Part shown: positions 1 through 64,000 of the stretch, piece by piece | Position numbering within the stretch: the stretch's first letter is position 1 | How the letters are laid out: each line of letters opens with the position of its first letter | Position numbers and translations under genes: made by a program | NCBI GenBank assembly: GCA_034336665.1 | Contig: JAPFBE010000036.1 | Span: forward strand, 310,001-374,000 | Source: Luscinia megarhynchos | Taxonomy: Eukaryota; Chordata; Aves; Passeriformes; Turdidae | Reading direction: 5' to 3' | DNA length: 64,000 bases | The notes under the pieces: generated by a model | What the model was told of the DNA's origin: nothing | The model's input: only the letters and a program-made list of their open reading frames with translations | The model's database searches: none

Positions 1-1680
1 CACACAATAAATGTAAGCAAGTTTCTTAACTCCTGGTATTGGGGTAAATTCTAATCTCAGCCACACAGCATATATAGTCATGTATCTCCACAGTTATTTT
101 CAGGTACGTGGTATTGTTTATAATTCATTCAAGATTACAATCTGACCTGCAAAGAACATTATGGACTCAGAGAATATAGGACAAATAAGTAGTGCATAGG
201 AACAATAGCAAAAGTATTCCTTGGAGACCTGCACCTCACAAGGCCTGAGTTCTGCTCACAGTAACAGACCTTGAGTGACTATTGGCAATTTTTAAAAATA
301 ATGCCTTTATGAAGACATTTTAGTATTATGAAATATTTGCATCCTCTCAATTATAGCATCCCCACAAGCTTTAGAAAGTATGGCAGGCTAATAGGAAACA
401 TTCAAAGAAAATCATTGCTAGTTCTAGCATCAACATCATCACTTTTAAAATATAAAATTAGTTGTCTTGTTTTAAACTTAATTTCTCAGGGGTTGGAAGT
501 TAGGCCCACAGATGCAAGCCAGCTCTTTGGCTTTAGATAAGGTTTGGGGTGAACCACAGCTAGCCCACAGCTCCTCAGCATGCTCTGCCATTGTCTTTCA
601 GCCCTGGCTCTGCACTGACCTCCTTCAGGATCTAATTGGAGGATAACGCTTAATCTCTTTGTGTTAATTCTGAGAAGGTGCAAGTTACAGTTAAAATAAC
701 AACACTTAGCATTTTCTATCACTCCATGTATCTTCAAAGTGCTTTGTAATATGTTGCATTAACATTACACATTTGTAGCAGGACATCTTGCCCCTCACAA
801 GAGCTTACCTGTTGTTTGCTAACCAGTCAGATAAACAGGACAAGCTGTCTTGTAGTGAGTTATTTTGGTGCCATGTGGTCAATACTGGTCTGGCATCTGG
901 AAGATAAACTGGATATCTGACTGCCAGATACCTTGCTTTACAAACTATAAAAGATAGACCAAACTTTCACAAAGCAGAAATCCTCTATACATTCACTGGA
1001 AATGTGTGAGTAGGGAAGCCTGCTTCATGGTTACTCCCACGGAGGTTAAATGAAAGATATCTGTGTACATTATTGTCATTTTGGTGGTAAGTTACATTTG
1101 ACCCCTTAATCAATACTATTTCTTTTGCTAGCTTTAATATAAGTACCTTGATATCGTGCTCTGTTTTATGTTATGCTGTAATCTATTAGTAGTTTTTTTA
1201 GTTTTATACTGTGTAGTAATTCTAAGCTCTTTCATCTGTTATCTCCTGTTTGTTTAATAAATAATTAATTTTAAAAATAGACCTGATCTGCCATCCTTAG
1301 AAGTTGCGAGCCAGAGAGATTTCTTAAATTCAAACTGTTGCCAAAATCTGAGGTTAAGGAAGTGCTTGTCTGAAGCTCCCACTCATCCTGTGACAACATT
1401 GCCTTTCTGTGCAAAAATACTATGACAAATTCAGTTCTTGCTGTAAGCAAAGGGAACTCTACCAACATCTGTGGTGTGGTATTTACCTGCTTACACCCAT
1501 TTAGCCCGAAAAAATAAGTTTAAATTACATTAAGTGATTAAGAGGGGATTGCGCAAACTGATGCAAACAAAGGAAATTCAGTATTAGGATCAACAGCATA
1601 ACCTTAACTTGCATTGATGAGGCTTGGGTGTTAACAAAAGAAAAAAAGTGCCAATCTGAACTCAGAAAGATAGAAAAATA
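1..1680. other. Mostly unassigned AT-rich DNA with a possible LTR at about 790-1400
   Basis: No coding signal or repeat is recognised in 1-790 or 1400-1680. The part from about 790 to 1400 has the layout of a plus-strand solo LTR: a TATA-like CTATAAAAG near 941, an AATAAA near 1256 and a possible TG...CA span closing with CTGTGACAACA near 1400. No target-site duplication was found, so the LTR reading is only a suggestion. Confidence 0.35.
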
Positions 1681-1780
1681 NNNNNNNNNNNNNNNNNNNN
1701 NNNNNNNNNNNNNNNNNNNNNNNNNNNNNNNNNNNNNNNNNNNNNNNNNNNNNNNNNNNNNNNNNNNNNNNNNNNNNNNN
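1681..1780. other. Assembly gap (100 N)
   Basis: A run of exactly 100 N, the usual placeholder for a gap of unknown length. Open frames drawn through it are meaningless. Confidence 1.
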
Positions 1781-1905
1781 GCCAGACCGGGCCTGTGACT
1801 CAGCTAGAATTCTGCCACTGTTAAGTCTCACCAGAAACCCGCAGGCCGAACTGCCCAGGCAAGATATTAACTCTTTCAGTGCACAAATGACACCTACAAA
1901 CCTTC

Positions 1906-2561
1906 TGAATCGTTAAAACCAATATGTTCATGGACAAAGACTCTCTAACTAGTTAAAGTTAGAAAGTGGTACGTTTATTAAGATGTCGGCAGGCTGCACG
2001 GAGGGTAGTCCCCTACAGATGTGGCAGCCCCATATAAGATTCTTTGCCCTCAATTTATTTCCCAAAGTCTTACATTCCATACATATGCATAACCCTAGCA
2101 CATCCTATCCCCGCTCTGTATTAAAATGAGACTAATAGTCCATCACGCGTGAGCATTTCTTCTCTTGAATTGCATCAGTGGTCTCGAATGGGGTCAATGG
2201 TCTTGAAAGATGAAGTAAGGAAAGTCTTCATCAGGTCCCCATGACCTTCTGGCACAATCCCAGGTCCCCTGCTTCGTGATTGATTGGTATAAAGTCCAGG
2301 TGTCAGCCATTGTTCTACTGGTTTCAATCTGTTCTTATAATGATACACTTACTCCATCTCTTTCTATAAACAAAACTGAAACAAGCTCATAGTGGCAAGT
2401 AATACCTCTATTATCTCTAGCTTAAGTAATACCTCTATTATCTCTAGCTTAAGCATCCAATAATCATTAATCTATCGTTTGTCTATCTGACTTACACCCT
2501 GATCAATATGAATTGCTTCTAACTCTTAGCTAAAATCTTAACTCTTTAAAATAATGATTAA
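1906..2561 (-). repeat. 3-prime LTR of env-module ERV (copy 1)
   Basis: This is a diverged copy of the LTR found at 26667-27290 (minus) and 43562-44185 (plus). The shared U5 block with GTTAGAGAGTCTTTGTCC and the TAATAAACATAC poly(A) region are visible on the minus strand near 1925-1985. On the minus strand it directly follows a purine-rich tract (about 2562-2580) and env coding remnants, so it is the 3-prime LTR of the element running through 2562-5301. Ends were set by comparison with the 624-bp copies. It is the most diverged of the three. Confidence 0.75.
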
Positions 2562-3540
2562 TTTCCCCACTCCTTCTTTAAGGCTGATGAGATGGGTCTT
2601 CTTCTAATCCTTTAAATACTTTCCATAGTCTCTGTGTCATGGTGTATTATAATTATAGTTTTCTTTAATTTTTAATTTCTTTAAGAATTTCCTTTAATTC
2701 ATTATGTTTCAACAATTGTGCAACAAAGTTAAATTTCATCCCTATAGGCACAGGGGATATTTCTTGCACAGTAGTCAAGTTCGTTCGCCTTAATATGCTG
2801 GTACGATACAACAGGTGCCTGATAGGAAAAGTCACATTCCTCAATTTTGACAAAGTTACAAATGCCCAAGTTGAGTTTCATTCACAGTGATCTCATCCAC
2901 CATTATAGTGGGGCATGTTGTCCTGAGGCAGACACAACCTTGTCCTATATAGACAAGCATGGTTGTCTGATTAATGGGATGCATTTTAAAGTGACAAATG
3001 CTTTGCTCTGAATCCAGACAAATATCCTTGTCATTGTCTATATTGCCTTCACAAATAAACCCTAGTTGTTCCCTTATTGAGCAGGGTTCTTAGTTAATGG
3101 TTTGCCACCTTCCTTCAACTTTCCGTGCCCACATTCTGTGTTCAGAAGGATATAGTGTGGTTCCCTCATTATTTAGTCCTAAAGCAACAATTGGGTGTAT
3201 CAAAATCACTGATGCATTGTGTATAGTTAAAAGAAAAGCCACTACCATACTTGTCACAGGATTATAGGTAAAATTAACTAAAACTCAGCAGGGTTGGAGT
3301 TCTTTTTCTAAATCCGAGGCATTATCCCAAACAACTTTGCGAATTTCAGCAGGGAATGTGCCTTCTCCCCCGTGCCTAATGACTGAGGCAGCCACTGATT
3401 ACATCCATAACTGTGCCTGTGTACACCCAAGAGCCAAAGAGATATTTTCACTAGCTGTACCTAAGGTGTTAATTATCACTTGATGATCCCACTCTTTTAT
3501 GTTTTCCCATTCTGGTAATATTTTGGACAACTTCCAACAC
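2562..3540 (-). pseudogene. Env transmembrane subunit remnant
   Basis: The minus strand aligns in pieces with the TM subunit at 51408-52784. It has the same order of an N-terminal coiled-coil-like stretch (ISLALGCTQAQLWM at about 3400-3450), a WDNA-containing segment, cysteine-rich segments and the region before the membrane anchor. Stops and frameshifts break it throughout. It is followed by a purine-rich tract and an LTR, the normal 3-prime end of a provirus. The upstream end is cut at 3540 by an unrelated GC-rich block. Confidence 0.7.
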
Positions 3541-3868
3541 TGGGGGGGAGGGTAGGATCTTAGCAATGGGCCTCTCCTCCCCCTGACCGTCGGGGCCCCT
3601 GGTTGAGAACGGCCGGGCGGCTTCCTGAGCCCACCCCTTCCTGTCCCGGGCCGCACGGGGGGGGAGGGGGACTGGGCCAGGTCGGTGTTACCTTGTGAGA
3701 GGCCAGATATGAAAGAGGCCTTTCCCGATGTTTACTTGCTTCAAAATGCGATTCATGGAGCGAACTAACTTCGCTAATTGGTTCCTCAGACTGTCAACAA
3801 CTAAACCAGCCTCCAATTGGTCCTATCAATTCACAAAGGAAGTTCTCATGGAGAAAAACTTCTGAGTG
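3541..3868. repeat. GC-rich block, possible fragment of the 6029-type LTR
   Basis: This very GC-rich tract (about 3541-3670) is followed by AATTGGTT- and CCAATTGGTCC-containing sequence. The order of elements resembles the right part of the solo LTRs at 6029-7350 and 37543-38797 (GC-rich core, then ATTGGTTTCC..., then GATTGGTGCC...). It interrupts the env remnant between its N-terminal part (3869-4212) and its TM part (2562-3540). No target-site duplication was found and similarity is weak. Confidence 0.3.
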
Positions 3869-4212
3869 TGCCCTCCCCCCAGGTGCCTTCAATTCATAAC
3901 CAGCACAGTCACAGCACTCAGGACCAATTTGAATAGGTCTCATGGGTTCTTGGTGAAATTCAAGGAATCCATCATGGACAAGCACATATTCGCATCCCCA
4001 AATGTATTTCCTTTCCATACAGTTGCATTTCTAACTTTTAACATCTGACTCAGAGACTTACAGGAGTAGAAGTCATAAGCTTTCCCTTGGCACCTATATA
4101 TACCAGTCACATTATATACATGCAGTACTGCATTAACTCCAGTAGCAGCTGTGGCTATAGGAATAATCACAAAAGCCACAACTCTCCAGGCTATACCTAC
4201 TTGATTATCCAT
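3869..4212 (-). pseudogene. Env N-terminal remnant (signal peptide and start of SU)
   Basis: The minus-strand frame starting at 4212 opens with a hydrophobic signal-peptide-like segment (about residues 9-28) and carries a CQGKAYD motif that recurs at 36110-36406. It therefore belongs to the same env family as the element at 34935-43225. It lies just downstream of integrase C-terminal remnants (to about 4215), the position expected for env. Stops appear after about 90 codons and the rest of SU is missing, replaced by the GC-rich block at 3541-3868. Confidence 0.65.
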
Positions 4213-4214
4213 TA

Positions 4215-5301
4215 CAACTACAAGCCTTTCTATTCTTCAGAGGGTTGTTAAACTACGCTTATCATTTCACCCACACTCTATTTATTTTCCAGAGAAAGTT
4301 TTAATTTCAGTTCGTTATCACCCATTATTACTTTTCAAAGTCCTTCAGGAGCCTTCTTCACTCAGGAATGATGGATCCAGGTGTTTTGTTCCTTGATTTT
4401 GATTGCAGTATAGGTGGTGAGGAGCACTTGGAATGGTCCTTCCTATTGTGGTTCCAGAGTCTTTTCTGCTAAAGACTTAACATATACATAATCCCCAGGC
4501 TGTACATCATGTACTGGTCTGCTGCGGCTGGTACTGGGGGTCAGTAAGACCCTGGCTGGCACAGACGTTCCAGATAGCAAAGTCCCACAAGGAACAGCCT
4601 GTCCCGAAGTCCTAGGCAGTCTCAGCCACAAGGTACCAATGCAAGCAACACCTGGCCTTCAGGTGAACAACTCTTTTAGTGATTTCAGCTCAGCTTGCAC
4701 GGTACCTTGGCCAACGCAGGGAGAAGAGACAGGAAGCGCTGTGTGACAGTTCCACAGAGTTCTTTATTGGCTGCTTCTGTGAAGGGTCCAGTGACAGATA
4801 CATTCCACTGAACTGGGTAGAAGCAGGGGTTTTTATAGGGAAGGTATGGCTTGACAGAAGGACCAATCATTTAGGGCTAAGGAAATATGACCAATAGTTT
4901 TACAAGGAGATAAAATCGGGTCCTGAGGCGTTAGAAGGGTCTCTTAGCCCAGTCACCTTGACTAAGCAATCCTTATCTAGGCAATAGCTCTCCAGGGAGG
5001 CCGTGTGAGGGGCCCTGCTCCCTCCACACTGGTCCATCTAATTCTCTGCTTTAAGCCCCAGCCACATGCTTCTCAGTTTATCCAAGTTGTTTGCTTAGGG
5101 CCACCACTTATCTGTGTAGGGTTTCTTCCCCTACTTGAATGGGTGTTGTCCCTTCTTGGATTTCATATGGCCTTCCATACAATATTTCAAAGGGACTTAG
5201 TTTATCTTTTATTCTTGAGAGCCTGAGGCCAAAGTAACTTCACCTTTTGTGCCAGTCTGAGAATTTGCTGCTTAATCATATGATTCATTTTCTCCACTGT
5301 G
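4215..5301 (-). pseudogene. Integrase C-terminal remnant, split by a solo LTR
   Basis: Two minus-strand stretches (5035-5299 and 4215-4513) are pieces of one pol end. The first matches the tail of the integrase core seen at 36880-37126. The second carries the gammaretrovirus-type C-terminal domain with EGPFQVLLTT and is closely similar to 36407-36660. Nonsense codons interrupt it. A solo LTR (4520-5028) with a 6-bp duplication sits inside, and an ERVL LTR cuts the upstream side at 5302. Confidence 0.7.
4520..5028 (-). repeat. Solo LTR with 6-bp target-site duplication CTGGTC
   Basis: The 509-bp unit starts TGCTGCGG and ends CCTCCACA on the plus strand and is flanked by CTGGTC at 4514-4519 and 5029-5034. 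On the minus strand it shows CTATAAAAACCC (near 4832) followed by AATAAAGAACTC (near 4765), so the LTR is minus-oriented. The uninterrupted site is visible in the homologous element near 36655-36670. Six-base duplications are typical of alpha- and betaretrovirus-like (class II) integrases. Confidence 0.85.
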
Positions 5302-7361
5302 TGTCCTGGTTTGAAAAACAGATGTCTGCTAAGAAAGGCAGGACCCTCTCTTTGAAATTGAGAATGTAAACCCCCTCCCTCCAAATTATTATAATTTTGA
5401 AATTAAGAGGATCTCAGACAAAGTTCGGGGAAACAGGAATAACAATTCTTTACTAGGAAAATTAAAATAGAAATACAGTGTTACAAAGAACAAACCCAAA
5501 ACACTGACAGAGTCAGAATACAACCAGACACCCCGTCAGTCAGGGTGTTGGTATCAGTCAAATTAAATGGTGGCTGCAGTCCTCCTACAGTGGCAGATGT
5601 GGTTCAGCTGAAGCAGTGGTCGTGCAGAAGGGTGCAGCTTTCCTCTGAAGGTCCAGGGATGATAGGCTGCCTTGGTGTTCAAAATCTCAGTTTTTATCTA
5701 CGTAGGAAAGGCTTGGCTCCTTCCCCTGGCTGGAGCATCTCCCAATGGGATGATGTCATTTTATCAGTCATACAGTGACTTAATGGCCCATTGGCAGACA
5801 ATATCTTCTTGGAGGAAGGATAGGCTGTGGAAAAGATAAAGATGACTGCCCCACCTAGTTTTAACAGATGGCCCATTAGCAGATAATATGTCCCACGGAG
5901 ATAAGGATCACTGCCCCACCTGGTTTCAACAGATGCTGATAGAATACATACTTTTGGTCACATCCTGTATTGCAACCTAAGACATTATCCACCCCTTATT
6001 CTACTCTCATCTGCATAATGAAACCTTATGTCACAGTGTGACTTGGGTTTGCCAACCTTAATATATTTAATTTCTTTTTGAGACAGGACCCAGGAGTAGA
6101 GACAAGGCAGGCTCAAAACTTAAAAAAAGGTACAAGAAGAAATGTATTAATAAGATAAAAAAAAAGAATTAGAATTTAGGATAAAATTCCTAGATTGTTC
6201 CCTTCTCCCTTTCATTCAACATTTCTTACCAACCAATATACAGAGAGAACACTTCAGTCAGTTATACACTTAAATAATCAGTTCAGTTTACTTCAGAGAG
6301 AAAAGTCCCTTTTCTGGTTATGGCTTAGGGGGTGTCTTCACCTTCACAGTCTGCGTCCGCCCGAAAACCACAGAACTATGAATTTTTCCTCCCATTTACA
6401 CAGTCCTTCCAGAGCCGTGTTATGGGTTATGTTACGCACTTGGGGTATCACTTTTAAAGGCAGGCTGCCGAAAAACAAAATTCTCTTCATCTGCTTCTCT
6501 ATCAAATGTCTCTGTTCATATTCCAGTCCCAGAACAGAGAGAGCTCAATTTCTCCGAGGCAAAAAGTCTTCTACTCAAGCATCCAAACCTCCCCAAGTAT
6601 ATTTCACAGTTTAAAGGATCTTTAGTGAAGTCACAATCCCCACAGCCCATGAAAAAGGTTTTCAGCTACTTGCATCTTTTCAATCTCTTCCCACCAGGAA
6701 CTTTGTCTTCATCCTGCTGACTTCTGTAGTCTCCATGCTACATTTCTTCTCATTCAGGGGAACTTAGGAGATTCAGGATTCCATCCAGGCATAAAGAAGC
6801 CACAATTGTATCCAGATTGCAAAGAAACAAACGTGGGCAGCTGGAGTTCTTCTCTGCCACGTGAAAAGGCGAGCCGAGCCCAGACGGCAGGGCCGGGGCC
6901 ATGCGGCCGGTGCTGGGGCCATGCGGCCGGTGCCATGCGGAGCCCAGAGGCCCCCCCAAGCCAGGGGCTCCCCGCAGAGCCGGTGCCGGGCCGGGCCCCC
7001 CGCCGAGCCCGGGGCCGGGGTTCCGAGTTGGGCCCCCCGCAGAGCCGGGGTGCCGGCTGGACCCCAGACCAAACCCAGAGCCCGGGTCGGAGCCCCCAGC
7101 CAGGGACCCCCACCTCCGGAGCCCGGAAACTGAAAGAGGCAGCTAACTCAATGCAACTGTGATTTGTGAAAGCGAAATAACTTTTTCATTGGTTTCCCGA
7201 GCTGTCCATCACCAAATGAGCTCTCTGATTGGTGCCAGCAACTCACAGGGGAAGCTCCCAGAGACGGGAGAGTCCCTTCCACTCCCCAGCCCCATGGAGC
7301 CATCCCTGAGCTGAAACCACCCCTCCCCCTTACCACGTGAAACCAACACACCTTACACACA
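5302..7361 (-). repeat. ERVL-type LTR, split by a nested solo LTR
   Basis: On the minus strand the left end reads CCAGGACA, and the R/U5 part (CTTTACTAG poly(A) area, TTATAATAATTTGGAGGGAGGG) matches the LTRs at 35209-36071 and 30944-31650. The right end (minus start TGTGTAAGG) lies beyond the nested insertion at 6029-7350, next to an ERVL pol end at 7362-7697. This makes it the 3-prime LTR of an env-less ERVL element. It interrupts the integrase remnant on its left. No clear duplication was found at the outer ends. Confidence 0.6.
6029..7350 (-). repeat. Solo LTR (1322 bp) with 5-bp duplication CCTTA
   Basis: It begins TGTCACAGTGTGACTTGGG and ends CACGTGAAACCAACACA on the plus strand. CCTTA flanks it at 6024-6028 and 7351-7355. 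It is the same family as 37543-38797, with a GC-rich core (about 6890-7100). Long open frames in that core reflect base composition, not genes. It lies inside the ERVL LTR and so is younger than it. Confidence 0.9.
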
Positions 7362-7697
7362 GTTCTCACTTAAGATTAGGTTTCCCTGTGGTACACAATG
7401 GGTTTCTCCATCTTTCTGCATTACCCACCAAGTGTAACCAGGTCCTTGAGCATAGACAATCCCACAGATGGGTTTGTCTTTGCCTAAGGTGGGATTAATC
7501 CAAACTGTCTTTCCTAAAATATCTTTCATGTGTACTACAGGGACTTTATCTCCATCTACAGTGTGCAAGGGTTCAGACTGGGCAGGACCAGCTCGATTAA
7601 TGGACCCTCGGGTGTTGACCATCCAGGTGGCCTTTCCAAAGTTCATTACCCAATTTTTGAAGGTTCCGCTGCCAAAACCAATAAGAACTAATCCCAA
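7362..7697 (-). pseudogene. ERVL-type pol C-terminal end
   Basis: The minus-strand open stretch ends with a compact Gly/Trp-rich segment (GPGYTWWVMQKDG) like the last domain of a retroviral integrase. It is followed directly by an LTR with no env between, as expected for env-less ERVL elements. The open frame continues a few codons into the LTR. Everything upstream (protease, RT, RNase H, integrase core) is missing, so only the 3-prime end of the element survives. The family assignment rests on this context and remains moderate. Confidence 0.5.
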
Positions 7698-8073
7698 AGT
7701 TTAAAATGTGCCCAAAGCGTTAAGACACATGCTCCGAAAATAAAGTTGAAACGTTCAAGTGCAATAAAGAGTTTGAAAGAGTTCGTCAGAGACCCCCAAC
7801 AACCCCTAAATTAAGATCTCAAAAATACAAAAGGAATTTTAGTTCATTTTAATACGAAGCGAAAGTAAGAAAGACTAGGCGAACCTAGAACATAAATATG
7901 TATTAAGTGTATCTTGTAATCCTAAACTTTTAAGGAATATATCAAGCAGTAGTTTAAAGTTTCGGTGTGCATACTTTGGAAAAATTATCCCTGTGCACCT
8001 CAGTGCTAAATGAATGCATACCTACTTTATAACTCTCCTTTCTCACGAGTTATAGAATCTTTTCCATGTAACA
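7698..8073. other. Unassigned spacer, possible LTR end
   Basis: No gene is seen. The part near 7960-8040 (GTGCACCTCAGTGC... CTTTATAACTC) has the look of an LTR R/U5 end in plus orientation, but boundaries and duplication could not be set. Confidence 0.25.
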
Positions 8074-8757
8074 CTGATCAAGAGGGATCCTGCTGTAACA
8101 TCCACTAGCTCTTTCAGTACTCTGGGATTAATCCTATCTGGCCCCATGGATTTATGAACATTCAACTGATACAGCTGGTACCTTACATTTTCAGTGTGCA
8201 CAAATGGAAAGTCACTGTTCCTGCACTCGTGGTCCTCTGACTCAGGAAAGTGGGAAGCCCAAGGTTTATCAGTATTGTTAAAGACTGAAGTAAAAATAGC
8301 ATTGAAACATAGCATGATTTGGGTTGGAAGCGACCTTAAGGATCATCTTGTTTCAATGCCCCTGCTGTGGGCAGGGACACCTTTCACTTGACCAGGTTGC
8401 TTCAAGCCCTGTCCAACCTTGCCTTGAACACTTCCAGGGATGGGGCATCCACAGACCATTGTGTTCAGCAATAAAAGCTGAGAAGAGAAAGGAAGGTGGG
8501 GAAGCATTCGCTATTGAGATACTTGTCTTCAGAAGCAACTGCTACATATACTGAGGCTCTACTTTCCAGGATGTGGCTGGACATTGCCTGCTGGTGGGAA
8601 GTAGAGAATAAATCTTTTTGTTTGTTTTGCTTTGCTTGTACAGAAGGGAAGGGATACCGTCCAGAGGGACCTTAACAGGCGTGAGAGGTGGGTCTGTGCA
8701 AACCAGATGAAGTTTAACAAGGCCAAGTGAGAGGTCCTGCACAAGTACAGGCTGGGC
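8074..8757 (-). repeat. Inverted repeat arm (684 bp), CR1-containing; partner at 12604-13287
   Basis: The reverse complement of this segment reappears at 12604-13287 with identical length, and several translated stretches are identical. On the minus strand it holds a CR1 ORF2 fragment (8074-8315, containing NVHKSMGPDRINPRVLKEL) and, at 8305-8470, a CR1 3-prime-end sequence. The outermost part (about 8680-8757) is also CR1-derived. The two arms are separated by 3846 bp. Confidence 0.85.
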
Positions 8758-9319
8758 GTGGAATGTGTCAAGACTAGCTGTTGTAATGCTGGACCAAGTT
8801 TAGGCCATGGTGGACATGTCTGTACAAATCTGGGCCTTTTGTGTGCACCAGCCAAAAACTATATTTAGTTGCTATGTTTTGCTGTCTAGTTATTTCTGCA
8901 TATTTTGCTGTGCATTCAAACGCTTCTTTCACACCCTAGCTGTTTTTGTGTATTTCTTAGTTTAGACCAGTGTTTACAACAGGTGCACAGCATGAGAACA
9001 TTTCGGGAGTTTTTCTATAACTTGTTGAAACCCCCCCAAGGCTGCTGGAACATAAAATATGCTAAATCGGGAGAGAAGAAGTTGAAAACACAGAATACCA
9101 AAATTAGAAGATTCAAGATAACAGGAGGTGTCGAAGATCCTGGACACCACCAATTACAGATTTTGAAGGGTTTGAATGGGTGGATCAATATCCTAAAATT
9201 AGCTATTGTAGAGTGTGTCCTCACGTGGGTCATGGTTCTAGAAATGTATAATTAGGGCAAATTATAAACAATAAATCGGCTTCTGAAACGTCATATTGAT
9301 CTGCTGTCCAGAAGTCCAT
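8758..9319. other. Spacer inside the inverted repeat, unassigned
   Basis: No coding signal is convincing. An AATAAA at about 9270 and the following sequence could be the end of an LTR beginning near 8775, but there is no supporting second copy or duplication. Confidence 0.25.
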
Positions 9320-9858
9320 TTTTTTCCTGCAACTGGCACTGTAAGCAGCGGCTCCACCAATAGGTGAACTTACAGTGAACTGTCGGTGGACTGGGACTCT
9401 CTCTGCAGCACCCACCCTCACCGGGAGAGACCCTCACCATGCATGTGGGTGTTTCTAAGGGAAAAAAACTGGCCCCCACCTTCTCTCTCTCTCTCTGGGG
9501 AGAGCACCTCCCAGCTGCTGGTGGACTGGAACCTCATCGGAGCTGCCATTGCCAGGATACTGCACCAGATACTTACGAGCACAGGGGAACCGAAAACCCT
9601 TCCCTCCCTCCATCTTCTTTCTCTTTCCAGGGCTGCTATTAACCCCTGGGGAGGCTAAGAGCTTGCATCCGAGTGCCCCCTAAAGCTACAGAGGAGTCAC
9701 TGCAGCCTCTCTGCCTTGACATGAGCCAACATCGCTCCCTGCCGGTTGTGGTCATAACTACACCAAAGGGGAAATTGTTTGACAGATGGGAAAAGGCTGT
9801 TACTGGGGTTTCTTTTTTATTTTTTTGGTGTTTTTGCTATTGTTGTTGTTTGTCTGTC

Positions 9859-9925
<67 letters not shown>

Positions 9926-10075
9926 TCTAATAAAGAACTGCTATTCCTTTTCCCATATCTTTTCCTGAAAGCCCCATAATTTCAAAGTTAAAATTATTTG
10001 GAGGGAGGGGATAATCTTTTCCATTCCAAGAAGGTTCTGCCTTCCTTGGGAGACATCAGTCTTTTAAATAGGACT
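9320..10075 (+). repeat. ERVL-type LTR (plus), with (TA)n
   Basis: The right half has the layout of the ERVL LTRs at 35209-36071 and 30944-31650: a T-rich TGTTGTTGTTTGTCTGTC stretch, CTAATAAAGAACTGCTATTCC, a TTCAAAGTTAAAATTATTTGGAGGGAGGG block and a CTGCCTTCC tail near 10048. The left end is approximate. A (TA)n microsatellite at 9862-9920 interrupts the region before the poly(A) signal and produces meaningless Tyr-Ile open frames. Confidence 0.55.
9862..9920. repeat. (TA)n microsatellite
   Basis: About 29 uninterrupted TA units within the ERVL-type LTR. Confidence 0.95.
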
Positions 10076-10189
10076 ATGTATTCATAAACATGCTTGCAAG
10101 TGTTGGAAAAACATGGGCCCCAGGGAGCCAGTCCCTAGGGTATCTGTCTAGAAATTTTTCCCTGGCATAGGGGTCTGCTGAAAAAAAAC

Positions 10190-10910
10190 TCAAGAGACCT
10201 GTTCAGTATCCATCCTCACATGTAGGCCAAAAGCATGTGTCCCCCATTTTATTTCGTTCACATTGTCAAATACCTTGTACATAATCAGATTACCGGTGGG
10301 AGTCAATGCCCCTGCAAAGTGTACTTCTGCTCTCAGACTTCCAGTGTTAATCAGGGAATAATGATCAGCACGTTCAGGTCAAAGGCATACAGAGTATAGC
10401 CACGGGAAAAATTCTTCTCTGTCATCCAGCAGGGAATGGTCTGCTGGTTGAATGAGATGCATGCATTGTCTCACACAGCAATCACTCTCAAAACAGGCTG
10501 CAGCAGTTTTGCTGGCATTTTTTCACTATCCACATGGAGGGCCACAAAATTTTATATCATAATATTTAAAGTTGAAATGGTTCTTAGTATAATTGCCACT
10601 AAAAGCATTGTTATCTACAAACTCAGGAACAACAAACTTGAGTACCTCTCCCAGAAAAGTTTTCCTGGTTGCTGACTGTACTGTCAGCTGAACTGGTATG
10701 CTGAACACTTCCGTGACAGGCGGTCCACCAGGAATTCAGCACTGCCTGTAACTAATGCCTCGGCATGCCCCAAATGCACTACGGGTATCACCCACACTTT
10801 TCTCACAAACAGTGAGTCATAGGTAATGATCACTTGCAGGCTTCTGCTGCTGGGGAGCTCATCAAACAAAAGCTGGTTTTGCTATGCAACAGCATGGTGA
10901 TTACTCAGCA
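10190..10910 (-). pseudogene. Polinton/Maverick-like capsid protein relic (C-terminal part)
   Basis: Read on the minus strand in three frames, the segment gives an ordered series of patches that I recognise as the C-terminal half of the double-jelly-roll major-capsid-like protein of Polinton/Maverick (adintovirus-like) elements. They are: a SFCLMSS patch and YDSLFVRKV near 10800-10880; an FVDNNAFSGNYTKNHFNFKYYD patch near 10560-10630, of which at most a short part is diagnostic; VALHVDSEKMPAKLLQP near 10510-10550; SRGYTLYAFDLN near 10400; and GSLRAEVHFAGALTPTGNLIMY then FDNVNEI near 10250-10340. At least three frameshifts and several stops break it. No polymerase, integrase or terminal repeats of such an element were seen nearby, so it is an isolated fossil. 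Confidence 0.6.
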
Positions 10911-11009
10911 AAAAGCTGTCTTCTGCTTATGCTGAACTTCTAGCACCTGGTAGAACCAATGCAAACACACAGAGCTCTTGCCAGAGCAAGCAATCATATA
11001 GGCTTCAGG

Positions 11010-11760
11010 CTCCATGGTGCGTGTGGGGATACTCCCAGAGGTAAATGGTGACAGCAAGCACACCTGTGAGAGGTGTGCCCAGGTAGATGAACTCCTCTGC
11101 CTGGTGGCTGAGCTTCAGGAGGAGGTGGGCAGAATGAGGAGCATCTGAGTCTGAGGAGATTGATCATAGCTGTGCTCTGCTGTGTCTGGTACACATAAGT
11201 CAAGTCAGCATTGGCCACTAGAGGTAGGTTCAGTATCTGTTCTGTACCAGGAGTAAGGCAGTGGTACAAGGGATAGGGAGGAGTGAAAGCAGGTTACTGC
11301 ATGGAGCTCTAAGAGGAACCCCTCCTTACCCTCTCAGCTACCTTTACAGAATGGGTATGGTAGAAAAAGCATATAATGAGATAGAATAGGAGGAACTTAC
11401 ACAAGCATTCTCATCAAGGTCAGATCAACCATTTGCATCAAGACCCGTATTAAGATCAGCAATGAGAAGAAAGAGCAGTGAGTTTTGGTCATAGGTAACT
11501 CCCCCCTGAGAGGAATGGAGGCATCCATTTGCAGATCGGACACTCTTTTCAGAGAAATTTGCTGCCTCCACCTCCCTGGGGCCCAAATCAGGGATATCAC
11601 CCTCATGGAAATTGGAAGGAAAACGAAATTGTATGATCTTTGGAAGCAAAGTCAGGCTTTGCAGGAAGATCAGAGAGCTGTGGCTTGTATATGCAGGAAG
11701 AAGACAAAAGGTCAAAGCTCACCTAGCGTTGAAAATGGCCAGTGTTGCGTCAACTAGAGG
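11010..11760 (+). pseudogene. CR1 LINE ORF1 fragment
   Basis: The stretch near 11050-11150 gives a short cysteine-containing segment followed by a Leu-rich helix (VDELLCLVAELQEEVGRM), typical of CR1 ORF1. The frame at 11485-11757 gives a segment resembling the esterase-like domain of CR1 ORF1 (a GNSPLRGMEASICRSD patch). The frame is broken. It is plus-oriented and may belong to the same disrupted CR1 as the ORF2 piece at 12150-12330. Confidence 0.55.
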
Positions 11761-12149
11761 TTTTTTTAAAGTACGTGCGACTGTGATGAAAGATAGTCGG
11801 GTCAACTGGGCAAACTGGTCTCCCAAGGTTGCAGGCAGCTTCCAGCTTCTAGGTGGATCCTCCACCCCCTGCCCCTTCCCCTGGCATGGACACCTACAGG
11901 GTACATCCAGCCCGAAAACAGGGAACACTCACTTTTGGGTGGGTGGCTAAAAGGGATAAGATTGGGTTACATAAGGAGATAAAATCCTAAAGTAGCTCCA
12001 TAGCTGCTTTGTTGCTTTGTAATTATGTATTCTACAAGGTCAAAGACTGCAAACCTGTACACTTCTAACTGAACTTGCTTATATTATATAATGCATTATC
12101 AATATTTAGATAATGTATTAGTAATAAATCTAATCATAATCATCCACAG

Positions 12150-12330
12150 AATCAGTGTCCTACTTTTCTCTACTACTCTGCCCCAATATGTTAATAGCAA
12201 GAGGAGGTCCAAGGAAAACATTGGATCAATACTTGTTGAAGATGGTCACCTGACAAATAGGGATGAAGAAAAATCAGAGGCATTCAATGCTATTCTTGCT
12301 TCAATCTTAATATTGATAGACCTTGGGTGG
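12150..12330 (+). pseudogene. CR1 LINE ORF2 fragment (linker before RT)
   Basis: The plus frame contains ENIGSILVEDGHLTNRDEEK followed by a short FNA-type segment, the recognisable linker between endonuclease and reverse transcriptase in CR1 ORF2. It is truncated at about 12330, where an oppositely oriented CR1 piece begins. Confidence 0.6.
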
Positions 12331-12720
12331 CCCAGCCCCCTTAGTGGCCTACTCTGGCCTCGTTCCAAGAGGTTCCCATCTTTCCTGTGTTGGAGACCCC
12401 AGAGCTGGACACAAGATTCCAGGTGGAGTCTCACAAAGGCAGAGAAGGAGAATCACCTCCCTCGACCTGCTGGTATCTTTTGATGCAGCCCATGATGCAG
12501 TTGGCTTTCTGGGCTGCCAGTGAACTTTGCAGAGTCATGCTGAGCTTTTTCTCTACAAACAACCCAAGTCTTTCTCCCCAGGGCTGGTCTTGATACATTC
12601 TGCGCCCAGCCTGTACTTGTGCAGGACCTCGCACTTGGCCTTGTTAAACTTCATCTGGTTTGCATAGACCCACCTCTCACGCCTGTTAAGGTCCCTCTGG
12701 ACGGTATCCCTTCCCTTCTG
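12330..12720 (-). repeat. CR1 LINE fragment (minus)
   Basis: The plus strand carries the reverse complement of the CR1 3-prime untranslated region (blocks like GAGACCCCAGAGCTGGACACAAG and AGGTGGAGTCTCACAAAGGCAGA). The same region is represented at 32140-32280. The inverted-repeat arm begins inside it at 12604. Confidence 0.65.
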
Positions 12721-13287
12721 TACAAGCAAAGCAAAACAAACAAAAAGATTTATTCTCTACTTCCCACCAGCAGGCAATGTCCAGCCACATCCTGGAAAGT
12801 AGAGCCTCAGTATATGTAGCAGTTGCTTCTGAAGACAAGTATCTCAATAGCGAATGCTTCCCCACCTTCCTTTCTCTTCTCAGCTTTTATTGCTGAACAC
12901 AATGGTCTGTGGATGCCCCATCCCTGGAAGTGTTCAAGGCAAGGTTGGACAGGGCTTGAAGCAACCTGGTCAAGTGAAAGGTGTCCCTGCCCACAGCAGG
13001 GGCATTGAAACAAGATGATCCTTAAGGTCGCTTCCAACCCAAATCATGCTATGTTTCAATGCTATTTTTACTTCAGTCTTTAACAATACTGATAAACCTT
13101 GGGCTTCCCACTTTCCTGAGTCAGAGGACCACGAGTGCAGGAACAGTGACTTTCCATTTGTGCACACTGAAAATGTAAGGTACCAGCTGTATCAGTTGAA
13201 TGTTCATAAATCCATGGGGCCAGATAGGATTAATCCCAGAGTACTGAAAGAGCTAGTGGATGTTACAGCAGGATCCCTCTTGATCAG
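12604..13287 (+). repeat. Inverted repeat arm (684 bp); partner at 8074-8757
   Basis: Reverse complement of 8074-8757 with equal length and near-identical sequence. It includes part of the minus-oriented CR1 piece (12604-12720), a CR1 3-prime end (about 12895-13040, plus) and the start of a CR1 ORF2 fragment (13046-13287). Confidence 0.85.
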
Positions 13288-14027
13288 CAGAACCCTGACC
13301 AAAGGTCTTTGGAGTCTGAGGAGGTCTCTGCTGACTAGAAGCTAGCCATCATTATTTCAATTTACAAAAAGGGCTTGGGGGAAGACCCAGGAAACTACCG
13401 ACCTGTTAGTCTAACCCCAGTTAGGATCCTGGGGTACATTGGGAAGAGCATTGTCAGCAGGTCAGGGAGGTGATCCTGCCCTTCTACTTAGCCCTGGTGA
13501 GTGAGGCACATCTCGAGTTCTCTGTCCAGTTCTTGGCTCCTCAGTACAAGAGAGACATGGAGGTCTTGAAGCAGGTCCTGTGGAGGGCGATAAACATGAT
13601 TTAGGGACTGGAGCATCTCTCTTATGAGGAAAGGCTGAGGTAGCTGGGCCTGTTTAGCCTGGAGAAAACTGAAAGGCGATCTTATCAATGTCTTTAAGTA
13701 ACTGAAGGGAGGTGTCAGAAGATGGACCAGGCTCTTCTCAGTGGTGCTAAGCAATATAATGAGATGTGATGAGCAGAAACTGATGCACAGGAAGTTCCAC
13801 CTCAATATGAGGAAGAACTTTACTGTGCAGGTGACTGAGCACTGGAACAGGTTGCCCAGAGAGGTTGTGGAGTCTCTCCCTCACTAGAGATATTCAAGAA
13901 CCAGCTGGATGCAATCCTGTGCAACGTGCTTTTAGGAGACCTTGCTTGAGCAGGGAGGTTGAACCAGATGAACCCACTGGTGGTCTCTTCCAACCTTAAC
14001 CATTCTGTGATTCTGTGATTCTGTGAT
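13040..14027 (+). repeat. CR1 LINE, 5-prime truncated, with intact 3-prime end
   Basis: The frame from 13046 gives the ORF2 linker. The next stretch (about 13340-13430) gives an EDPGNYRPVSLT motif, the start of the reverse transcriptase domain. After an internal deletion the 3-prime untranslated region follows and ends at 14027 in three copies of the ATTCTGTG repeat, the hallmark CR1 terminus. The catalytic RT motif is absent, so it cannot mobilise itself. Confidence 0.8.
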
Positions 14028-15546
14028 ATAGACTGTGAATTAACATCTTTCACATGTAAAGCATACCCATTGATGAAATGCAGCAGAGAGCAAATCAGCC
14101 AGTACAAGACTAATGGATATTTCCTTCTCTACAACAAACAAAGAAAACAGCACAAAAATACCAACACCACAAAACAAACTCATTCTCATTCTTTTCATAG
14201 TTAGACCTTCTTTGCTTCCCTTTTCTGGCCTTCTTTACTCTTCCATATCAGCCTATACCCAGTCCAATATACACTTATGGATAGGTTTTCAGACAGCTGC
14301 TTTAAAGCTAAGATCAAACAACTTCAAATACATATTCCAACTTTTCTGTGATCAGCAAATTCTGAATATAGTCAGTTACATAACTCACAAAATTTAAGGT
14401 TAAAATCCTCTTTTCAATTGCCACAATGTTTTAAGTCCTTGTTAAAGAAGAGATGCCTCTTTAGCTTAACTTCATGAAAACTCTATAAATAGTTTATGCA
14501 AGATTCTACAAGTCAGACCTGACTAGGATCATCCCTATATACAGTTAGCATTGGTTATTATTCTTAACTTTGCCATGCAAATTTATTTACTATGCAAATT
14601 AAAGTAATAGAAACCTCTTGTAGTACCTTTGCTTTTAATGAAGTCTTCCTATTTTCCCAGTATACCATTTTACAAGCAAAGAGCTTTTCTAATATACCCA
14701 CAATTAAATGCAAAGTTATGGTTACTTTTTTTAGACACAATAAAACTAAATAATATATGAAACTACAGTGATAGAAAAGCAGCTGCATGACATCTTTACC
14801 AAGCAGTAATATTAGATTTCAAATCCTTATAACAAAAAAGAAATTGGACATCTTCAAAAGTGAGTGCCGAAAAGACTAGAGACAGTGTTGAGTGTGCAAA
14901 CAGATTCTATTATGCCATTAAACCAAGTGTGATGTATCTTTTATTATTGAAGTCAATATATTTTTACCCCACTACAAGCCTTGTTCTGCCTACTTCCACT
15001 TTTAACAATCGAAGTCTTCTCCAACAAAACCAAAAGTTCTCCTATATCAAATATGACTCAGTGTTTTACCACTACTCAGTTACTAATTGTTATTACTAGC
15101 TGACGGTAGTTACATAGTTAAATTATTTATTAACTGTATCTCAAGTAGCAAACTTAGCTCAATGGCTCATTGCACAGTTGGGGTAAAATTCGACTTTTTC
15201 TTAAATTCTAATAGAATTTGACTTAAAATATTGCATCTCTGTTTTGCTTACATAGGTGAAGTGAATCTTGTCTCAAAAAAATGTTCAATGGAGTTCAGAT
15301 TCAGTATCTCAGTAAAGTTTGGCAAAAGTCTCTCCCCTCTGTATTTCACTTTTGCCCTTTCCATTTGACAGTTGACTTTTTGCAAGTTATGGATTACATT
15401 TTTAGGAGAATATACCTTCTAAATTACTAGGTATCTCAATTTTAAAAGCAAAGTTCCTATAAGGCATACTCTAAGGTCAAGTAAAATTAGTTACTTTGAA
15501 GATCCAAAGAGTAATTGTGAAAAAGTAGCGATTATTCTATAGAAAC
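14028..15546. other. Unassigned AT-rich DNA
   Basis: No LTR, LINE or coding similarity was recognised. Two ATGCAAAT octamers occur close together at 14573 and 14591 but have no supporting context. The segment ends at the provirus gamma-1 5-prime LTR. Confidence 0.5.
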
Positions 15547-16091
15547 TGTGATAGATAAGGAACCTTTTGTTCGCCTGACAGACCTTGAAAAGATATCGCC
15601 TGGGCCTGTGGAGCCAAGATGTCTAAATTGTTTTATTGCTTTGATTGCCAAGATGGTGTCAATTGTTTTGCTTTGCTAGCCTTACAGACCTTGAGAGTAA
15701 GGCCAGGATGTTGTTAATCATTCTGTGCTGCATGCATAAATCACATATCGCTTTTAAGTGCCAGTAAGTCTCCAAGGAACCGCCGGATCACTGTATAAGG
15801 AGAAGGGGTCAGCAGGACAAGGCTGAGGAAGACTCTCACCTTCATCCCTCGACCACCAGAAGGCAGAAGAAGACCCCCTAGCAACTGGAGGAGCATGCTA
15901 AAATTACTAGAGAAAGAACACGTAATCCGGAGACCTAACAACTTAAAAGGGGCTTAACTAAGAGGGGTGGGCGCGACAGTTGGTGGAGCGGTGACTCCCC
16001 TGCCGCCCAGCTGCAACTTTGCTTTCTTTCTACAATAATAAATTGATTATTTTAATTGGAATGAGATGGCCCATTGTGCTCATTTATAACA
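15547..16091 (+). repeat. 5-prime LTR of provirus gamma-1
   Basis: A 545-bp LTR running TGTGATAGATAAGG to CATTTATAACA. It has a TATA-like TGTATAAGGAG near 15793 and AATAAA near 16036, and is followed by a primer binding site. The 3-prime LTR starts at 24198 and the sister provirus LTR is at 52826-53377. Over the 235 bp comparable with the 3-prime LTR I count about three substitutions plus several one-base indels, so insertion was recent or the copies were homogenised. Confidence 0.9.
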
Positions 16092-16094
16092 ACT

Positions 16095-16112
16095 TGGTGC
16101 CGCGGACTGGAT
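16095..16112 (+). promoter_or_regulatory. Primer binding site of gamma-1
   Basis: Starts TGGTGCCGCGGACTGGAT three bases after the LTR. The first eight bases fit the 3-prime end of tRNA-His (also Phe), the rest is imperfect, so the primer tRNA is uncertain. A leader of about 400 bp follows up to the apparent gag start. Confidence 0.65.
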
Positions 16113-16513
16113 CGCTGAATCGGAGAGATTCCCTGTTTGCGGGAGGCGCCCCACCACCTTGGTGGCCCCGGACTGGGGATTCCGGCCCCATCCCCGACCG
16201 ACGAAACCCCAAAGAGGAAAAGAGAGAAGCAAAGGAGGATAGAAGGCCCGGGGAGACCCCTTAAATTTTGGTGCACAAAGTCCGGACGAAGACGCAGGAC
16301 GCTGTGAAGTATAAAGGGATCCGCTCGGGCGGGTCGGGATCCCAGAGTGCGGCGTGTGGTGTGTGCGTGAGAGGGGAGCCGGCAGCCGGATTCCCCAAGT
16401 GAGTGTGGACCCTTAGTAGTGCGGTTCCCATTGACCAGCGAGGGCTTGGGGCCACTGCAAACAGGGGAAGCGAGAGTAACATTGAGTGAGTGAAGGCACT
16501 CTGGAGGAATGGG

Positions 16514-17932
16514 CAGGGGAAGAGTAAGCCTCCTGCAGAGATTAAACTCCCACCCGTACCTAGGGATAGCCCCTTAGGATTTCTGTTAGATAATTGGGAA
16601 CATTTCCCCGATACAGGGGGAAAGGACAAGGCTAAAATGATACATTATTGTGTAGAGGTGTGGGGTGGGAAAGAAATTTCAAAAAATGTATTCTGGCCAG
16701 TATTTGGATCCTCAGAGGATTGGGTAAAACAAAAACTGAATACTTGGGTAAACACTAAAACACCTCTCTGTGCTGAAGAGAGTGATTATGCAAAGGTTTG
16801 GGTAAGACGCCCGGAGGTATTTATTTTTAAATTGGCGGAGAAATCTAGGGAAAATAAGAATAAAAAGAAGGGAAACCGCCAGAGGAGACCATAATGACCC
16901 CTCCTCCATACATACCTCCCGGCTCAGATACCAGAGGCCCCGGCTGGTCCGAAAGTGCACCTCCCGGGAAGATTCAGACTCTGACCACTCAGATTATACA
17001 GGACCAACTACCCGGAGCAGGGCCCGAAAGGATTGTATCCCCTAAGGGAAATACCGATGGGAGGACCACAGGCCGGCATAGGGTTTATATCGGGTACCCC
17101 TCAGTTCAGGAGACGTGGAGAGATTTTAAGAAGGAAATGGGACATCTGTTGGAAGACCCGCTAGGGTAGCGGAGAGGGTAGACCAGTTTCTGGGGCCCAA
17201 ACATGTATACTTGGGAGGAATTGCAGTCCATATTGAATATCCTGTTTACAGCAGAGGAAAAGAACATGATAAGGAGAGAAGGCATGCGATTTGGGATGTC
17301 CAACACGACAAGGACCAGCAGCCAATATCAAGTGGCCGCTACAGAATCCTAATTGGGACCATCAAAATCCAGCCCATAGGGTTCATATGCAAGATTTGAG
17401 AACAATAATAGTTCAAGGGATCAGGGAATCGGTCCCGAGGGGCCAGAATATTAACAAGGCTTTTAACGAGAGGCAGAAGAAAGATGAGACTCCCACAGAG
17501 TGGCTAGAAAGGCTGCGAAAGAACTTCCAGCTTTACTCAGGAATGGATCCGGATGGTCAGATGGGGCAGGCAGTACTGAAAGTGCATTTTGTTTCAAAAT
17601 CCTGGGAGGATATTAGGAAAAAGATACAGAAGATGGAAGACTGGCAGGACAGAGGGTTGGATGAACTATTGAGGGAAGCTCAGAAGGTTTATGTACAAAG
17701 GGAGGAGGAAAGTCATGTTTACAGGTTAGAATGATGGTTGCTGCGTACGGGAAAAGCAGGGGGCAAGATCGGGAGGCGTGTACAGAGGAGGCCCCGGTCG
17801 ACAGTCGAGCTAAACAAAGGACTTGAGAGAAAAGCAGGACTTAAAGGTGTGTTTTTACTATGGAAGAAAGGACACTTCAAGAGGGAATGCCGGATCCGAA
17901 TTAGGGATGAGAAGGAGTTTAAGGCAGATTAG
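16514..17932 (+). pseudogene. gag: gag of gamma-1, frameshifted
   Basis: The virion structural polyprotein in pieces. The matrix domain is read at 16517-16894, then a PPPY late-budding motif near 16903. The capsid is spread over at least three frames (16894-17169, about 17180-17345, 17291-17734), including the major homology region (about 17440-17640). A degraded nucleocapsid at 17738-17932 has a single CCHC knuckle that has lost its first cysteines. The first ATG (16514) is one base out of frame with the matrix frame. Compared with gamma-2, breaks are mostly single-base indels with the protein similarity otherwise preserved. It ends in TAG at 17930. Confidence 0.8.
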
Positions 17933-17945
17933 GGGGTCAGGGGCT
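17930..17945 (+). promoter_or_regulatory. gag stop (UAG) in gammaretrovirus-type read-through context
   Basis: The gag frame ends in TAG followed by GGGGTCAGGGG, and pol continues in the same frame. gamma-2 has TAG then AGGGGTCAGGGG at the same place (59577 leftwards). Gammaretroviruses make Gag-Pol by suppressing a UAG in a similar G-rich context. No structure downstream was modelled. Confidence 0.6.
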
Positions 17946-19766
17946 CTATTTGTTGGGGACCCGGAAACATCAGAAGGAGCCCTTGATAAAATTAAAAGTG
18001 GGTCCCCATGGCCAGGAGGTTACTTTCTTGGTTGATACTGGTGCAGAAAGATCTACACTTCAATCGTTACCCAAGGGCTGTGCCCTGTCAAAAGAAACAG
18101 CTACAGTGATAGGAGCAAAAGGGGAACCCTTTGATGTAAAGGTAATAAAGGAAGTAGTAATAGAATCAGAATCTAAATTAGGGTGGGGATTTTTGTTGGT
18201 ATCAGAATCAGACTACAACTTGTTAGGCAGAGACATGATTGTAGAATTAGGCATCCAAATAGAGGTGGTGGAGAAAGAGTTACAATTAGGCTCTGTCCCC
18301 TCAGACAGGAGGACGAGAAGGAAATAAATCCGAAGTGTGGTATAACCCTGGGAGTGTGGGGCAGTTAAAAATAGCCCCATTTACAGTTAAAAATCAAGAA
18401 CCCCCGAAATTCCAGTAAGGATAGCAATACCCCATCTCTCCTGAGGGAAAGAGGGGATTGAAGCCTGAGATAGACAGGTTGTTGAGTAGGGGATTGTTAG
18501 AGCCTTGTATGTCACCATATAATACACCAATACTTCCCAAGTTAAAAAGGCAGATGGGTCTTATCGTCTGGTACATGATTTGAGGGAAATAAACAAACGG
18601 ACCATAGCCAGGTTCCCTGTGGTGGCGAATCCTTATACACTTTTGAGTAAGCTGGGTCCGGACAATTTGTGGTACAGTGTAATAGATTTAAAGGATGCAT
18701 TCTGGGCCTGCCCTCTCGATGAATCAAGTAGAGATTATTTTGCCTTTGAATGGGAAGACCCTGAAACGGGGAGAAGACAACAGCTTAGGTGGACAGTACT
18801 ACCCCAGGGATTCACAGAATCCCCAAACTTGTTTGGGCAGGCGCTTGAACAAATTTTTAAAGGATTACCAGACAAAGCCTGGGGTGACTTTTGACACAAT
18901 ATGTAGATGACCTATTGTTAGCAGGGAAAGATGAAGAGGATGTAAGGAAAGAAAGTATTAGACTTCTAAACTTTTTGGGACCCAAAGGCCTGAAAGTTTC
19001 CAAAACTAAGTTACAATTTGTAGAAGAGGAAGTTAAATATCTAGGCATTATTTGAAAAAAGGCTGAAAAGAAAATAGATCCGGAAAGAATTCAAGCTATT
19101 TTATCATTACCAATACCAAAGAACAAAAGACAGATTCGGCAGATATTGGGCCCACCGGATATTGTAGGCAGTGGATTGAGAATTACAGTAATAAAGCTAG
19201 ATTTTTATACCAAAAATTGACACAGGAAGGGCTAATGAAGTGGACTCAGGAGGACACGGAAAAACTTCAAGAGTTAAAAGAAAGTTTAGTTCATGCCCCG
19301 GTTCTAAGCCTTCCGGATTTAAAAAGACCATTCTTTTATTTGTCAACGTGTAGCAGAAGGAATTGCATTCGGAGTGCTTACTCAGGATTGGGTAGGGAAA
19401 AGAAGCCGGTGGCATACTTATCCAAAAATTTTGGATCCAGTAAGTAGAGGATGGCCTACATGCTTACAAATTTTAGCAGGATGTGCTTTATTGGTAGAAG
19501 AGGCCAGAAAAATTACCTTCAATAGTAGTTTAAAGGTTTTATCCCCCACAACATTCGGAGTGTGATGCAACAAAAGGCGGATAAGTGGATTTCGGATGCA
19601 AGACTTTTAAAGTATGAAGGAATTTTATTAGAGGCACCTGATTTTACTCTTAGAAACCACCACCCTACAAAAATCCAGCCGCCTTTCTATATGGAGAACC
19701 GAACAGGAGCCTTTAGCACATGATTGTATAGCTACTATAGAAGAACAAACTAAAATTAGACCTGAT
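17933..19766 (+). pseudogene. pol: pol of gamma-1: protease and reverse transcriptase, frameshifted
   Basis: The protease has an intact FLVDTGAE active site near 18030-18060 in the frame 17950-18327. The reverse transcriptase palm starts near 18580 with DLKDAFW. The catalytic YVDD is at 18900-18911 but lies after a break, since the 18580-18894 frame stops just before it. Later thumb and connection parts are spread over several frames (18900-19766), again through one-base indels. The encoded enzyme would convert viral RNA to DNA. As it stands no complete protease-RT can be made. Confidence 0.8.
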
Positions 19767-21467
19767 TTGGAGGAAGAGGAGCTGGATGGGGGAGAGAAAC
19801 TGTTTGTAGATGGATCCTCCAGGGTGATTGAGGGAAAAAGGAAATCTGGATATGCCATCATAGGGGGAACTGACTTACAAGTAGTAGAATCAGGGGCTTT
19901 GGATAAGTCATGGTCAGCACAAGCGTGTGAGTTGTATGCTATACTCCGAGCTCTAACACTCTTAAAGGGGAAAGAGGGAACAATATATACTGATTCTAAA
20001 TATGGGTTTGGGGTGGTCCACACTTTTGGAAAATTATGGGAAGAAAGGGGACTGATTAACTCACAGGGAAATGATTTAGTACATCAGAAATTGATAGTTG
20101 AAGTATTGCGAGCTTTAAGGGGGCCCAAAAGGGTGGCAGTGGTTCATTTGAAGGGACACCAACGGGGGTTAGATTTCAGAAGCAGAGGAAATAATGCGGC
20201 TGATCAAGAAGCGAAACAAGCTGCCATGAAGGAAATGGTTTTGAGAGAGAAACAGGGAAATAATGAAGTACCTGAGCAGGAGGAAAATAATCCTGTTTTT
20301 ACAGATGGGGAAAAGGAAAAACTACGGAGGATGGGGGTAAAAGAGGAAATGGGCAAATGGGTGTTAGAAGATGGAAGAGAGATATTGCCAAAAGCAGTAG
20401 CTCAGCGAATGTTATATAAATTACATCAAAAGACACATTGGGGGGCCCAGGGGTTGGTTGACCACTTTGCTACTAAATTCATGAGTATTGGGCTCCATGA
20501 TATGGCTAAACATATCACTAAAAGCTGTCCCACCTGTCTGCGGGTAAACCGCAGTAATCTGAGGAGATTACCCCAAGGGGGAAGGCCTTTGGCAAAAAGG
20601 CCTTTTGCAAATTTGCAAATAGACCTCACTGAGTTACCAAAGGTTGGAAGGGTCAAATACCTCTTAGTCATAGTAGACCACCTCACCCATTATGTGGAAG
20701 CCTTCCCAACTGCAAGAGAAACAGCCCGGACAGTGGTAAAAACTTTGTTAGAAGAAATAGTGCCCAGGTACGGAGTGCCTGAGACCATAGACTCTGACAA
20801 AGGGCCACAATTCACATCGAAAATAACACAGGAACTGGCGGAAGCACTGGGAATTAGATGGGAGAAACATACCCCTTGGCATCCTCAAAGTTCAGGAAGG
20901 GTAGAAAGGATGAATGGAGAAATAAAGAAACAACTCACTAAATTGGTACTAGAAACTAGGCTGTCATGGACAAAATGCATTCCCTTAGCCTTGCTAAATA
21001 TTCGAACACAACCACGAGCAGATGTAGGATTGTCTCCATTTGAAATGTTATATGGAATGCCCCATAATTTGGAAAAGGTTCAATCCAATCCTAACATTAG
21101 TGAACAATATATCAATAAGTATTTGGCCACCCTAATGAAATTTAGAAAACAACTGTGGGAAAAAGGGATGTGGGCTCAGAGACCACCTTTAGATCTTGTG
21201 TTACATCAGGTACAACCTGGAGATTGGGTCCTGGTTCGAAGTTGGAAAGAAAACCCAATAACCCCAAAGTGGGAAGGACCGTATTTGGTACTACTCACCA
21301 CAGACACGGCCATCCGAACAGCAGAAAAAGGGTGGACTCATGCCAGCCGAATAAAGGGACCAGTGGATCCATCAAGATTCACGAAGGACACTAAAAGCCC
21401 TGAATGGGAAGTACAAGGGACGGCAGGTAACCTAAAGTTAACCTTGAGGAGAAAAACATCGTCATAA
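19767..21467 (+). CDS. pol: pol of gamma-1: RNase H and integrase (566-codon open frame)
   Basis: RNase H begins near residue 12 with FVDGSS and includes EL and TDS motifs. The integrase zinc-binding HHCC module lies near residues 215-260. The catalytic core has Asp286 (QIDLTELP), Asp344 (SDKGPQF) and Glu380 (GRVERMNGE), giving the D,D-35-E spacing. The C-terminal domain contains WEGPYLVLLTT. Length and motifs are gammaretrovirus-like and the integrase looks complete. The start is arbitrary: the frame is an intact remainder of pol downstream of the frameshifted RT. It ends in TAA directly against the next ORF. Confidence 0.85.
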   Translation: MEEEELDGGEKLFVDGSSRVIEGKRKSGYAIIGGTDLQVVESGALDKSWSAQACELYAILRALTLLKGKEGTIYTDSKYGFGVVHTFGKLWEERGLINSQGNDLVHQKLIVEVLRALRGPKRVAVVHLKGHQRGLDFRSRGNNAADQEAKQAAMKEMVLREKQGNNEVPEQEENNPVFTDGEKEKLRRMGVKEEMGKWVLEDGREILPKAVAQRMLYKLHQKTHWGAQGLVDHFATKFMSIGLHDMAKHITKSCPTCLRVNRSNLRRLPQGGRPLAKRPFANLQIDLTELPKVGRVKYLLVIVDHLTHYVEAFPTARETARTVVKTLLEEIVPRYGVPETIDSDKGPQFTSKITQELAEALGIRWEKHTPWHPQSSGRVERMNGEIKKQLTKLVLETRLSWTKCIPLALLNIRTQPRADVGLSPFEMLYGMPHNLEKVQSNPNISEQYINKYLATLMKFRKQLWEKGMWAQRPPLDLVLHQVQPGDWVLVRSWKENPITPKWEGPYLVLLTTDTAIRTAEKGWTHASRIKGPVDPSRFTKDTKSPEWEVQGTAGNLKLTLRRKTSS

Positions 21468-22115
21468 ATGGACTCAGAGGACATCTGGGTGGGGGATAAT
21501 TGGATATTACAGAAAGAATTAATTGGAACTTCAGAGTCACCTGGATATTGCGGATATTTAGAGAAGCTTGCGCAACAACCTTATTATCGAGAGATCAGGT
21601 TGACGAATAAAGGAAAACTGTATAATGGGGAGGGTAATGTAAATCATAATGATATAAGGGTGGCATGTAGTTGGTTAGATTGTCGTTGCTATCCATTTGT
21701 ATGCTTTTGCTGTAAAATTTGCAAAGAGCTGTGGTGGGTCCACTGCCAGAAGGGGAGGGCTCCTAGGAGTGTGTGTCAGCCTTGTTGGGAGGAACAGCGC
21801 AAGCTGACTACTTTGATTCTAAGCCAAAAAGTAGCAGCTCGAGAGCTAAAAGTGGGATCCCCGTCCTGGTGGCAGATATTCTCCAAAGGCATTAACCCTG
21901 AGCTTTATTGCTACCACTCCAACGAGCCTTCGGGTCCATTTAATACGGATATTGTAGAGGTAAAGTGCCGAAAACAGGAAAAAAAGCTCAGGTGTGATAC
22001 CCCACCGTTGAAAGAAAGGAGTTGGCACTCCAAGAAGAGAAAGTGGAAAAGAGGAGTGAATCCCACCCCTGAAGAATATCCTTGCTGCCGTGAAGATGGG
22101 TTACCCCGCAACTAG
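21468..22115 (+). CDS. Cysteine-rich accessory ORF between pol and env of gamma-1
   Basis: A 215-codon ORF whose ATG follows the pol stop immediately and which overlaps the env frame by 26 bp. It has a central cysteine cluster, residues 74-106, with spacing C-x4-C-x2-C-x2-C-x7-C-x9-C-x2-C and a conserved KE-WW-HC core. It also has an aromatic WW-IFSKG patch (134-141), a YCYHSNEP patch (147-154), a basic cluster KKRKWKR (189-195) and an acidic/cysteine tail EEYPCCREDG (202-211). There is no signal peptide or membrane segment. gamma-2 carries a homolog at 55383-55968 with the same seven cysteine spacings. The cluster suggests zinc binding and the basic stretch a nuclear or nucleic-acid-binding role, by analogy with small regulators encoded between pol and env in complex retroviruses. 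Function is unknown and not recognised from any named family. Confidence 0.7.
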   Translation: MDSEDIWVGDNWILQKELIGTSESPGYCGYLEKLAQQPYYREIRLTNKGKLYNGEGNVNHNDIRVACSWLDCRCYPFVCFCCKICKELWWVHCQKGRAPRSVCQPCWEEQRKLTTLILSQKVAARELKVGSPSWWQIFSKGINPELYCYHSNEPSGPFNTDIVEVKCRKQEKKLRCDTPPLKERSWHSKKRKWKRGVNPTPEEYPCCREDGLPRN

Positions 22116-24177
22116 TAGCAACCTGGTTGGCGGGCGAGGCAGAAGGGTAAGTGGTGGGGAAAGGGGACCTCCACCAAGTATAAACACCGATATGGCACTT
22201 AAACTCTTGGAAACCCAAGGCCGGAGGGGAGACAGCATGGGAAATAGAACAGAGAAAATTGTTAAAACGCAAATTAATTCTGGCAGTGAGCATCCCCTAG
22301 CTCTAAAATTGTGTATAATAGGAGGACTGGTGGGGCTTGTTATTGGGTCGGCGGAGGCCAGTCACGAACCCTTTAGATGGTCACTGATAAGGTGGGAAGA
22401 TCAGACAACTATTCAAACAGTAGTAACTTCAGGAAGCCCCTCATTTCGAGTATACCTGACCCAGCTGACCTTGATATGGGGCGGAATAGATCAGCCTTCG
22501 GAACCCCGAAATGCTGGAAGGAGATATTCAGCCTTTTATATGTGCCCGGCCTCCAACCCGGGAAAGGGGTTTTGTAACTATCCAGGATACAACTACTGTG
22601 CATATTGGGGCTGTGAAACCATTGCTTCAGGATTTCCCCCAGGAGGAGGGCCTGATCGGTTTTTGAAAGTTAATAGAGGACCCCCAGGATGTATATCCCC
22701 CCAATATGCCTATGATGGAACTGTAAAGGGTGGACACCGCGGCTGGTGTCAGTATGTATACTTAAACATAAGCCAACCAGAAGATCCAGGGTGGTTGGTA
22801 GGAAAGACATGGGGGTTTCAATTTTGGGAACCGGGAAGAGATAGGGGAGGAATGATATTAATAAGGAAAGAATCAGTCCCACATGACCCGGTACCCGTGG
22901 GACCCAACCCAGCTATCAATGCTGAGAAAGAATGGAACAATACGAAATCCTCAGGCAACAAAACTTTAGAGGCGAATGGGACTAGGGAAGGAAATGAATC
23001 TGTTAGTTGGCCAAATGAGCCCCAGTCCACTCAAGAATATAATGCACTGTGGAAAGTAATGCAGGCCACATTTAGGGTTCTAAATAACACCTACCCTAAC
23101 TTAACAGAAGGGTGCTGGTTATGTTACATGATAAAGCCACCTTTTTATGAAGCCCTAGGGTCCTCTGCGAAATTGAGACGAGTTAACGGAACAAATCCGA
23201 GAGAGTGCCTTTGGAAAAAAGGGAAGGAAAATACCCCTGGGTTATCAATAGCCCAGGTAAAAGGCAAAGGGAGATGTGTGGGAAACATACCCATAGAAAA
23301 AGACCATCTTTGCCAAGTAAAAATGTCCATCTCAGACTCGAGAAAACCAGCCCAATGGCTCCTTCCCGCAGCTAATACAAAATGGATTTGCAACAGCCTA
23401 GGGGTTACCCCATGCCTGGCAATTGGTAATTTTAATGAAACATCAGAATACTGCATACAAGTTTTAATTATTCCTCGAATATCATATCATCCGAAGGACT
23501 ATGTATATGAACATCAAATTACCCCGGAGCATCACATAATGAAAAGAGAACCATTTACGGCACTCACAGTGGCAGTATTGCTTAGCATTGGGGGAGCGGG
23601 ATTAGGAACCGGAGTGGCGTCTTTAGTGAACCAACAACAGGGAATAAGAGATTTAAGAATCTCGGTGGATGAGGACCTAAGCAGAATTGAAAAGGCAATA
23701 GATGGGTTGGTAAAGTCAGTAAGATCCTTATCAGAGGTAGTGTTACAGAACCGTAGAGGATTAGATCTTTTGTTTCTACAACAAGGGGGGCTCTGTGTGG
23801 CTCTGAGGGAAGAATGTTGTACTTACGCAGACCATACAGGAATTGTGATCGACACCATGGCAGAGTTACGGAAACAACTAGAGCAAAGGAAAAGGGAACG
23901 AGAAGCACAACAAAGTTGGTATGAATCCTGGTTTACCCGCTCCCCTTGGCTAACAACCCTCTTATCCACCATAGCAGGACCATTAGTATTGTTCATTTTG
24001 ACACTAACATTCGGGCCATGCATTTTCAACAAACTTATTAACATAGTGAAAGGAAGGCTTGAAGCTGCCCACTTGATGCTTATAAGAGCAAAATATGAAA
24101 CTTTAAAGGGGGAAGAAACAGAAGACTATTTAGAATTAAGCAGAATAGAATTACAAAGATTTAGCGAACAAAAGTAA
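22090..24177 (+). CDS. env: env of gamma-1, open over 695 codons
   Basis: Surface and transmembrane glycoprotein precursor. A long Arg/Gly-rich leader precedes the hydrophobic signal segment (about residues 76-95). SU contains cysteine-rich receptor-binding-type sequence, several N-glycosylation sites and a CWLC motif at 342-345. A basic cleavage site ends at Arg486, followed by a fusion-peptide-like segment rich in Ala/Gly/Leu. TM shows the immunosuppressive-type segment (552-568) and C-x6-C-C (569-577), then a membrane anchor near 620-645 and a short tail. This is the gamma-type env architecture. The frame is complete with no stop, unlike gag and RT. The true start may be an internal ATG. 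Confidence 0.85.
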   Translation: MKMGYPATSSNLVGGRGRRVSGGERGPPPSINTDMALKLLETQGRRGDSMGNRTEKIVKTQINSGSEHPLALKLCIIGGLVGLVIGSAEASHEPFRWSLIRWEDQTTIQTVVTSGSPSFRVYLTQLTLIWGGIDQPSEPRNAGRRYSAFYMCPASNPGKGFCNYPGYNYCAYWGCETIASGFPPGGGPDRFLKVNRGPPGCISPQYAYDGTVKGGHRGWCQYVYLNISQPEDPGWLVGKTWGFQFWEPGRDRGGMILIRKESVPHDPVPVGPNPAINAEKEWNNTKSSGNKTLEANGTREGNESVSWPNEPQSTQEYNALWKVMQATFRVLNNTYPNLTEGCWLCYMIKPPFYEALGSSAKLRRVNGTNPRECLWKKGKENTPGLSIAQVKGKGRCVGNIPIEKDHLCQVKMSISDSRKPAQWLLPAANTKWICNSLGVTPCLAIGNFNETSEYCIQVLIIPRISYHPKDYVYEHQITPEHHIMKREPFTALTVAVLLSIGGAGLGTGVASLVNQQQGIRDLRISVDEDLSRIEKAIDGLVKSVRSLSEVVLQNRRGLDLLFLQQGGLCVALREECCTYADHTGIVIDTMAELRKQLEQRKREREAQQSWYESWFTRSPWLTTLLSTIAGPLVLFILTLTFGPCIFNKLINIVKGRLEAAHLMLIRAKYETLKGEETEDYLELSRIELQRFSEQK

Positions 24178-24181
24178 AATA

Positions 24182-24197
24182 TAGAAAAAGGGGGGAT
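24182..24197 (+). promoter_or_regulatory. Polypurine tract of gamma-1
   Basis: AGAAAAAGGGGGGA directly before the TGTGATAG LTR start; it primes plus-strand synthesis. gamma-2 has the same tract at 53378-53393. Confidence 0.85.
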
Positions 24198-24432
24198 TGT
24201 GATAGATAAGGAACCTTTGTTCAGCCTGGACAGACCTTGAAAAGATATCGCCTGGGCCTGTGGAGCCAAGATGTCTAAATTGTTTTATTGCTTTGATTGC
24301 CAAGATGGTGTTAATTGTTTTGTTTTGCTAGCCTTACAGACCTTGGAGAGTAAGGCCAGGATGTTGTTAATCATTCTATGCTGCATGCATAAATCACATA
24401 TCGCTTTAAGTGCCAGTAAGTCTCCAAGGAAC
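24198..24432 (+). repeat. 3-prime LTR of gamma-1, cut by assembly gap
   Basis: The first 235 bp match the 5-prime LTR at 15547. The rest, including the target-site duplication, lies in the gap. Confidence 0.9.
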
Positions 24433-24532
24433 NNNNNNNNNNNNNNNNNNNNNNNNNNNNNNNNNNNNNNNNNNNNNNNNNNNNNNNNNNNNNNNNNNNN
24501 NNNNNNNNNNNNNNNNNNNNNNNNNNNNNNNN
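24433..24532. other. Assembly gap (100 N)
   Basis: Exactly 100 N. It separates the truncated gamma-1 LTR from the start of a large inverted-repeat arm only 26 bp further on. Confidence 1.
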
Positions 24533-24607
24533 TATAGGGAGGAAAAGATTGTTGCATTAAAGCTCAATTGGAGTTGAAGCCGGCCAGTACATTCTGTGGT
24601 GGATAAC

Positions 24608-25016
24608 TGTCCTGAGTTTGGCTGGGATAGAGTTAATTTCCTTCTCAGTAGCTGGTACAGTGCTATGTTTTGGATTCAGCATGAGAATAATGCTGATAAC
24701 ACACTAATGTTTTAGTTGTTGTTGAGCGAGTGTTTACCCTAAGTCAAGAGCCTTTCATTGTCTCATGCTTTGCCAGGGAGGAGCTGCACAAGAGGCTGAG
24801 AGGGAGCATGGCCAGGACAGCTGTTCTGAACTGGCCAAAGGGATATTCCATACTACAGAACATCACGTTCAGTATATAAACTGAGGGCAGTTGTCTGGAA
24901 GCCACTGATTGTTGCTCAAAGATGGGCTGGGCATCTGTCAATGGGTGATGAGCATTTGTATTGTGCATCAGTTCTTTGCCTTGGGTTTTATTCCTCTCTT
25001 TTTTCATTACAATATT

Positions 25017-25053
<37 letters not shown>

Positions 25054-25112
25054 GTAATTTTATTTTGCTTCCAATTATTAAAGTGGTCTTATCTCAGCCC
25101 ACAAGGTTTACA
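24608..25112 (+). repeat. ERVL-type LTR (plus) nested in arm L
   Basis: It starts TGTCCTGAGTTTGGCTGGG, has TATATAAACTG near 24874 and an ATTAAAGTGGTCTTATCTCAGCCCAC region near 25076-25100, the layout of a widespread bird ERVL LTR. The right end is approximate. An (ATA)n repeat at 25012-25053 lies before the poly(A) region. Confidence 0.6.
25012..25053. repeat. (ATA)n microsatellite, mirrored at 45799-45840
   Basis: About 14 trinucleotide units within the ERVL-type LTR. Both arms carry it at similar length. Confidence 0.9.
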
Positions 25113-25189
25113 GCAGTGGATGCCTTACCTATCGGTAACATTGTTCTGGACTGAGGACACTAAGTTAATTCAACCTAGAGGAGAATAAG

Positions 25190-25470
25190 GGGTGATCTCA
25201 TTGATGTCAACGACTTCCTCATGAGGAGGAGAGAGAGAGGTGCTGATCTTTCTTGTCTGGTGACAGGACAGGAGGGAATGCTTAAAGCTGCAGCAGGGGA
25301 AGTTCAGACTGGATATTAGGAAAAAGTTCTTCACTGAGAGAATGGTCAAGCACTGGAACAAGCTCCTCAGGGGAAGTCATCATGACTCCAAGCCTCATAA
25401 AAGTCAAGAAGTGTTTGGACAATGTTCATAGATATATGGTTAAACTTTCAGATCACCCTCTGTGGAGTCA
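25190..25470 (+). repeat. CR1-like fragment in arm L
   Basis: Blocks such as GGTGATCTCATTGATGTC, GACTGGATATTAGGAAAAAG and GGTCAAGCACTGGAACAAG resemble the CR1 3-prime untranslated region. It is diverged and lacks the terminal octamer repeats. Confidence 0.45.
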
Positions 25471-25479
25471 GGAGTTAAA

Positions 25480-26666
25480 CTCTGTACTGGTTAGCAGAAG
25501 AACAATAATAGCGTGCCGAGTGCAAATCTTACACTGCAATAGCACCCACGCATGATGCCAACCTCTAGATGCACCCAAAAACTGCAGGGAAACTTCCCAC
25601 AAATACAAGCTATTCCATTCACCTCTTCTTGACTTCCTAAATTCTCTACAGCCTGGTGCTCCCAATCCAAAAGCCACCAGTTTTCCAACTTTTACTCTTC
25701 TCTGCTAAACTGGTCCTATCCTTTGTCTAGTCCCAAAAAACGTCCACCTCTCAGCTCCCAAAAAAATAATCCTCTTTTTTTCTACCTTTTTCACTAACTT
25801 CACACTCAGTGTGCTGCACTTCTAACTTTTGACACAAGATGGCCGTGTTGCCTCAAAAGCACAGCAGCTCCAAAACACAACTCTAAGTCACTTCCCACTC
25901 TAACTAGCATCACAGCCTTATTATTCCCGCGGGAAATACTTACAAACACACTATGCTAAAGCACTCAACCTCTAAATTTCAAATTCGACAAGCAAAAACC
26001 TGATCAGCAGACGCTGTCCCTATCGTGTCTCAGAGTCCAGACCTTTTTAACATGAACACCGAGTGTTACAGTAGACACAGTCTCCCGTAACCCAAAGTAC
26101 ACACGCACCACAGTCACAGCGGGAGGGGGGCTTTTTTCACAACCGCTCTCACAGTCAGGACACATTCACAACAGCATAATAATCATAGACAAAGGTTTGC
26201 CCTTAAAACTGCTAGCCCCAAATTGCAAAGCAAACTGAGTCGTTTACGGCATAATCAATCGGCCAAAATCCCCCTCTGCCAGCAACCAAAGCCCGAGACC
26301 CACCCCTCCCTCCCCGCCCAGGCACAACAGCTCCACAGCTGTCTCTGCCGGCAACCAAATACAATTAACAGCTTGCGAACACACTATATAAGCACAAGCT
26401 GTGTGTGACGCGTCTCCTCCCACAGCTTAACAATGGCCTTTCCTGACCACGCGTACGCCTTACAGGTCACTTTTGAAAACTGTTTCAGTTTTTAAACATA
26501 CTGTTTTGTCCGGAGTTTTTAGTAGTCAGGAGTCATTGTCTGCTGCCGAATGAACAGTCGGAACAGCGGAGCCCTCCTCTTCCAGGAATATTCGAGCTCC
26601 CAAGGGGTCCACCACACAAGCCAGTCTCACAGCCGAAAGAACCTTGTCCTGCCGCGGTCGCCAAAT
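25480..26666 (-). other. Leader and gag start of class III-like ERV, arm L copy
   Basis: On the minus strand the primer site (TGGCGACCGCGGCAGGA, near 26646-26662) is followed by about 1 kb of leader and then a short gag-like frame (25688-25491). The first codon of that frame is TTG rather than ATG in both arms, so the loss predates the duplication. The frame is longer here than in arm R, where a small deletion shifts it. Confidence 0.6.
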
Positions 26667-27290
26667 TGGATCATTAAAACCAATATGTTCACGGACAAAG
26701 ACTCTCTAACTAGTTAAAGTTAGAAAATGGTATGTTTATTAAGATGTCGGAGGGCTGCACGGGGGTAGTCCTCTACAGACATGGCAGCCCTGTATAAGGT
26801 TCCTTGCCCTCTATTTATTTCCCAAAGTCTTACATTCCATACATATGCATAACCCCAGTACCTCTTATCCCCGCTCTGTATTAAAATGAGGCTAATAGTC
26901 CATCACGCGTGAGCATTTCTTCTCTTGAATTGCGTCAGTGGTCTTGAATTGGGCGAGTGGTCTTGAAAGATGAAGGAAAGTCTTCATCAGGTCTCCGTGA
27001 CCCTCTGGCACAATCCCAGGTCCCCTGCTTCGTGATTGATTGATATAAAGTCCAGGTGTCAGCCATTGTTCTACTGGTTTCAATCTGTTCTTATAATGGT
27101 TCACTTATTCCACCATTTCTATAAACAAAACTGAAACAACCTCATAGTGGCAAGTAATACCTCTATTATCTCTAGCTTAAGCATCCAATAATCATTAACC
27201 TATCGTTTGTTTTATCTAACTTGCATCCTGATCAATATGAATTTCTTCTAACCCTTACCTAAAATCTAAACTCTTTAAAATCATGATTCA
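26667..27290 (-). repeat. LTR of class III-like ERV, arm L copy
   Basis: 624 bp, the same length as the arm R copy at 43562-44185. On the minus strand it starts TGAATCATGATTTTAAAG after a purine-rich GAGAGAGGATGGAAG tract and ends AATGATCCA before the primer site. It is preceded by 3-prime untranslated sequence and followed by leader, so it serves as both the 3-prime LTR of one unit and the 5-prime LTR of the next. Confidence 0.85.
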
Positions 27291-27630
27291 CTTCCATCCT
27301 CTCTCATGTAAAAGAAAAAGACAGAGTGGAGACACACACACAAAAAAAAACCAGCATAAAAACTTCAAAGTCAGACCAAAAAAGAGTTAAGTCCCAAATA
27401 GGAGGGGATGAGGAGATGCCTAAAGTAAAATTCTCTTGTAAGTGATAGTGATAGACTATAATAAAACACTAATCTTAGAAAAATTAGGATTCTAGTTGAA
27501 AGTTAGAAGAAACTGTGTTTGAAAAAGTTATCTGTAACTTAAATAATTAATTGCCTGTCATTTTATGTTTGCTCAGCTGTGCCTGCAATGGGAAAAGATG
27601 AAACTAGTAAGTAGTCCAAAGAAACATGAA

Positions 27631-28530
27631 CTGAGGAAGTGTGTAAGTCTACAGCTTTGTATTTCCACACTTTTCCTTCTCTCTTGGCTGAGGCATCAGT
27701 AAACCAGGCATTTTCTGTCTGCTCGGGCGAGAAGGGAGGGGCTACCTTAATCACTGAAGCCGGTTTTTCCTGACTGCTGTTCAAGTTCTCTGTTTCTTGT
27801 ATTGACAAATTTTTAACAGCACCTTCAGTGATGGAGAAAATGTGACAGTAGTGTTCTATTTGAGCATAACATTTTCTCACAGAGGCCCGTTGGGCAACCC
27901 CTTCTGGAGGAGGGGTTCCAGAGGTAACTGTTTTAATTACTTTAAAAGGACCTCTCAATACAATTGGCTGTTGTCTCGTGATTTTTTTCTACTTCAATCA
28001 AAGCCAAACTAACAACAAACAGCCCTTTTTCCAAGTTGTGTATCTTTTTTCAGCATCCTTAAAACTACGGGAGTAGAAACTGACAGGCCTGGTAGGCCCC
28101 TCTGGACCTCTCTGCCATATGTGTACAGATAACCCTGAAGAAGCAAAACCCCATTCTACTGGAAAGGATCTGTTGGGTGAATAGGACCTAGGGCCTGATG
28201 GGCTGTTGCTTCAAAAATCAGTAATTGTAATGCTTCCTCCTGAGCTGGGCTCCAATCCCATTTTACCCCTTTTCATAACAGATTATAAAGGGGCCTGGCA
28301 ATTATTGAAAATTTGGGAATGTGTTTTCTCCAAAATACTAATAACCCTAAAGCTTGTTGAAGTTCCTTTTTGGATTCAGGCATTTTAATCTGATCTAGTG
28401 AGGTTAGTGTGTCTGGTGGAATGCATGTCATTCCGCCCTTCCAGAAAATCCCTAAAAATTTGACTTCCTGTGAGGGTTTCTGTATTTTCTCTGGAGGGAT
28501 CTGCAAGCCAAGGTTTTCTAGGTGTGAGAT
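27631..28530 (-). pseudogene. pol: pol fragment (RT C-terminus to RNase H) of class III-like ERV
   Basis: About 900 bp matching 48031-48931 of the nearly open pol in reverse complement with few residue changes. It starts just after the RT YIDD position and ends just after the RNase H WFTDAS motif. There it is fused to 3-prime untranslated sequence that in arm R begins at 43226. The integrase and env are deleted. The other end joins a 16-bp sequence that also occurs at 46323-46338. Confidence 0.8.
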
Positions 28531-28557
28531 ATACAAGCTCGAGACGGACTCTTACAC

Positions 28558-28788
28558 CCCATCCTCTCTCTCTCTCTCTCTCTCTCGCTCTCCCCTTTTA
28601 CCTCTCTGCCTCTCTCTCTCTCCCTCTGTCTCTCTCCTTTTCTCTCTCTCAAAACTTAATTGTTACCAAGCAATAAACGGTATTATCGCTTTGTGCTAAA
28701 CAAACCTGTGTCTCTTGCCTTTTGTCTTTTGCACCCTGGGGTCAAACGAACCATCACGACTCCCACTCAAGTTGAGCGGATCGTGACA
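28558..28788 (+). repeat. Truncated LTR (plus) with (CT)n
   Basis: A pyrimidine tract, (CT)n at 28564-28588 then imperfect to about 28650, is followed by CAATAAACGG and a U5-like stretch ending ATCGTGACA at 28788, where the ERVL protease resumes. The layout fits the end of a gammaretrovirus-like LTR inserted in that gene. The left part is lost at the junction with the pol fragment. Confidence 0.5.
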
Positions 28789-28935
28789 CCCTGTCACCCC
28801 AACAATGGAAACAGGTTCCTTCCCCACATGTTCTGATGGTATCAGGGTGCATTGTGAACCAGCATCAACTAGCACTTTATGTGTCTGTGTCTTTGATGTG
28901 CCAGGCCATCGCACCCACACTATCCAATAGATCCT
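28789..28935 (-). pseudogene. ERVL protease fragment
   Basis: The minus frame contains LVDAGSQCTLIPS, a retroviral aspartic-protease active-site segment with D-A-G (28858-28866) instead of the usual D-T/S-G. It follows the gag remnant at 28936-30300 and is cut after about 40 residues by the LTR ending at 28788. Confidence 0.65.
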
Positions 28936-30300
28936 GTCATCCCATGCCTCTCCCTGGCTAGAGGCAGGGCCCCTCTAGCCCTGGTTATTATTTTTTTCCT
29001 TGGCATGCATAGTGGAGGTTTCTTCCAGGGGATCTGACAGATCATCTACCCTTCTGTAATACCCTGCACCTTGGTTATGGGAGGTTGAGGCAACCTTCAT
29101 TTTTGCGCGGTTCCCTCGGTTAGCATTTCCCTCCCTGAGTTGACGCATCGGTGCTGCCAGGACAGGAGTGGATTTCCCATCTCATTTTTCCATGTCTTCG
29201 CCATGGTCTCGCAGGAAGAACCACAAGTCAGCTCGTGGGGTGTACCCTCTCTCCCTAGCTGGGGGGCGTTGGGTTCTAGATTTGGGGCCCGTGACTCGTA
29301 CTGGTGCTGCACTGATCTTCCTTATCTCCTCCCTTATCTCCTCCCTCATCTCCTCCCTCATCTCCTCCCTCATATTCCTCATCTCACCTCTCAACCCTCT
29401 CATTTCCTTCACCTCCTCTTGGACCTCTTGGAGATCCTTTACCACAGCAGAGACATTGGCCTGCATTGGACCATTCATCATACTCTCAAAATTTCTGAGC
29501 TTGTTGGCAACAGAACCCACTGTGTCTTGGTGGTTATCAGCATTAATCATTGACATAAAAGTGGTATATTGAAATGGCCCCAGAGTTGCCAAATTCCACA
29601 GCATCTGCCCTGTGCACCTGACCTTGTCTGGGTCATTGTCATGCTGTCCATCCCTCCCAAAGAGTACCTCTAATACTGCCACTTCTCTCAGCTGCTGGAT
29701 CCCTTCCTCAAGGGTCTTCCAGCACATTCTACGGTGGTGCTCTTGCATTCTCTCTTTGTGGACAAACCTCTCTCTCACGCTAATTAAAAGTCAGTCCCAG
29801 AGGGAATGGAAGCCTTGCTCCCTTACAAATATCTGGTCCACACATGAGTTCTGGGCCAAGGATCCCAAATTCCTGGCCTCAGTTCCATCCAGTTGCACAC
29901 CTGTTCCTGTAAGGTCCCAGACCCAGAGTAACCAAGTTGTATAAGGCTCACGACTCTGCCGTACAATGTCTTTTCACAGATTATGGAGACTATAATATGA
30001 GAGGGACTCGGTGATGATCTCAGTCTCTGGCTCCCTTGCTGGATGTGAGGACCCTTCTGGCTGATCCCCATTATCTAGGTGCCTTGTTTTAATCTTAGAT
30101 TTTCTAGTTTCCACAGGGGCAACTGCTGCTGGCTGTGGCTGCCCCTGTAATCCAGCTGGAACCTGGACAGATACAACATCTACGAGTTCCACTGCAGCAC
30201 CATCAGACTCTCCCTCTTTAGGGCAGGGGGAGAGTTTTTCACCAGCTGGGGAAAAGTGCTCCTTCAACATCTGGCCTATCGCCTTCACTAGAACCCCCAT
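28936..30300 (-). pseudogene. gag: ERVL gag remnant
   Basis: Minus-strand frames 30300-29974 and 29778-29182 cover a Pro/Glu-rich N-terminal part and a capsid-like part with long helices. The latter ends in a charged coiled coil built from repeated R-E-E-M/I units (29321-29385). Stops separate the frames near 29974 and 29790. No CCHC zinc knuckle is seen before the protease, in line with ERVL- and spuma-type Gag. The element has a tRNA-Lys-type primer site upstream at 30919. Confidence 0.6.
29321..29385. repeat. 12-bp tandem repeat inside ERVL gag
   Basis: About five copies of a CTCCTCCCTCAT-like unit, encoding on the minus strand a repeating R-E-E-M/I coiled coil. Confidence 0.85.
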
Positions 30301-30403
30301 CCATTCTGGGTGGTTCCTTTCTGCGGTGGGCTGTGGGGCAGCATCAGGCTCTGGGGCAACATCCCTAGTCTCTGGGGCAGGGTCATGTTCTGGGGCAGCA
30401 CCT

Positions 30404-30862
30404 CTATTTCCTGGGGTAGGTATCAGGGTTTTTTATCCAAGCCAATATTCCCTTGTTTGTGAATGCTAAGTAGAACAGGCCTATCAGCAGCACCAACCAC
30501 TGAATAATAACACTAGCAATTAAAGCAGATCTGAAATCCTTGAAAACTGGTGGGGTAGCCTCAAAAGGCTGGATGATGGGTTTGGAGAAAATTTCCCTTG
30601 CATTCATTACCTCACAGTAAGTACCATTATTGAAATAACCCCAGAAACATGTAGTTAGAGTATGATAGCTCTGGATCCATGTGGCCACTTTTCAGAAAAA
30701 ATTAAAAAACCATGAATTCCTGACATAATCAATCCACCAAACGAATCGGATAATAGCTACAGTAACTTTGGTGAGGGGGCCCATATTCAAATAGGGGCTT
30801 GCAAATGGAAGAGAGATATTTGTGATCACATGGAGCCCAAACCAGATTAAACTGGACAGCAT
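30404..30862 (-). pseudogene. Membrane-segment ORF at the 5-prime end of ERVL gag
   Basis: One minus-strand frame from the ATG at 30862 to 30404 is interrupted by a single TGA near 30691. It has an N-terminal hydrophobic segment (about residues 1-25), a Trp/Phe-rich middle and a strong membrane span near its end (LIASVIIQWLVLLIGLFYLA). It lies between the primer site and the gag frames, and a one-base shift near 30404 would separate it from the Pro-rich gag part. It looks like an N-terminal membrane-anchoring extension of Gag or a separate leader protein. Function is unknown. Confidence 0.5.
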
Positions 30863-30918
30863 GTTGCCGCTTAAGAGAGCTGTTACTCCTGTCTTAACTC
30901 TCCTCTCAGTGCCCTCTG

Positions 30919-30935
30919 CCCCACTTTGGGCGCCA
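30919..30935 (-). promoter_or_regulatory. Primer binding site, tRNA-Lys type
   Basis: The minus strand reads TGGCGCCCAAAGTGGGG, one base different from the classic tRNA-Lys(1,2) complement. It lies a few bases after the LTR end, fixing the element orientation. Confidence 0.75.
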
Positions 30936-30943
30936 AAATCTTT

Positions 30944-31650
30944 CTTGGTTTGAAGGACAGGTGTCTGACGATGAAGGCAGAAGCTTTTCTTTGCAATAGA
31001 CTTTAATTCCACTCCCCCCAAGTATTTTAATTGTTTGAATCAAGGACTCTGAGGCAGAGATAAGGGGGTAGGAATAACAGCTCTTTTACTAAAATATTTA
31101 ACCGTACAAGCAGAGATAAAAGCAGTTATTAAAATTACCAACAAAACAGAAAAAATAACTCAGTTCCAGTTCTTTCTTTAGCTGCGGACACACTCGGTCT
31201 GTGTCTGTTCCCGGTGATGTAACACGTGGCAAAGCCGGCGCAGCTGCAGAGAGCAGACGGGAGCAGAGGCGGGAGCAGAGGTGGAAGGGGAGGGCGGGGA
31301 GGGGAATAGCAACGGCTGCGCCCGTCTCAGGTGGGAGCAGGCTGGATGGGGTAGCTCCTCGCTCACCGTTTGTGTTCTGGTGGTCAGCTCTGTCCTCAGA
31401 GGTAGGAGGCTGTAGAAGGGGAGATGCAGGGCAGGTGATCACAGACCGTCTGGCTCTCCTGTGTTCAGCCGCGTGGCTGGAGATGCGGGGGGGAGGGGTC
31501 CTCTTCTCGGCTCCGATCGCTGGAAACAAGAGTAACCCCTCGGGAAGCCGCTCCCACCTACCCCTTTTGTCTAGAGTCGTCAAAGGTCCTGGGTGTAACC
31601 CGGCAAACGCCGTTAGCATGATAATGGGAAAAATTCATTAAATTGACACA
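30944..31650 (-). repeat. 5-prime LTR of ERVL element
   Basis: On the minus strand it carries AACTGGAACTGAGTTAT, TCTGTTTTGTTG, the TTAGTAAAAGAGCTGTTATTCC poly(A) region and a CTTCAAACCAAGA end, as in the plus-strand LTR at 35209-36071. The U3 part is GC-rich. The start (right end) is approximate because a CR1 lies at 31716. Confidence 0.6.
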
Positions 31651-31715
31651 GTAATAGAAAAACACTCAACACCCAACTGATAGTCTTTTCATACGCACTT
31701 TTCTTAGCTGTGCTT

Positions 31716-32287
31716 CATAGAATGGTGTGGGTTGGAAGGGACCTTAAAGACTATCTATTTCCAACCCCCCTGCCATGGGCAGGGAACTTTCTAGTAGACC
31801 AGGTTGCTCAGAGCCCCATCCAGCCTGGCCTTGAACACCTCCAGGGATGGGGAGTCCACAACCTCCTTGAGCAATCTCTGCCAGTGCCTCACCACCCTCA
31901 CAGGGAGGAATTTCTTCCTAATATCTAATCTAAACCTACCCTTCTTCGGCTTGAGGCCATTCCCCCTTGTCTTATCACTACATGCCCTTGTGAAAAGACC
32001 CTCTTCAGCTCCCTTACAGGCCCTTTTTATGTACTGGAAGATGCTATAAAGTCTCCCCAGGGCCTTCTCCAGCATTAACAATCCCAACTCTCTCAGCCTG
32101 TCTTCACAGGAGAGGTGCTTCAGTCCTGTGATCAACTTAGTGCCCTCCTCTGGACTCGTTCCAACAGATCAATGTCCTTCTTGTGTTGAGGACCCCAGAG
32201 CTGGATGCAGTACTCCAGATGGGGTCTCACAAGGGCAGAGTAGAGGGGGAGAATTGCCTCCCTTGCTCTGCTGGTTATGCTTCATGA
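31716..32287 (-). repeat. CR1 LINE 3-prime fragment (minus)
   Basis: The plus strand shows the reverse complement of the CR1 3-prime end: CATAGAATGGTGTGGGTTGG, then CTTGAACACCTCCAGGGATG, the TTCCTCCCTGTGAGGG-type region and a block ending with GGGTCTCACAAGGGCAG near 32240. About 570 bp, well preserved. Confidence 0.85.
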
Positions 32288-32333
32288 CTCAAATTATCTC
32301 AGTTTATTCTAATCATAAGTCTTGCCCATATCC

Positions 32334-32633
32334 TGTTGCTGTAGGGCTAGGAGCGGCAAAAGGATACAGCAACACAGACTTCCTCAGAAGGCAGAAGAAG
32401 CAATTTATTGAGGAATTAGCCAAACTTTTATAGACTGGATTGCAGAAGCAAGGGTAGAATCAAGCTCATTGGTCCAAGGAAGGCAACACCTCTTGTAAAT
32501 ATGCTTTTACCAAAACATCATATTTCCCACGTACTCTCCTGTGCACAACACCAGATGTTAGACTTTGTTATTAATTCTTTCTTTTCTGTCTTCCTTTGAG
32601 TAGCTTGGCAAAATTCACACTGCTGCATCCACA
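32334..32633 (-). repeat. Solo LTR (300 bp) with 6-bp duplication ATATCC
   Basis: Plus-strand ends TGTTGCTGTAGGG and CTGCATCCACA, flanked by ATATCC at 32328-32333 and 32634-32639. On the minus strand it has CTATAAAAGTTTGG then CAATAAATTGC, a compact class II (alpha/beta-like) LTR. Confidence 0.88.
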
Positions 32634-32891
32634 ATATCCTTCTGTAATTTGAAAAGAATTAGTCCTAGGCGTTCTAAAAAAACCAATTTGTAATAAACAG
32701 AATCATCAGATGTAGAAATAACATTTTCTATATTATCCTAGTTAAAATTATGGATTAACAGCAGCATAAAAGGATTTTTTCCCTCATGTTCTGTTCCATC
32801 TCATTGTCTTTCTACTTGCAAAAAATAAGAATAAATATGTCTTAATAAATAAAAGTAAAATGTTTGTCACAGAGCAGTTTTTCATAACAAG

Positions 32892-33830
32892 CTGTCCTGG
32901 ATAATCAAAAATGCTATTGTGTTCCATATCTATCTGTGCCTATAAAATGGTTTCTGTCTCTTTAAGGCCTGGCACTGCAGCCGGAAATGGAGCCGGGGGT
33001 TGCAACAGTCCCTTAAAAAATGCAGAGCACTGAAGCCGAGTTCGCTCTGGCCTCATGATCTTGGACTCAGGCAGAGTCCCTCTCTTGCCTCTTGGATCAT
33101 GCTCTTTTGCCTTCGTTCCAGCCAGGAGGCAGAGATTTGCACTTTCTTTCCAGACTCACAACAGTATCAACCCTAGAAGCCATTTCACAATCAAAAACTG
33201 TTTCAGAGTGAATCTTGCAACGTCAGTCAGCAGCACAAGGACAGGGCCAGTCAGGGCCAGGGGGTGCCATTTTTGATGCTTGAGGAGACCATTCCTCATA
33301 CATACCTACACCAGAGTCTCAAAAGCAGCAGCACCAGTGCCGGCAGAGTCCAGTGGGTGGCAGACCGAGGCAGTGAGACAACAGCACCGACACCCAACCA
33401 ACCAGAGGCTGATACTTCGGGGCCGGAGTTCCCCGGGCAAAGGTTCAACAATTCTCATCTGCCACTAGAACTGCTTCATAAGTTCCTACCTTTCCGAGAG
33501 GGTGGGTTTTTTTGGTCTGCTATCTTTTCTCTTTGTCTCTCAGACTGTGCGATTTCTTGTGACAAGCACCATCTTGAGAAGGAAAGCCGGTTGCCATTTC
33601 CCCTTTGTCTTTGAAGCCACGAGGTTGTCAGTGGAGGCCGCTATCTTGAAAATGAGGGGCATTCCACCATTTTAAGTTTCTTTTTTTGTTCCCAGGGCAG
33701 TTTTGTGAGATTAAGCAATTTTGTATCCAGTGATTATTTACTGCTATTTTTTGCCTGCTGCTGTTTCACTTGTTATTAAACTGTTATTTTTTAACTTGTA
33801 TCTACTCTCATTTAATTTCTCTCTATTGAT
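32892..33830 (+). repeat. Possible LTR (plus)
   Basis: It starts TGTCCTGGATAATC. There is a TATAAAATGG near 32941 and an ATTAAACTGTTATTTTT region near 33776, then TCTCTCTATTGATGG. This resembles the gross layout of bird ERVL LTRs. No duplication or second copy in the window supports the ends. Confidence 0.35.
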
Positions 33831-34783
33831 GGAAAAGGATTGGTTAAAACAATAAGGGGAGGCAACTCATTCCAGAGTGTGTACCTCTTACATTGTCTTA
33901 AACCAAGACACAAACTAAAAAAACTCCGCCAAAGGTTGTATGCTGACTGAGTGTACAAACCAAACAAGTATTTAACCATCTGTTCATATGGAGGTTTTTT
34001 TAACATGCCTTATGCTATACAGGGTGCATCAGAATGAAACAAGGACTTGTGTTTCTCTTTGCAGAACTCCATAACTCCAAAATACATATTACAAGGAACT
34101 TCATTATTACAATAGGTAAAATCTTTTGATGATGGATATCCACAGGTTCTCCTATGACTGACTCATCCCTTGTTAACCAGGAATGTGCTCTGCTACAGTT
34201 CAGTGCACATACTTGTGAATAACTGTCACATTATTCCTGGACTCTGAAGCACAAAAGGCACACTTTCTCAGTGGAAGAAATGAAATCAAGGTCCTCTGTA
34301 TCATAGCTTATCAGGATTTAACTTCAAGAACACCTGATGGCTGAAGAGCAAAGAATAATCTTTTCAAGACTGTATACCTCTCTTTAAATCTCAGTCAAAT
34401 AAACCCTGTGAAAACTTTCATGTTGATGGCATGTGTGTTTAGATGCCCTCCATACATATCCCTGTGGTGATCATGTCTGTAGAATAAACCCAGTTTTCGT
34501 ACTTTAGCTGTTCTTAAGGATTTACATAGTGAACAGTGTCAGCACTATGACTATATTAGATGCAAGTATAAACTGTTGCAGCAGAGGTACTCTATTTTAG
34601 TCTTTAAAATGGTCATGATCTATGCAGAGGACCAGGCCTCGTCCACCAGAAAAACAAGTATGTTTAATACTTGATGTGAACTGAACCAGTGAGTGTTTCA
34701 CATTTGAACAGAATAAGTTTCCATTTTCTATTGTGAAACCTAGCATCAAGGCGTTTATGATTAGAGCAATACTCTATGGGTTG
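33831..34783. other. Unassigned
   Basis: No coding or repeat similarity is recognised apart from sequence that might continue the preceding LTR for about 80 bp. Confidence 0.4.
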
Positions 34784-34930
34784 GTGTCCTGGTTTAAGAG
34801 ACAGAGGTCTGCCATGGAAGGCGGGAACTCTCCTGGAATGGAAAGATGACCTCCACCCTCCAAATCATTATAACTTCAAAATTATGGGTCTTCCAGGCAA
34901 AACTATGGGAAAAGTAATGAGAGGAATGTC
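34784..34930 (-). repeat. ERVL-type LTR fragment (U5 side)
   Basis: It starts TGTCCTGGTTTAAGAGACAG, matching the left end of the minus-oriented LTR at 5302, and has the CTCCAAATCATTATAACTTC block. It is lost after about 145 bp. Confidence 0.6.
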
Positions 34931-34934
34931 GCAT

Positions 34935-35208
34935 TTGTCTTTACAAACAAGCTGTGGATCTGCTGGTAGATAAGGCTAGCACTAAGAGATAAAAGAAACA
35001 ATGGGATTTAATTGCATTCCCATTTCTACTCGCTTCAGAGACCATTCTGGGTTAGTTATCAGTCTCTGAATTCATGTTTTCTTGATAGCATACGGCCCAA
35101 TTTTAGTAATTGTGGGAATTATAGCTTGTTCTTTTTCCTCTAAAATAATTGGAGTCTGAATTATTGCAGCCCTCTTTGACATTGGTGGAGTTGTTTTGGT
35201 TTTGATTT
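34935..35208 (-). pseudogene. env: Env SU C-terminal remnant
   Basis: The minus frame contains IGPYAIKKT and NPEWSLKRVEMGM, aligning with 51200-51330 of the env at 50246-52784 (IGPYIIKKT, NTAWSLKQVKLLM). It is separated from its N-terminal part at 36072-36406 by an inserted ERVL-type LTR. One in-frame stop follows the first motif. The TM half is missing to the left. Confidence 0.65.
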
Positions 35209-36071
35209 TGTGAAACTCGATGCACTATTGAGTAACGTTAAAATCAAGATCAAGGCCTTTTGCTGTGCACGTGTTGGGGGTTGGGTTTTTGTTTTTCCCT
35301 TTTTCTCTCTGTGGAATTTTCTCCATTGTTATGTTAAAGGACTTGTTGGCTACACCCCAGCACGGATGGCTAGTATCAGGGGGAGGGGAGACACTCCCTG
35401 TCCCTTTGTTATTTTTTGGAAGTTTCTCCCTGCATGGGGGGAGGGGGGGGTGGCGGGGGGAAGAAGGAAAACGCCACTAGACTAGGGGGCAGGTAAAGGA
35501 GGTAGGGGAAGCTGAGCTCTCGCTCGCTCGCTGGTGGAGTCAGAGGAAGACGGCCGGTGCTGCTACCTATCACTCCCCCTCTCCCCGCCATCCCAACGCT
35601 GGGAGCCACGTTCTCTTCTGTCGGACACTGCACTGCTGCCTTCCTGCTTCAGCCTGCTACCTCGGGGCACCCAGCTGAGCACCGCGACCGACACTATGAG
35701 CGGAGGAGTCCCTCCTCTATCCCTCTCACACCTGGACCGCCGCCATCACCCCAGTCCTTCGCAGCTGCACGGGATCAGCCCTGCCCCCACCACTGGTAAC
35801 TAAGCGCAGTGAGGTGGTGTCTGCGGCCGAAAAGGACTGGAACTGAGTTATACTGTTCTGTTTTGTTGTCAATTTTCATAGCTGTTGTTGTTTTTGTTTG
35901 TCTTGTTAGATATATTAGTAAAGAACTATTATTCCTATCCCCATATCTTTGCCTGAGAGCCCCTGATTCCAAAATTATAATAATTTGGAGGGATGGGGGG
36001 GTTTGTACTCTCCATCTCAGGGAGGAGGCTCCTGCCTTTCTCGGCAAATACCTGTCTTTCAAAACAGGACA
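35209..36071 (+). repeat. ERVL-type LTR (plus) inserted in env
   Basis: The right end is CAAAACAGGACA at 36071. It has a TTAGTAAAGAACTATTATTCC poly(A) region and the AATTATAATAATTTGGAGGGATGGG U5 block. The U3 carries a long G-run region (35435-35462). The left end is set where env similarity stops. No matching duplication was found, so some sequence was probably lost at the insertion. Confidence 0.65.
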
Positions 36072-36406
36072 GCACCCTTCATTTTTAAGTCTAAATTCAG
36101 GACACGTGATCAAGCATTTGTCACAGCATCCAGGAACAACTTGGATGAGTTCCATGGGTGGATGGTGAGCCTCATGGAACCCATCTTGTATGAATGCATA
36201 TTCACATCCCACAAACATTTCTCCCTTCCCACATACTTGCATTTGTGACGTAACATTGTGCTTAAAGCCTTAAAAGAGTAGGGATCATAAGCTTTCCCTT
36301 GGCATTGGTAAATCCTGGTTACACTGTACTGATGTGGTGTTGTTTTGGCTCTTATTATAGTCGTGGCAATGACCACATGGGTCACAACCATTTGCATTAT
36401 GTCCAT
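36072..36406 (-). pseudogene. env: Env N-terminal part
   Basis: The minus frame from the ATG at 36406 has a hydrophobic signal-like start and a CQGKAYD motif shared with 3869-4212. It begins close to the pol stop (about 36425), normal for pol-env spacing. The frame ends after 98 codons and the LTR at 36071 follows. Confidence 0.65.
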
Positions 36407-37537
36407 GGTAACTATAAGTCCATTACTCGCTGTTCCTGGTGAATTTAAGCTTCAGCTCTCTGTCACCTGGTGTAACCTTCCAAGTTTCTTCAGGAGCCTT
36501 CTTCAGTCGGGAGTGATGGATCCACGCCTTCTGTTCTTTGATCTTGACTGCCATGAAAGTGATGAGGAGTACCTGGAATGGTCCTTCCCACTGTGGTTCC
36601 AAAGTCTTCTCTGCAAAAGACTTAACGTATACTTAATCTCCACGTGTTAGATCATGTACTGGCCCATCTAATTCTCTGCTTTGGGCCCCAGCCACATATT
36701 TTCCAATTTCTATTAGCTGTTTATTTAGGGCCACCATGTATTTGTGTAGAGTTTTTTCCTTTACTTGAATGGGTGTTGTCCCTTCTTGGACTGCATATGG
36801 TCTCCCATACAATATTTCAAAAAGGCTTAATTCCCTTTTGCTTTTGGTTTTGTTCTAATCCTTACTAATGCCAATGAAAGAACCTGGGGCCAAGGCAAAT
36901 TTGCCTCTTGCCCCAGCCTAACAATTTGTTATTTAATCAAATTGTTCATCGTCTCCATTTGGCCACTGGATTGAGGGTGATATGGGATACGCAATTCCCA
37001 ATCTATCCTGATGCGGGGACTAATTTGCTGTACAGATTTGGAGATAAAATGTAGCCCTCTATCAGAAGATATAGTGCCTGGGACTTTAAAACATGATATT
37101 ATTTCTTGTAACAGTGTCTTGGTCACTTCTCATGCCTTAGCTGTCCTGGTAGGGAAAGCTTCTGGCCATCCTGAAAAGGTATCTGTTAACACTAATAGGT
37201 AACGATACCCCCCTTTCCTGGGCAATTCCGTAAAATCAATTTGCCATTGCTGCCCAGGTCCACAGCCTTTCCCAATTTATCCAAATTTAGTCTTTGGAAT
37301 GTTTTTAGGATTAATTTGGAGGCAAAAACCACACTGATGAGTTACTTGTGTTATTGTGCCTTTTGATTTTCAAGCTAGAATTCTCTGTTTTAAATAATTG
37401 TATAGAGTGTTTATTCTCCAATGTGTTTTCTCATGTTCTTTTAGCACTAATAACCACCACAAGTAGTAAGGTACTTCAATTTTTCCTTCTTTTGTTACAG
37501 CCCACCCTTCCTGGTTATAAGTTGTTGGTTTTTTTTA
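36407..37537 (-). pseudogene. pol: Integrase (core and C-terminus), gammaretrovirus-like
   Basis: On the minus strand, near 37240 the core starts with QIDFTELP, followed by SSDRGLHF near 37040-37060 and GQMETMN near 36940, so the D, D, E residues are recognisable. A C-terminal domain with WEGPFQVLL lies near 36560-36590. Stops occur (for example near 37280 and 36933). The zinc-binding part lies at the insertion point of a solo LTR. Close relative of 4215-5301, and unlike the class III-type integrase at 47074-50154. Confidence 0.75.
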
Positions 37538-37542
37538 ATAAG

Positions 37543-38797
37543 TGTCACGGTGTGACTTGGGTTTGCCAACCTTAATAAATTTAATTTCTTTTTGAGACAG
37601 GACCCAGGAGTAGAGACAAGGCAGGCTCAAAACTTAAAAAGGTACAAGAAGAAATTTATTAATAATACAAAAAAGAATTAGAATTCAGGATAAAATTCCT
37701 AGATTGTTCCCTCCCCTTCATTCCACATTTCTTACCAACAACATACAGAGAGAACACTTCAGTCAGTTATACACTCAAATAATCAGTTCAGTTTACTTCA
37801 GAGAGAAAAGTCCCTTTTCTGGTTATGGCTTAGGGGGTATCTTCACCTTCACAGTCTGCATCCACCCGAGACCCACAGAACTATGAATTTTCCTCACATT
37901 TACACAGTCCTCCCAGAGCCGTGTTATGGGTTATGATGCACACATGGGGTACCACCTTTAAAGGCAGGCTGCTAAAAACCAGAATTCTCTTCATTGTCTT
38001 CTCTATCAAATGTCTCTGTTCATATTCCAGTTCCAGAACAGAGACCCCCATTCCCTCGGGGCAAAGGATCCTGTTCTCAAATATTTCAACCCCCCCATGT
38101 ATTTTCCACAGTTTAAAGGAACTTTAGTGAAGTCACAATCCCCACAGCCCACAAAAAAGGTTTTCAGCTACTTGCATCTTTTCAATCTCTTCCCACCAGG
38201 AACTTTATCTTCATTCCGCTGACCTCTGTAGTCTCCATGCTTCATTTATTTTCATTCAGGGAAGCTCAGGAGATCGAGGATTATATCCAGGTATAAAGAA
38301 GTTACAATTGTATCCAGATTGCAAAGAAACAAACAAGGGCAGCTGGAGGCCTCTTCTGCCACGTGGAAAGGCGAGCTGAGCCGAGCTGGCAGGGCAGAGG
38401 CCATGCGGCCAGTGCTGGAGCCATGCGGCCATTGCTGGAGCCATGCGGAGCCGGGGGGCCCCCAAGCCAGGGGCTCCCCGCAGAGCCGGTGCCGGGCCGG
38501 GCCCCCTGCTGAGCCTGGAGCCGGACTGGGGGGCCGGTGCCCCGGCCAGAGGCCACCGCACCTCCCCAGGCCCCAAGCCGAAAGTGAACAGTTAACTCGA
38601 TCCACTGTGATTTGTGAAAGCAAAACAACCTCTAATTGGTTTCCCAAGCTGTCCATCACCAAATCAGCTCTCTGATTGGTGCCAGCAGCTCACAGGGGAA
38701 GCTCCCAGAGACTGGAGAGTCCCTCCCACTCCCCAGCCTCATGGAGCTTGCCTTGAGGCTAGTCCACCCGTCCCCCTTACCACGTGAAACCAACACA
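37543..38797 (-). repeat. Solo LTR (1255 bp) with 5-bp duplication ATAAG
   Basis: It begins TGTCACGGTGTGACTTGGG and ends CACGTGAAACCAACACA, with ATAAG at 37538-37542 and 38798-38802. Same family and orientation as 6029-7350. It splits the pol between RNase H and integrase. Confidence 0.92.
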
Positions 38798-38802
38798 ATA
38801 AG

Positions 38803-39588
38803 TTTCTTATCTTTTTTGTTATATACTGGCTTGCCTTCAATAGAGATCTTTCCATCTGGAATTAATGCTGCCTCGACTATTTCGTTGGGTACCTCAGATT
38901 TGGCTGCATTTTTTTCCTCTCTGTCCGCCAGCTCATTTCCTTCTTCCAATTCTGGGGTCACGTTTTGGTGTGCCTTGATGTGCATAAAAGCTACCTTTTC
39001 AGGTAACTGAACTGCATCTAATAGTTTTAGTATTTCTTGTGCATGTTTACTATTTTTCCCTTGTGAGTTCAGCAGTCCTCTTTCTTTCCAAATAGCTCCA
39101 TGTGCATTATCCACTCCAAATGCACACCTTGAGTCTGTATAAATGTTGATTTCTTTTCCTTTTGCCAGCTCTAAGGCCTGGGTTAAGGTGATTATTTCAG
39201 CTTTTTGTGCAGAGGTATTTGTTGGCAATTGTCCAGACTCTATTACTTCTCTGCTTGTGGTAACCGCATACCCAGCATGTCTTTTTCCACTGATGATATA
39301 GCTGCTCCCATCAGTGAACCAGCTCTCAGCGTCCTCGAGAGGGGTGTCCTTCAGATCCGGGCGACTGGAGTAGGTGGCTTCAATGGTCTCCAGGCAGTTG
39401 TGGATCACTGGTACTCCCATACTCCCACTGAGGAAAGAAGCTGGGTTCACAATATTAGTTACCACAATTTCAACATAATCTTGTTCTACCAGTATGGTCT
39501 GGTACTTTAGAAATTTTTGTGGGGAAAGCCAATGTCCCACTTTTGACTCCAGGACTGCAGACACTGTGTGGGATACTAGCACGGTCAT
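38803..39588 (-). pseudogene. pol: RNase H of gammaretrovirus-like pol
   Basis: The minus frame from 39588 has the late RT connection region, then WFTDGSS, a Q-K-A-E motif, YTDSRCAFG and a HIKAHQ helix, the gammaretroviral RNase H pattern. It is open from 39588 into the inserted LTR at 38797, where the frame runs on into LTR sequence. Confidence 0.8.
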
Positions 39589-40985
39589 CTTCTGGCCTAG
39601 GGTGAATTTTCATGCTTCTTGGATGTTCACTGCTATGGCTGCAACAGCTCTGAGGCACCCTGGCCACCCCTTGGCTGCTGTGTCCAGCTCTATGGAGAGG
39701 TAGGCAACCACCCTCTGGTACGGCCCCAAGTCTTGTGCTAATACTCCCAGAGCAATCTCTTGTTTTTCATGAGAAAACAAACAAAAAAAATGGTTTACTC
39801 ACATCTGGAAGTCCCAGGGCTGGAGCTGACATAAGAGCCTTCTTCAGTTGGTCAAAGGCTCGTGTTGCTTCTGTTGTCAACTGAAGATCCCTGCTCCCTT
39901 CCGTGATTAAGGCATACAGGGGTTTAACGAAAAATCCATAGTTATAAATCCACAGTCTGCACCACCCCGTCATGCCTAGAAAGGTTCTCAGTTCTTTTAC
40001 TGTCTGGGGTTTCAGGGTTTGGCATATTGCTTCTTTATGGTCTTGCTCCAAGGTCCTTTGTCCAGCACTTACTTCATAGCCCAGGTAAATAACTGTTTGT
40101 TTCACCATCTGGGCTTTCTTTTGGGGTACCCTATACCCCTGCAGACCCAAAGTTTAGGAGGCTTACCGTCCAATCCACACATGCCTCTTGGGTCCGGGTG
40201 GCTATTAAGAGGTCATCCACGTACTGAAGCAGTTGTCCTTCTCCTGGTGGGGGTTCCCAAGACTCCAAATCTTTTGCCAGCTGTTCTCCAAATATGGTAG
40301 GGGAGTTCTTGAACCCCTGGGGTAGTACACACCATGTGAGCTGAGTTTTACATCCAGTTTTGGGATTCTCCCATTCAAATGCAAAAATTTTCTGGCTGGC
40401 TTCATGGAGAGGGAGGCAAAAGAAAGCATCCTTCAAATCTAAAACAGTAAACCAGGTTAGTTCAGGTGTTAAACAAGTTTACAAGGTGTAGTGGTTTTCA
40501 TCGACTGGGTCAGTTATCTTATTAACAGCTCTTAAATCTTGTACTAACCTGTATGATCCATCAAACTTTTTCATGGGCAAAATAGGAGTATCAAAATCAG
40601 ATTAACACTCATTTAATAGTCTTATTTGCAAAAAGTTCTCAATAATTGGGTTGATTCCTTCTCTGTCTTCCCTTCTCAGGGGATATTGTTTGACCCTTAC
40701 TGCTTGTTTTCCTTCTTTAAGCTGGAATTGTAGTGATAGAGCATTCTTTGCTCTCCCTGGTATATTAGAGGTCCACACCCCAGGGAACACCTGATCCGTT
40801 ATTTTCTTAATAATTTCTTCTTCATTTTCAACTTTAATTTCTTTGGTTATTAGCATTAAGCTTAACAGTTCCACATATTGTTGATCTTTTACCTCCAAAA
40901 TAATTTTCCCATCCTTAAATATTATTTTTGCTTCCAGCTGCTCTAGCAAATCTCTGCCCAAAAGTGCAGATGGAGCTTTGAACAT
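39589..40985 (-). pseudogene. pol: Reverse transcriptase of gammaretrovirus-like pol, interrupted
   Basis: Minus-strand pieces: the protease end LLGRDLLEQL and RT start at 40985-40602; the palm at 40436-40131 with WCVLPQGFKNSP and intact YVDD (40212-40223); and the thumb at 40150-39767. Several stops and at least three frameshifts separate them. Confidence 0.75.
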
Positions 40986-41165
40986 ATATAAAAATCGATG
41001 AATACCCTACTGTTTTCCCAATTTATACTTTGGTGGTTTGCAAAAATATGCTGTTTCAAATTGGCCAGTCACCCCCTTTACTATAACATAAATATTTATT
41101 ATAGGTATCAGGGCCTTATTTAACATCAAATATGTTGCTCTTGTGTTTACTATAAATTCCATTTA
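40986..41165 (-). pseudogene. Protease remnant with mutated active site
   Basis: The minus frame reads FIVNTRATYL where D-T-G is expected, so codons at 41139-41147 give N-T-R: both the catalytic Asp and the Gly are lost. The downstream LLGRDLL motif at the start of the next frame confirms the register. Confidence 0.6.
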
Positions 41166-42765
41166 TAGGTATCTTTTACCTGTATATTTGTTGAACTTAC
41201 AATTTTCAACGAACTGCACAACAAAAACACAACTCACAGGCTAAAGTCACAGCTCCTTCTTGGACATGGAAGTCCGTTTAGCCTGGGATCCCCCTCCCTG
41301 AACCTTCTATTCCTTGGCATATAATTTTATCAGCAAAGTAAAGGGGAAGGGATAAAAGCAACCAACAAAATAAGGGGTTAACAGTGAAAAACAGTGAACA
41401 AAATTACTTAAAATAACTCTTCTAAAGCTTAAGTCACTGACCAAGACAAATGGTTATTCTTTTCAACACAAATTGGCAATTTTTTTTTCCAAAATGCTCA
41501 CCACACACACTGCACAACTAAAGAAAAACTCTTCTTTATTCACCTTTAAGGGAACTCACATATCACAACCAAACACTCTCAAACACTTCACTCACAAAAC
41601 TTATACAAAATAAAAAACCAAAAATTCATTTTCTCTCCCTTTACATTGCTAATCACAGGTCGCTAGCAAACCAAACCTCTCTCGTTATACCTTGAGTTAA
41701 ATATTCACAAAGCTATGCCAAAAATCCATCAAACTTTGGCCAAGACAGTTTCTCTGCGGTGGGGGGGAGGAGTTCCGGACTCACGTCGCTGCCTCACCCC
41801 TCCGCATTTAAAAATTAACCACGCTTTGTAAGAATACTACCCCTTACACCAAAAATTCTAAAGCCTCACAAACAAGTAACTATATTTTCTCACAGTTCCA
41901 CTATTCCGCTGCTTTTACACGCAGTCAAAATACACACACAGCCTAGCTCACGCAATTCACGTAATAAAAGCGCTCCAAGTTCCTTCACCTTCTGAGAGTA
42001 AATATCCCTTTTACTACTCAGTAGTAAATCTTAAAATTCTTTCACAATTTACACATACAGGACTTTTGCTAACACACTCCCAAAAGCGCACTAACCAAAA
42101 CACATACAGTGCGCTGCTAACCCACAATTTAAGCACACAAAGCTCACAAAATCAAGCTGCACACTCAAACACATACGCACATCCGGTACGCACAGACTGT
42201 GATCACCGTATTGTGTGAGCCAAAAACACAACCTGCCACACACACCACCACCCGCGGCTGATGTCCCAAGCTGGAAATCACTACCGCACCGCCTTAAAGC
42301 TACAAATGAAACTGGAGCCACCACTGCTTCCATACCACAACAATACTGGCAATGCTATTATTACCACTGCCCGAGCTCCACCGCAACGCTGCCGCGCGAG
42401 CTCTACTCCCGGCGGCCGCTACCGGTGCGCCACTACTCCCCCACTATGGGGCAAGAGTTCCTGGTGCTGTTACCAGCCTTACCTGGAACACAAACTACTA
42501 CCAAATTCCGCGGAAACTTACAAACAAATCCACTTTAGGCCTTTTCACTGTGCTCCCGACGTCTCGCAGCGTCTTATCAGTTTGCCTGTCTTAAATGTAC
42601 CTATCTTTAATTTTTAAACCTACATTTTGTCCTTATCTCCGACAGTCCTAGTTCTGCTCCCCGGCGTGCTAGCGAGGAAAAGGAGCCCTCTCCCTAGGAA
42701 GATCTCAAGCGGGCATCCTAGAGGGGTCCCAAACCCTGCTGGCCCCTCGGCCAGAGAGAAGAGTG
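41166..42765 (-). other. Leader and decayed gag region
   Basis: Between the primer site and the protease remnant. The first part (42765 leftwards, minus) resembles the leader at 44207-45182. No gag domain could be recognised and the open frames here are short and low-complexity. Confidence 0.4.
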
Positions 42766-42782
42766 TCCCACCAGAGTCGCCA
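42766..42782 (-). promoter_or_regulatory. Primer binding site
   Basis: Minus strand TGGCGACTCTGGTGGGA two bases after the LTR end. The first eight bases equal those of the primer site at 44189. The tRNA was not assigned. Confidence 0.65.
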
Positions 42783-42784
42783 AA

Positions 42785-43225
42785 TGATTTATCAAAATAT
42801 GAGTATTGGTCTACTATCGATACTCAACTGTAACAGACAAAAGACTCTCTAACAATTTAAATTTACAAAGTGTATGTTTATTCAGCACTGGGCAGCAGCG
42901 TGAAGTAATCCTCTAATATGCACTGCACAATTACGGGTGATCATAGAGTCTATTGACAAGAGTTTCAAACAAATGCATACTCATAATAACAGAACCTCCC
43001 ATCCCCGCTTCCAATGGTAATTAGCTTGAATAGCTATTAAGCATGCGTGATTGACTTCTTAAATTAAGTCTGGGGTCGGTTTCGTGGGGAGGGGTCTTAA
43101 AAGGAGGAAGTAAGGCGAGTCTTCCTCACCCTAAACTCTCGACCTTTTCTATCAATGACAATACAAATGGCTTCTGAGGATAGTCCAATTTGTTTTGAAG
43201 AATAAGTTTCTGGTTGCATTGTCCA
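42785..43225 (-). repeat. 5-prime LTR of the gammaretrovirus-like-pol ERV
   Basis: On the minus strand it runs TGGACAATGCAACC to TGATAAATCA. It has GAATAAACATACACTTTG and GTTAGAGAGTCTTTTGTC, clearly related to the R/U5 of the 624-bp LTRs at 43562 and 26667. It abuts the inverted-repeat arm R. The U3 is shorter and different. Confidence 0.7.
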
Positions 43226-43561
43226 TGTTTCTTTGGACTACTTACTAGTTTCATCTTTTCCCATTGCAAGCACAGCTGAGCAAACATAAAATGACAGGCA
43301 ATTAATTATTTAAGTTACAGATAACTATTTCAAACACAGTTTCTTCTAACTTTCAACTAGAATCCTAATTTTTCTAAGATTAGTGTTTTATTATAGTCTA
43401 TCACTATCACTTACAAGAGAATTTTACTTTAGGCATCTCCTCATCCCCTCCTATTTGGGACTTAACTCTTTTTTGGTCTGACTTTGAAGTTTTTATGCTG
43501 GTTTTTTTTTGTGTGTGTGTCTCCACTCTGTCTTTTTCTTTTACATGAGAGAGGATGGAAG
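43226..43561 (+). other. 3-prime untranslated region and polypurine tract preceding the LTR
   Basis: Non-coding sequence ending in GAGAGAGGATGGAAG directly before the LTR. Finding it upstream of what acts as a 5-prime LTR means another unit once lay to the left (tandem or recombined provirus). In arm L the same sequence is fused to a pol fragment. Confidence 0.6.
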
Positions 43562-44185
43562 TGAATCATGATTTTAAAGAGTTTAGATTTTAGGTAAGGG
43601 TTAGAAGAAATTCATATTGATCAGGATGCAAGTTAGATAAAACAAACGATAGGTTAATGATTATTGGATGCTTAAGCTAGAGATAATAGAGGTATTACTT
43701 GCCACTATGAGGTTGTTTCAGTTTTGTTTATAGAAATGGTGGAATAAGTGAACCATTATAAGAACAGATTGAAACCAGTAGAACAATGGCTGACACCTGG
43801 ACTTTATATCAATCAATCACGAAGCAGGGGACCTGGGATTGTGCCAGAGGGTCACGGAGACCTGATGAAGACTTTCCTTCATCTTTCAAGACCACTCGCC
43901 CAATTCAAGACCACTGACGCAATTCAAGAGAAGAAATGCTCACGCGTGATGGACTATTAGCCTCATTTTAATACAGAGCGGGGATAAGAGGTACTGGGGT
44001 TATGCATATGTATGGAATGTAAGACTTTGGGAAATAAATAGAGGGCAAGGAACCTTATACAGGGCTGCCATGTCTGTAGAGGACTACCCCCGTGCAGCCC
44101 TCCGACATCTTAATAAACATACCATTTTCTAACTTTAACTAGTTAGAGAGTCTTTGTCCGTGAACATATTGGTTTTAATGATCCA
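43562..44185 (+). repeat. LTR of class III-like, env-bearing ERV (arm R copy)
   Basis: 624 bp, TGAATCATGATTTT to TTTTAATGATCCA, with TTAATAAACATACC near 44110 as poly(A) region. It is followed by the primer site. Identical in length to the arm L copy. The copy at 1906-2561 is more diverged. Confidence 0.88.
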
Positions 44186-44188
44186 ATT

Positions 44189-44206
44189 TGGCGACCGCGG
44201 CAGGAC
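44189..44206 (+). promoter_or_regulatory. Primer binding site
   Basis: TGGCGACCGCGGCAGGAC three bases after the LTR. The tRNA could not be named with certainty. Confidence 0.65.
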
Positions 44207-45182
44207 AAGGTTCTTTTCGGCTGTGAGACTGGCTTGTGTGGTGGACCCCCTTGGGGCGCCCCCGGAATATTCCTGGAAGAGGAGGGCTCCGCTGTTCCGA
44301 CTGTTCATTCGGCAGCAGACAATGACTCCTGACTACTAAAACTCCGGACAAAACAGTATGTTTAAAAACTGAAACAGTTTTCAAAAGTGACCTGTAAGGC
44401 GTACGCGTGGTCAGGAAAGGCCATTGTTAAGCTGTGGGAGGAGACGCGTCACACACAGCTTGTGCTTATATAGTGTGTTCGCAAGCTGTTAATTGTATTT
44501 GGTTGCCGGCAGAGACAGCTGTGGAGCTGTTGTGCCTGGGCGGGGGAGGGGAGGGGGGTGGGTCTCGGGCTTTGGTTGCTGGCAGAGGGGGATTTGGCCG
44601 ATTGATTATGCCGTAAACGACTCAGTTTGCTTGCAATTTGGGGCTAGCAGTTTTAAGGGCAAACCTTTGTCTATGATTATTATGCTGTTGTGAATGTGTC
44701 CTGACTGTGAGAGCGGTTGTGAAAAAAAAGCCCCCTCCCCGCTGTGACTGTGGTGCGTGTGTACTTTGGTTACGGGAGACTGTGTCTACTGTAACACTCG
44801 GTGTTCATGTTAAAAAGGTCTGGACTCTGAGACACGATAGGGACAGCGTCTGCTGATCAGGTTTTTGCTTGTCGAATTTGAAATTTAGAGGTTGAGTGCT
44901 TTAGCATAGTGTGTTTGTAAGTATTTCCCGCGGGAATAATAAGGCTGTGATGCTAGTTAGAGTGGAAGTGACTTAGAGTTGTGTTTTGGAGCTGTTGTGT
45001 ATTTTTGAGGCAACACGGCCATCTTGTGTCAAAAGTTAGAAGTGCAGCACACTGAGTGTGAAGTTAGTGAAAAAGGTAGAAAAAGAGGATTATTTTTTTG
45101 GGAGCTGAGAGGTGGACGTTTTTTTGGGACTAGACAAAGGATAGGACCAGTTTAGCAGAGAAGAGTAAAAGTTGGAAAACTG
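44207..45182 (+). other. Long leader with G-quadruplex motif
   Basis: About 1 kb between primer site and gag. It contains a TATATAG near 44466 and a strong G4 pattern (GGGGGAGGGGAGGGGGGTGGG at 44542-44562, plus strand); the complementary C-rich copy lies at about 26301-26322. No ORF is convincing. Confidence 0.5.
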
Positions 45183-45380
45183 GTGGCTTTGGATTGGGAG
45201 CACCAGGCTGTAGAGAATTTAGGAAGTCAAGAAGAGGTGAATGGAATAGCTTGTATTTGTGGGAAGTTTCCTGCAGTTTTTGGTGCATCTAGAGGTTGGC
45301 ATCATGCGTGGGTGCTATTGCAGTGTAAGATTTGCACGGCACGCTATTATTGTTCTTCTGCTAACCAGTACAGAGTTTAA
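45183..45380 (+). pseudogene. gag: gag start fragment of class III-like ERV
   Basis: A short frame (DWEHQAVENLGSQEEVNG) with Trp/Cys-containing sequence just after the leader. It lacks an ATG and is shifted relative to arm L, then is interrupted by the CR1-like and ERVL-type insertions at 45385-46244. Confidence 0.45.
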
Positions 45381-45384
45381 CTCC

Positions 45385-45665
45385 TGACTCCACAGAGGGT
45401 GATCTGAAAGTTTAACCATATATCTATGAACATTGTCCAAACACTTCTTGACTTTTATGAGGCTTGGAGTCATGATGACTTCCCTGAGGAGCTTGTTCCA
45501 GTGCTTGACCATTCTCTCAGTGAAGAACTTTTTCCTAATATCCAGTCTGAACTTCCCCTGCTGCAGCTTTAAGCATTCCCTCCTGTCCTGTCACCAGACA
45601 AGAAAGATCAGCACCTCTCTCCTCTCCTCCTCATGAGGAAGTCGTTGACATCAATGAGATCACCC
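45385..45665 (-). repeat. CR1-like fragment in arm R
   Basis: Reverse-complement twin of 25190-25470. Confidence 0.45.
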
Positions 45666-45739
45666 CTTATTCTCCTCTAGGTTGAATTAACTTAGTGTCC
45701 TCAGTCCAGAACAATGTTACCGATAGGTAAGGCATCCAC

Positions 45740-45800
45740 TGCTGTAAACCTTGTGGGCTGAGATAAGACCACTTTAATAATTGAAGCAAAATAAAATTAC

Positions 45801-45837
<37 letters not shown>

Positions 45838-46244
45838 AATATTGTAATGAAAAAGAGAGGAATAAAACCCAAGGCAAAGAACTGATGCACAATACAAATG
45901 CTCATCACCCATTGACAGATGCCCAGCCCATCTTTGAGCAACAATCAGTGGCTTCCAGACAACTGCCCTCAGTTTATATACTGAACGTGATGTTCTGTAG
46001 TATGGAATATCCCTTTGGCCAGTTCAGAACAGCTGTCCTGGCCATGCTCCCTCTCAGCCTCTTGTGCAGCTCCTCCCTGGCAAAGCATGAGACAATGAAA
46101 GGCTCTTGACTTAGGGTAAACACTGCTCAACAACAACTAAAACATTAGTGTGTTATCAGCATTATTCTCATGCTGAATCCAAAACATAGCACTGTACCAG
46201 CTACTGAGAAGGAAATTAACTCTATCCCAGCCAAACTCAGGACA
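45740..46244 (-). repeat. ERVL-type LTR (minus) nested in arm R
   Basis: Reverse-complement twin of 24608-25112, including the (TAT)n at 45799-45840. It splits the gag region of the class III-like ERV. Confidence 0.6.
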
Positions 46245-46322
46245 GTTATCCACCACAGAATGTACTGGCCGGCTTCAACTCCAATTGAGCTTTGGCTGTA
46301 CAATTTTTCTCCCTATAATGGT

Positions 46323-47032
46323 GTGTAAGAGTCCGTCTATAGCCTGTAAAACCAGAAATTATGACACCGCTAATTAGAGGTCTGCCTGAATCACTAAAAC
46401 CAACAGCAATAGTTCTTCAAAAAACTATAGCCTCCATTTCTCCAATAGATCGGCTTGACAGATTTTTAGGCCAGCGATGCCCAAGCAGTCAAACCGATTC
46501 TGATGATACCTCTGGCTTTTCGCCTAACACCCCCGAACAATGTTCAAACAACAAAGTCTGGACATGGGGAGAAGTCGCAGAGGAATTGATAAATTATAAG
46601 AGAAAATACAGGCTGATAAAACCTTTAGAAGATAAGCCCGAAAAACCTAGAGGGGTCAGACATATTGCCTCCCCTAATGAAAATCCAGAAAGAGTTAAAC
46701 CACTACACAATACTCATACAAACCGACAAGCACTCTGGCAATTGGGAATTAAAAAAGGAGTGCCACGAGAATTAATGGATGGCTTGTCACAAGAAAAATT
46801 GGCTCAGCTAGTTTCAAACTGGCACTCTCCCAAAGCTCTAATACAAAAAACACCTAAGTTACCTAGTGCACCCTTGATGCAAGCTCCATGCAGGAAGCCA
46901 AAACTCTTCTTTCCACGAGCACCAAGCACTGAAACATTGCACAAACAAGCAGTTTCTGTACAATCACATGAAACACAGACACCCCTATCTCAAAAACAGG
47001 AAAATAAACCAAACCAACAAGCTTTAAACTAA
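46323..47032 (+). CDS. gag: gag C-terminal part of class III-like ERV
   Basis: The open frame 46361-47032 (223 codons) contains a charged central part and a helix-rich segment (ALWQLGIKKGVPRELMDG) that could be the end of capsid, then a Pro/Gln/Lys-rich tail. There is no CCHC knuckle. It ends in TAA at 47030, 4 bp before a hairpin and 41 bp before the pol ATG, which is in another frame. Position and composition are the evidence. No domain is recognised with certainty. Confidence 0.55.
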
Positions 47033-47035
47033 AAG

Positions 47036-47068
47036 CTCCGTCCCTAAGTAGTGGGCGCAGGGACGGAG
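47036..47068 (+). promoter_or_regulatory. Perfect 9-bp hairpin at the gag-pol junction
   Basis: CTCCGTCCC (47036-47044) and GGGACGGAG (47060-47068) form a GC-rich stem with a 15-nt loop, starting three bases after the gag stop and ending five bases before the first pol ATG. The placement suggests a role in recoding, reinitiation or RNA processing. Confidence 0.6.
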
Positions 47069-47073
47069 ATTAC

Positions 47074-50000
47074 ATGCATTTAAGAAAGCTCACAAGAGAT
47101 CCAACAACAGGTGATTTATTAATTACTGCAATAGTTGGCCCCAAACGAGTCTTAATAATTTTCGTTGTTGACACAGGGGCTCAAATAAGTGCTTTAACAC
47201 ACAAACATGCACAAAAAAGTGGAGTAGTTCCAAGCAATAGACGCTGCTGGGTTATAAATGCTTTGGGAACTAAAGAACCCATGAGTATCTCTTTAGTAAA
47301 ACTCACATTACCTGGGGATGACAACCCAATAGCTACTCAAATGGTAATTGGACATATCCCAGACAGTTTGATAGGTTTAGATTTACTCACAGGAAAACAT
47401 TGGGAAGATCAAGACGGTAACGTGTGGTCCTTTGGAGCACCACGCTTAAACATCAGGCTGTTACAGACCGCACCGTCTCTCCCACCCAGTACAATCACTT
47501 CTGTAAAACAATATCCTTTGCCGTCAGGTGCAAAAGAAGGCATAAAGCCAGTAATTCAAGAGTTAAAGGACAAAGGAGTAATCATTCACACGCACAGTCC
47601 TTTCAATTCCCCTATTTGGCCTGTGAAAAAACCAAACGGAAAGTGGAGATTAACCGTTGATTATCGACGCCTTAATTCCAATACCTTTCCCCTCACGGCA
47701 GCAGTTCCAAATTTAGCTGAGCTAATACTATCCATCCAAGAAAAGGCTCACACATTTATGGCTGTAATAGATGTAAAAGACATGTTCTTTATGATACCTA
47801 TACGGCCAGAGGACATGAATCGTTTTGCTTTCACATGGGAAGGACAAAAATACACTTTCACTAGGCTACCTCAAGAGTACCAGCACTCTCCCACTTTAGC
47901 CCACCATGCATTAGCTCAAGAGCTAGAAACTATACCCAAACCTGATACAGTAACTGTGTATCAATACATTGATGATGTATTGATTGCAGGAGAAGAAAAA
48001 AAGGAAGTGGAAGGTGTTCAAGAAAAAATAATCTCACACCTAGAAAACCTTGGCTTGCAGATCCCTCCAGAGAAAATACAGAAACCCTCACAGGAAGTCA
48101 AATTTTTAGGGATTTTCTGGAAGGGCGGAATGACATGCATTCCACCAGACACACTAACCTCACTAGATCAGATTAAAATGCCTGAATCCAAAAAGGAACT
48201 TCAACAAGCTTTAGGGTTATTAGTATTTTGGAGAAAACACATTCCTGATTCTTCAATAATTGCCAGGCCCCTTTATAATTTGTTACGAAAAGGGGTAAAA
48301 TGGGATTGGAGCCCAGCTCAGGAGGAAGCATTACAATTACTGATTTTTGAAGCAACAGCCCATCAGGCCCTAGGTCCTATTCACCCAACAGATCCTTTCC
48401 AGGTAGAATGGGGTTTTGCTTCCTCAGGGTTATCTGTACACATATGGCAGAGAGGTCCAGAGGGGCCTACCAGGCCTGTCAGTTTCTACTCCCGTAGTTT
48501 TAAGGATGCTGAAAAAAGATACACAACTTGGGAAAAAGGGCTGTTTGTTGTTAGTTTGGCTTTGATTGAAGTAGAAAAAATCACGAGACAACAGCCAATT
48601 GTATTGAGAGGTCCTTTTAAAGTAATTAAAACAGTTACCTCTGGGGCCCCTCCTCCAGAAGGGGTTGCCCAACGGGCCTCTGTGAGAAAATGGTATGCTC
48701 AAATAGAACACTACTGTCACATTTTCTCAATCACTGAAGGTGCTGTTAAAAATTTGTCAATACAAGAAACAGAGCACTTGAACAGCAGCCAGGAAAAACC
48801 GGCTTCAGTGATTAAGGTAGCCCCTCCCTTCTTGCCCGAGCAGACAGAAAATGCCTGGTTTACTGATGCCTCAGCCAAGAGAGAAGGAAAAGTGTGGAAA
48901 TACAAACCTGTAGCCTTACACACTTCCTCAGGTGAGAAAATCATCACTGAAGGAGAAGGCAGTGCTCAGATAGGAGAACTTACAGCTGTTTGGAGTGTTT
49001 TCCAAAAGGAAAAACAAAATACTTCCCTTGTTTGCATTTATATAGACTCTTATGCTGTTTTTAAAGGTTGTACCGAGTGGTTACCATTCTGGCAACAGAG
49101 TGATTGGGAAGTTAATAGGATTCCAGTGTGGCAGAAAGAAAAATGGCAAGACATCTTAGAAATTGCAAGTCAGGGAAATTTTGCTGTTGGGTGGGTAGCT
49201 TCTCACCAGACAGATGGGAATCCAGCAGGAGAATGGAATAGCAGAGCTGATGAATTAGCTAGATTAAGCCTCTTGATAAAGGAAGAAATTGTTGAGGATT
49301 GGGAACGGTTGCTGGAGTGGCTACATGTTAAAAGACAACACACAGGTGCAAAGGATTTGTACAAAGAAGCTCATGCTCAAGGTTGGCCTGTTACCAGAGA
49401 GATGTGTAAAACTTGTGTATCAGCCTGTGAGCAGTGTCGCAAACGGCTAGAGAGACATCCTTTAGAGGATGACCCATTACACCTGAGAGGGGGAAAAGGT
49501 TTATGGGATGCATGGCAGATAGATTATATTGGTCCTTTTAGGCCCTCAGGAGGCAAATACTTTGTGCTGGTGGGGGTTGAGATAACATCAGGATTAGTAC
49601 AGGCCGAGGCCTTTAAGAGGGCTACAGGAGAAAATACTGTGAGAGCATTACAGATATGGTTTGGCACTTTCCCAAAACCGCAGGAAATTCAATCTGATAA
49701 TGGGTCTCACTTCACGACTATGGTAGTGCAAGAGTGGGCACAGAGTGAAGGAATAAAATGGGTATTTCATACCCCTTACTATCCTCAAGCCAATGGAATC
49801 GTAGAAAGGACCAATGGTCTCCTGAAACGGTTTCTGAAACCACAGGAAGGGAACTGGGATGGATGATTGACAAAAGCTGTACAAGGTGTAAATGAGAGGT
49901 GGGGGGTAAATGGATGCCCGAAAATCAATGCTTTTTGTCCCAAAGCCCCAACCATAGTTCCTTCATTAAAAGGACCAGCTAATCCTAAAAATATAGCTCA

Positions 50001-50154
50001 TTACCCTGGACAACCTGTTTTAGTAGACCTCCCTATGGTGGGAAATGTACCACTTGTGCTAAAAACTCCTTTGAATAAATTTGCATGGGTAGCACCTGAT
50101 GCTGTGGGAAAACAACATCGGATAAATACCCGTTGGATTATACCATCATTTTAA
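47074..50154 (+). pseudogene. pol: pol of class III-like ERV, open except one TGA
   Basis: Protease with DTG at residues 33-35. RT with YIDD at 298-301. RNase H starting near WFTDAS (Asp598). Integrase zinc module near 770-800 and core Asp817 (QIDYIGP), Asp875 (SDNGSHF) and Glu911 (GIVERTNG), 35 residues apart. The RNase H and integrase sequence style is that of ERVL/spuma-related class III elements, not of the gammaretrovirus-like pols elsewhere in the window. One nonsense codon (TGA at 49864-49866) splits an otherwise continuous frame of about 1026 codons. The RT has LPQEYQHSP where LPQG-NSP is usual. Confidence 0.85.
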
Positions 50155-50245
50155 CACCTTTGCCACTAGATGGCTGATTTTCCTGTGCTTATAATTGCAG
50201 GTGAACTCCGAGGGTCACTTCAAGTGACATGAAAGCCAGACAACC

Positions 50246-52784
50246 ATGTTGACATTAATAATACTCCTCTACATTCTACCATACCTACATGGCCAAAGTC
50301 CATCTGATTGGCCATGGACACATGCCATTCTCAGGTACACCAGTACTCACGGATCCTACCCTGCACGTCGTCGTCCAAACCTAGCGACCGTAGTGCTGCA
50401 TGACTCGGAAGCGTACCATCAAAACGAATGGAAATAGGATCGGAAGGACTGGATTCGAGTATTGACTGGTATAGTTGGTGAAAAAAATGAGGTAGGATGC
50501 AGAAAGGTAGAGGGATCCTCTCATGAGAAGGTCACATCCATCACGGTATCTGGAAACCTTTTGAAACCAGACATAATAAGTGGCTTGCACCCCAACATCA
50601 CAAAGAAACTCTGTCCCGGTACTGATTGGAACTGCACTACGCAAATCCCCTTTATAGTATGCTGTCGGCAGGATAAGATTGGCAATTACAGCTTTGATCC
50701 TAGTAACAACAATGTTGAAGTCACCAAGCTTTGCAAGCATGAACCTACTGACTGCTGACACAATTTTACCTTGACTAAATCAGTCTTTGTGACATGTAAT
50801 TGGAAAAATAAACCAGCAGATCCGTCAGGCTTGAAAGGCTTGAGTTACAAATTCAAAATAAACGTTTTGGCACAACCTGTATTAACTGCAGTAATTATAT
50901 ACTCTGGTATGCAGTCTTCCCTAGTGCTGGATCGCAAAAATAAAGTTTTTCCTCCCTTTACATTAACAAAAGGTTCTGATGTTGTTATCCGATGTGAATT
51001 AATGGTTGAATCATTTGTCGAACGCATACACAGTTCTGCCATAGGACCACATGGCCGTGTGTTACATTGTGAGGCTTTCTAATGTGCAATTTCCTCACGA
51101 AGTAACATGTGGTGAGAATCACACTTAACACTGGGGAGAACTTGATATCAATGTTGTAATGCCTATTGCACCCACTACCCAACCACCGACTGTGCTGAAG
51201 CCAAGAATTTATGAAATTGGGCCTTACATAATTAAGAAAACTGGACAACAACAAATATTGTTTAATACAGCATGGTCTCTTAAACAAGTTAAATTATTGA
51301 TGCAGAACAATGTCTCGGAAATTCAAACAGAATGTTCACCTTTTTTACAAACTTCGTTTCAGGGGTGAACTACCTGGCTGCAGAAGCGGACGCCTTCCAA
51401 AAAACACATGGCAAGAGACATAATCGGTGCTCTGGGAACAGGTTGGGGAATTCTAAACAGCATTGATTCAGAGGTATTAATGAACAAATTGGTTGCCACC
51501 ACCAGAGACTTAACCAAATTGAATCAACCCTTGCAGTCCTCTTTGACAGCACTGGGGACGCAACAGTGGTTACTATCAAACATTTTACCGGATTGGGAAA
51601 AGGCAAATGTAAATGACCACAAATTGATAATTGATGCTCTTGGTACTGCTCAAAATAACATATCCCTAGCCCTCAGTTGTATCCAGGCACAGCTTTGGAT
51701 GCAAACCGTGGTAGCGTCAATTATAAGGGAAGAGGAAGAAGGCATTTTCCTTACTGAAATCCGGACAGTAATTTGGGACAATGCTAATGATTTTGAGAAG
51801 AAGTTTCAGTCCTGGTGGAATTTGGTAAATTTTACCTACAACCCCAGTACAAATACAGCCACAGCCTTTGTGTTGACAATACACAACGCTTCAGTGCATT
51901 TGATATACCCCATCATTGCATTAGGATTGAATCATGATGGAACTATTCTCTATCCTTTCGAGCATAGAGAATGGGCCCGTCAAATTGGTGAAAAATGGCA
52001 AACTGTTAATTTGGAATCTTATATTGTTCGGGAGCAAAAGGGTTTCATTTGTGAAAGCAATGCCATTGTGGCCCAAGACATCTGTTTAGATACAGAACAA
52101 AATATCTGTCATTTTGAAATACACCCTGACGAGACTCCTGCAACGGTACTAGTGTACATAGGTAATGGATGTGTGTGTGTTAGAACTGTTTGCAACTTAA
52201 TGATTATAGAAGATGTAGCAATGAATTTAAGAAATCATTCGAATTTTTGTGTTTGTAATTTTACCAGGATTAGAGGCTGTGATTTTTCCTACACTGTTCC
52301 TGTTATGTCTTATCACTTTTTGCAATCCAATTTCACATTGATTCATCAGTTAGTGCCTGCTCTCATTGGTATGAACCTCACTTTGGTTAAACAACTGTTG
52401 TTTCACCAGGACTTAAATGGAATCTTAAGAAAGATCAAGGAAAATGGACAGAAGACCCTGGTGACAGTTCATCATGATGTGAAGAAGATACATCAGGTTT
52501 CAGAAAGGGTAAAAGGGGATGCTGAACACAGGTGGTGGGATACTCTTTTTGGGTGGTCACCTACTGCTACCGGCATCCTAAACAAATTGTGTCATCCCAT
52601 TGTTGTGCTTTTGATTTTGATTTTTATTGGTTTTGTTTTGTCAGCCATTCTATACATCCTGAATTGGAGAATAATAAAATGGTTGACACGACTGGCATCA
52701 GCAATGGAAGCACATAATCTGATCACTATACCATCTGCTAAAGATACTCCCAAGGTTATTGACACTAGACAAACTATGTTTTGA
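50246..52784 (+). pseudogene. env: env of class III-like ERV, few breaks
   Basis: The signal peptide is at residues 1-17 (ILLYILPYLHG). SU runs in one frame to 51082 with stops at 50435, 50756 and 51080. A frameshift lies between 51082 and 51159, and a TGA at 51366 separates the SU end from TM. The TM frame (51408-52784, 458 codons) is open. It starts with a Gly/Ala/Ile-rich fusion-like segment and a long heptad-rich coiled coil ending in CIQAQLW. An unusually long ectodomain with paired cysteines follows, then a membrane anchor near residues 395-420. The gammaretroviral C-x6-C-C and immunosuppressive segment are absent. The env family matches the remnants at 2562-3540 and 34935-35208. Confidence 0.8.
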
Positions 52785-52825
52785 TTGAAAATGGTTTTGG
52801 AAAAATTAATTATATTAACCATTAA

Positions 52826-53377
52826 TGTTATAAATGAGTACAATGGACCATGCGAGATCGAATCAAAATTGAAAAATTTATTGGTCACAGAAAAGCAAAA
52901 GTAAAGATCAGCTCGCTGCGGGGCGGCAAGGGAGTCGAGCAGAGCCCGCTCCACCAACTGCCGCAACCCCCGCAGTTGGTCCCTTTTAAGTTGTTTCTGG
53001 ATTACGTGTTTTTAGTAATTTGCGCATGCTCTTCCAGTTGCTAGGGGTCTTTTTCTGGTCTTTTCTGCCTTCTGGTGGTCTGAGGGATGAAGGTGAGGAG
53101 CCTCTTTCTCTGTTTTGTCTTGCTAACCCCCCCTCCTCCTTATAGGGTGATCCGGCGGTTTCTTGGGAACTTGCTAGCACTTAGATATGTGATTTATGCA
53201 AGTAAAGCAAAGTGATTAACTCTCAAGGTCTGTCTGGCTAGCAAAGCTAAACAATTAACATCTTCTTGGCAAGCAAAGCAAAGCAATAAAACAATTTACC
53301 TCATCCTGGCTCCACAGGCCCAGGCGATATCTTTCTCAAGGTCTGTCAGGCGAACTAAATGTTCCTTATCTATCACA
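52826..53377 (-). repeat. 3-prime LTR of provirus gamma-2
   Basis: 552 bp. On the minus strand TGTGATAGATAAGG to CATTTATAACA, matching the gamma-1 LTRs. It sits 42 bp after the env at 52784, so gamma-2 inserted in, or was joined to, the 3-prime end of the class III-like ERV, whose own 3-prime LTR is missing. Confidence 0.9.
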
Positions 53378-53393
53378 ATCCCCCCTTTTTCTA
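53378..53393 (-). promoter_or_regulatory. Polypurine tract of gamma-2
   Basis: Minus strand AGAAAAAGGGGGGA against the LTR start, as in gamma-1. Confidence 0.85.
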
Positions 53394-53397
53394 TATC

Positions 53398-54498
53398 CTA
53401 CTTTTGTTCGCTATATCTTTGTAATTCTTTTTTACTTAATTCTAAATAGTTTTCTGTTTCTTCTCCATTCAAGGCTTCATATTTTGCTCGTATTAACATG
53501 AGGTGAGCTGCTTCTAACCTACTCTTTACTATGCTAATGATTTTGTTAAAGATGCAAGGGCCAAAGGTGAGTCCTAAAATTAGCAAGATCAATGGTCCTG
53601 CTATGGTAGATAACAAAGTTGTTAACCAGGGAGAATAGTTAAACCAAGATTCATACCAACTTTGTCGGGCTTCTCTATCCTTTTTACATTGCTCCAGTTG
53701 TTTTCGGAGCTCAGCCATGGTGTCAATTGCTATCCCAGTGTGGTCCGCATAGGTGCAACATTCTTCCTGTAAAGCTACACACAATCCCCCTTGCTGTAAA
53801 AATAACAGGTCTAATCCCCGCCTATTCTGTAATACAATTTCTGAAAGAGATCTTACTGATTTTACAAGACCGTCTATTGCTTCTTCTATTCTACTTAGGT
53901 CTTCATCCACTGAGACTCTAAGATTTTTAAATTCTTGCTGTTGGTTTACTAAAGAAGCTACTCCTGTTCCTACTCCAGCACCTCCTAATGTTAATAATAC
54001 AGCAACTGTAAGGGCTGTAAACAGTTCCCGTTTTACCAGGTGGTGTCCTGGAGTGGTTTGATGTTTATACACATAGTCTTTTGGGTGGTATACGATTCGG
54101 GGAACTATCATGACCTGAATGCAGTATTCGGATGTTTCATTGAAATTAGGTATTGATATACACGGGGTTACCCCTAATGTGTTACAGACCCACTTGGTGT
54201 TTGCAGCAGGGATTAACCATTGGGCAGGTTTGCGGGAGTCGGTTACAGCCATTTTTACCCTGCAGAGGTGGTCCTTATCTCGAGGTATGTTGCCTATACA
54301 TCTCCCCTTCCCATTTACCTGCGCCATCGATACCCCTGGGGTGCTTTCTTTTCCCCTTTTCCAAAGGCACAAGGAGGGATTGGTCCCATTTATTCTTTTA
54401 GATTTTGCTACAGAACCTAAGGCCTCATAAAAGGGTGGATTAATACTGTAACATAACCAGCACTCTTTAGTCAAATTGGGGTATGTACTATTTAACAC
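53398..54498 (-). CDS. env: env of gamma-2: SU C-terminus and complete TM
   Basis: A 366-codon open frame with CWLC near residues 17-20, basic cleavage residues before a fusion-like segment near 155, an immunosuppressive-type segment with C-x6-C-C near 220-245, an anchor near 288-312 and a tail. It is the counterpart of gamma-1 residues from about 330 on. The N-terminal half lies in another frame upstream, separated by a stop at 54536 and a frameshift. Confidence 0.85.
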   Translation of the reverse strand: MLNSTYPNLTKECWLCYSINPPFYEALGSVAKSKRINGTNPSLCLWKRGKESTPGVSMAQVNGKGRCIGNIPRDKDHLCRVKMAVTDSRKPAQWLIPAANTKWVCNTLGVTPCISIPNFNETSEYCIQVMIVPRIVYHPKDYVYKHQTTPGHHLVKRELFTALTVAVLLTLGGAGVGTGVASLVNQQQEFKNLRVSVDEDLSRIEEAIDGLVKSVRSLSEIVLQNRRGLDLLFLQQGGLCVALQEECCTYADHTGIAIDTMAELRKQLEQCKKDREARQSWYESWFNYSPWLTTLLSTIAGPLILLILGLTFGPCIFNKIISIVKSRLEAAHLMLIRAKYEALNGEETENYLELSKKELQRYSEQK

Positions 54499-54535
54499 CC
54501 TAAAGGTGGCTTGTAGGATTTTCCACAGGGGCCCT

Positions 54536-55462
54536 TTACTGGGGTTGTGTCACGGCTGTTGTCTTTATTAGCTGTGATTCATTTTTGGTCTCTGTAAAAC
54601 TTTCTTGGCTTATGTTGTCTAAGTTACTCTGATCCGTTATTGTGGCTTTTGAGTCTGTCATTATAGGATTTGGTCCAACAGGCTGAGGATCGTGGGGTAT
54701 AATTTCCTTCTTTATAACAATATGTCCTCCTCGGTCCTTTTCGGGTTCCCATATTCTAACTCCCCAGAATTTTCCTACTACCCATCCCGCGTCTTGGGGT
54801 TGCGTGACATTAAGATAGACCCATTTACAAGTACCGATATAAGTTACCACCCCTGATGGATCTGTCCAGGGTTTTTTACATCCATGTGGACCTCTTTCAA
54901 CTCTTAAGTACTTATCTTGGATTTGGACCGACCATCCTAGGGAAATTGTTTCACAGCCCCAATATCCACAGTAAAATTCTCCGGGGTAGTTACAGTATGA
55001 CCTCCCTGGGTTAGATGCTGGACACATGTAGAATACACTATAGGGGCTAGAACCTGTCCTGTCAAGTAGATCATCTAGAGTTATGTTAAAGCTAGGACTT
55101 CCCGAAGTAGTTTGTGTTTGAATTTCTCTCTGACCTTCCCATTTTATAAGTGACCATTTAAACGGTTCGTGGCTTGCATGTACTCCTTTTAGGGACATCA
55201 AACAAATTATTCCTAACCGGAGGTAGTAGCTTCCCCAATGCCCGCAACTTGTCTGCCAGTGGTGATTACTATCCCATTGTTTCTGTAACCTGTCCTCCCA
55301 TCGCCTTTGGGTCTCCACCTTTAGTCTCCTCTGTGCCCGTGGGCGACCCACTCCACAAACATTTTCTCCTCTGCCTCGCCCATCAACTCGGTTGCAGCGA
55401 GCTATGGGGAGTTCCATCTTCTCGGCAGCAAGAGTACTCTTCAGGAGGGGTGTTTGCCCCAT
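54536..55462 (-). pseudogene. env: env of gamma-2: leader and SU N-terminal half
   Basis: A 308-codon frame. The long Arg-rich leader (about residues 20-70) precedes the hydrophobic signal segment near 80-95. SU has the same YCGYWGCETIS-type cysteine motif as gamma-1. The frame ends in TAA at 54536, just where SU should continue into 54498. It overlaps the accessory ORF by 80 bp. Confidence 0.8.
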
Positions 55463-55968
55463 GCTTTTTGATGCGTTTAATATACCTGCTCCACTTGCGG
55501 GCTTTAATTAGAGGAGTATAGCAACTGAGTTCGGGTACCCACCGCCTACACAGGGCAGCTACAATTTTGGCTACAAATGGGGTAGGTTCATTAGAGTGGT
55601 AGCAGTAAAATTGAGGGTTCACCCCCCTTTGAAAAAATCTCCCACCACTTTTTAGATCCCACTGAAAGCCCTCCCACAGCCACTACGGTGGCTAGGACCT
55701 GAGAAGTGAGCCTCCTTTGGCTCCAGTAACAATTGTGACACACCCCCCTAGGGATGTAACCGTTGCGGCAATGGGCCCACCACTCCTCCTTACAAACTAA
55801 ACAGACAAAGCATACAAATGGATTACAATTTCCCCAGCAGTTTTCAGCATTACATTTGAGTTTAACCTCTGCACTTAGTACACTTTCCCCACCTTCTAGT
55901 GGTACCCCTGTTTTTCTGTTTTCTATTGTGAAAGAAAAGTACTGTGGATCCCAAGGTTCAGCATCCAT
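55383..55968 (-). pseudogene. Cysteine-rich accessory ORF of gamma-2, one frameshift
   Basis: Homolog of 21468-22115. The first frame (55968-55591) holds the cluster at residues 48-80 with C-x4-C-x2-C-x2-C-x7-C-x9-C-x2-C and a KEEWWAHC core, then WWEIFSKG. A frameshift near 55600-55620 moves the remainder, with YCYHSNEP, a basic stretch (RKWSRYIKRIKK) and EEYSCCREDG, into 55622-55383. The N-terminus differs in sequence and length from gamma-1. Position between integrase and env is the same. Confidence 0.7.
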
Positions 55969-55986
55969 GTGGTGTCGGTATAGGTT

Positions 55987-57226
55987 TCATGTCCCAAAAG
56001 GAAGTAGAAGAATAAAGTCCTTCAAGGTTGCACTTTCTTCTGCAGTGTTAGCTTTAGAATCCCCAGGTGTGCCTCTTACCTCCCACTCAGGATGGCTGGT
56101 GAATTTAGGCGGATTTACTGGTCCTTTGATCCGACTTGCGTGAGTCCACCCTTTTTCTACAGTGCGTACCGCTGAATCCGTTGTCAGCAACACCTGGTAA
56201 GGTCCTTCCCACTTAGGTGTTATCGGATTTTCCTTCCAACTCGGACTAGTACCCAGTCTCGGGCTGAACCTGATGTAATACAAAGATTTAACGGTGGTCT
56301 CTGGGCCAACATTCCCTTTTCCCATAACTGTTTCCTGAATTTCATCAGGGTTACTATATACTCGTTAATGTATGCGTTCACTAACGTTTGGATTTGTCTG
56401 TGCCCTTTCTAAATTATAAGGCATACCATATAACATTTCGAATGGGAAATCCCCAGATCTGCTTTCGGGGGTTGAGTCGAATATTCAGCAAGGCTAATGG
56501 AACACATTTAACCCATGATAGCTTTGTTTCTAGTACCAACTTAGTCAGCTGTTTCTTTATTTTCCCCATTCATTCTTTCTACTCGGCCTGAACTCTGAGG
56601 ATGCCAGGGAGTATGATGTTGCCATTTATTCCTAATGCTTCTGCTAACTCTTGAGTTACCTTTGATGTAAACTGCGGCCCTCTATCGAGGTCAATTGTTT
56701 CTGGTACACCATATCTGGGGACTATCTCCTCTAGTAAAACTTTTACTACTGTCCGTGCAGTTTCTCTTGATGTTGGGAAGGCTTCCACATAGTGGGTGAG
56801 ATGATCTACTACCACCAAAAGATATTTAATCCTTCCTACCTTTGGCAATTCGGTAAAATCTACTTGGATATTTGCAAAGGGCGGCTTTGCTAGAGCCTTC
56901 CCCCCATGGGGTAGTTTTCTGAGGTTACTTCGATTTACCTGCAGACAGGTAGGACATCCCTTTGTAATATGTTTAGCTAAATCGTGGAGTCCGATGCTCA
57001 TGTATTTAGTGGCAAAGTGATCTACCAGCCCCTGGGCTCCCCAATGAGTTTTCTGATGTAACTTATACAGTATTCTTTGAGCTACTGCTTTTGGTAGCAC
57101 CTCTCGGCCATCTGCTAATATCCACTTTCCTGATTCTTCTGTAACCCCCATCCTTTTAAGTTTCTCTTTTTTCCTCATTCGTAAAAATTGTGTCAGTGTT
57201 TTCATTGTTATCGACTCCACCCTCAT
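55987..57226 (-). pseudogene. pol: Integrase of gamma-2, broken
   Basis: The frame 57226-56579 has the zinc module (HQKTHWGAQG...CPTC) and core residues in QVDFTELP and IDLDRGPQF, then shifts frame before the catalytic Glu. The C-terminal domain with WEGPYQVLLTT is read at 56325-55987. Several stops lie between. Confidence 0.8.
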
Positions 57227-57436
57227 CTCCTTTGCCCCCCTTTTTCTTTTAGGACCATCTCCTTTAGGGCTGCCCGCTTTTGCTTCCCTGATCCATGGCG
57301 TTGTTTCCCCTGCTTCTCAAATCCATTCCTCGTTGGTGTCCCTTTAAGTGTACCACTGCTAACTTCCTCCCGGCCCTCTCAGGGCTTTTAATATTCAACT
57401 ATAAGTTTCTGATGTATCAAATCTTTCCCCTGTGAG

Positions 57437-59574
57437 TTAATGAGGCTCCCTTTCTTCCCATAGCTTTCCAAATGTATGTACTACTCCAAATCCATATCTG
57501 GAATCAGTGTATATTGTCCCTTCCTTCCCCTCAAGAAGTTTTAAGGCCCTTAATATTGCATATAATTCGCATGCCTGTGCAGACCAGGATTTATCTAATG
57601 CACCCGACTCTACCACCTGTAAGTTTGGACCTTGCACTATTGCATACCCTGATTTCCTCCTTCCCTCTATTATCCTGGAGGATCCATCCACAAAGAGTTT
57701 TTCACCACTTTCTAACTCCTCTTCTTCCAAATCCGGTCTGATCTTTGTCTGCTCCTCTATTGTAGCTATACAGTCATGGGCTAAGAACTCATGCTCTGGC
57801 TCTCCGTATAAAAATGCAGCCGGGTTCTGTAGTGTAGTGGTTTCTAATGTCAAATTGGGTGCCTCTACCAGAATTCCTTCATACTTTAGAAGTCTAGCAT
57901 CTGAAATCCATTTCTCTGCTTTTTGTTGTAATACACTCCGGATGTTGTGAGGGGACATTACTTTAATATTACCATTAAAGGTGATTTTTCTAGCTTCTTC
58001 CACCAATAGGGCACATCCGGCCACTATTTGTAAACAGGTCGGCCAGCCCCTACTCACAGGATCTAAGATTTTTGATAAATATGCAACAGGCTTCTTTTTC
58101 CCTGCCCAGTCCTGGGTAAGTACCCCAAACGCAATGCCCTCTTCTATATTCACAAACAAGAAAAATGGTCTCCTCAAATCCGGGAGGCTTAAGACCGGGG
58201 CATGGACTAAACTTTCCTTTAATTCCTGAAGTTTTTCTGTGTCCTCCTGACTCCATTTTACTAGTCCTTCCTGTGTTAATTTATGGTAAAGAAATCTAGC
58301 TTTACTGCTGTAATTTTCAATCCACTGTCTACAGTACCCAGTAAGTCCCAAAATTTGACGAATCTGTCTCTTGTTCTTTGGAATAGGTAGTGACATAATT
58401 GCTTGGATCCTTTCAGGGTCTATTTTCTTCTCCCCCTTCTTTAAATAGTGCCCCAAATATTTTACCTCCTCTTCTACAAACTGAAGTTTAGTTTTGGAAA
58501 CTTTTAACCCCTTAAGTCCTAGGAAATTCAATAGCCTTATACTTTCTTTTCTCACATCCTCCTCATATTCCCCCGCCAGAAGCATACCATCTACATATTG
58601 TATCAGGGTTACTCCTGGTCCTGTTTGATAATCTTGCAAGATTTGTTCCAATGCCTGTCCAAACAAATTTGGAAATTCTGTGAACCCCTGGGGTAACACT
58701 GTCCACCTTAGCTGTTGCCTCCTTCCGGTATCGGGGTCCTCCAATTCAAATGCAAAGTAATCCCGGCTTTCCTCGTCAAGAGGGCAAGCCCAAAAGGCAT
58801 CCTTTAAATCTATGACACTATACCACAGGTTATTAGGCCCTAATTTACTTAAGAGTGTATATGGATTTGCCACCACGGGGAATCGAGCCACTGTGCGTTT
58901 ATTGATTTCTCTTAAATCGTGTACTAACCGATAAGTGCCATCTGATTTGCACACAGGGAGTATTAGTGTGTTGAAGGTTGACATACATGGTTCTAATAGC
59001 CCCTTGCTTAACAACCTATCTACCTCAGGTTTCAATCCCCGTCGGCCCTCAAGGGATATGGGATATTGTTTTATTTTTACCGGGACCTCTGGATTTTTAA
59101 TAATCACCGAAAATGGGGCTATTTTTAGCTGCCCTACGTTTCCCGGGTTATACCATACTTCAGGGTTTATTTTTTCTTCATCTTCTACTCTAAGAGGACA
59201 GAGTTTAATTTGTAGTTCCTTCTCTACTACTTCTATTTTAATTCCTAGTTCTATAATCATGTCTCTCCCTAATAAATTATGTTCAGATTCTGATACTAAC
59301 AAGAAATCTCCTAACCCAATTTTTTGACTCTGATTCAACTGTCACCCTTTTAATAACCCCCCCCCCACCTCAAAGGGTTCTCCTTTTGCTCCTACCACTG
59401 TGGCAGTCTCTTTGGATAAACTACATCCTTTTTGGCAAAAACTGAATAGTTGATCTCTCAGCGCCTGTGTCAACCAGAAAAACTATTTCCTGGCCGTGGG
59501 GACCCACTTTTTAGTTTTATCAAGGGCTCCTTATGATGTTTCCGGGTCCCCAAGAGATAGAGCCCCTGACCCCT
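57437..59574 (-). pseudogene. pol: Protease, RT and RNase H of gamma-2
   Basis: The large open frame (59338-57437, 633 codons) runs from the protease end (LLGRDMI) through RT and RNase H (FVDGSS, TDSRYGFG) to a stop at 57437. The RT catalytic motif is YVDG instead of YVDD (58586-58597), removing one catalytic Asp. The protease active site (VDTGAE, about 59465) is in a different frame. RNase H ends early and a short decayed stretch (57227-57436) leads to integrase. Confidence 0.85.
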
Positions 59575-60904
59575 CTAATCCGTCTTGAACTCCTTCTCAT
59601 CCCCGGATCCTGGCCCTACACTCTCTCTTGAAATGTCCTTTTTTCCCACAATAAAAACACACCTTGATATCCTGTCTCTCCTTAGAATTTCCAGATTCTC
59701 TAGACTCTTTTACTGGTCGCCTCTGTGTCTCCCTCAGATCTTGTTCCCTACTTTCTCGTACCGCAGCAACCATCATTCTAACCTGTGGTTTGTGGCTCTC
59801 TTCTTCCCTCGGACATACATCTTTTGGGCCTCTCTCAACAGCTCATCTAAGCCTCTATCCTGCCAATCTTCCAGCTTTTGTATCTTTTTTCCTTATATCC
59901 TCCCAAGATTTAGACACAAAATGTACCTTCAACACCGCCTGCCCCATTTGACCATCTGGATCCATTCCTGAATAAAGCTGGAAATTTTTTCTCAACCTCT
60001 CTAACCACTCTGTGGGGGTTTCATCTTTCTTTTGTCTTTCATTAAATGCCTTATTGATGTTCTGGCCCCTCGGGACTGATTCTCTAATTCCCTGAACTAT
60101 AATTGTCCTTAAGTCCTGCATGTGTGTTCGATGTGCAGGATTCTGGTGATCCCATTGAGGATTCTGCAGGGGCCATTTGATGTTAGCTGCAGGACCCTGA
60201 GCGTGCTGGGCGTCCCAGATACGCATCCCTTCCCTCCTAATCATATTTTTCTCTTCAGCAGTAAACAGGATGTTCAAAATAGATTGTAATTCCTCCCAAG
60301 TGTACATATTAGGACCCAAAAATTGATCCACTCTTTCAGCAACTCCCAGTGGGTCTTCTAATAAATGTCCCATTTCTTTCTTAAACTCCCTAACATCCCC
60401 TGAACTGAGGGGTACAGATATAAATCCTATTCCTGCCTGGGGCCCTCCCATTGGCATCTCTCTTAATGGGAATAAATTTTCTTGTTGTTTCCGAGATCTA
60501 TCTCTAGTGACTGGTCCTGAATAGTCTGAATGATCAGAGTCAGAATTTTCCTCTGGGGGAGGTGCACTGGGCACATATGGGGGGTACTATCAGAGTCTCT
60601 TCTTTCCTACCCCCCTTTTTCTTATTTTTGCCACCCTCTGATTTTTTGGTCAATTTAAAGATAAAAACCTCGGGGCAGGCTATCCAAATTTTTGCATATT
60701 CACTTTCCTCTAAGCAAACAGGTTTCTTGGTATTTACCCAAATATTCAATCTCTGCTTTACCCAATCCTCTGTTGACCCAAATATCGGCCAACACACCTT
60801 TCTTGAAATCTCCTTCCCACCCCAGACTTCCACACAATAATGTATCATCCTAGCCTTAACCTTCCCTCCCGTCCCAGGAAAATGGTCCCAATTTGCTAAA
60901 ACGA
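59575..60904 (-). pseudogene. gag: gag of gamma-2, 5-prime end cut by betaretrovirus-like LTR
   Basis: Matrix is at 60904-60560, followed by a PPYVPSAP stretch holding PPxY- and PSAP-type late motifs. Capsid lies at 60574-59855 with a complete major homology region, then a shifted nucleocapsid. That has one intact knuckle C-x2-C-x4-H-x4-C at 59618-59659. TAG at 59577-59575 is in read-through context. The N-terminal codons of matrix, the leader and the 5-prime LTR lie beyond the inserted element and outside the window. Confidence 0.85.
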
Positions 60905-61269
60905 TGTTTTGTCTTTCCCTAATTACTTATGATAAGACAATATATCTTTTAGCATGGATGGAAAAGGATTACAAAAGAGGCTCTTTCTGTTCTCAGCTTT
61001 ATTCTATGGCGATGGCATGGCCGATGAAGGAAGGAGGAAAGAGGAAGATCCCTCCTGGGACCTCCGTCTTCAGGAGAGGGAATGGGGAGTGGCTTTGGCT
61101 AGCAGCCAATGGGATAAGGATACAGGGGGATAGGGTCAGGATACAGGAACTCCCGGTAGGGTGCAATGTCACAGGGAAAGATCACAGGAAGGGGGACATG
61201 AACCGGGAGCTAGCCGGAAGATGGCCAGGTTTGTTGATTCATTCCTTATATCTCATTTATTGAATTACA
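60905..61269 (-). repeat. 3-prime LTR of betaretrovirus-like ERV
   Basis: 365 bp. On the minus strand TGTAATTCAATAAATG to AAAGACAAAACA, with AGAATAAAGCTGAG near 61000 as poly(A) region. It is preceded by the purine-rich ACAAAAAACGGGGAGAT (61270-61287). Same orientation as gamma-2, inside gag. Confidence 0.8.
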
Positions 61270-61334
61270 ATATCTCCCCGTTTTTTGTTTTTTATGTAGG
61301 GGGGTGATATTAAACTAATTCTAGCCCGAATTTA

Positions 61335-61690
61335 TTATTTTGGCCACCATTTGTGATAAATGGGAGAATCAGATTGTTTTATATTTGTCATTTCTATATG
61401 ATTGTTCCCTGAGGTAGAAGGAATGATACCCCTAATAGCCTTAAACATTAAATGACTTATGATTCCAAATGCCATTGCTACAAAGAAAATAATAAAAATG
61501 AACATAATGGTTTGGACTCTGGAAGCCCCCACCCAGAAAATCCCCAGCCCTTAGACAGTTTATTAAACCAGTCTTCTGATTCTTGTTTCACTTGTTAAGG
61601 CTAACAAGAAGACAACTTGGATGGGGTTCCACACAGGGTTAACTGGAGGGTAACTTTTTCTAAAAAGAAAAACAAACATTTTAAAACATG
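61335..61690 (-). pseudogene. env: Env TM tail remnant of betaretrovirus-like ERV
   Basis: The minus frame 61532-61335 has one strong membrane span (MFIFIIFFVAMAFGIISHLM) and a polar tail, directly upstream of the LTR. This is the position of the env C-terminus. There is no SU, so most of env is deleted between here and the pol end at 61691. Confidence 0.5.
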
Positions 61691-62590
61691 TTATAAGTCT
61701 CTGTTTGAGGGTATTCCTTTTTCTTTGCGGCGTCTTCTTTTTGAAGCAATGCTTACTTGCTTCTCATCTTCTTCTGCTGTAGCTGGGGTTTTAGGGAGAA
61801 AAGGTTTTACCCACTTTTGGGGAATCCATCGAGGTCCTGAGGGAGTTGAGACACATGCATAACCTCTTCCCCAGGTTACTAGCTCATAGGGACCTTTGGT
61901 TTTCCATGTTTCTGGGTCCCTAATCAAAACTGGTGGATGCTGAGATAATTTGAACTGTTTACTGCTGTTAAAATGACGAACCACTGGAGGAGTCATATTT
62001 TCAAATGAACAATTTAAGAAATTGATTGTAAACAAAGCTTTACAGAGCTTTTGTTGGGGAGACATTCACACGGTTGAACTGCTTTGTCTGGCTAAAACTT
62101 GTTTGAGTGTCTGGTGTGTGCGCTCAATCACAGCTTGGCCGGTAGGGGAGTGTGGGATGCCTGTCTTATGATTCACTCCCCACTGCTGGATGAATTCCAG
62201 GAACTCCTTGGATGTGTATGCTGGGTCATTGTCTGTTTTTATCTCTCTAGGGATCCCCAAAACTGAGAAGGCTTGTACTAGGTGTTGTTTTGCATGTACA
62301 GCCTTTTCCCCTGCGTGAGCGGAGGCATAAACTGCACCTGAATATGTGTCTATACTCACATGGACATATTTGAGGTGACCAAAACTAGGAATGTGTGTGA
62401 TATCTGTTTGCCACACCTCACAGCTGCCAAGGCCCTGGGGGTTAACCCCAATACCCAGCGATGGCATGGCCTGGAGCTGGCAGTTGGGACAGGTGGCTAT
62501 TATAGCCTTGGCTTGACTCCGTGTTAGCTGGAATTGACGGACCAAACCTGGTACATTCTGGTGGTATTGCTGGTGGCTCAGCTTTGCCTA
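61691..62590 (-). pseudogene. pol: Integrase of betaretrovirus-like ERV
   Basis: Zinc module HQQYH...CPNC near 62490-62575. Core residues in WQTDITHI, KTDNDPAY and AVIERTH, so D, D and E are all present. One in-frame TGA at 62066 separates the core from the C-terminal domain (62065-61691), which has WGRGYACV and PRWIPQKW and a basic tail. Confidence 0.85.
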
Positions 62591-62908
62591 TTGGAAGATG
62601 TCAGGAAGGCATGCCTTTTCTGCTGGAGCTGCAAGTGTGTCTGCGATACGGTTCCCTTCTGTGATCTCACCTGGCAAATCCATGTGTGACCTCACATGCA
62701 TTACATAGAAGGGATGTTCTCTGTGCGAAACCAAATAGATTAGTTTGGACAGCAGCCTAAAGAGCTGCTCATTATCAATGTCTTTGAGCACTGCCTGCTC
62801 TGCTCTGGACACTACCCCAGCAACATAAGCCGAATCTGTTACCAGGTTAAGAGGCTCTGAGAACTTTTCGAAGGCTCTCACAACTGCTGAGTCTGGGGAT
62901 TTCTCCAA
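62588..62908 (-). pseudogene. pol: RNase H C-terminal part of betaretrovirus-like ERV
   Basis: Contains TDSAYVAG and VRSHMDLPG with a later GN..AD motif, the last parts of RNase H. The frame is shifted relative to the RT frame upstream. Confidence 0.8.
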
Positions 62909-64000
62909 GTCATCACCGACTTATGGGAGGCCCCCGATGCATCTGTGAACACTGTGAGTGCCTCGAGCTGTCTCCTGCTCCTCTTTTCACGAGGTATGAG
63001 GTGAAATTCCTCATTGAACAACTTATGAGCTGGGCTGTGAACAGAAATCTGTCCACTGTAGCTGTCCAGAGATATCTGGAGGCTGGCATTGCTCTGCAGC
63101 AAATGCTCAAACATCTCTTTTGTTAACCTTTCAGGAGAATTCTTTCCCTCCCCAGAAAGTTTAACTGGCAGGTGTATGCATGTGAAATCAGACCCAGACA
63201 GCTCACGCAGCCTCATCCTTGCTTTTTGAATCAGCTGAGCCATCAGCTCCTGAGGTTGTGTAATAGTTTTGGATCTTTGGTGGGAGAGGAAGACCCATTC
63301 TATGATTAAGAGTGAGTCTCTCTGCCTTTCAATCCACAGGAATACCAAACCATGTAAGTGTGGCAGTTTCCCCAAAACAATGAATTTGAAAGGCAGTTCA
63401 GGGTGATAGCGGTGTGCCTGCCTTTCAGACAGAGCTTTCTGTACCTTTTCAATTGCAGCTTTTGCCTCAGGTGTCAGTTCCCTAGGAGAAACCAGCTCTC
63501 TCTCCCCTTTCAATAAATTGAAAAGGGGTTCTAAATCTTCATTAGTGAGGCCTAACCAAGGTCTTACCCAATTCAGAGATCCACACAGGGAGTGGAGATC
63601 TGCTAGAGTTTTAGGATTACAATTAATTTCTAATTTCTGTGGAACAATGGTCCTGGCAGTGATCTCTAGGCCCAGATACTTCCAAGGTGGCATCCTTTGA
63701 ACCTTGTCATCCTGTAATTGAAATCTAGCAGAGGTTAAAACTTTAACTACTAGGTCAAGCATGTCTTGGAGAATGGAATTATCAGGAGCACACACCAGCA
63801 CATCATCGATGTAATGCAAAATTATTGCTTCCTTTCTCTGTGCCCGCACCGGAGACAACAATGAAGCTACATACCACTGGCAGATAGCAGGACTACACTT
63901 CATGCCCTGTGGAAGCACTTTCCAGTGGTATCTCTTCATTGGAGCCTCTCTGTTCAATGATGGTACTGAGAATGCAAACCTGGGAGCATCTTCAGGGTGT
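62878..64000 (-). pseudogene. pol: Reverse transcriptase of betaretrovirus-like ERV, continues past window end
   Basis: The open minus frame 63957-62878 starts in the RT palm (WKVLPQGMKCSPAICQ) with intact YIDD near 63800. It runs through thumb and connection to the RNase H start (VFTDAS), where it shifts. Motifs are class II. The 5-prime half of the element lies beyond 64000. Confidence 0.85.

Follow-up and report, generated by a model that had tools for sequence, protein, structure and literature searches.

A predicted Cys/His-rich accessory gene between pol and env of bird gamma-type proviruses

We predict that gamma-type proviruses in the genome of Luscinia megarhynchos carry an additional gene between pol and env. 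The window (the whole stretch of DNA analysed, 64,000 nucleotides; assembly GCA_034336665.1, contig JAPFBE010000036.1, positions 310,001 to 374,000) contains two such proviruses. Absence of the open reading frame (ORF) from most related proviruses had been named as grounds for rejecting the gene, and within the window it is present in two of two gamma-type proviruses (Table 1). The ORF of provirus 1 is almost certainly a real accessory gene of its virus lineage. Our preferred explanation, to which we give a probability of just under one half, is that bird gamma-type viruses have an accessory gene that encodes a basic and probably zinc-stabilized protein, that is expressed from its own spliced mRNA, and that acts as a nuclear or RNA-binding regulator.

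Table 1. Features of the two gamma-type proviruses in the window.
Feature	Position	Strand	Remarks
5′ LTR, provirus 1	15547..16091	+	TG...CA ends
pol 3′ part, provirus 1	19767..21467	+	RNase H; integrase (C-terminal domain of MLV type); accessory ATG follows immediately after its stop
Candidate splice acceptor, first exon base, upstream of accessory ORF	21210	+	Homologous site in copy 2 at 56269
Accessory ORF, 215 aa, provirus 1	21468..22115	+	ATG start, intact; Cys/His core at residues 67-106, WW...P...CYHSNEP region, C-terminal CCREDG
env, gamma type (TLV_coat), provirus 1	22096..24177	+	ATG with counterpart in copy 2; long leader, then hydrophobic segment; 20 bp overlap with accessory ORF
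3′ LTR start, provirus 1	24198..24432	+	Cut by N gap 24433-24532; used for LTR comparison
env TM part, provirus 2	53398..54498	-	
env SU part, provirus 2	54536..55462	-	Overlaps C-terminal piece of accessory homologue
Accessory homologue, provirus 2, stretch with C-terminal piece in another frame	55395..55640	-	CYHSNEP...CCREDGTP
Accessory homologue, provirus 2, first piece, 125 aa	55591..55968	-	Between pol and env; frame broken downstream

The open reading frame and its proviruses

The pol gene of provirus 1 ends with a TAA at 21465-21467 and the accessory ORF begins at the next base, which bears out the original prediction of an intact 215-codon frame directly after the pol stop. The ORF is in the pol frame, with a single stop codon between the two. 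None of 4000 first-order Markov sequences with the composition of the provirus was open for 215 codons; the homologues described below are more decisive against a chance ORF than this simulation. The overlap with env had been given as 26 bp, which holds from the listed GTG start at 22090 but shrinks to 20 bp from the env ATG at 22096, the start that has a counterpart in copy 2 (ATG 55417).

The encoded protein has 16 cysteines in 215 amino acids and a pI of 8.8 (8.8-9.1 in the three family members for which it was computed). Its highest 19-residue hydropathy is only 1.03, so no membrane segment is indicated, in agreement with what had been proposed. The WW-HC core, the KKRKWKR stretch, and the CC-E-D tail (CCREDG) are all present in the window protein as described. 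The proposed spacing of seven cysteines is correct from C74 on, but the conserved set also takes in C67 and C72, and C81, although found in the protein, is not conserved.

Provirus 1 is broken as a whole element, since its gag and the 5′ part of its pol are in short frames only. The parts of its LTRs that were compared are 96.6% identical over 237 aligned columns. Its pol contains an MLVIN_C domain (Pfam PF18697, E 4.7e-11), and pol matches best to RNase H of the MLV type, followed by foamy virus integrase. The env gene matches TLV_coat (Pfam PF00429, E 5.2e-111) over profile positions 85-560 of 560 and encodes CVALREECC, a CX6CC motif; the nearest solved structures in PDB are MLV-related Env, HERV-S71 Env, and syncytins. 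Provirus 2 is on the minus strand at about 53-61 kb and is 75% identical to provirus 1 in nucleotide sequence over 4880 columns. A scan of its gag found a Gag_p30 domain (Pfam PF02093, E 2.6e-22). The proviruses are assigned to the gammaretrovirus-like group (class I) based on the MLV-type Gag p30, the MLV-type integrase C-terminus, and the gamma-type env.

Other features of the window were also found. A likely primer binding site at 16094-16111, two bases after the 5′ LTR of provirus 1, begins TTGGTGCC and resembles the tRNA-His type more than the tRNA-Pro type of MLV. The env leader of both proviruses (approximately 22096-22370 and 55170-55417) is long and arginine-rich and precedes a hydrophobic segment; it is reminiscent of those betaretroviral leaders that function as RNA regulators. 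A short stretch at 40288-40459 matches the pol region of each gamma-type provirus at 70-73% identity and is perhaps a fragment of a third relative. Another retrovirus-like element, at 46361-52784, has an intact 930 amino acid protease-RT-RNase H-integrase ORF and a downstream ORF of 458 amino acids without a Pfam match at E <= 0.01. Segments 24533-28530 and 43221-48931 are inverted and nearly identical (98.3% over 3.1 kb and 97.9% over 0.9 kb), which suggests a recent duplication or an assembly feature. There is also a 705-bp inverted repeat with 99.1% identity (8074-8778 and 12583-13287).

Relatives, conserved residues, and selection

Searches of 5.8 billion proteins, which reach only relatives of similar length with shared short exact words, gave 8, 28, and 28 matches at E cut-offs of 1e-3, 1, and 10, with 36 distinct proteins in all. 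Thirty are family members with 27-80% identity to the window protein (alignments A2 and A4), and 16 of these are at least 190 amino acids long. The other six, gene models from the barn swallow (P0008, P0009, P0026-P0029), have the C-terminal part only, joined mostly, as judged by eye, to other endogenous retrovirus (ERV) pieces. The only named hosts of the matches are Accipiter gentilis (P0022) and Hirundo rustica, both birds; the rest are from Logan or ENA assemblies. We assume that the gene lies between pol and env in the 30 relatives also. These homologues, together with the domains retained in pol and env, bear out the claim of a distinct gene that is conserved in many relatives.

The tree of the family is deep. 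It includes 27 rows, with four fragments (P0019, P0020, P0024, and P0025), the six swallow models, and copy 2 left out. The clade of the window protein (P0001-P0005) forms one starred group, and P0036 and P0037 are a distant starred pair. The remainder of the tree is weakly resolved, with 8 of 24 inner branches starred and 9 open.

Residue conservation was assessed in A2 (24 rows, built before P0030-P0037 were found) and A4 (23 rows). C67, C72, C74, C79, C82, C85, H92, C93, C103, and C106 are each kept in 22-24 of 23-24 A2 rows, and C148, H150, C167, C176, C206, and C207 in 15-20 of 18-21. The family thus has conserved Cys/His residues as candidate ligands of a putative zinc protein. In two divergent members, P0036 and P0037, C79 is replaced by His, a swap that would be expected of a zinc ligand, and the conservation pattern is consistent with zinc binding by the Cys/His core.

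The ends of the protein differ among members. The N-terminus is longer in the window's clade (IWVGDNW...). Outside this clade, an arginine-rich tail of up to 48 residues follows CCREDG and presumably overlaps the env leader in another frame. RRARQR or RRARQK occurs in 15 of the 17 A4 rows that continue past CCREDG outside the clade, and the other two have close variants (QRARQK in P0022 and RRQRQR in P0036). In the window's clade, the four rows that are complete at this end all terminate no more than 5 residues from CCREDG. They therefore lack the arginine-rich motif, which is not needed there. The overlapping env frame may be partly behind its conservation elsewhere.

The 125 amino acid piece of provirus 2 is 40% identical to the window protein, and it too shares the reading frame of the end of pol, with a single stop codon between. 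Both halves of the accessory gene are under purifying selection between the window copies, whereas a dN/dS near 1 across many copies had been set as evidence against the gene. The first piece (109 codons) has pN 0.395, pS 0.64, and a dN/dS of about 0.39 (Fisher p 0.0004), and the second piece (79 codons, the last of which overlap env) has pN 0.324 and pS 0.837 (Fisher p 9e-11); dN/dS-type ratios are rough here because synonymous sites are near saturation. For the first piece, the two other forward frames contain 9/6 and 10/8 stops and have pN about equal to pS; one reverse frame has a pN/pS ratio of 0.34, which we take as the mirror of third-position change. For scale, env SU has a pN of 0.37 between the same two proviruses, env TM has 0.114, and two pol pieces have 0.07-0.08. 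The accessory gene diverges about as fast as the surface part of env.

Searches of Pfam (the window protein and 18 members) and of PDB sequences found nothing above chance, and the protein matches no known family there. At E <= 1 the 18 members matched two chance-level Pfam families only. Pfam holds models of the Vif, Tat, Rev, Rex, and Tas families, and no profile of Vif, Tat, Rev, Rex, or foamy Tas matched the window protein or the 18 members at E <= 1. The best AlphaFold model of the window protein has a confident core (block means of 78-96 over residues 71-150), and so does that of P0010 (80-96 over residues 21-100); the five models per run disagree (mean pLDDT 70.2-57.9 for the window protein and 74.4-44.3 for P0010). 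Foldseek gave no match at E <= 0.001 in PDB for either model, nor in BFVD for the model of the window protein. The absent match is compatible both with a new fold and with a known one, such as that of Vif, Tat, Rev, Rex, or foamy Tas.

Predicted expression and function

Upstream of the accessory ORF, the highest-scoring acceptor-like site occupies homologous positions in the two copies, scoring 5.8 at 21210 and 7.8 at 56269 (both TTACATCAG/G). No acceptor-like site upstream of the ORF scores above shuffled sequence (best shuffled scores: median 5.4, 95% point 8.8), and pol coding constraint could be the cause of the kept site. Downstream of the candidate acceptor, at least two ATGs (21340 and 21404) precede the ORF. 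The start context is weak at the accessory ATG (T at -3) and strong at the env ATG. Five ATGs outside the accessory frame lie between the accessory ATG and the env ATG, so translation of env by leaky scanning from an accessory-first mRNA is unlikely, and we therefore infer that the two proteins are more plausibly made from spliced mRNAs of their own. All six swallow gene models, which are predictions, join upstream exons at one point just before EIVDC; this hints at an acceptor inside the accessory gene that would be able to serve env. A donor-like site at 22146 (AGG/GTAAGT, score 10.2) was also seen in the env leader of provirus 1, just past the accessory stop, and the matching place in copy 2 has no donor scoring at least 7.5.

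We propose that the gene was kept by selection while bird gamma-type viruses were replicating. The product would be a soluble basic protein of about 25 kDa in which the central cluster (the most conserved Cys and His residues, C67 to C106) probably binds zinc. This cluster would be followed by a second Cys/His-containing region and then by a basic tail, which in most members that reach the end has the arginine-rich motif, presumably coded over the env leader. Expression would most likely be from its own spliced mRNA. Its most likely role is to regulate viral expression as a small nuclear or RNA-binding protein, which may work like Tat, Rev, or Rex with no sign of kinship to them. We judge a regulator likeliest because of the basic tail, the arginine-rich motif, the Cys/His core, and the genomic position. 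Against this reading, Pfam, PDB, and Foldseek gave no sequence or fold match to a known RNA-binding regulator, and the pN is like that of env SU (0.395 vs 0.37), which a host-interacting antagonist fits equally well.

Such an antagonist is the main rival, and we consider it unlikely but well worth weighing. The protein would then be an accessory factor like Vif, Vpr, or Vpx, a zinc-stabilized adaptor for removing or blocking an antiviral factor of the bird. The location between pol and env is that of Vif, the conserved Cys/His cluster and tryptophan pairs would suit such an adaptor, the window copies diverge as fast as env SU, which is typical of proteins that face host factors, and the window's clade has no arginine-rich motif. 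However, the 18 members have no Pfam match at E <= 1 beyond the two chance-level families and there is no fold match (although a shared fold is compatible with the absent match), and the basic tail and arginine-rich motif of most members point to nucleic acid. A quite improbable alternative to splicing is readthrough or reinitiation at the pol stop, which would place Pol-accessory fusions in particles. In each of the two window proviruses the ORF shares the pol frame, with a single stop between and no further stop before the ATG; a shared frame has a chance of about 1 in 9 if the copies are independent, and is commoner than that because they have common ancestry. The stops are TAA and TGA, with no readthrough signal known to us at either, the distance from stop to ATG differs between the copies (0 vs 18 bases), and each copy has its own ATG.

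Capture from the host, followed by divergence beyond recognition, is also an improbable origin of the gene. Capture has a precedent between pol and env in the KIT-ligand of CrocERV29 (PMC4299795), but no host homologue was found among the 5.8 billion proteins (by searches that reach fairly close relatives only), in Pfam, or in PDB. The named matches are the six ERV-like swallow models and an uncharacterised protein of the goshawk, which falls among other family members in the tree. That the ORF is no gene at all, but a leftover of pol or env or a chance open frame, is barely credible, and the homologues contradict it. Its only support is the location in the pol frame; homology to displaced pol or env, which would have told against the original prediction, was not found, since pol keeps its MLV-type integrase C-terminal domain and env its long TLV_coat match, and the conserved homologues, the purifying selection, and the Markov simulation all oppose this reading.

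Comparison with known retroviruses

The lentiviral Vif, Tat, and Rev and the deltaretroviral Rex are small non-structural proteins coded at or near the pol-env junction with partial env overlap; Tat and Vif have a Cys/His cluster, and Tat, Rev, and Rex have an arginine-rich motif. The accessory gene shares the junction site, the cluster or motif, and the partial overlap. Unlike these, it is in a gamma-type provirus, encodes 215 amino acids with 16 cysteines, has no sequence, Pfam, or fold match to them, and in the window's clade has no arginine-rich motif. The betaretroviral Rem and Rec and the JSRV env leader regulator have an arginine-rich segment over or at the start of env, and the env of the window provirus also has a long leader. 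Rem and Rec are not known to have a Cys/His core, whereas the accessory protein has one and is encoded upstream of env by an ORF of its own in a different frame.

In Gag_p30, the MLV-type integrase C-terminus, and the gamma-type env, the proviruses are like gammaretroviruses (MLV, REV) and bird ERV1, from which they differ by one additional conserved gene. Apart from the deltaretroviruses, viruses with a gamma-type Env are regarded as simple, and our results suggest that part of this supposedly simple group is not so simple. The extra conserved gene besides gag, pro, pol, and env is a feature of complex retroviruses; the label 'complex gammaretrovirus' also requires proof of regulatory function and of multiple splicing.

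The nearest precedent that we found is the crocodilian CrocERV29, in which a captured host KIT-ligand ORF lies between pol and env and is under purifying selection (PMC4299795). Both are extra ORFs in the same place in archosaur ERVs under purifying selection. However, the CrocERV29 gene is a recognisable host cytokine, whereas here no host homologue was found and many relatives have the gene. We found no description of such a gene in the titles and abstract openings of the open-access literature, and it is apparently undescribed.

A broader picture, which we offer somewhat more tentatively than the explanation given above, is that a large and old radiation of bird gamma-type retroviruses has, between pol and env, a regulator family of its own that contains zinc, is arginine-rich, and is unrelated to known retroviral regulators. 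This would be an independent origin of complexity in a supposedly simple group, with an RNA-binding tail that in most members is overprinted on the env leader and that was lost or moved in one clade. If true, a conserved extra gene in a bird lineage would mean that retroviral complexity arose once more, and the gene would provide a new protein for testing RNA regulation or the defeat of bird antiviral factors. Being sufficiently compact and varied, the family lends itself to direct tests of single proteins (expression, metal, localisation, and partners).
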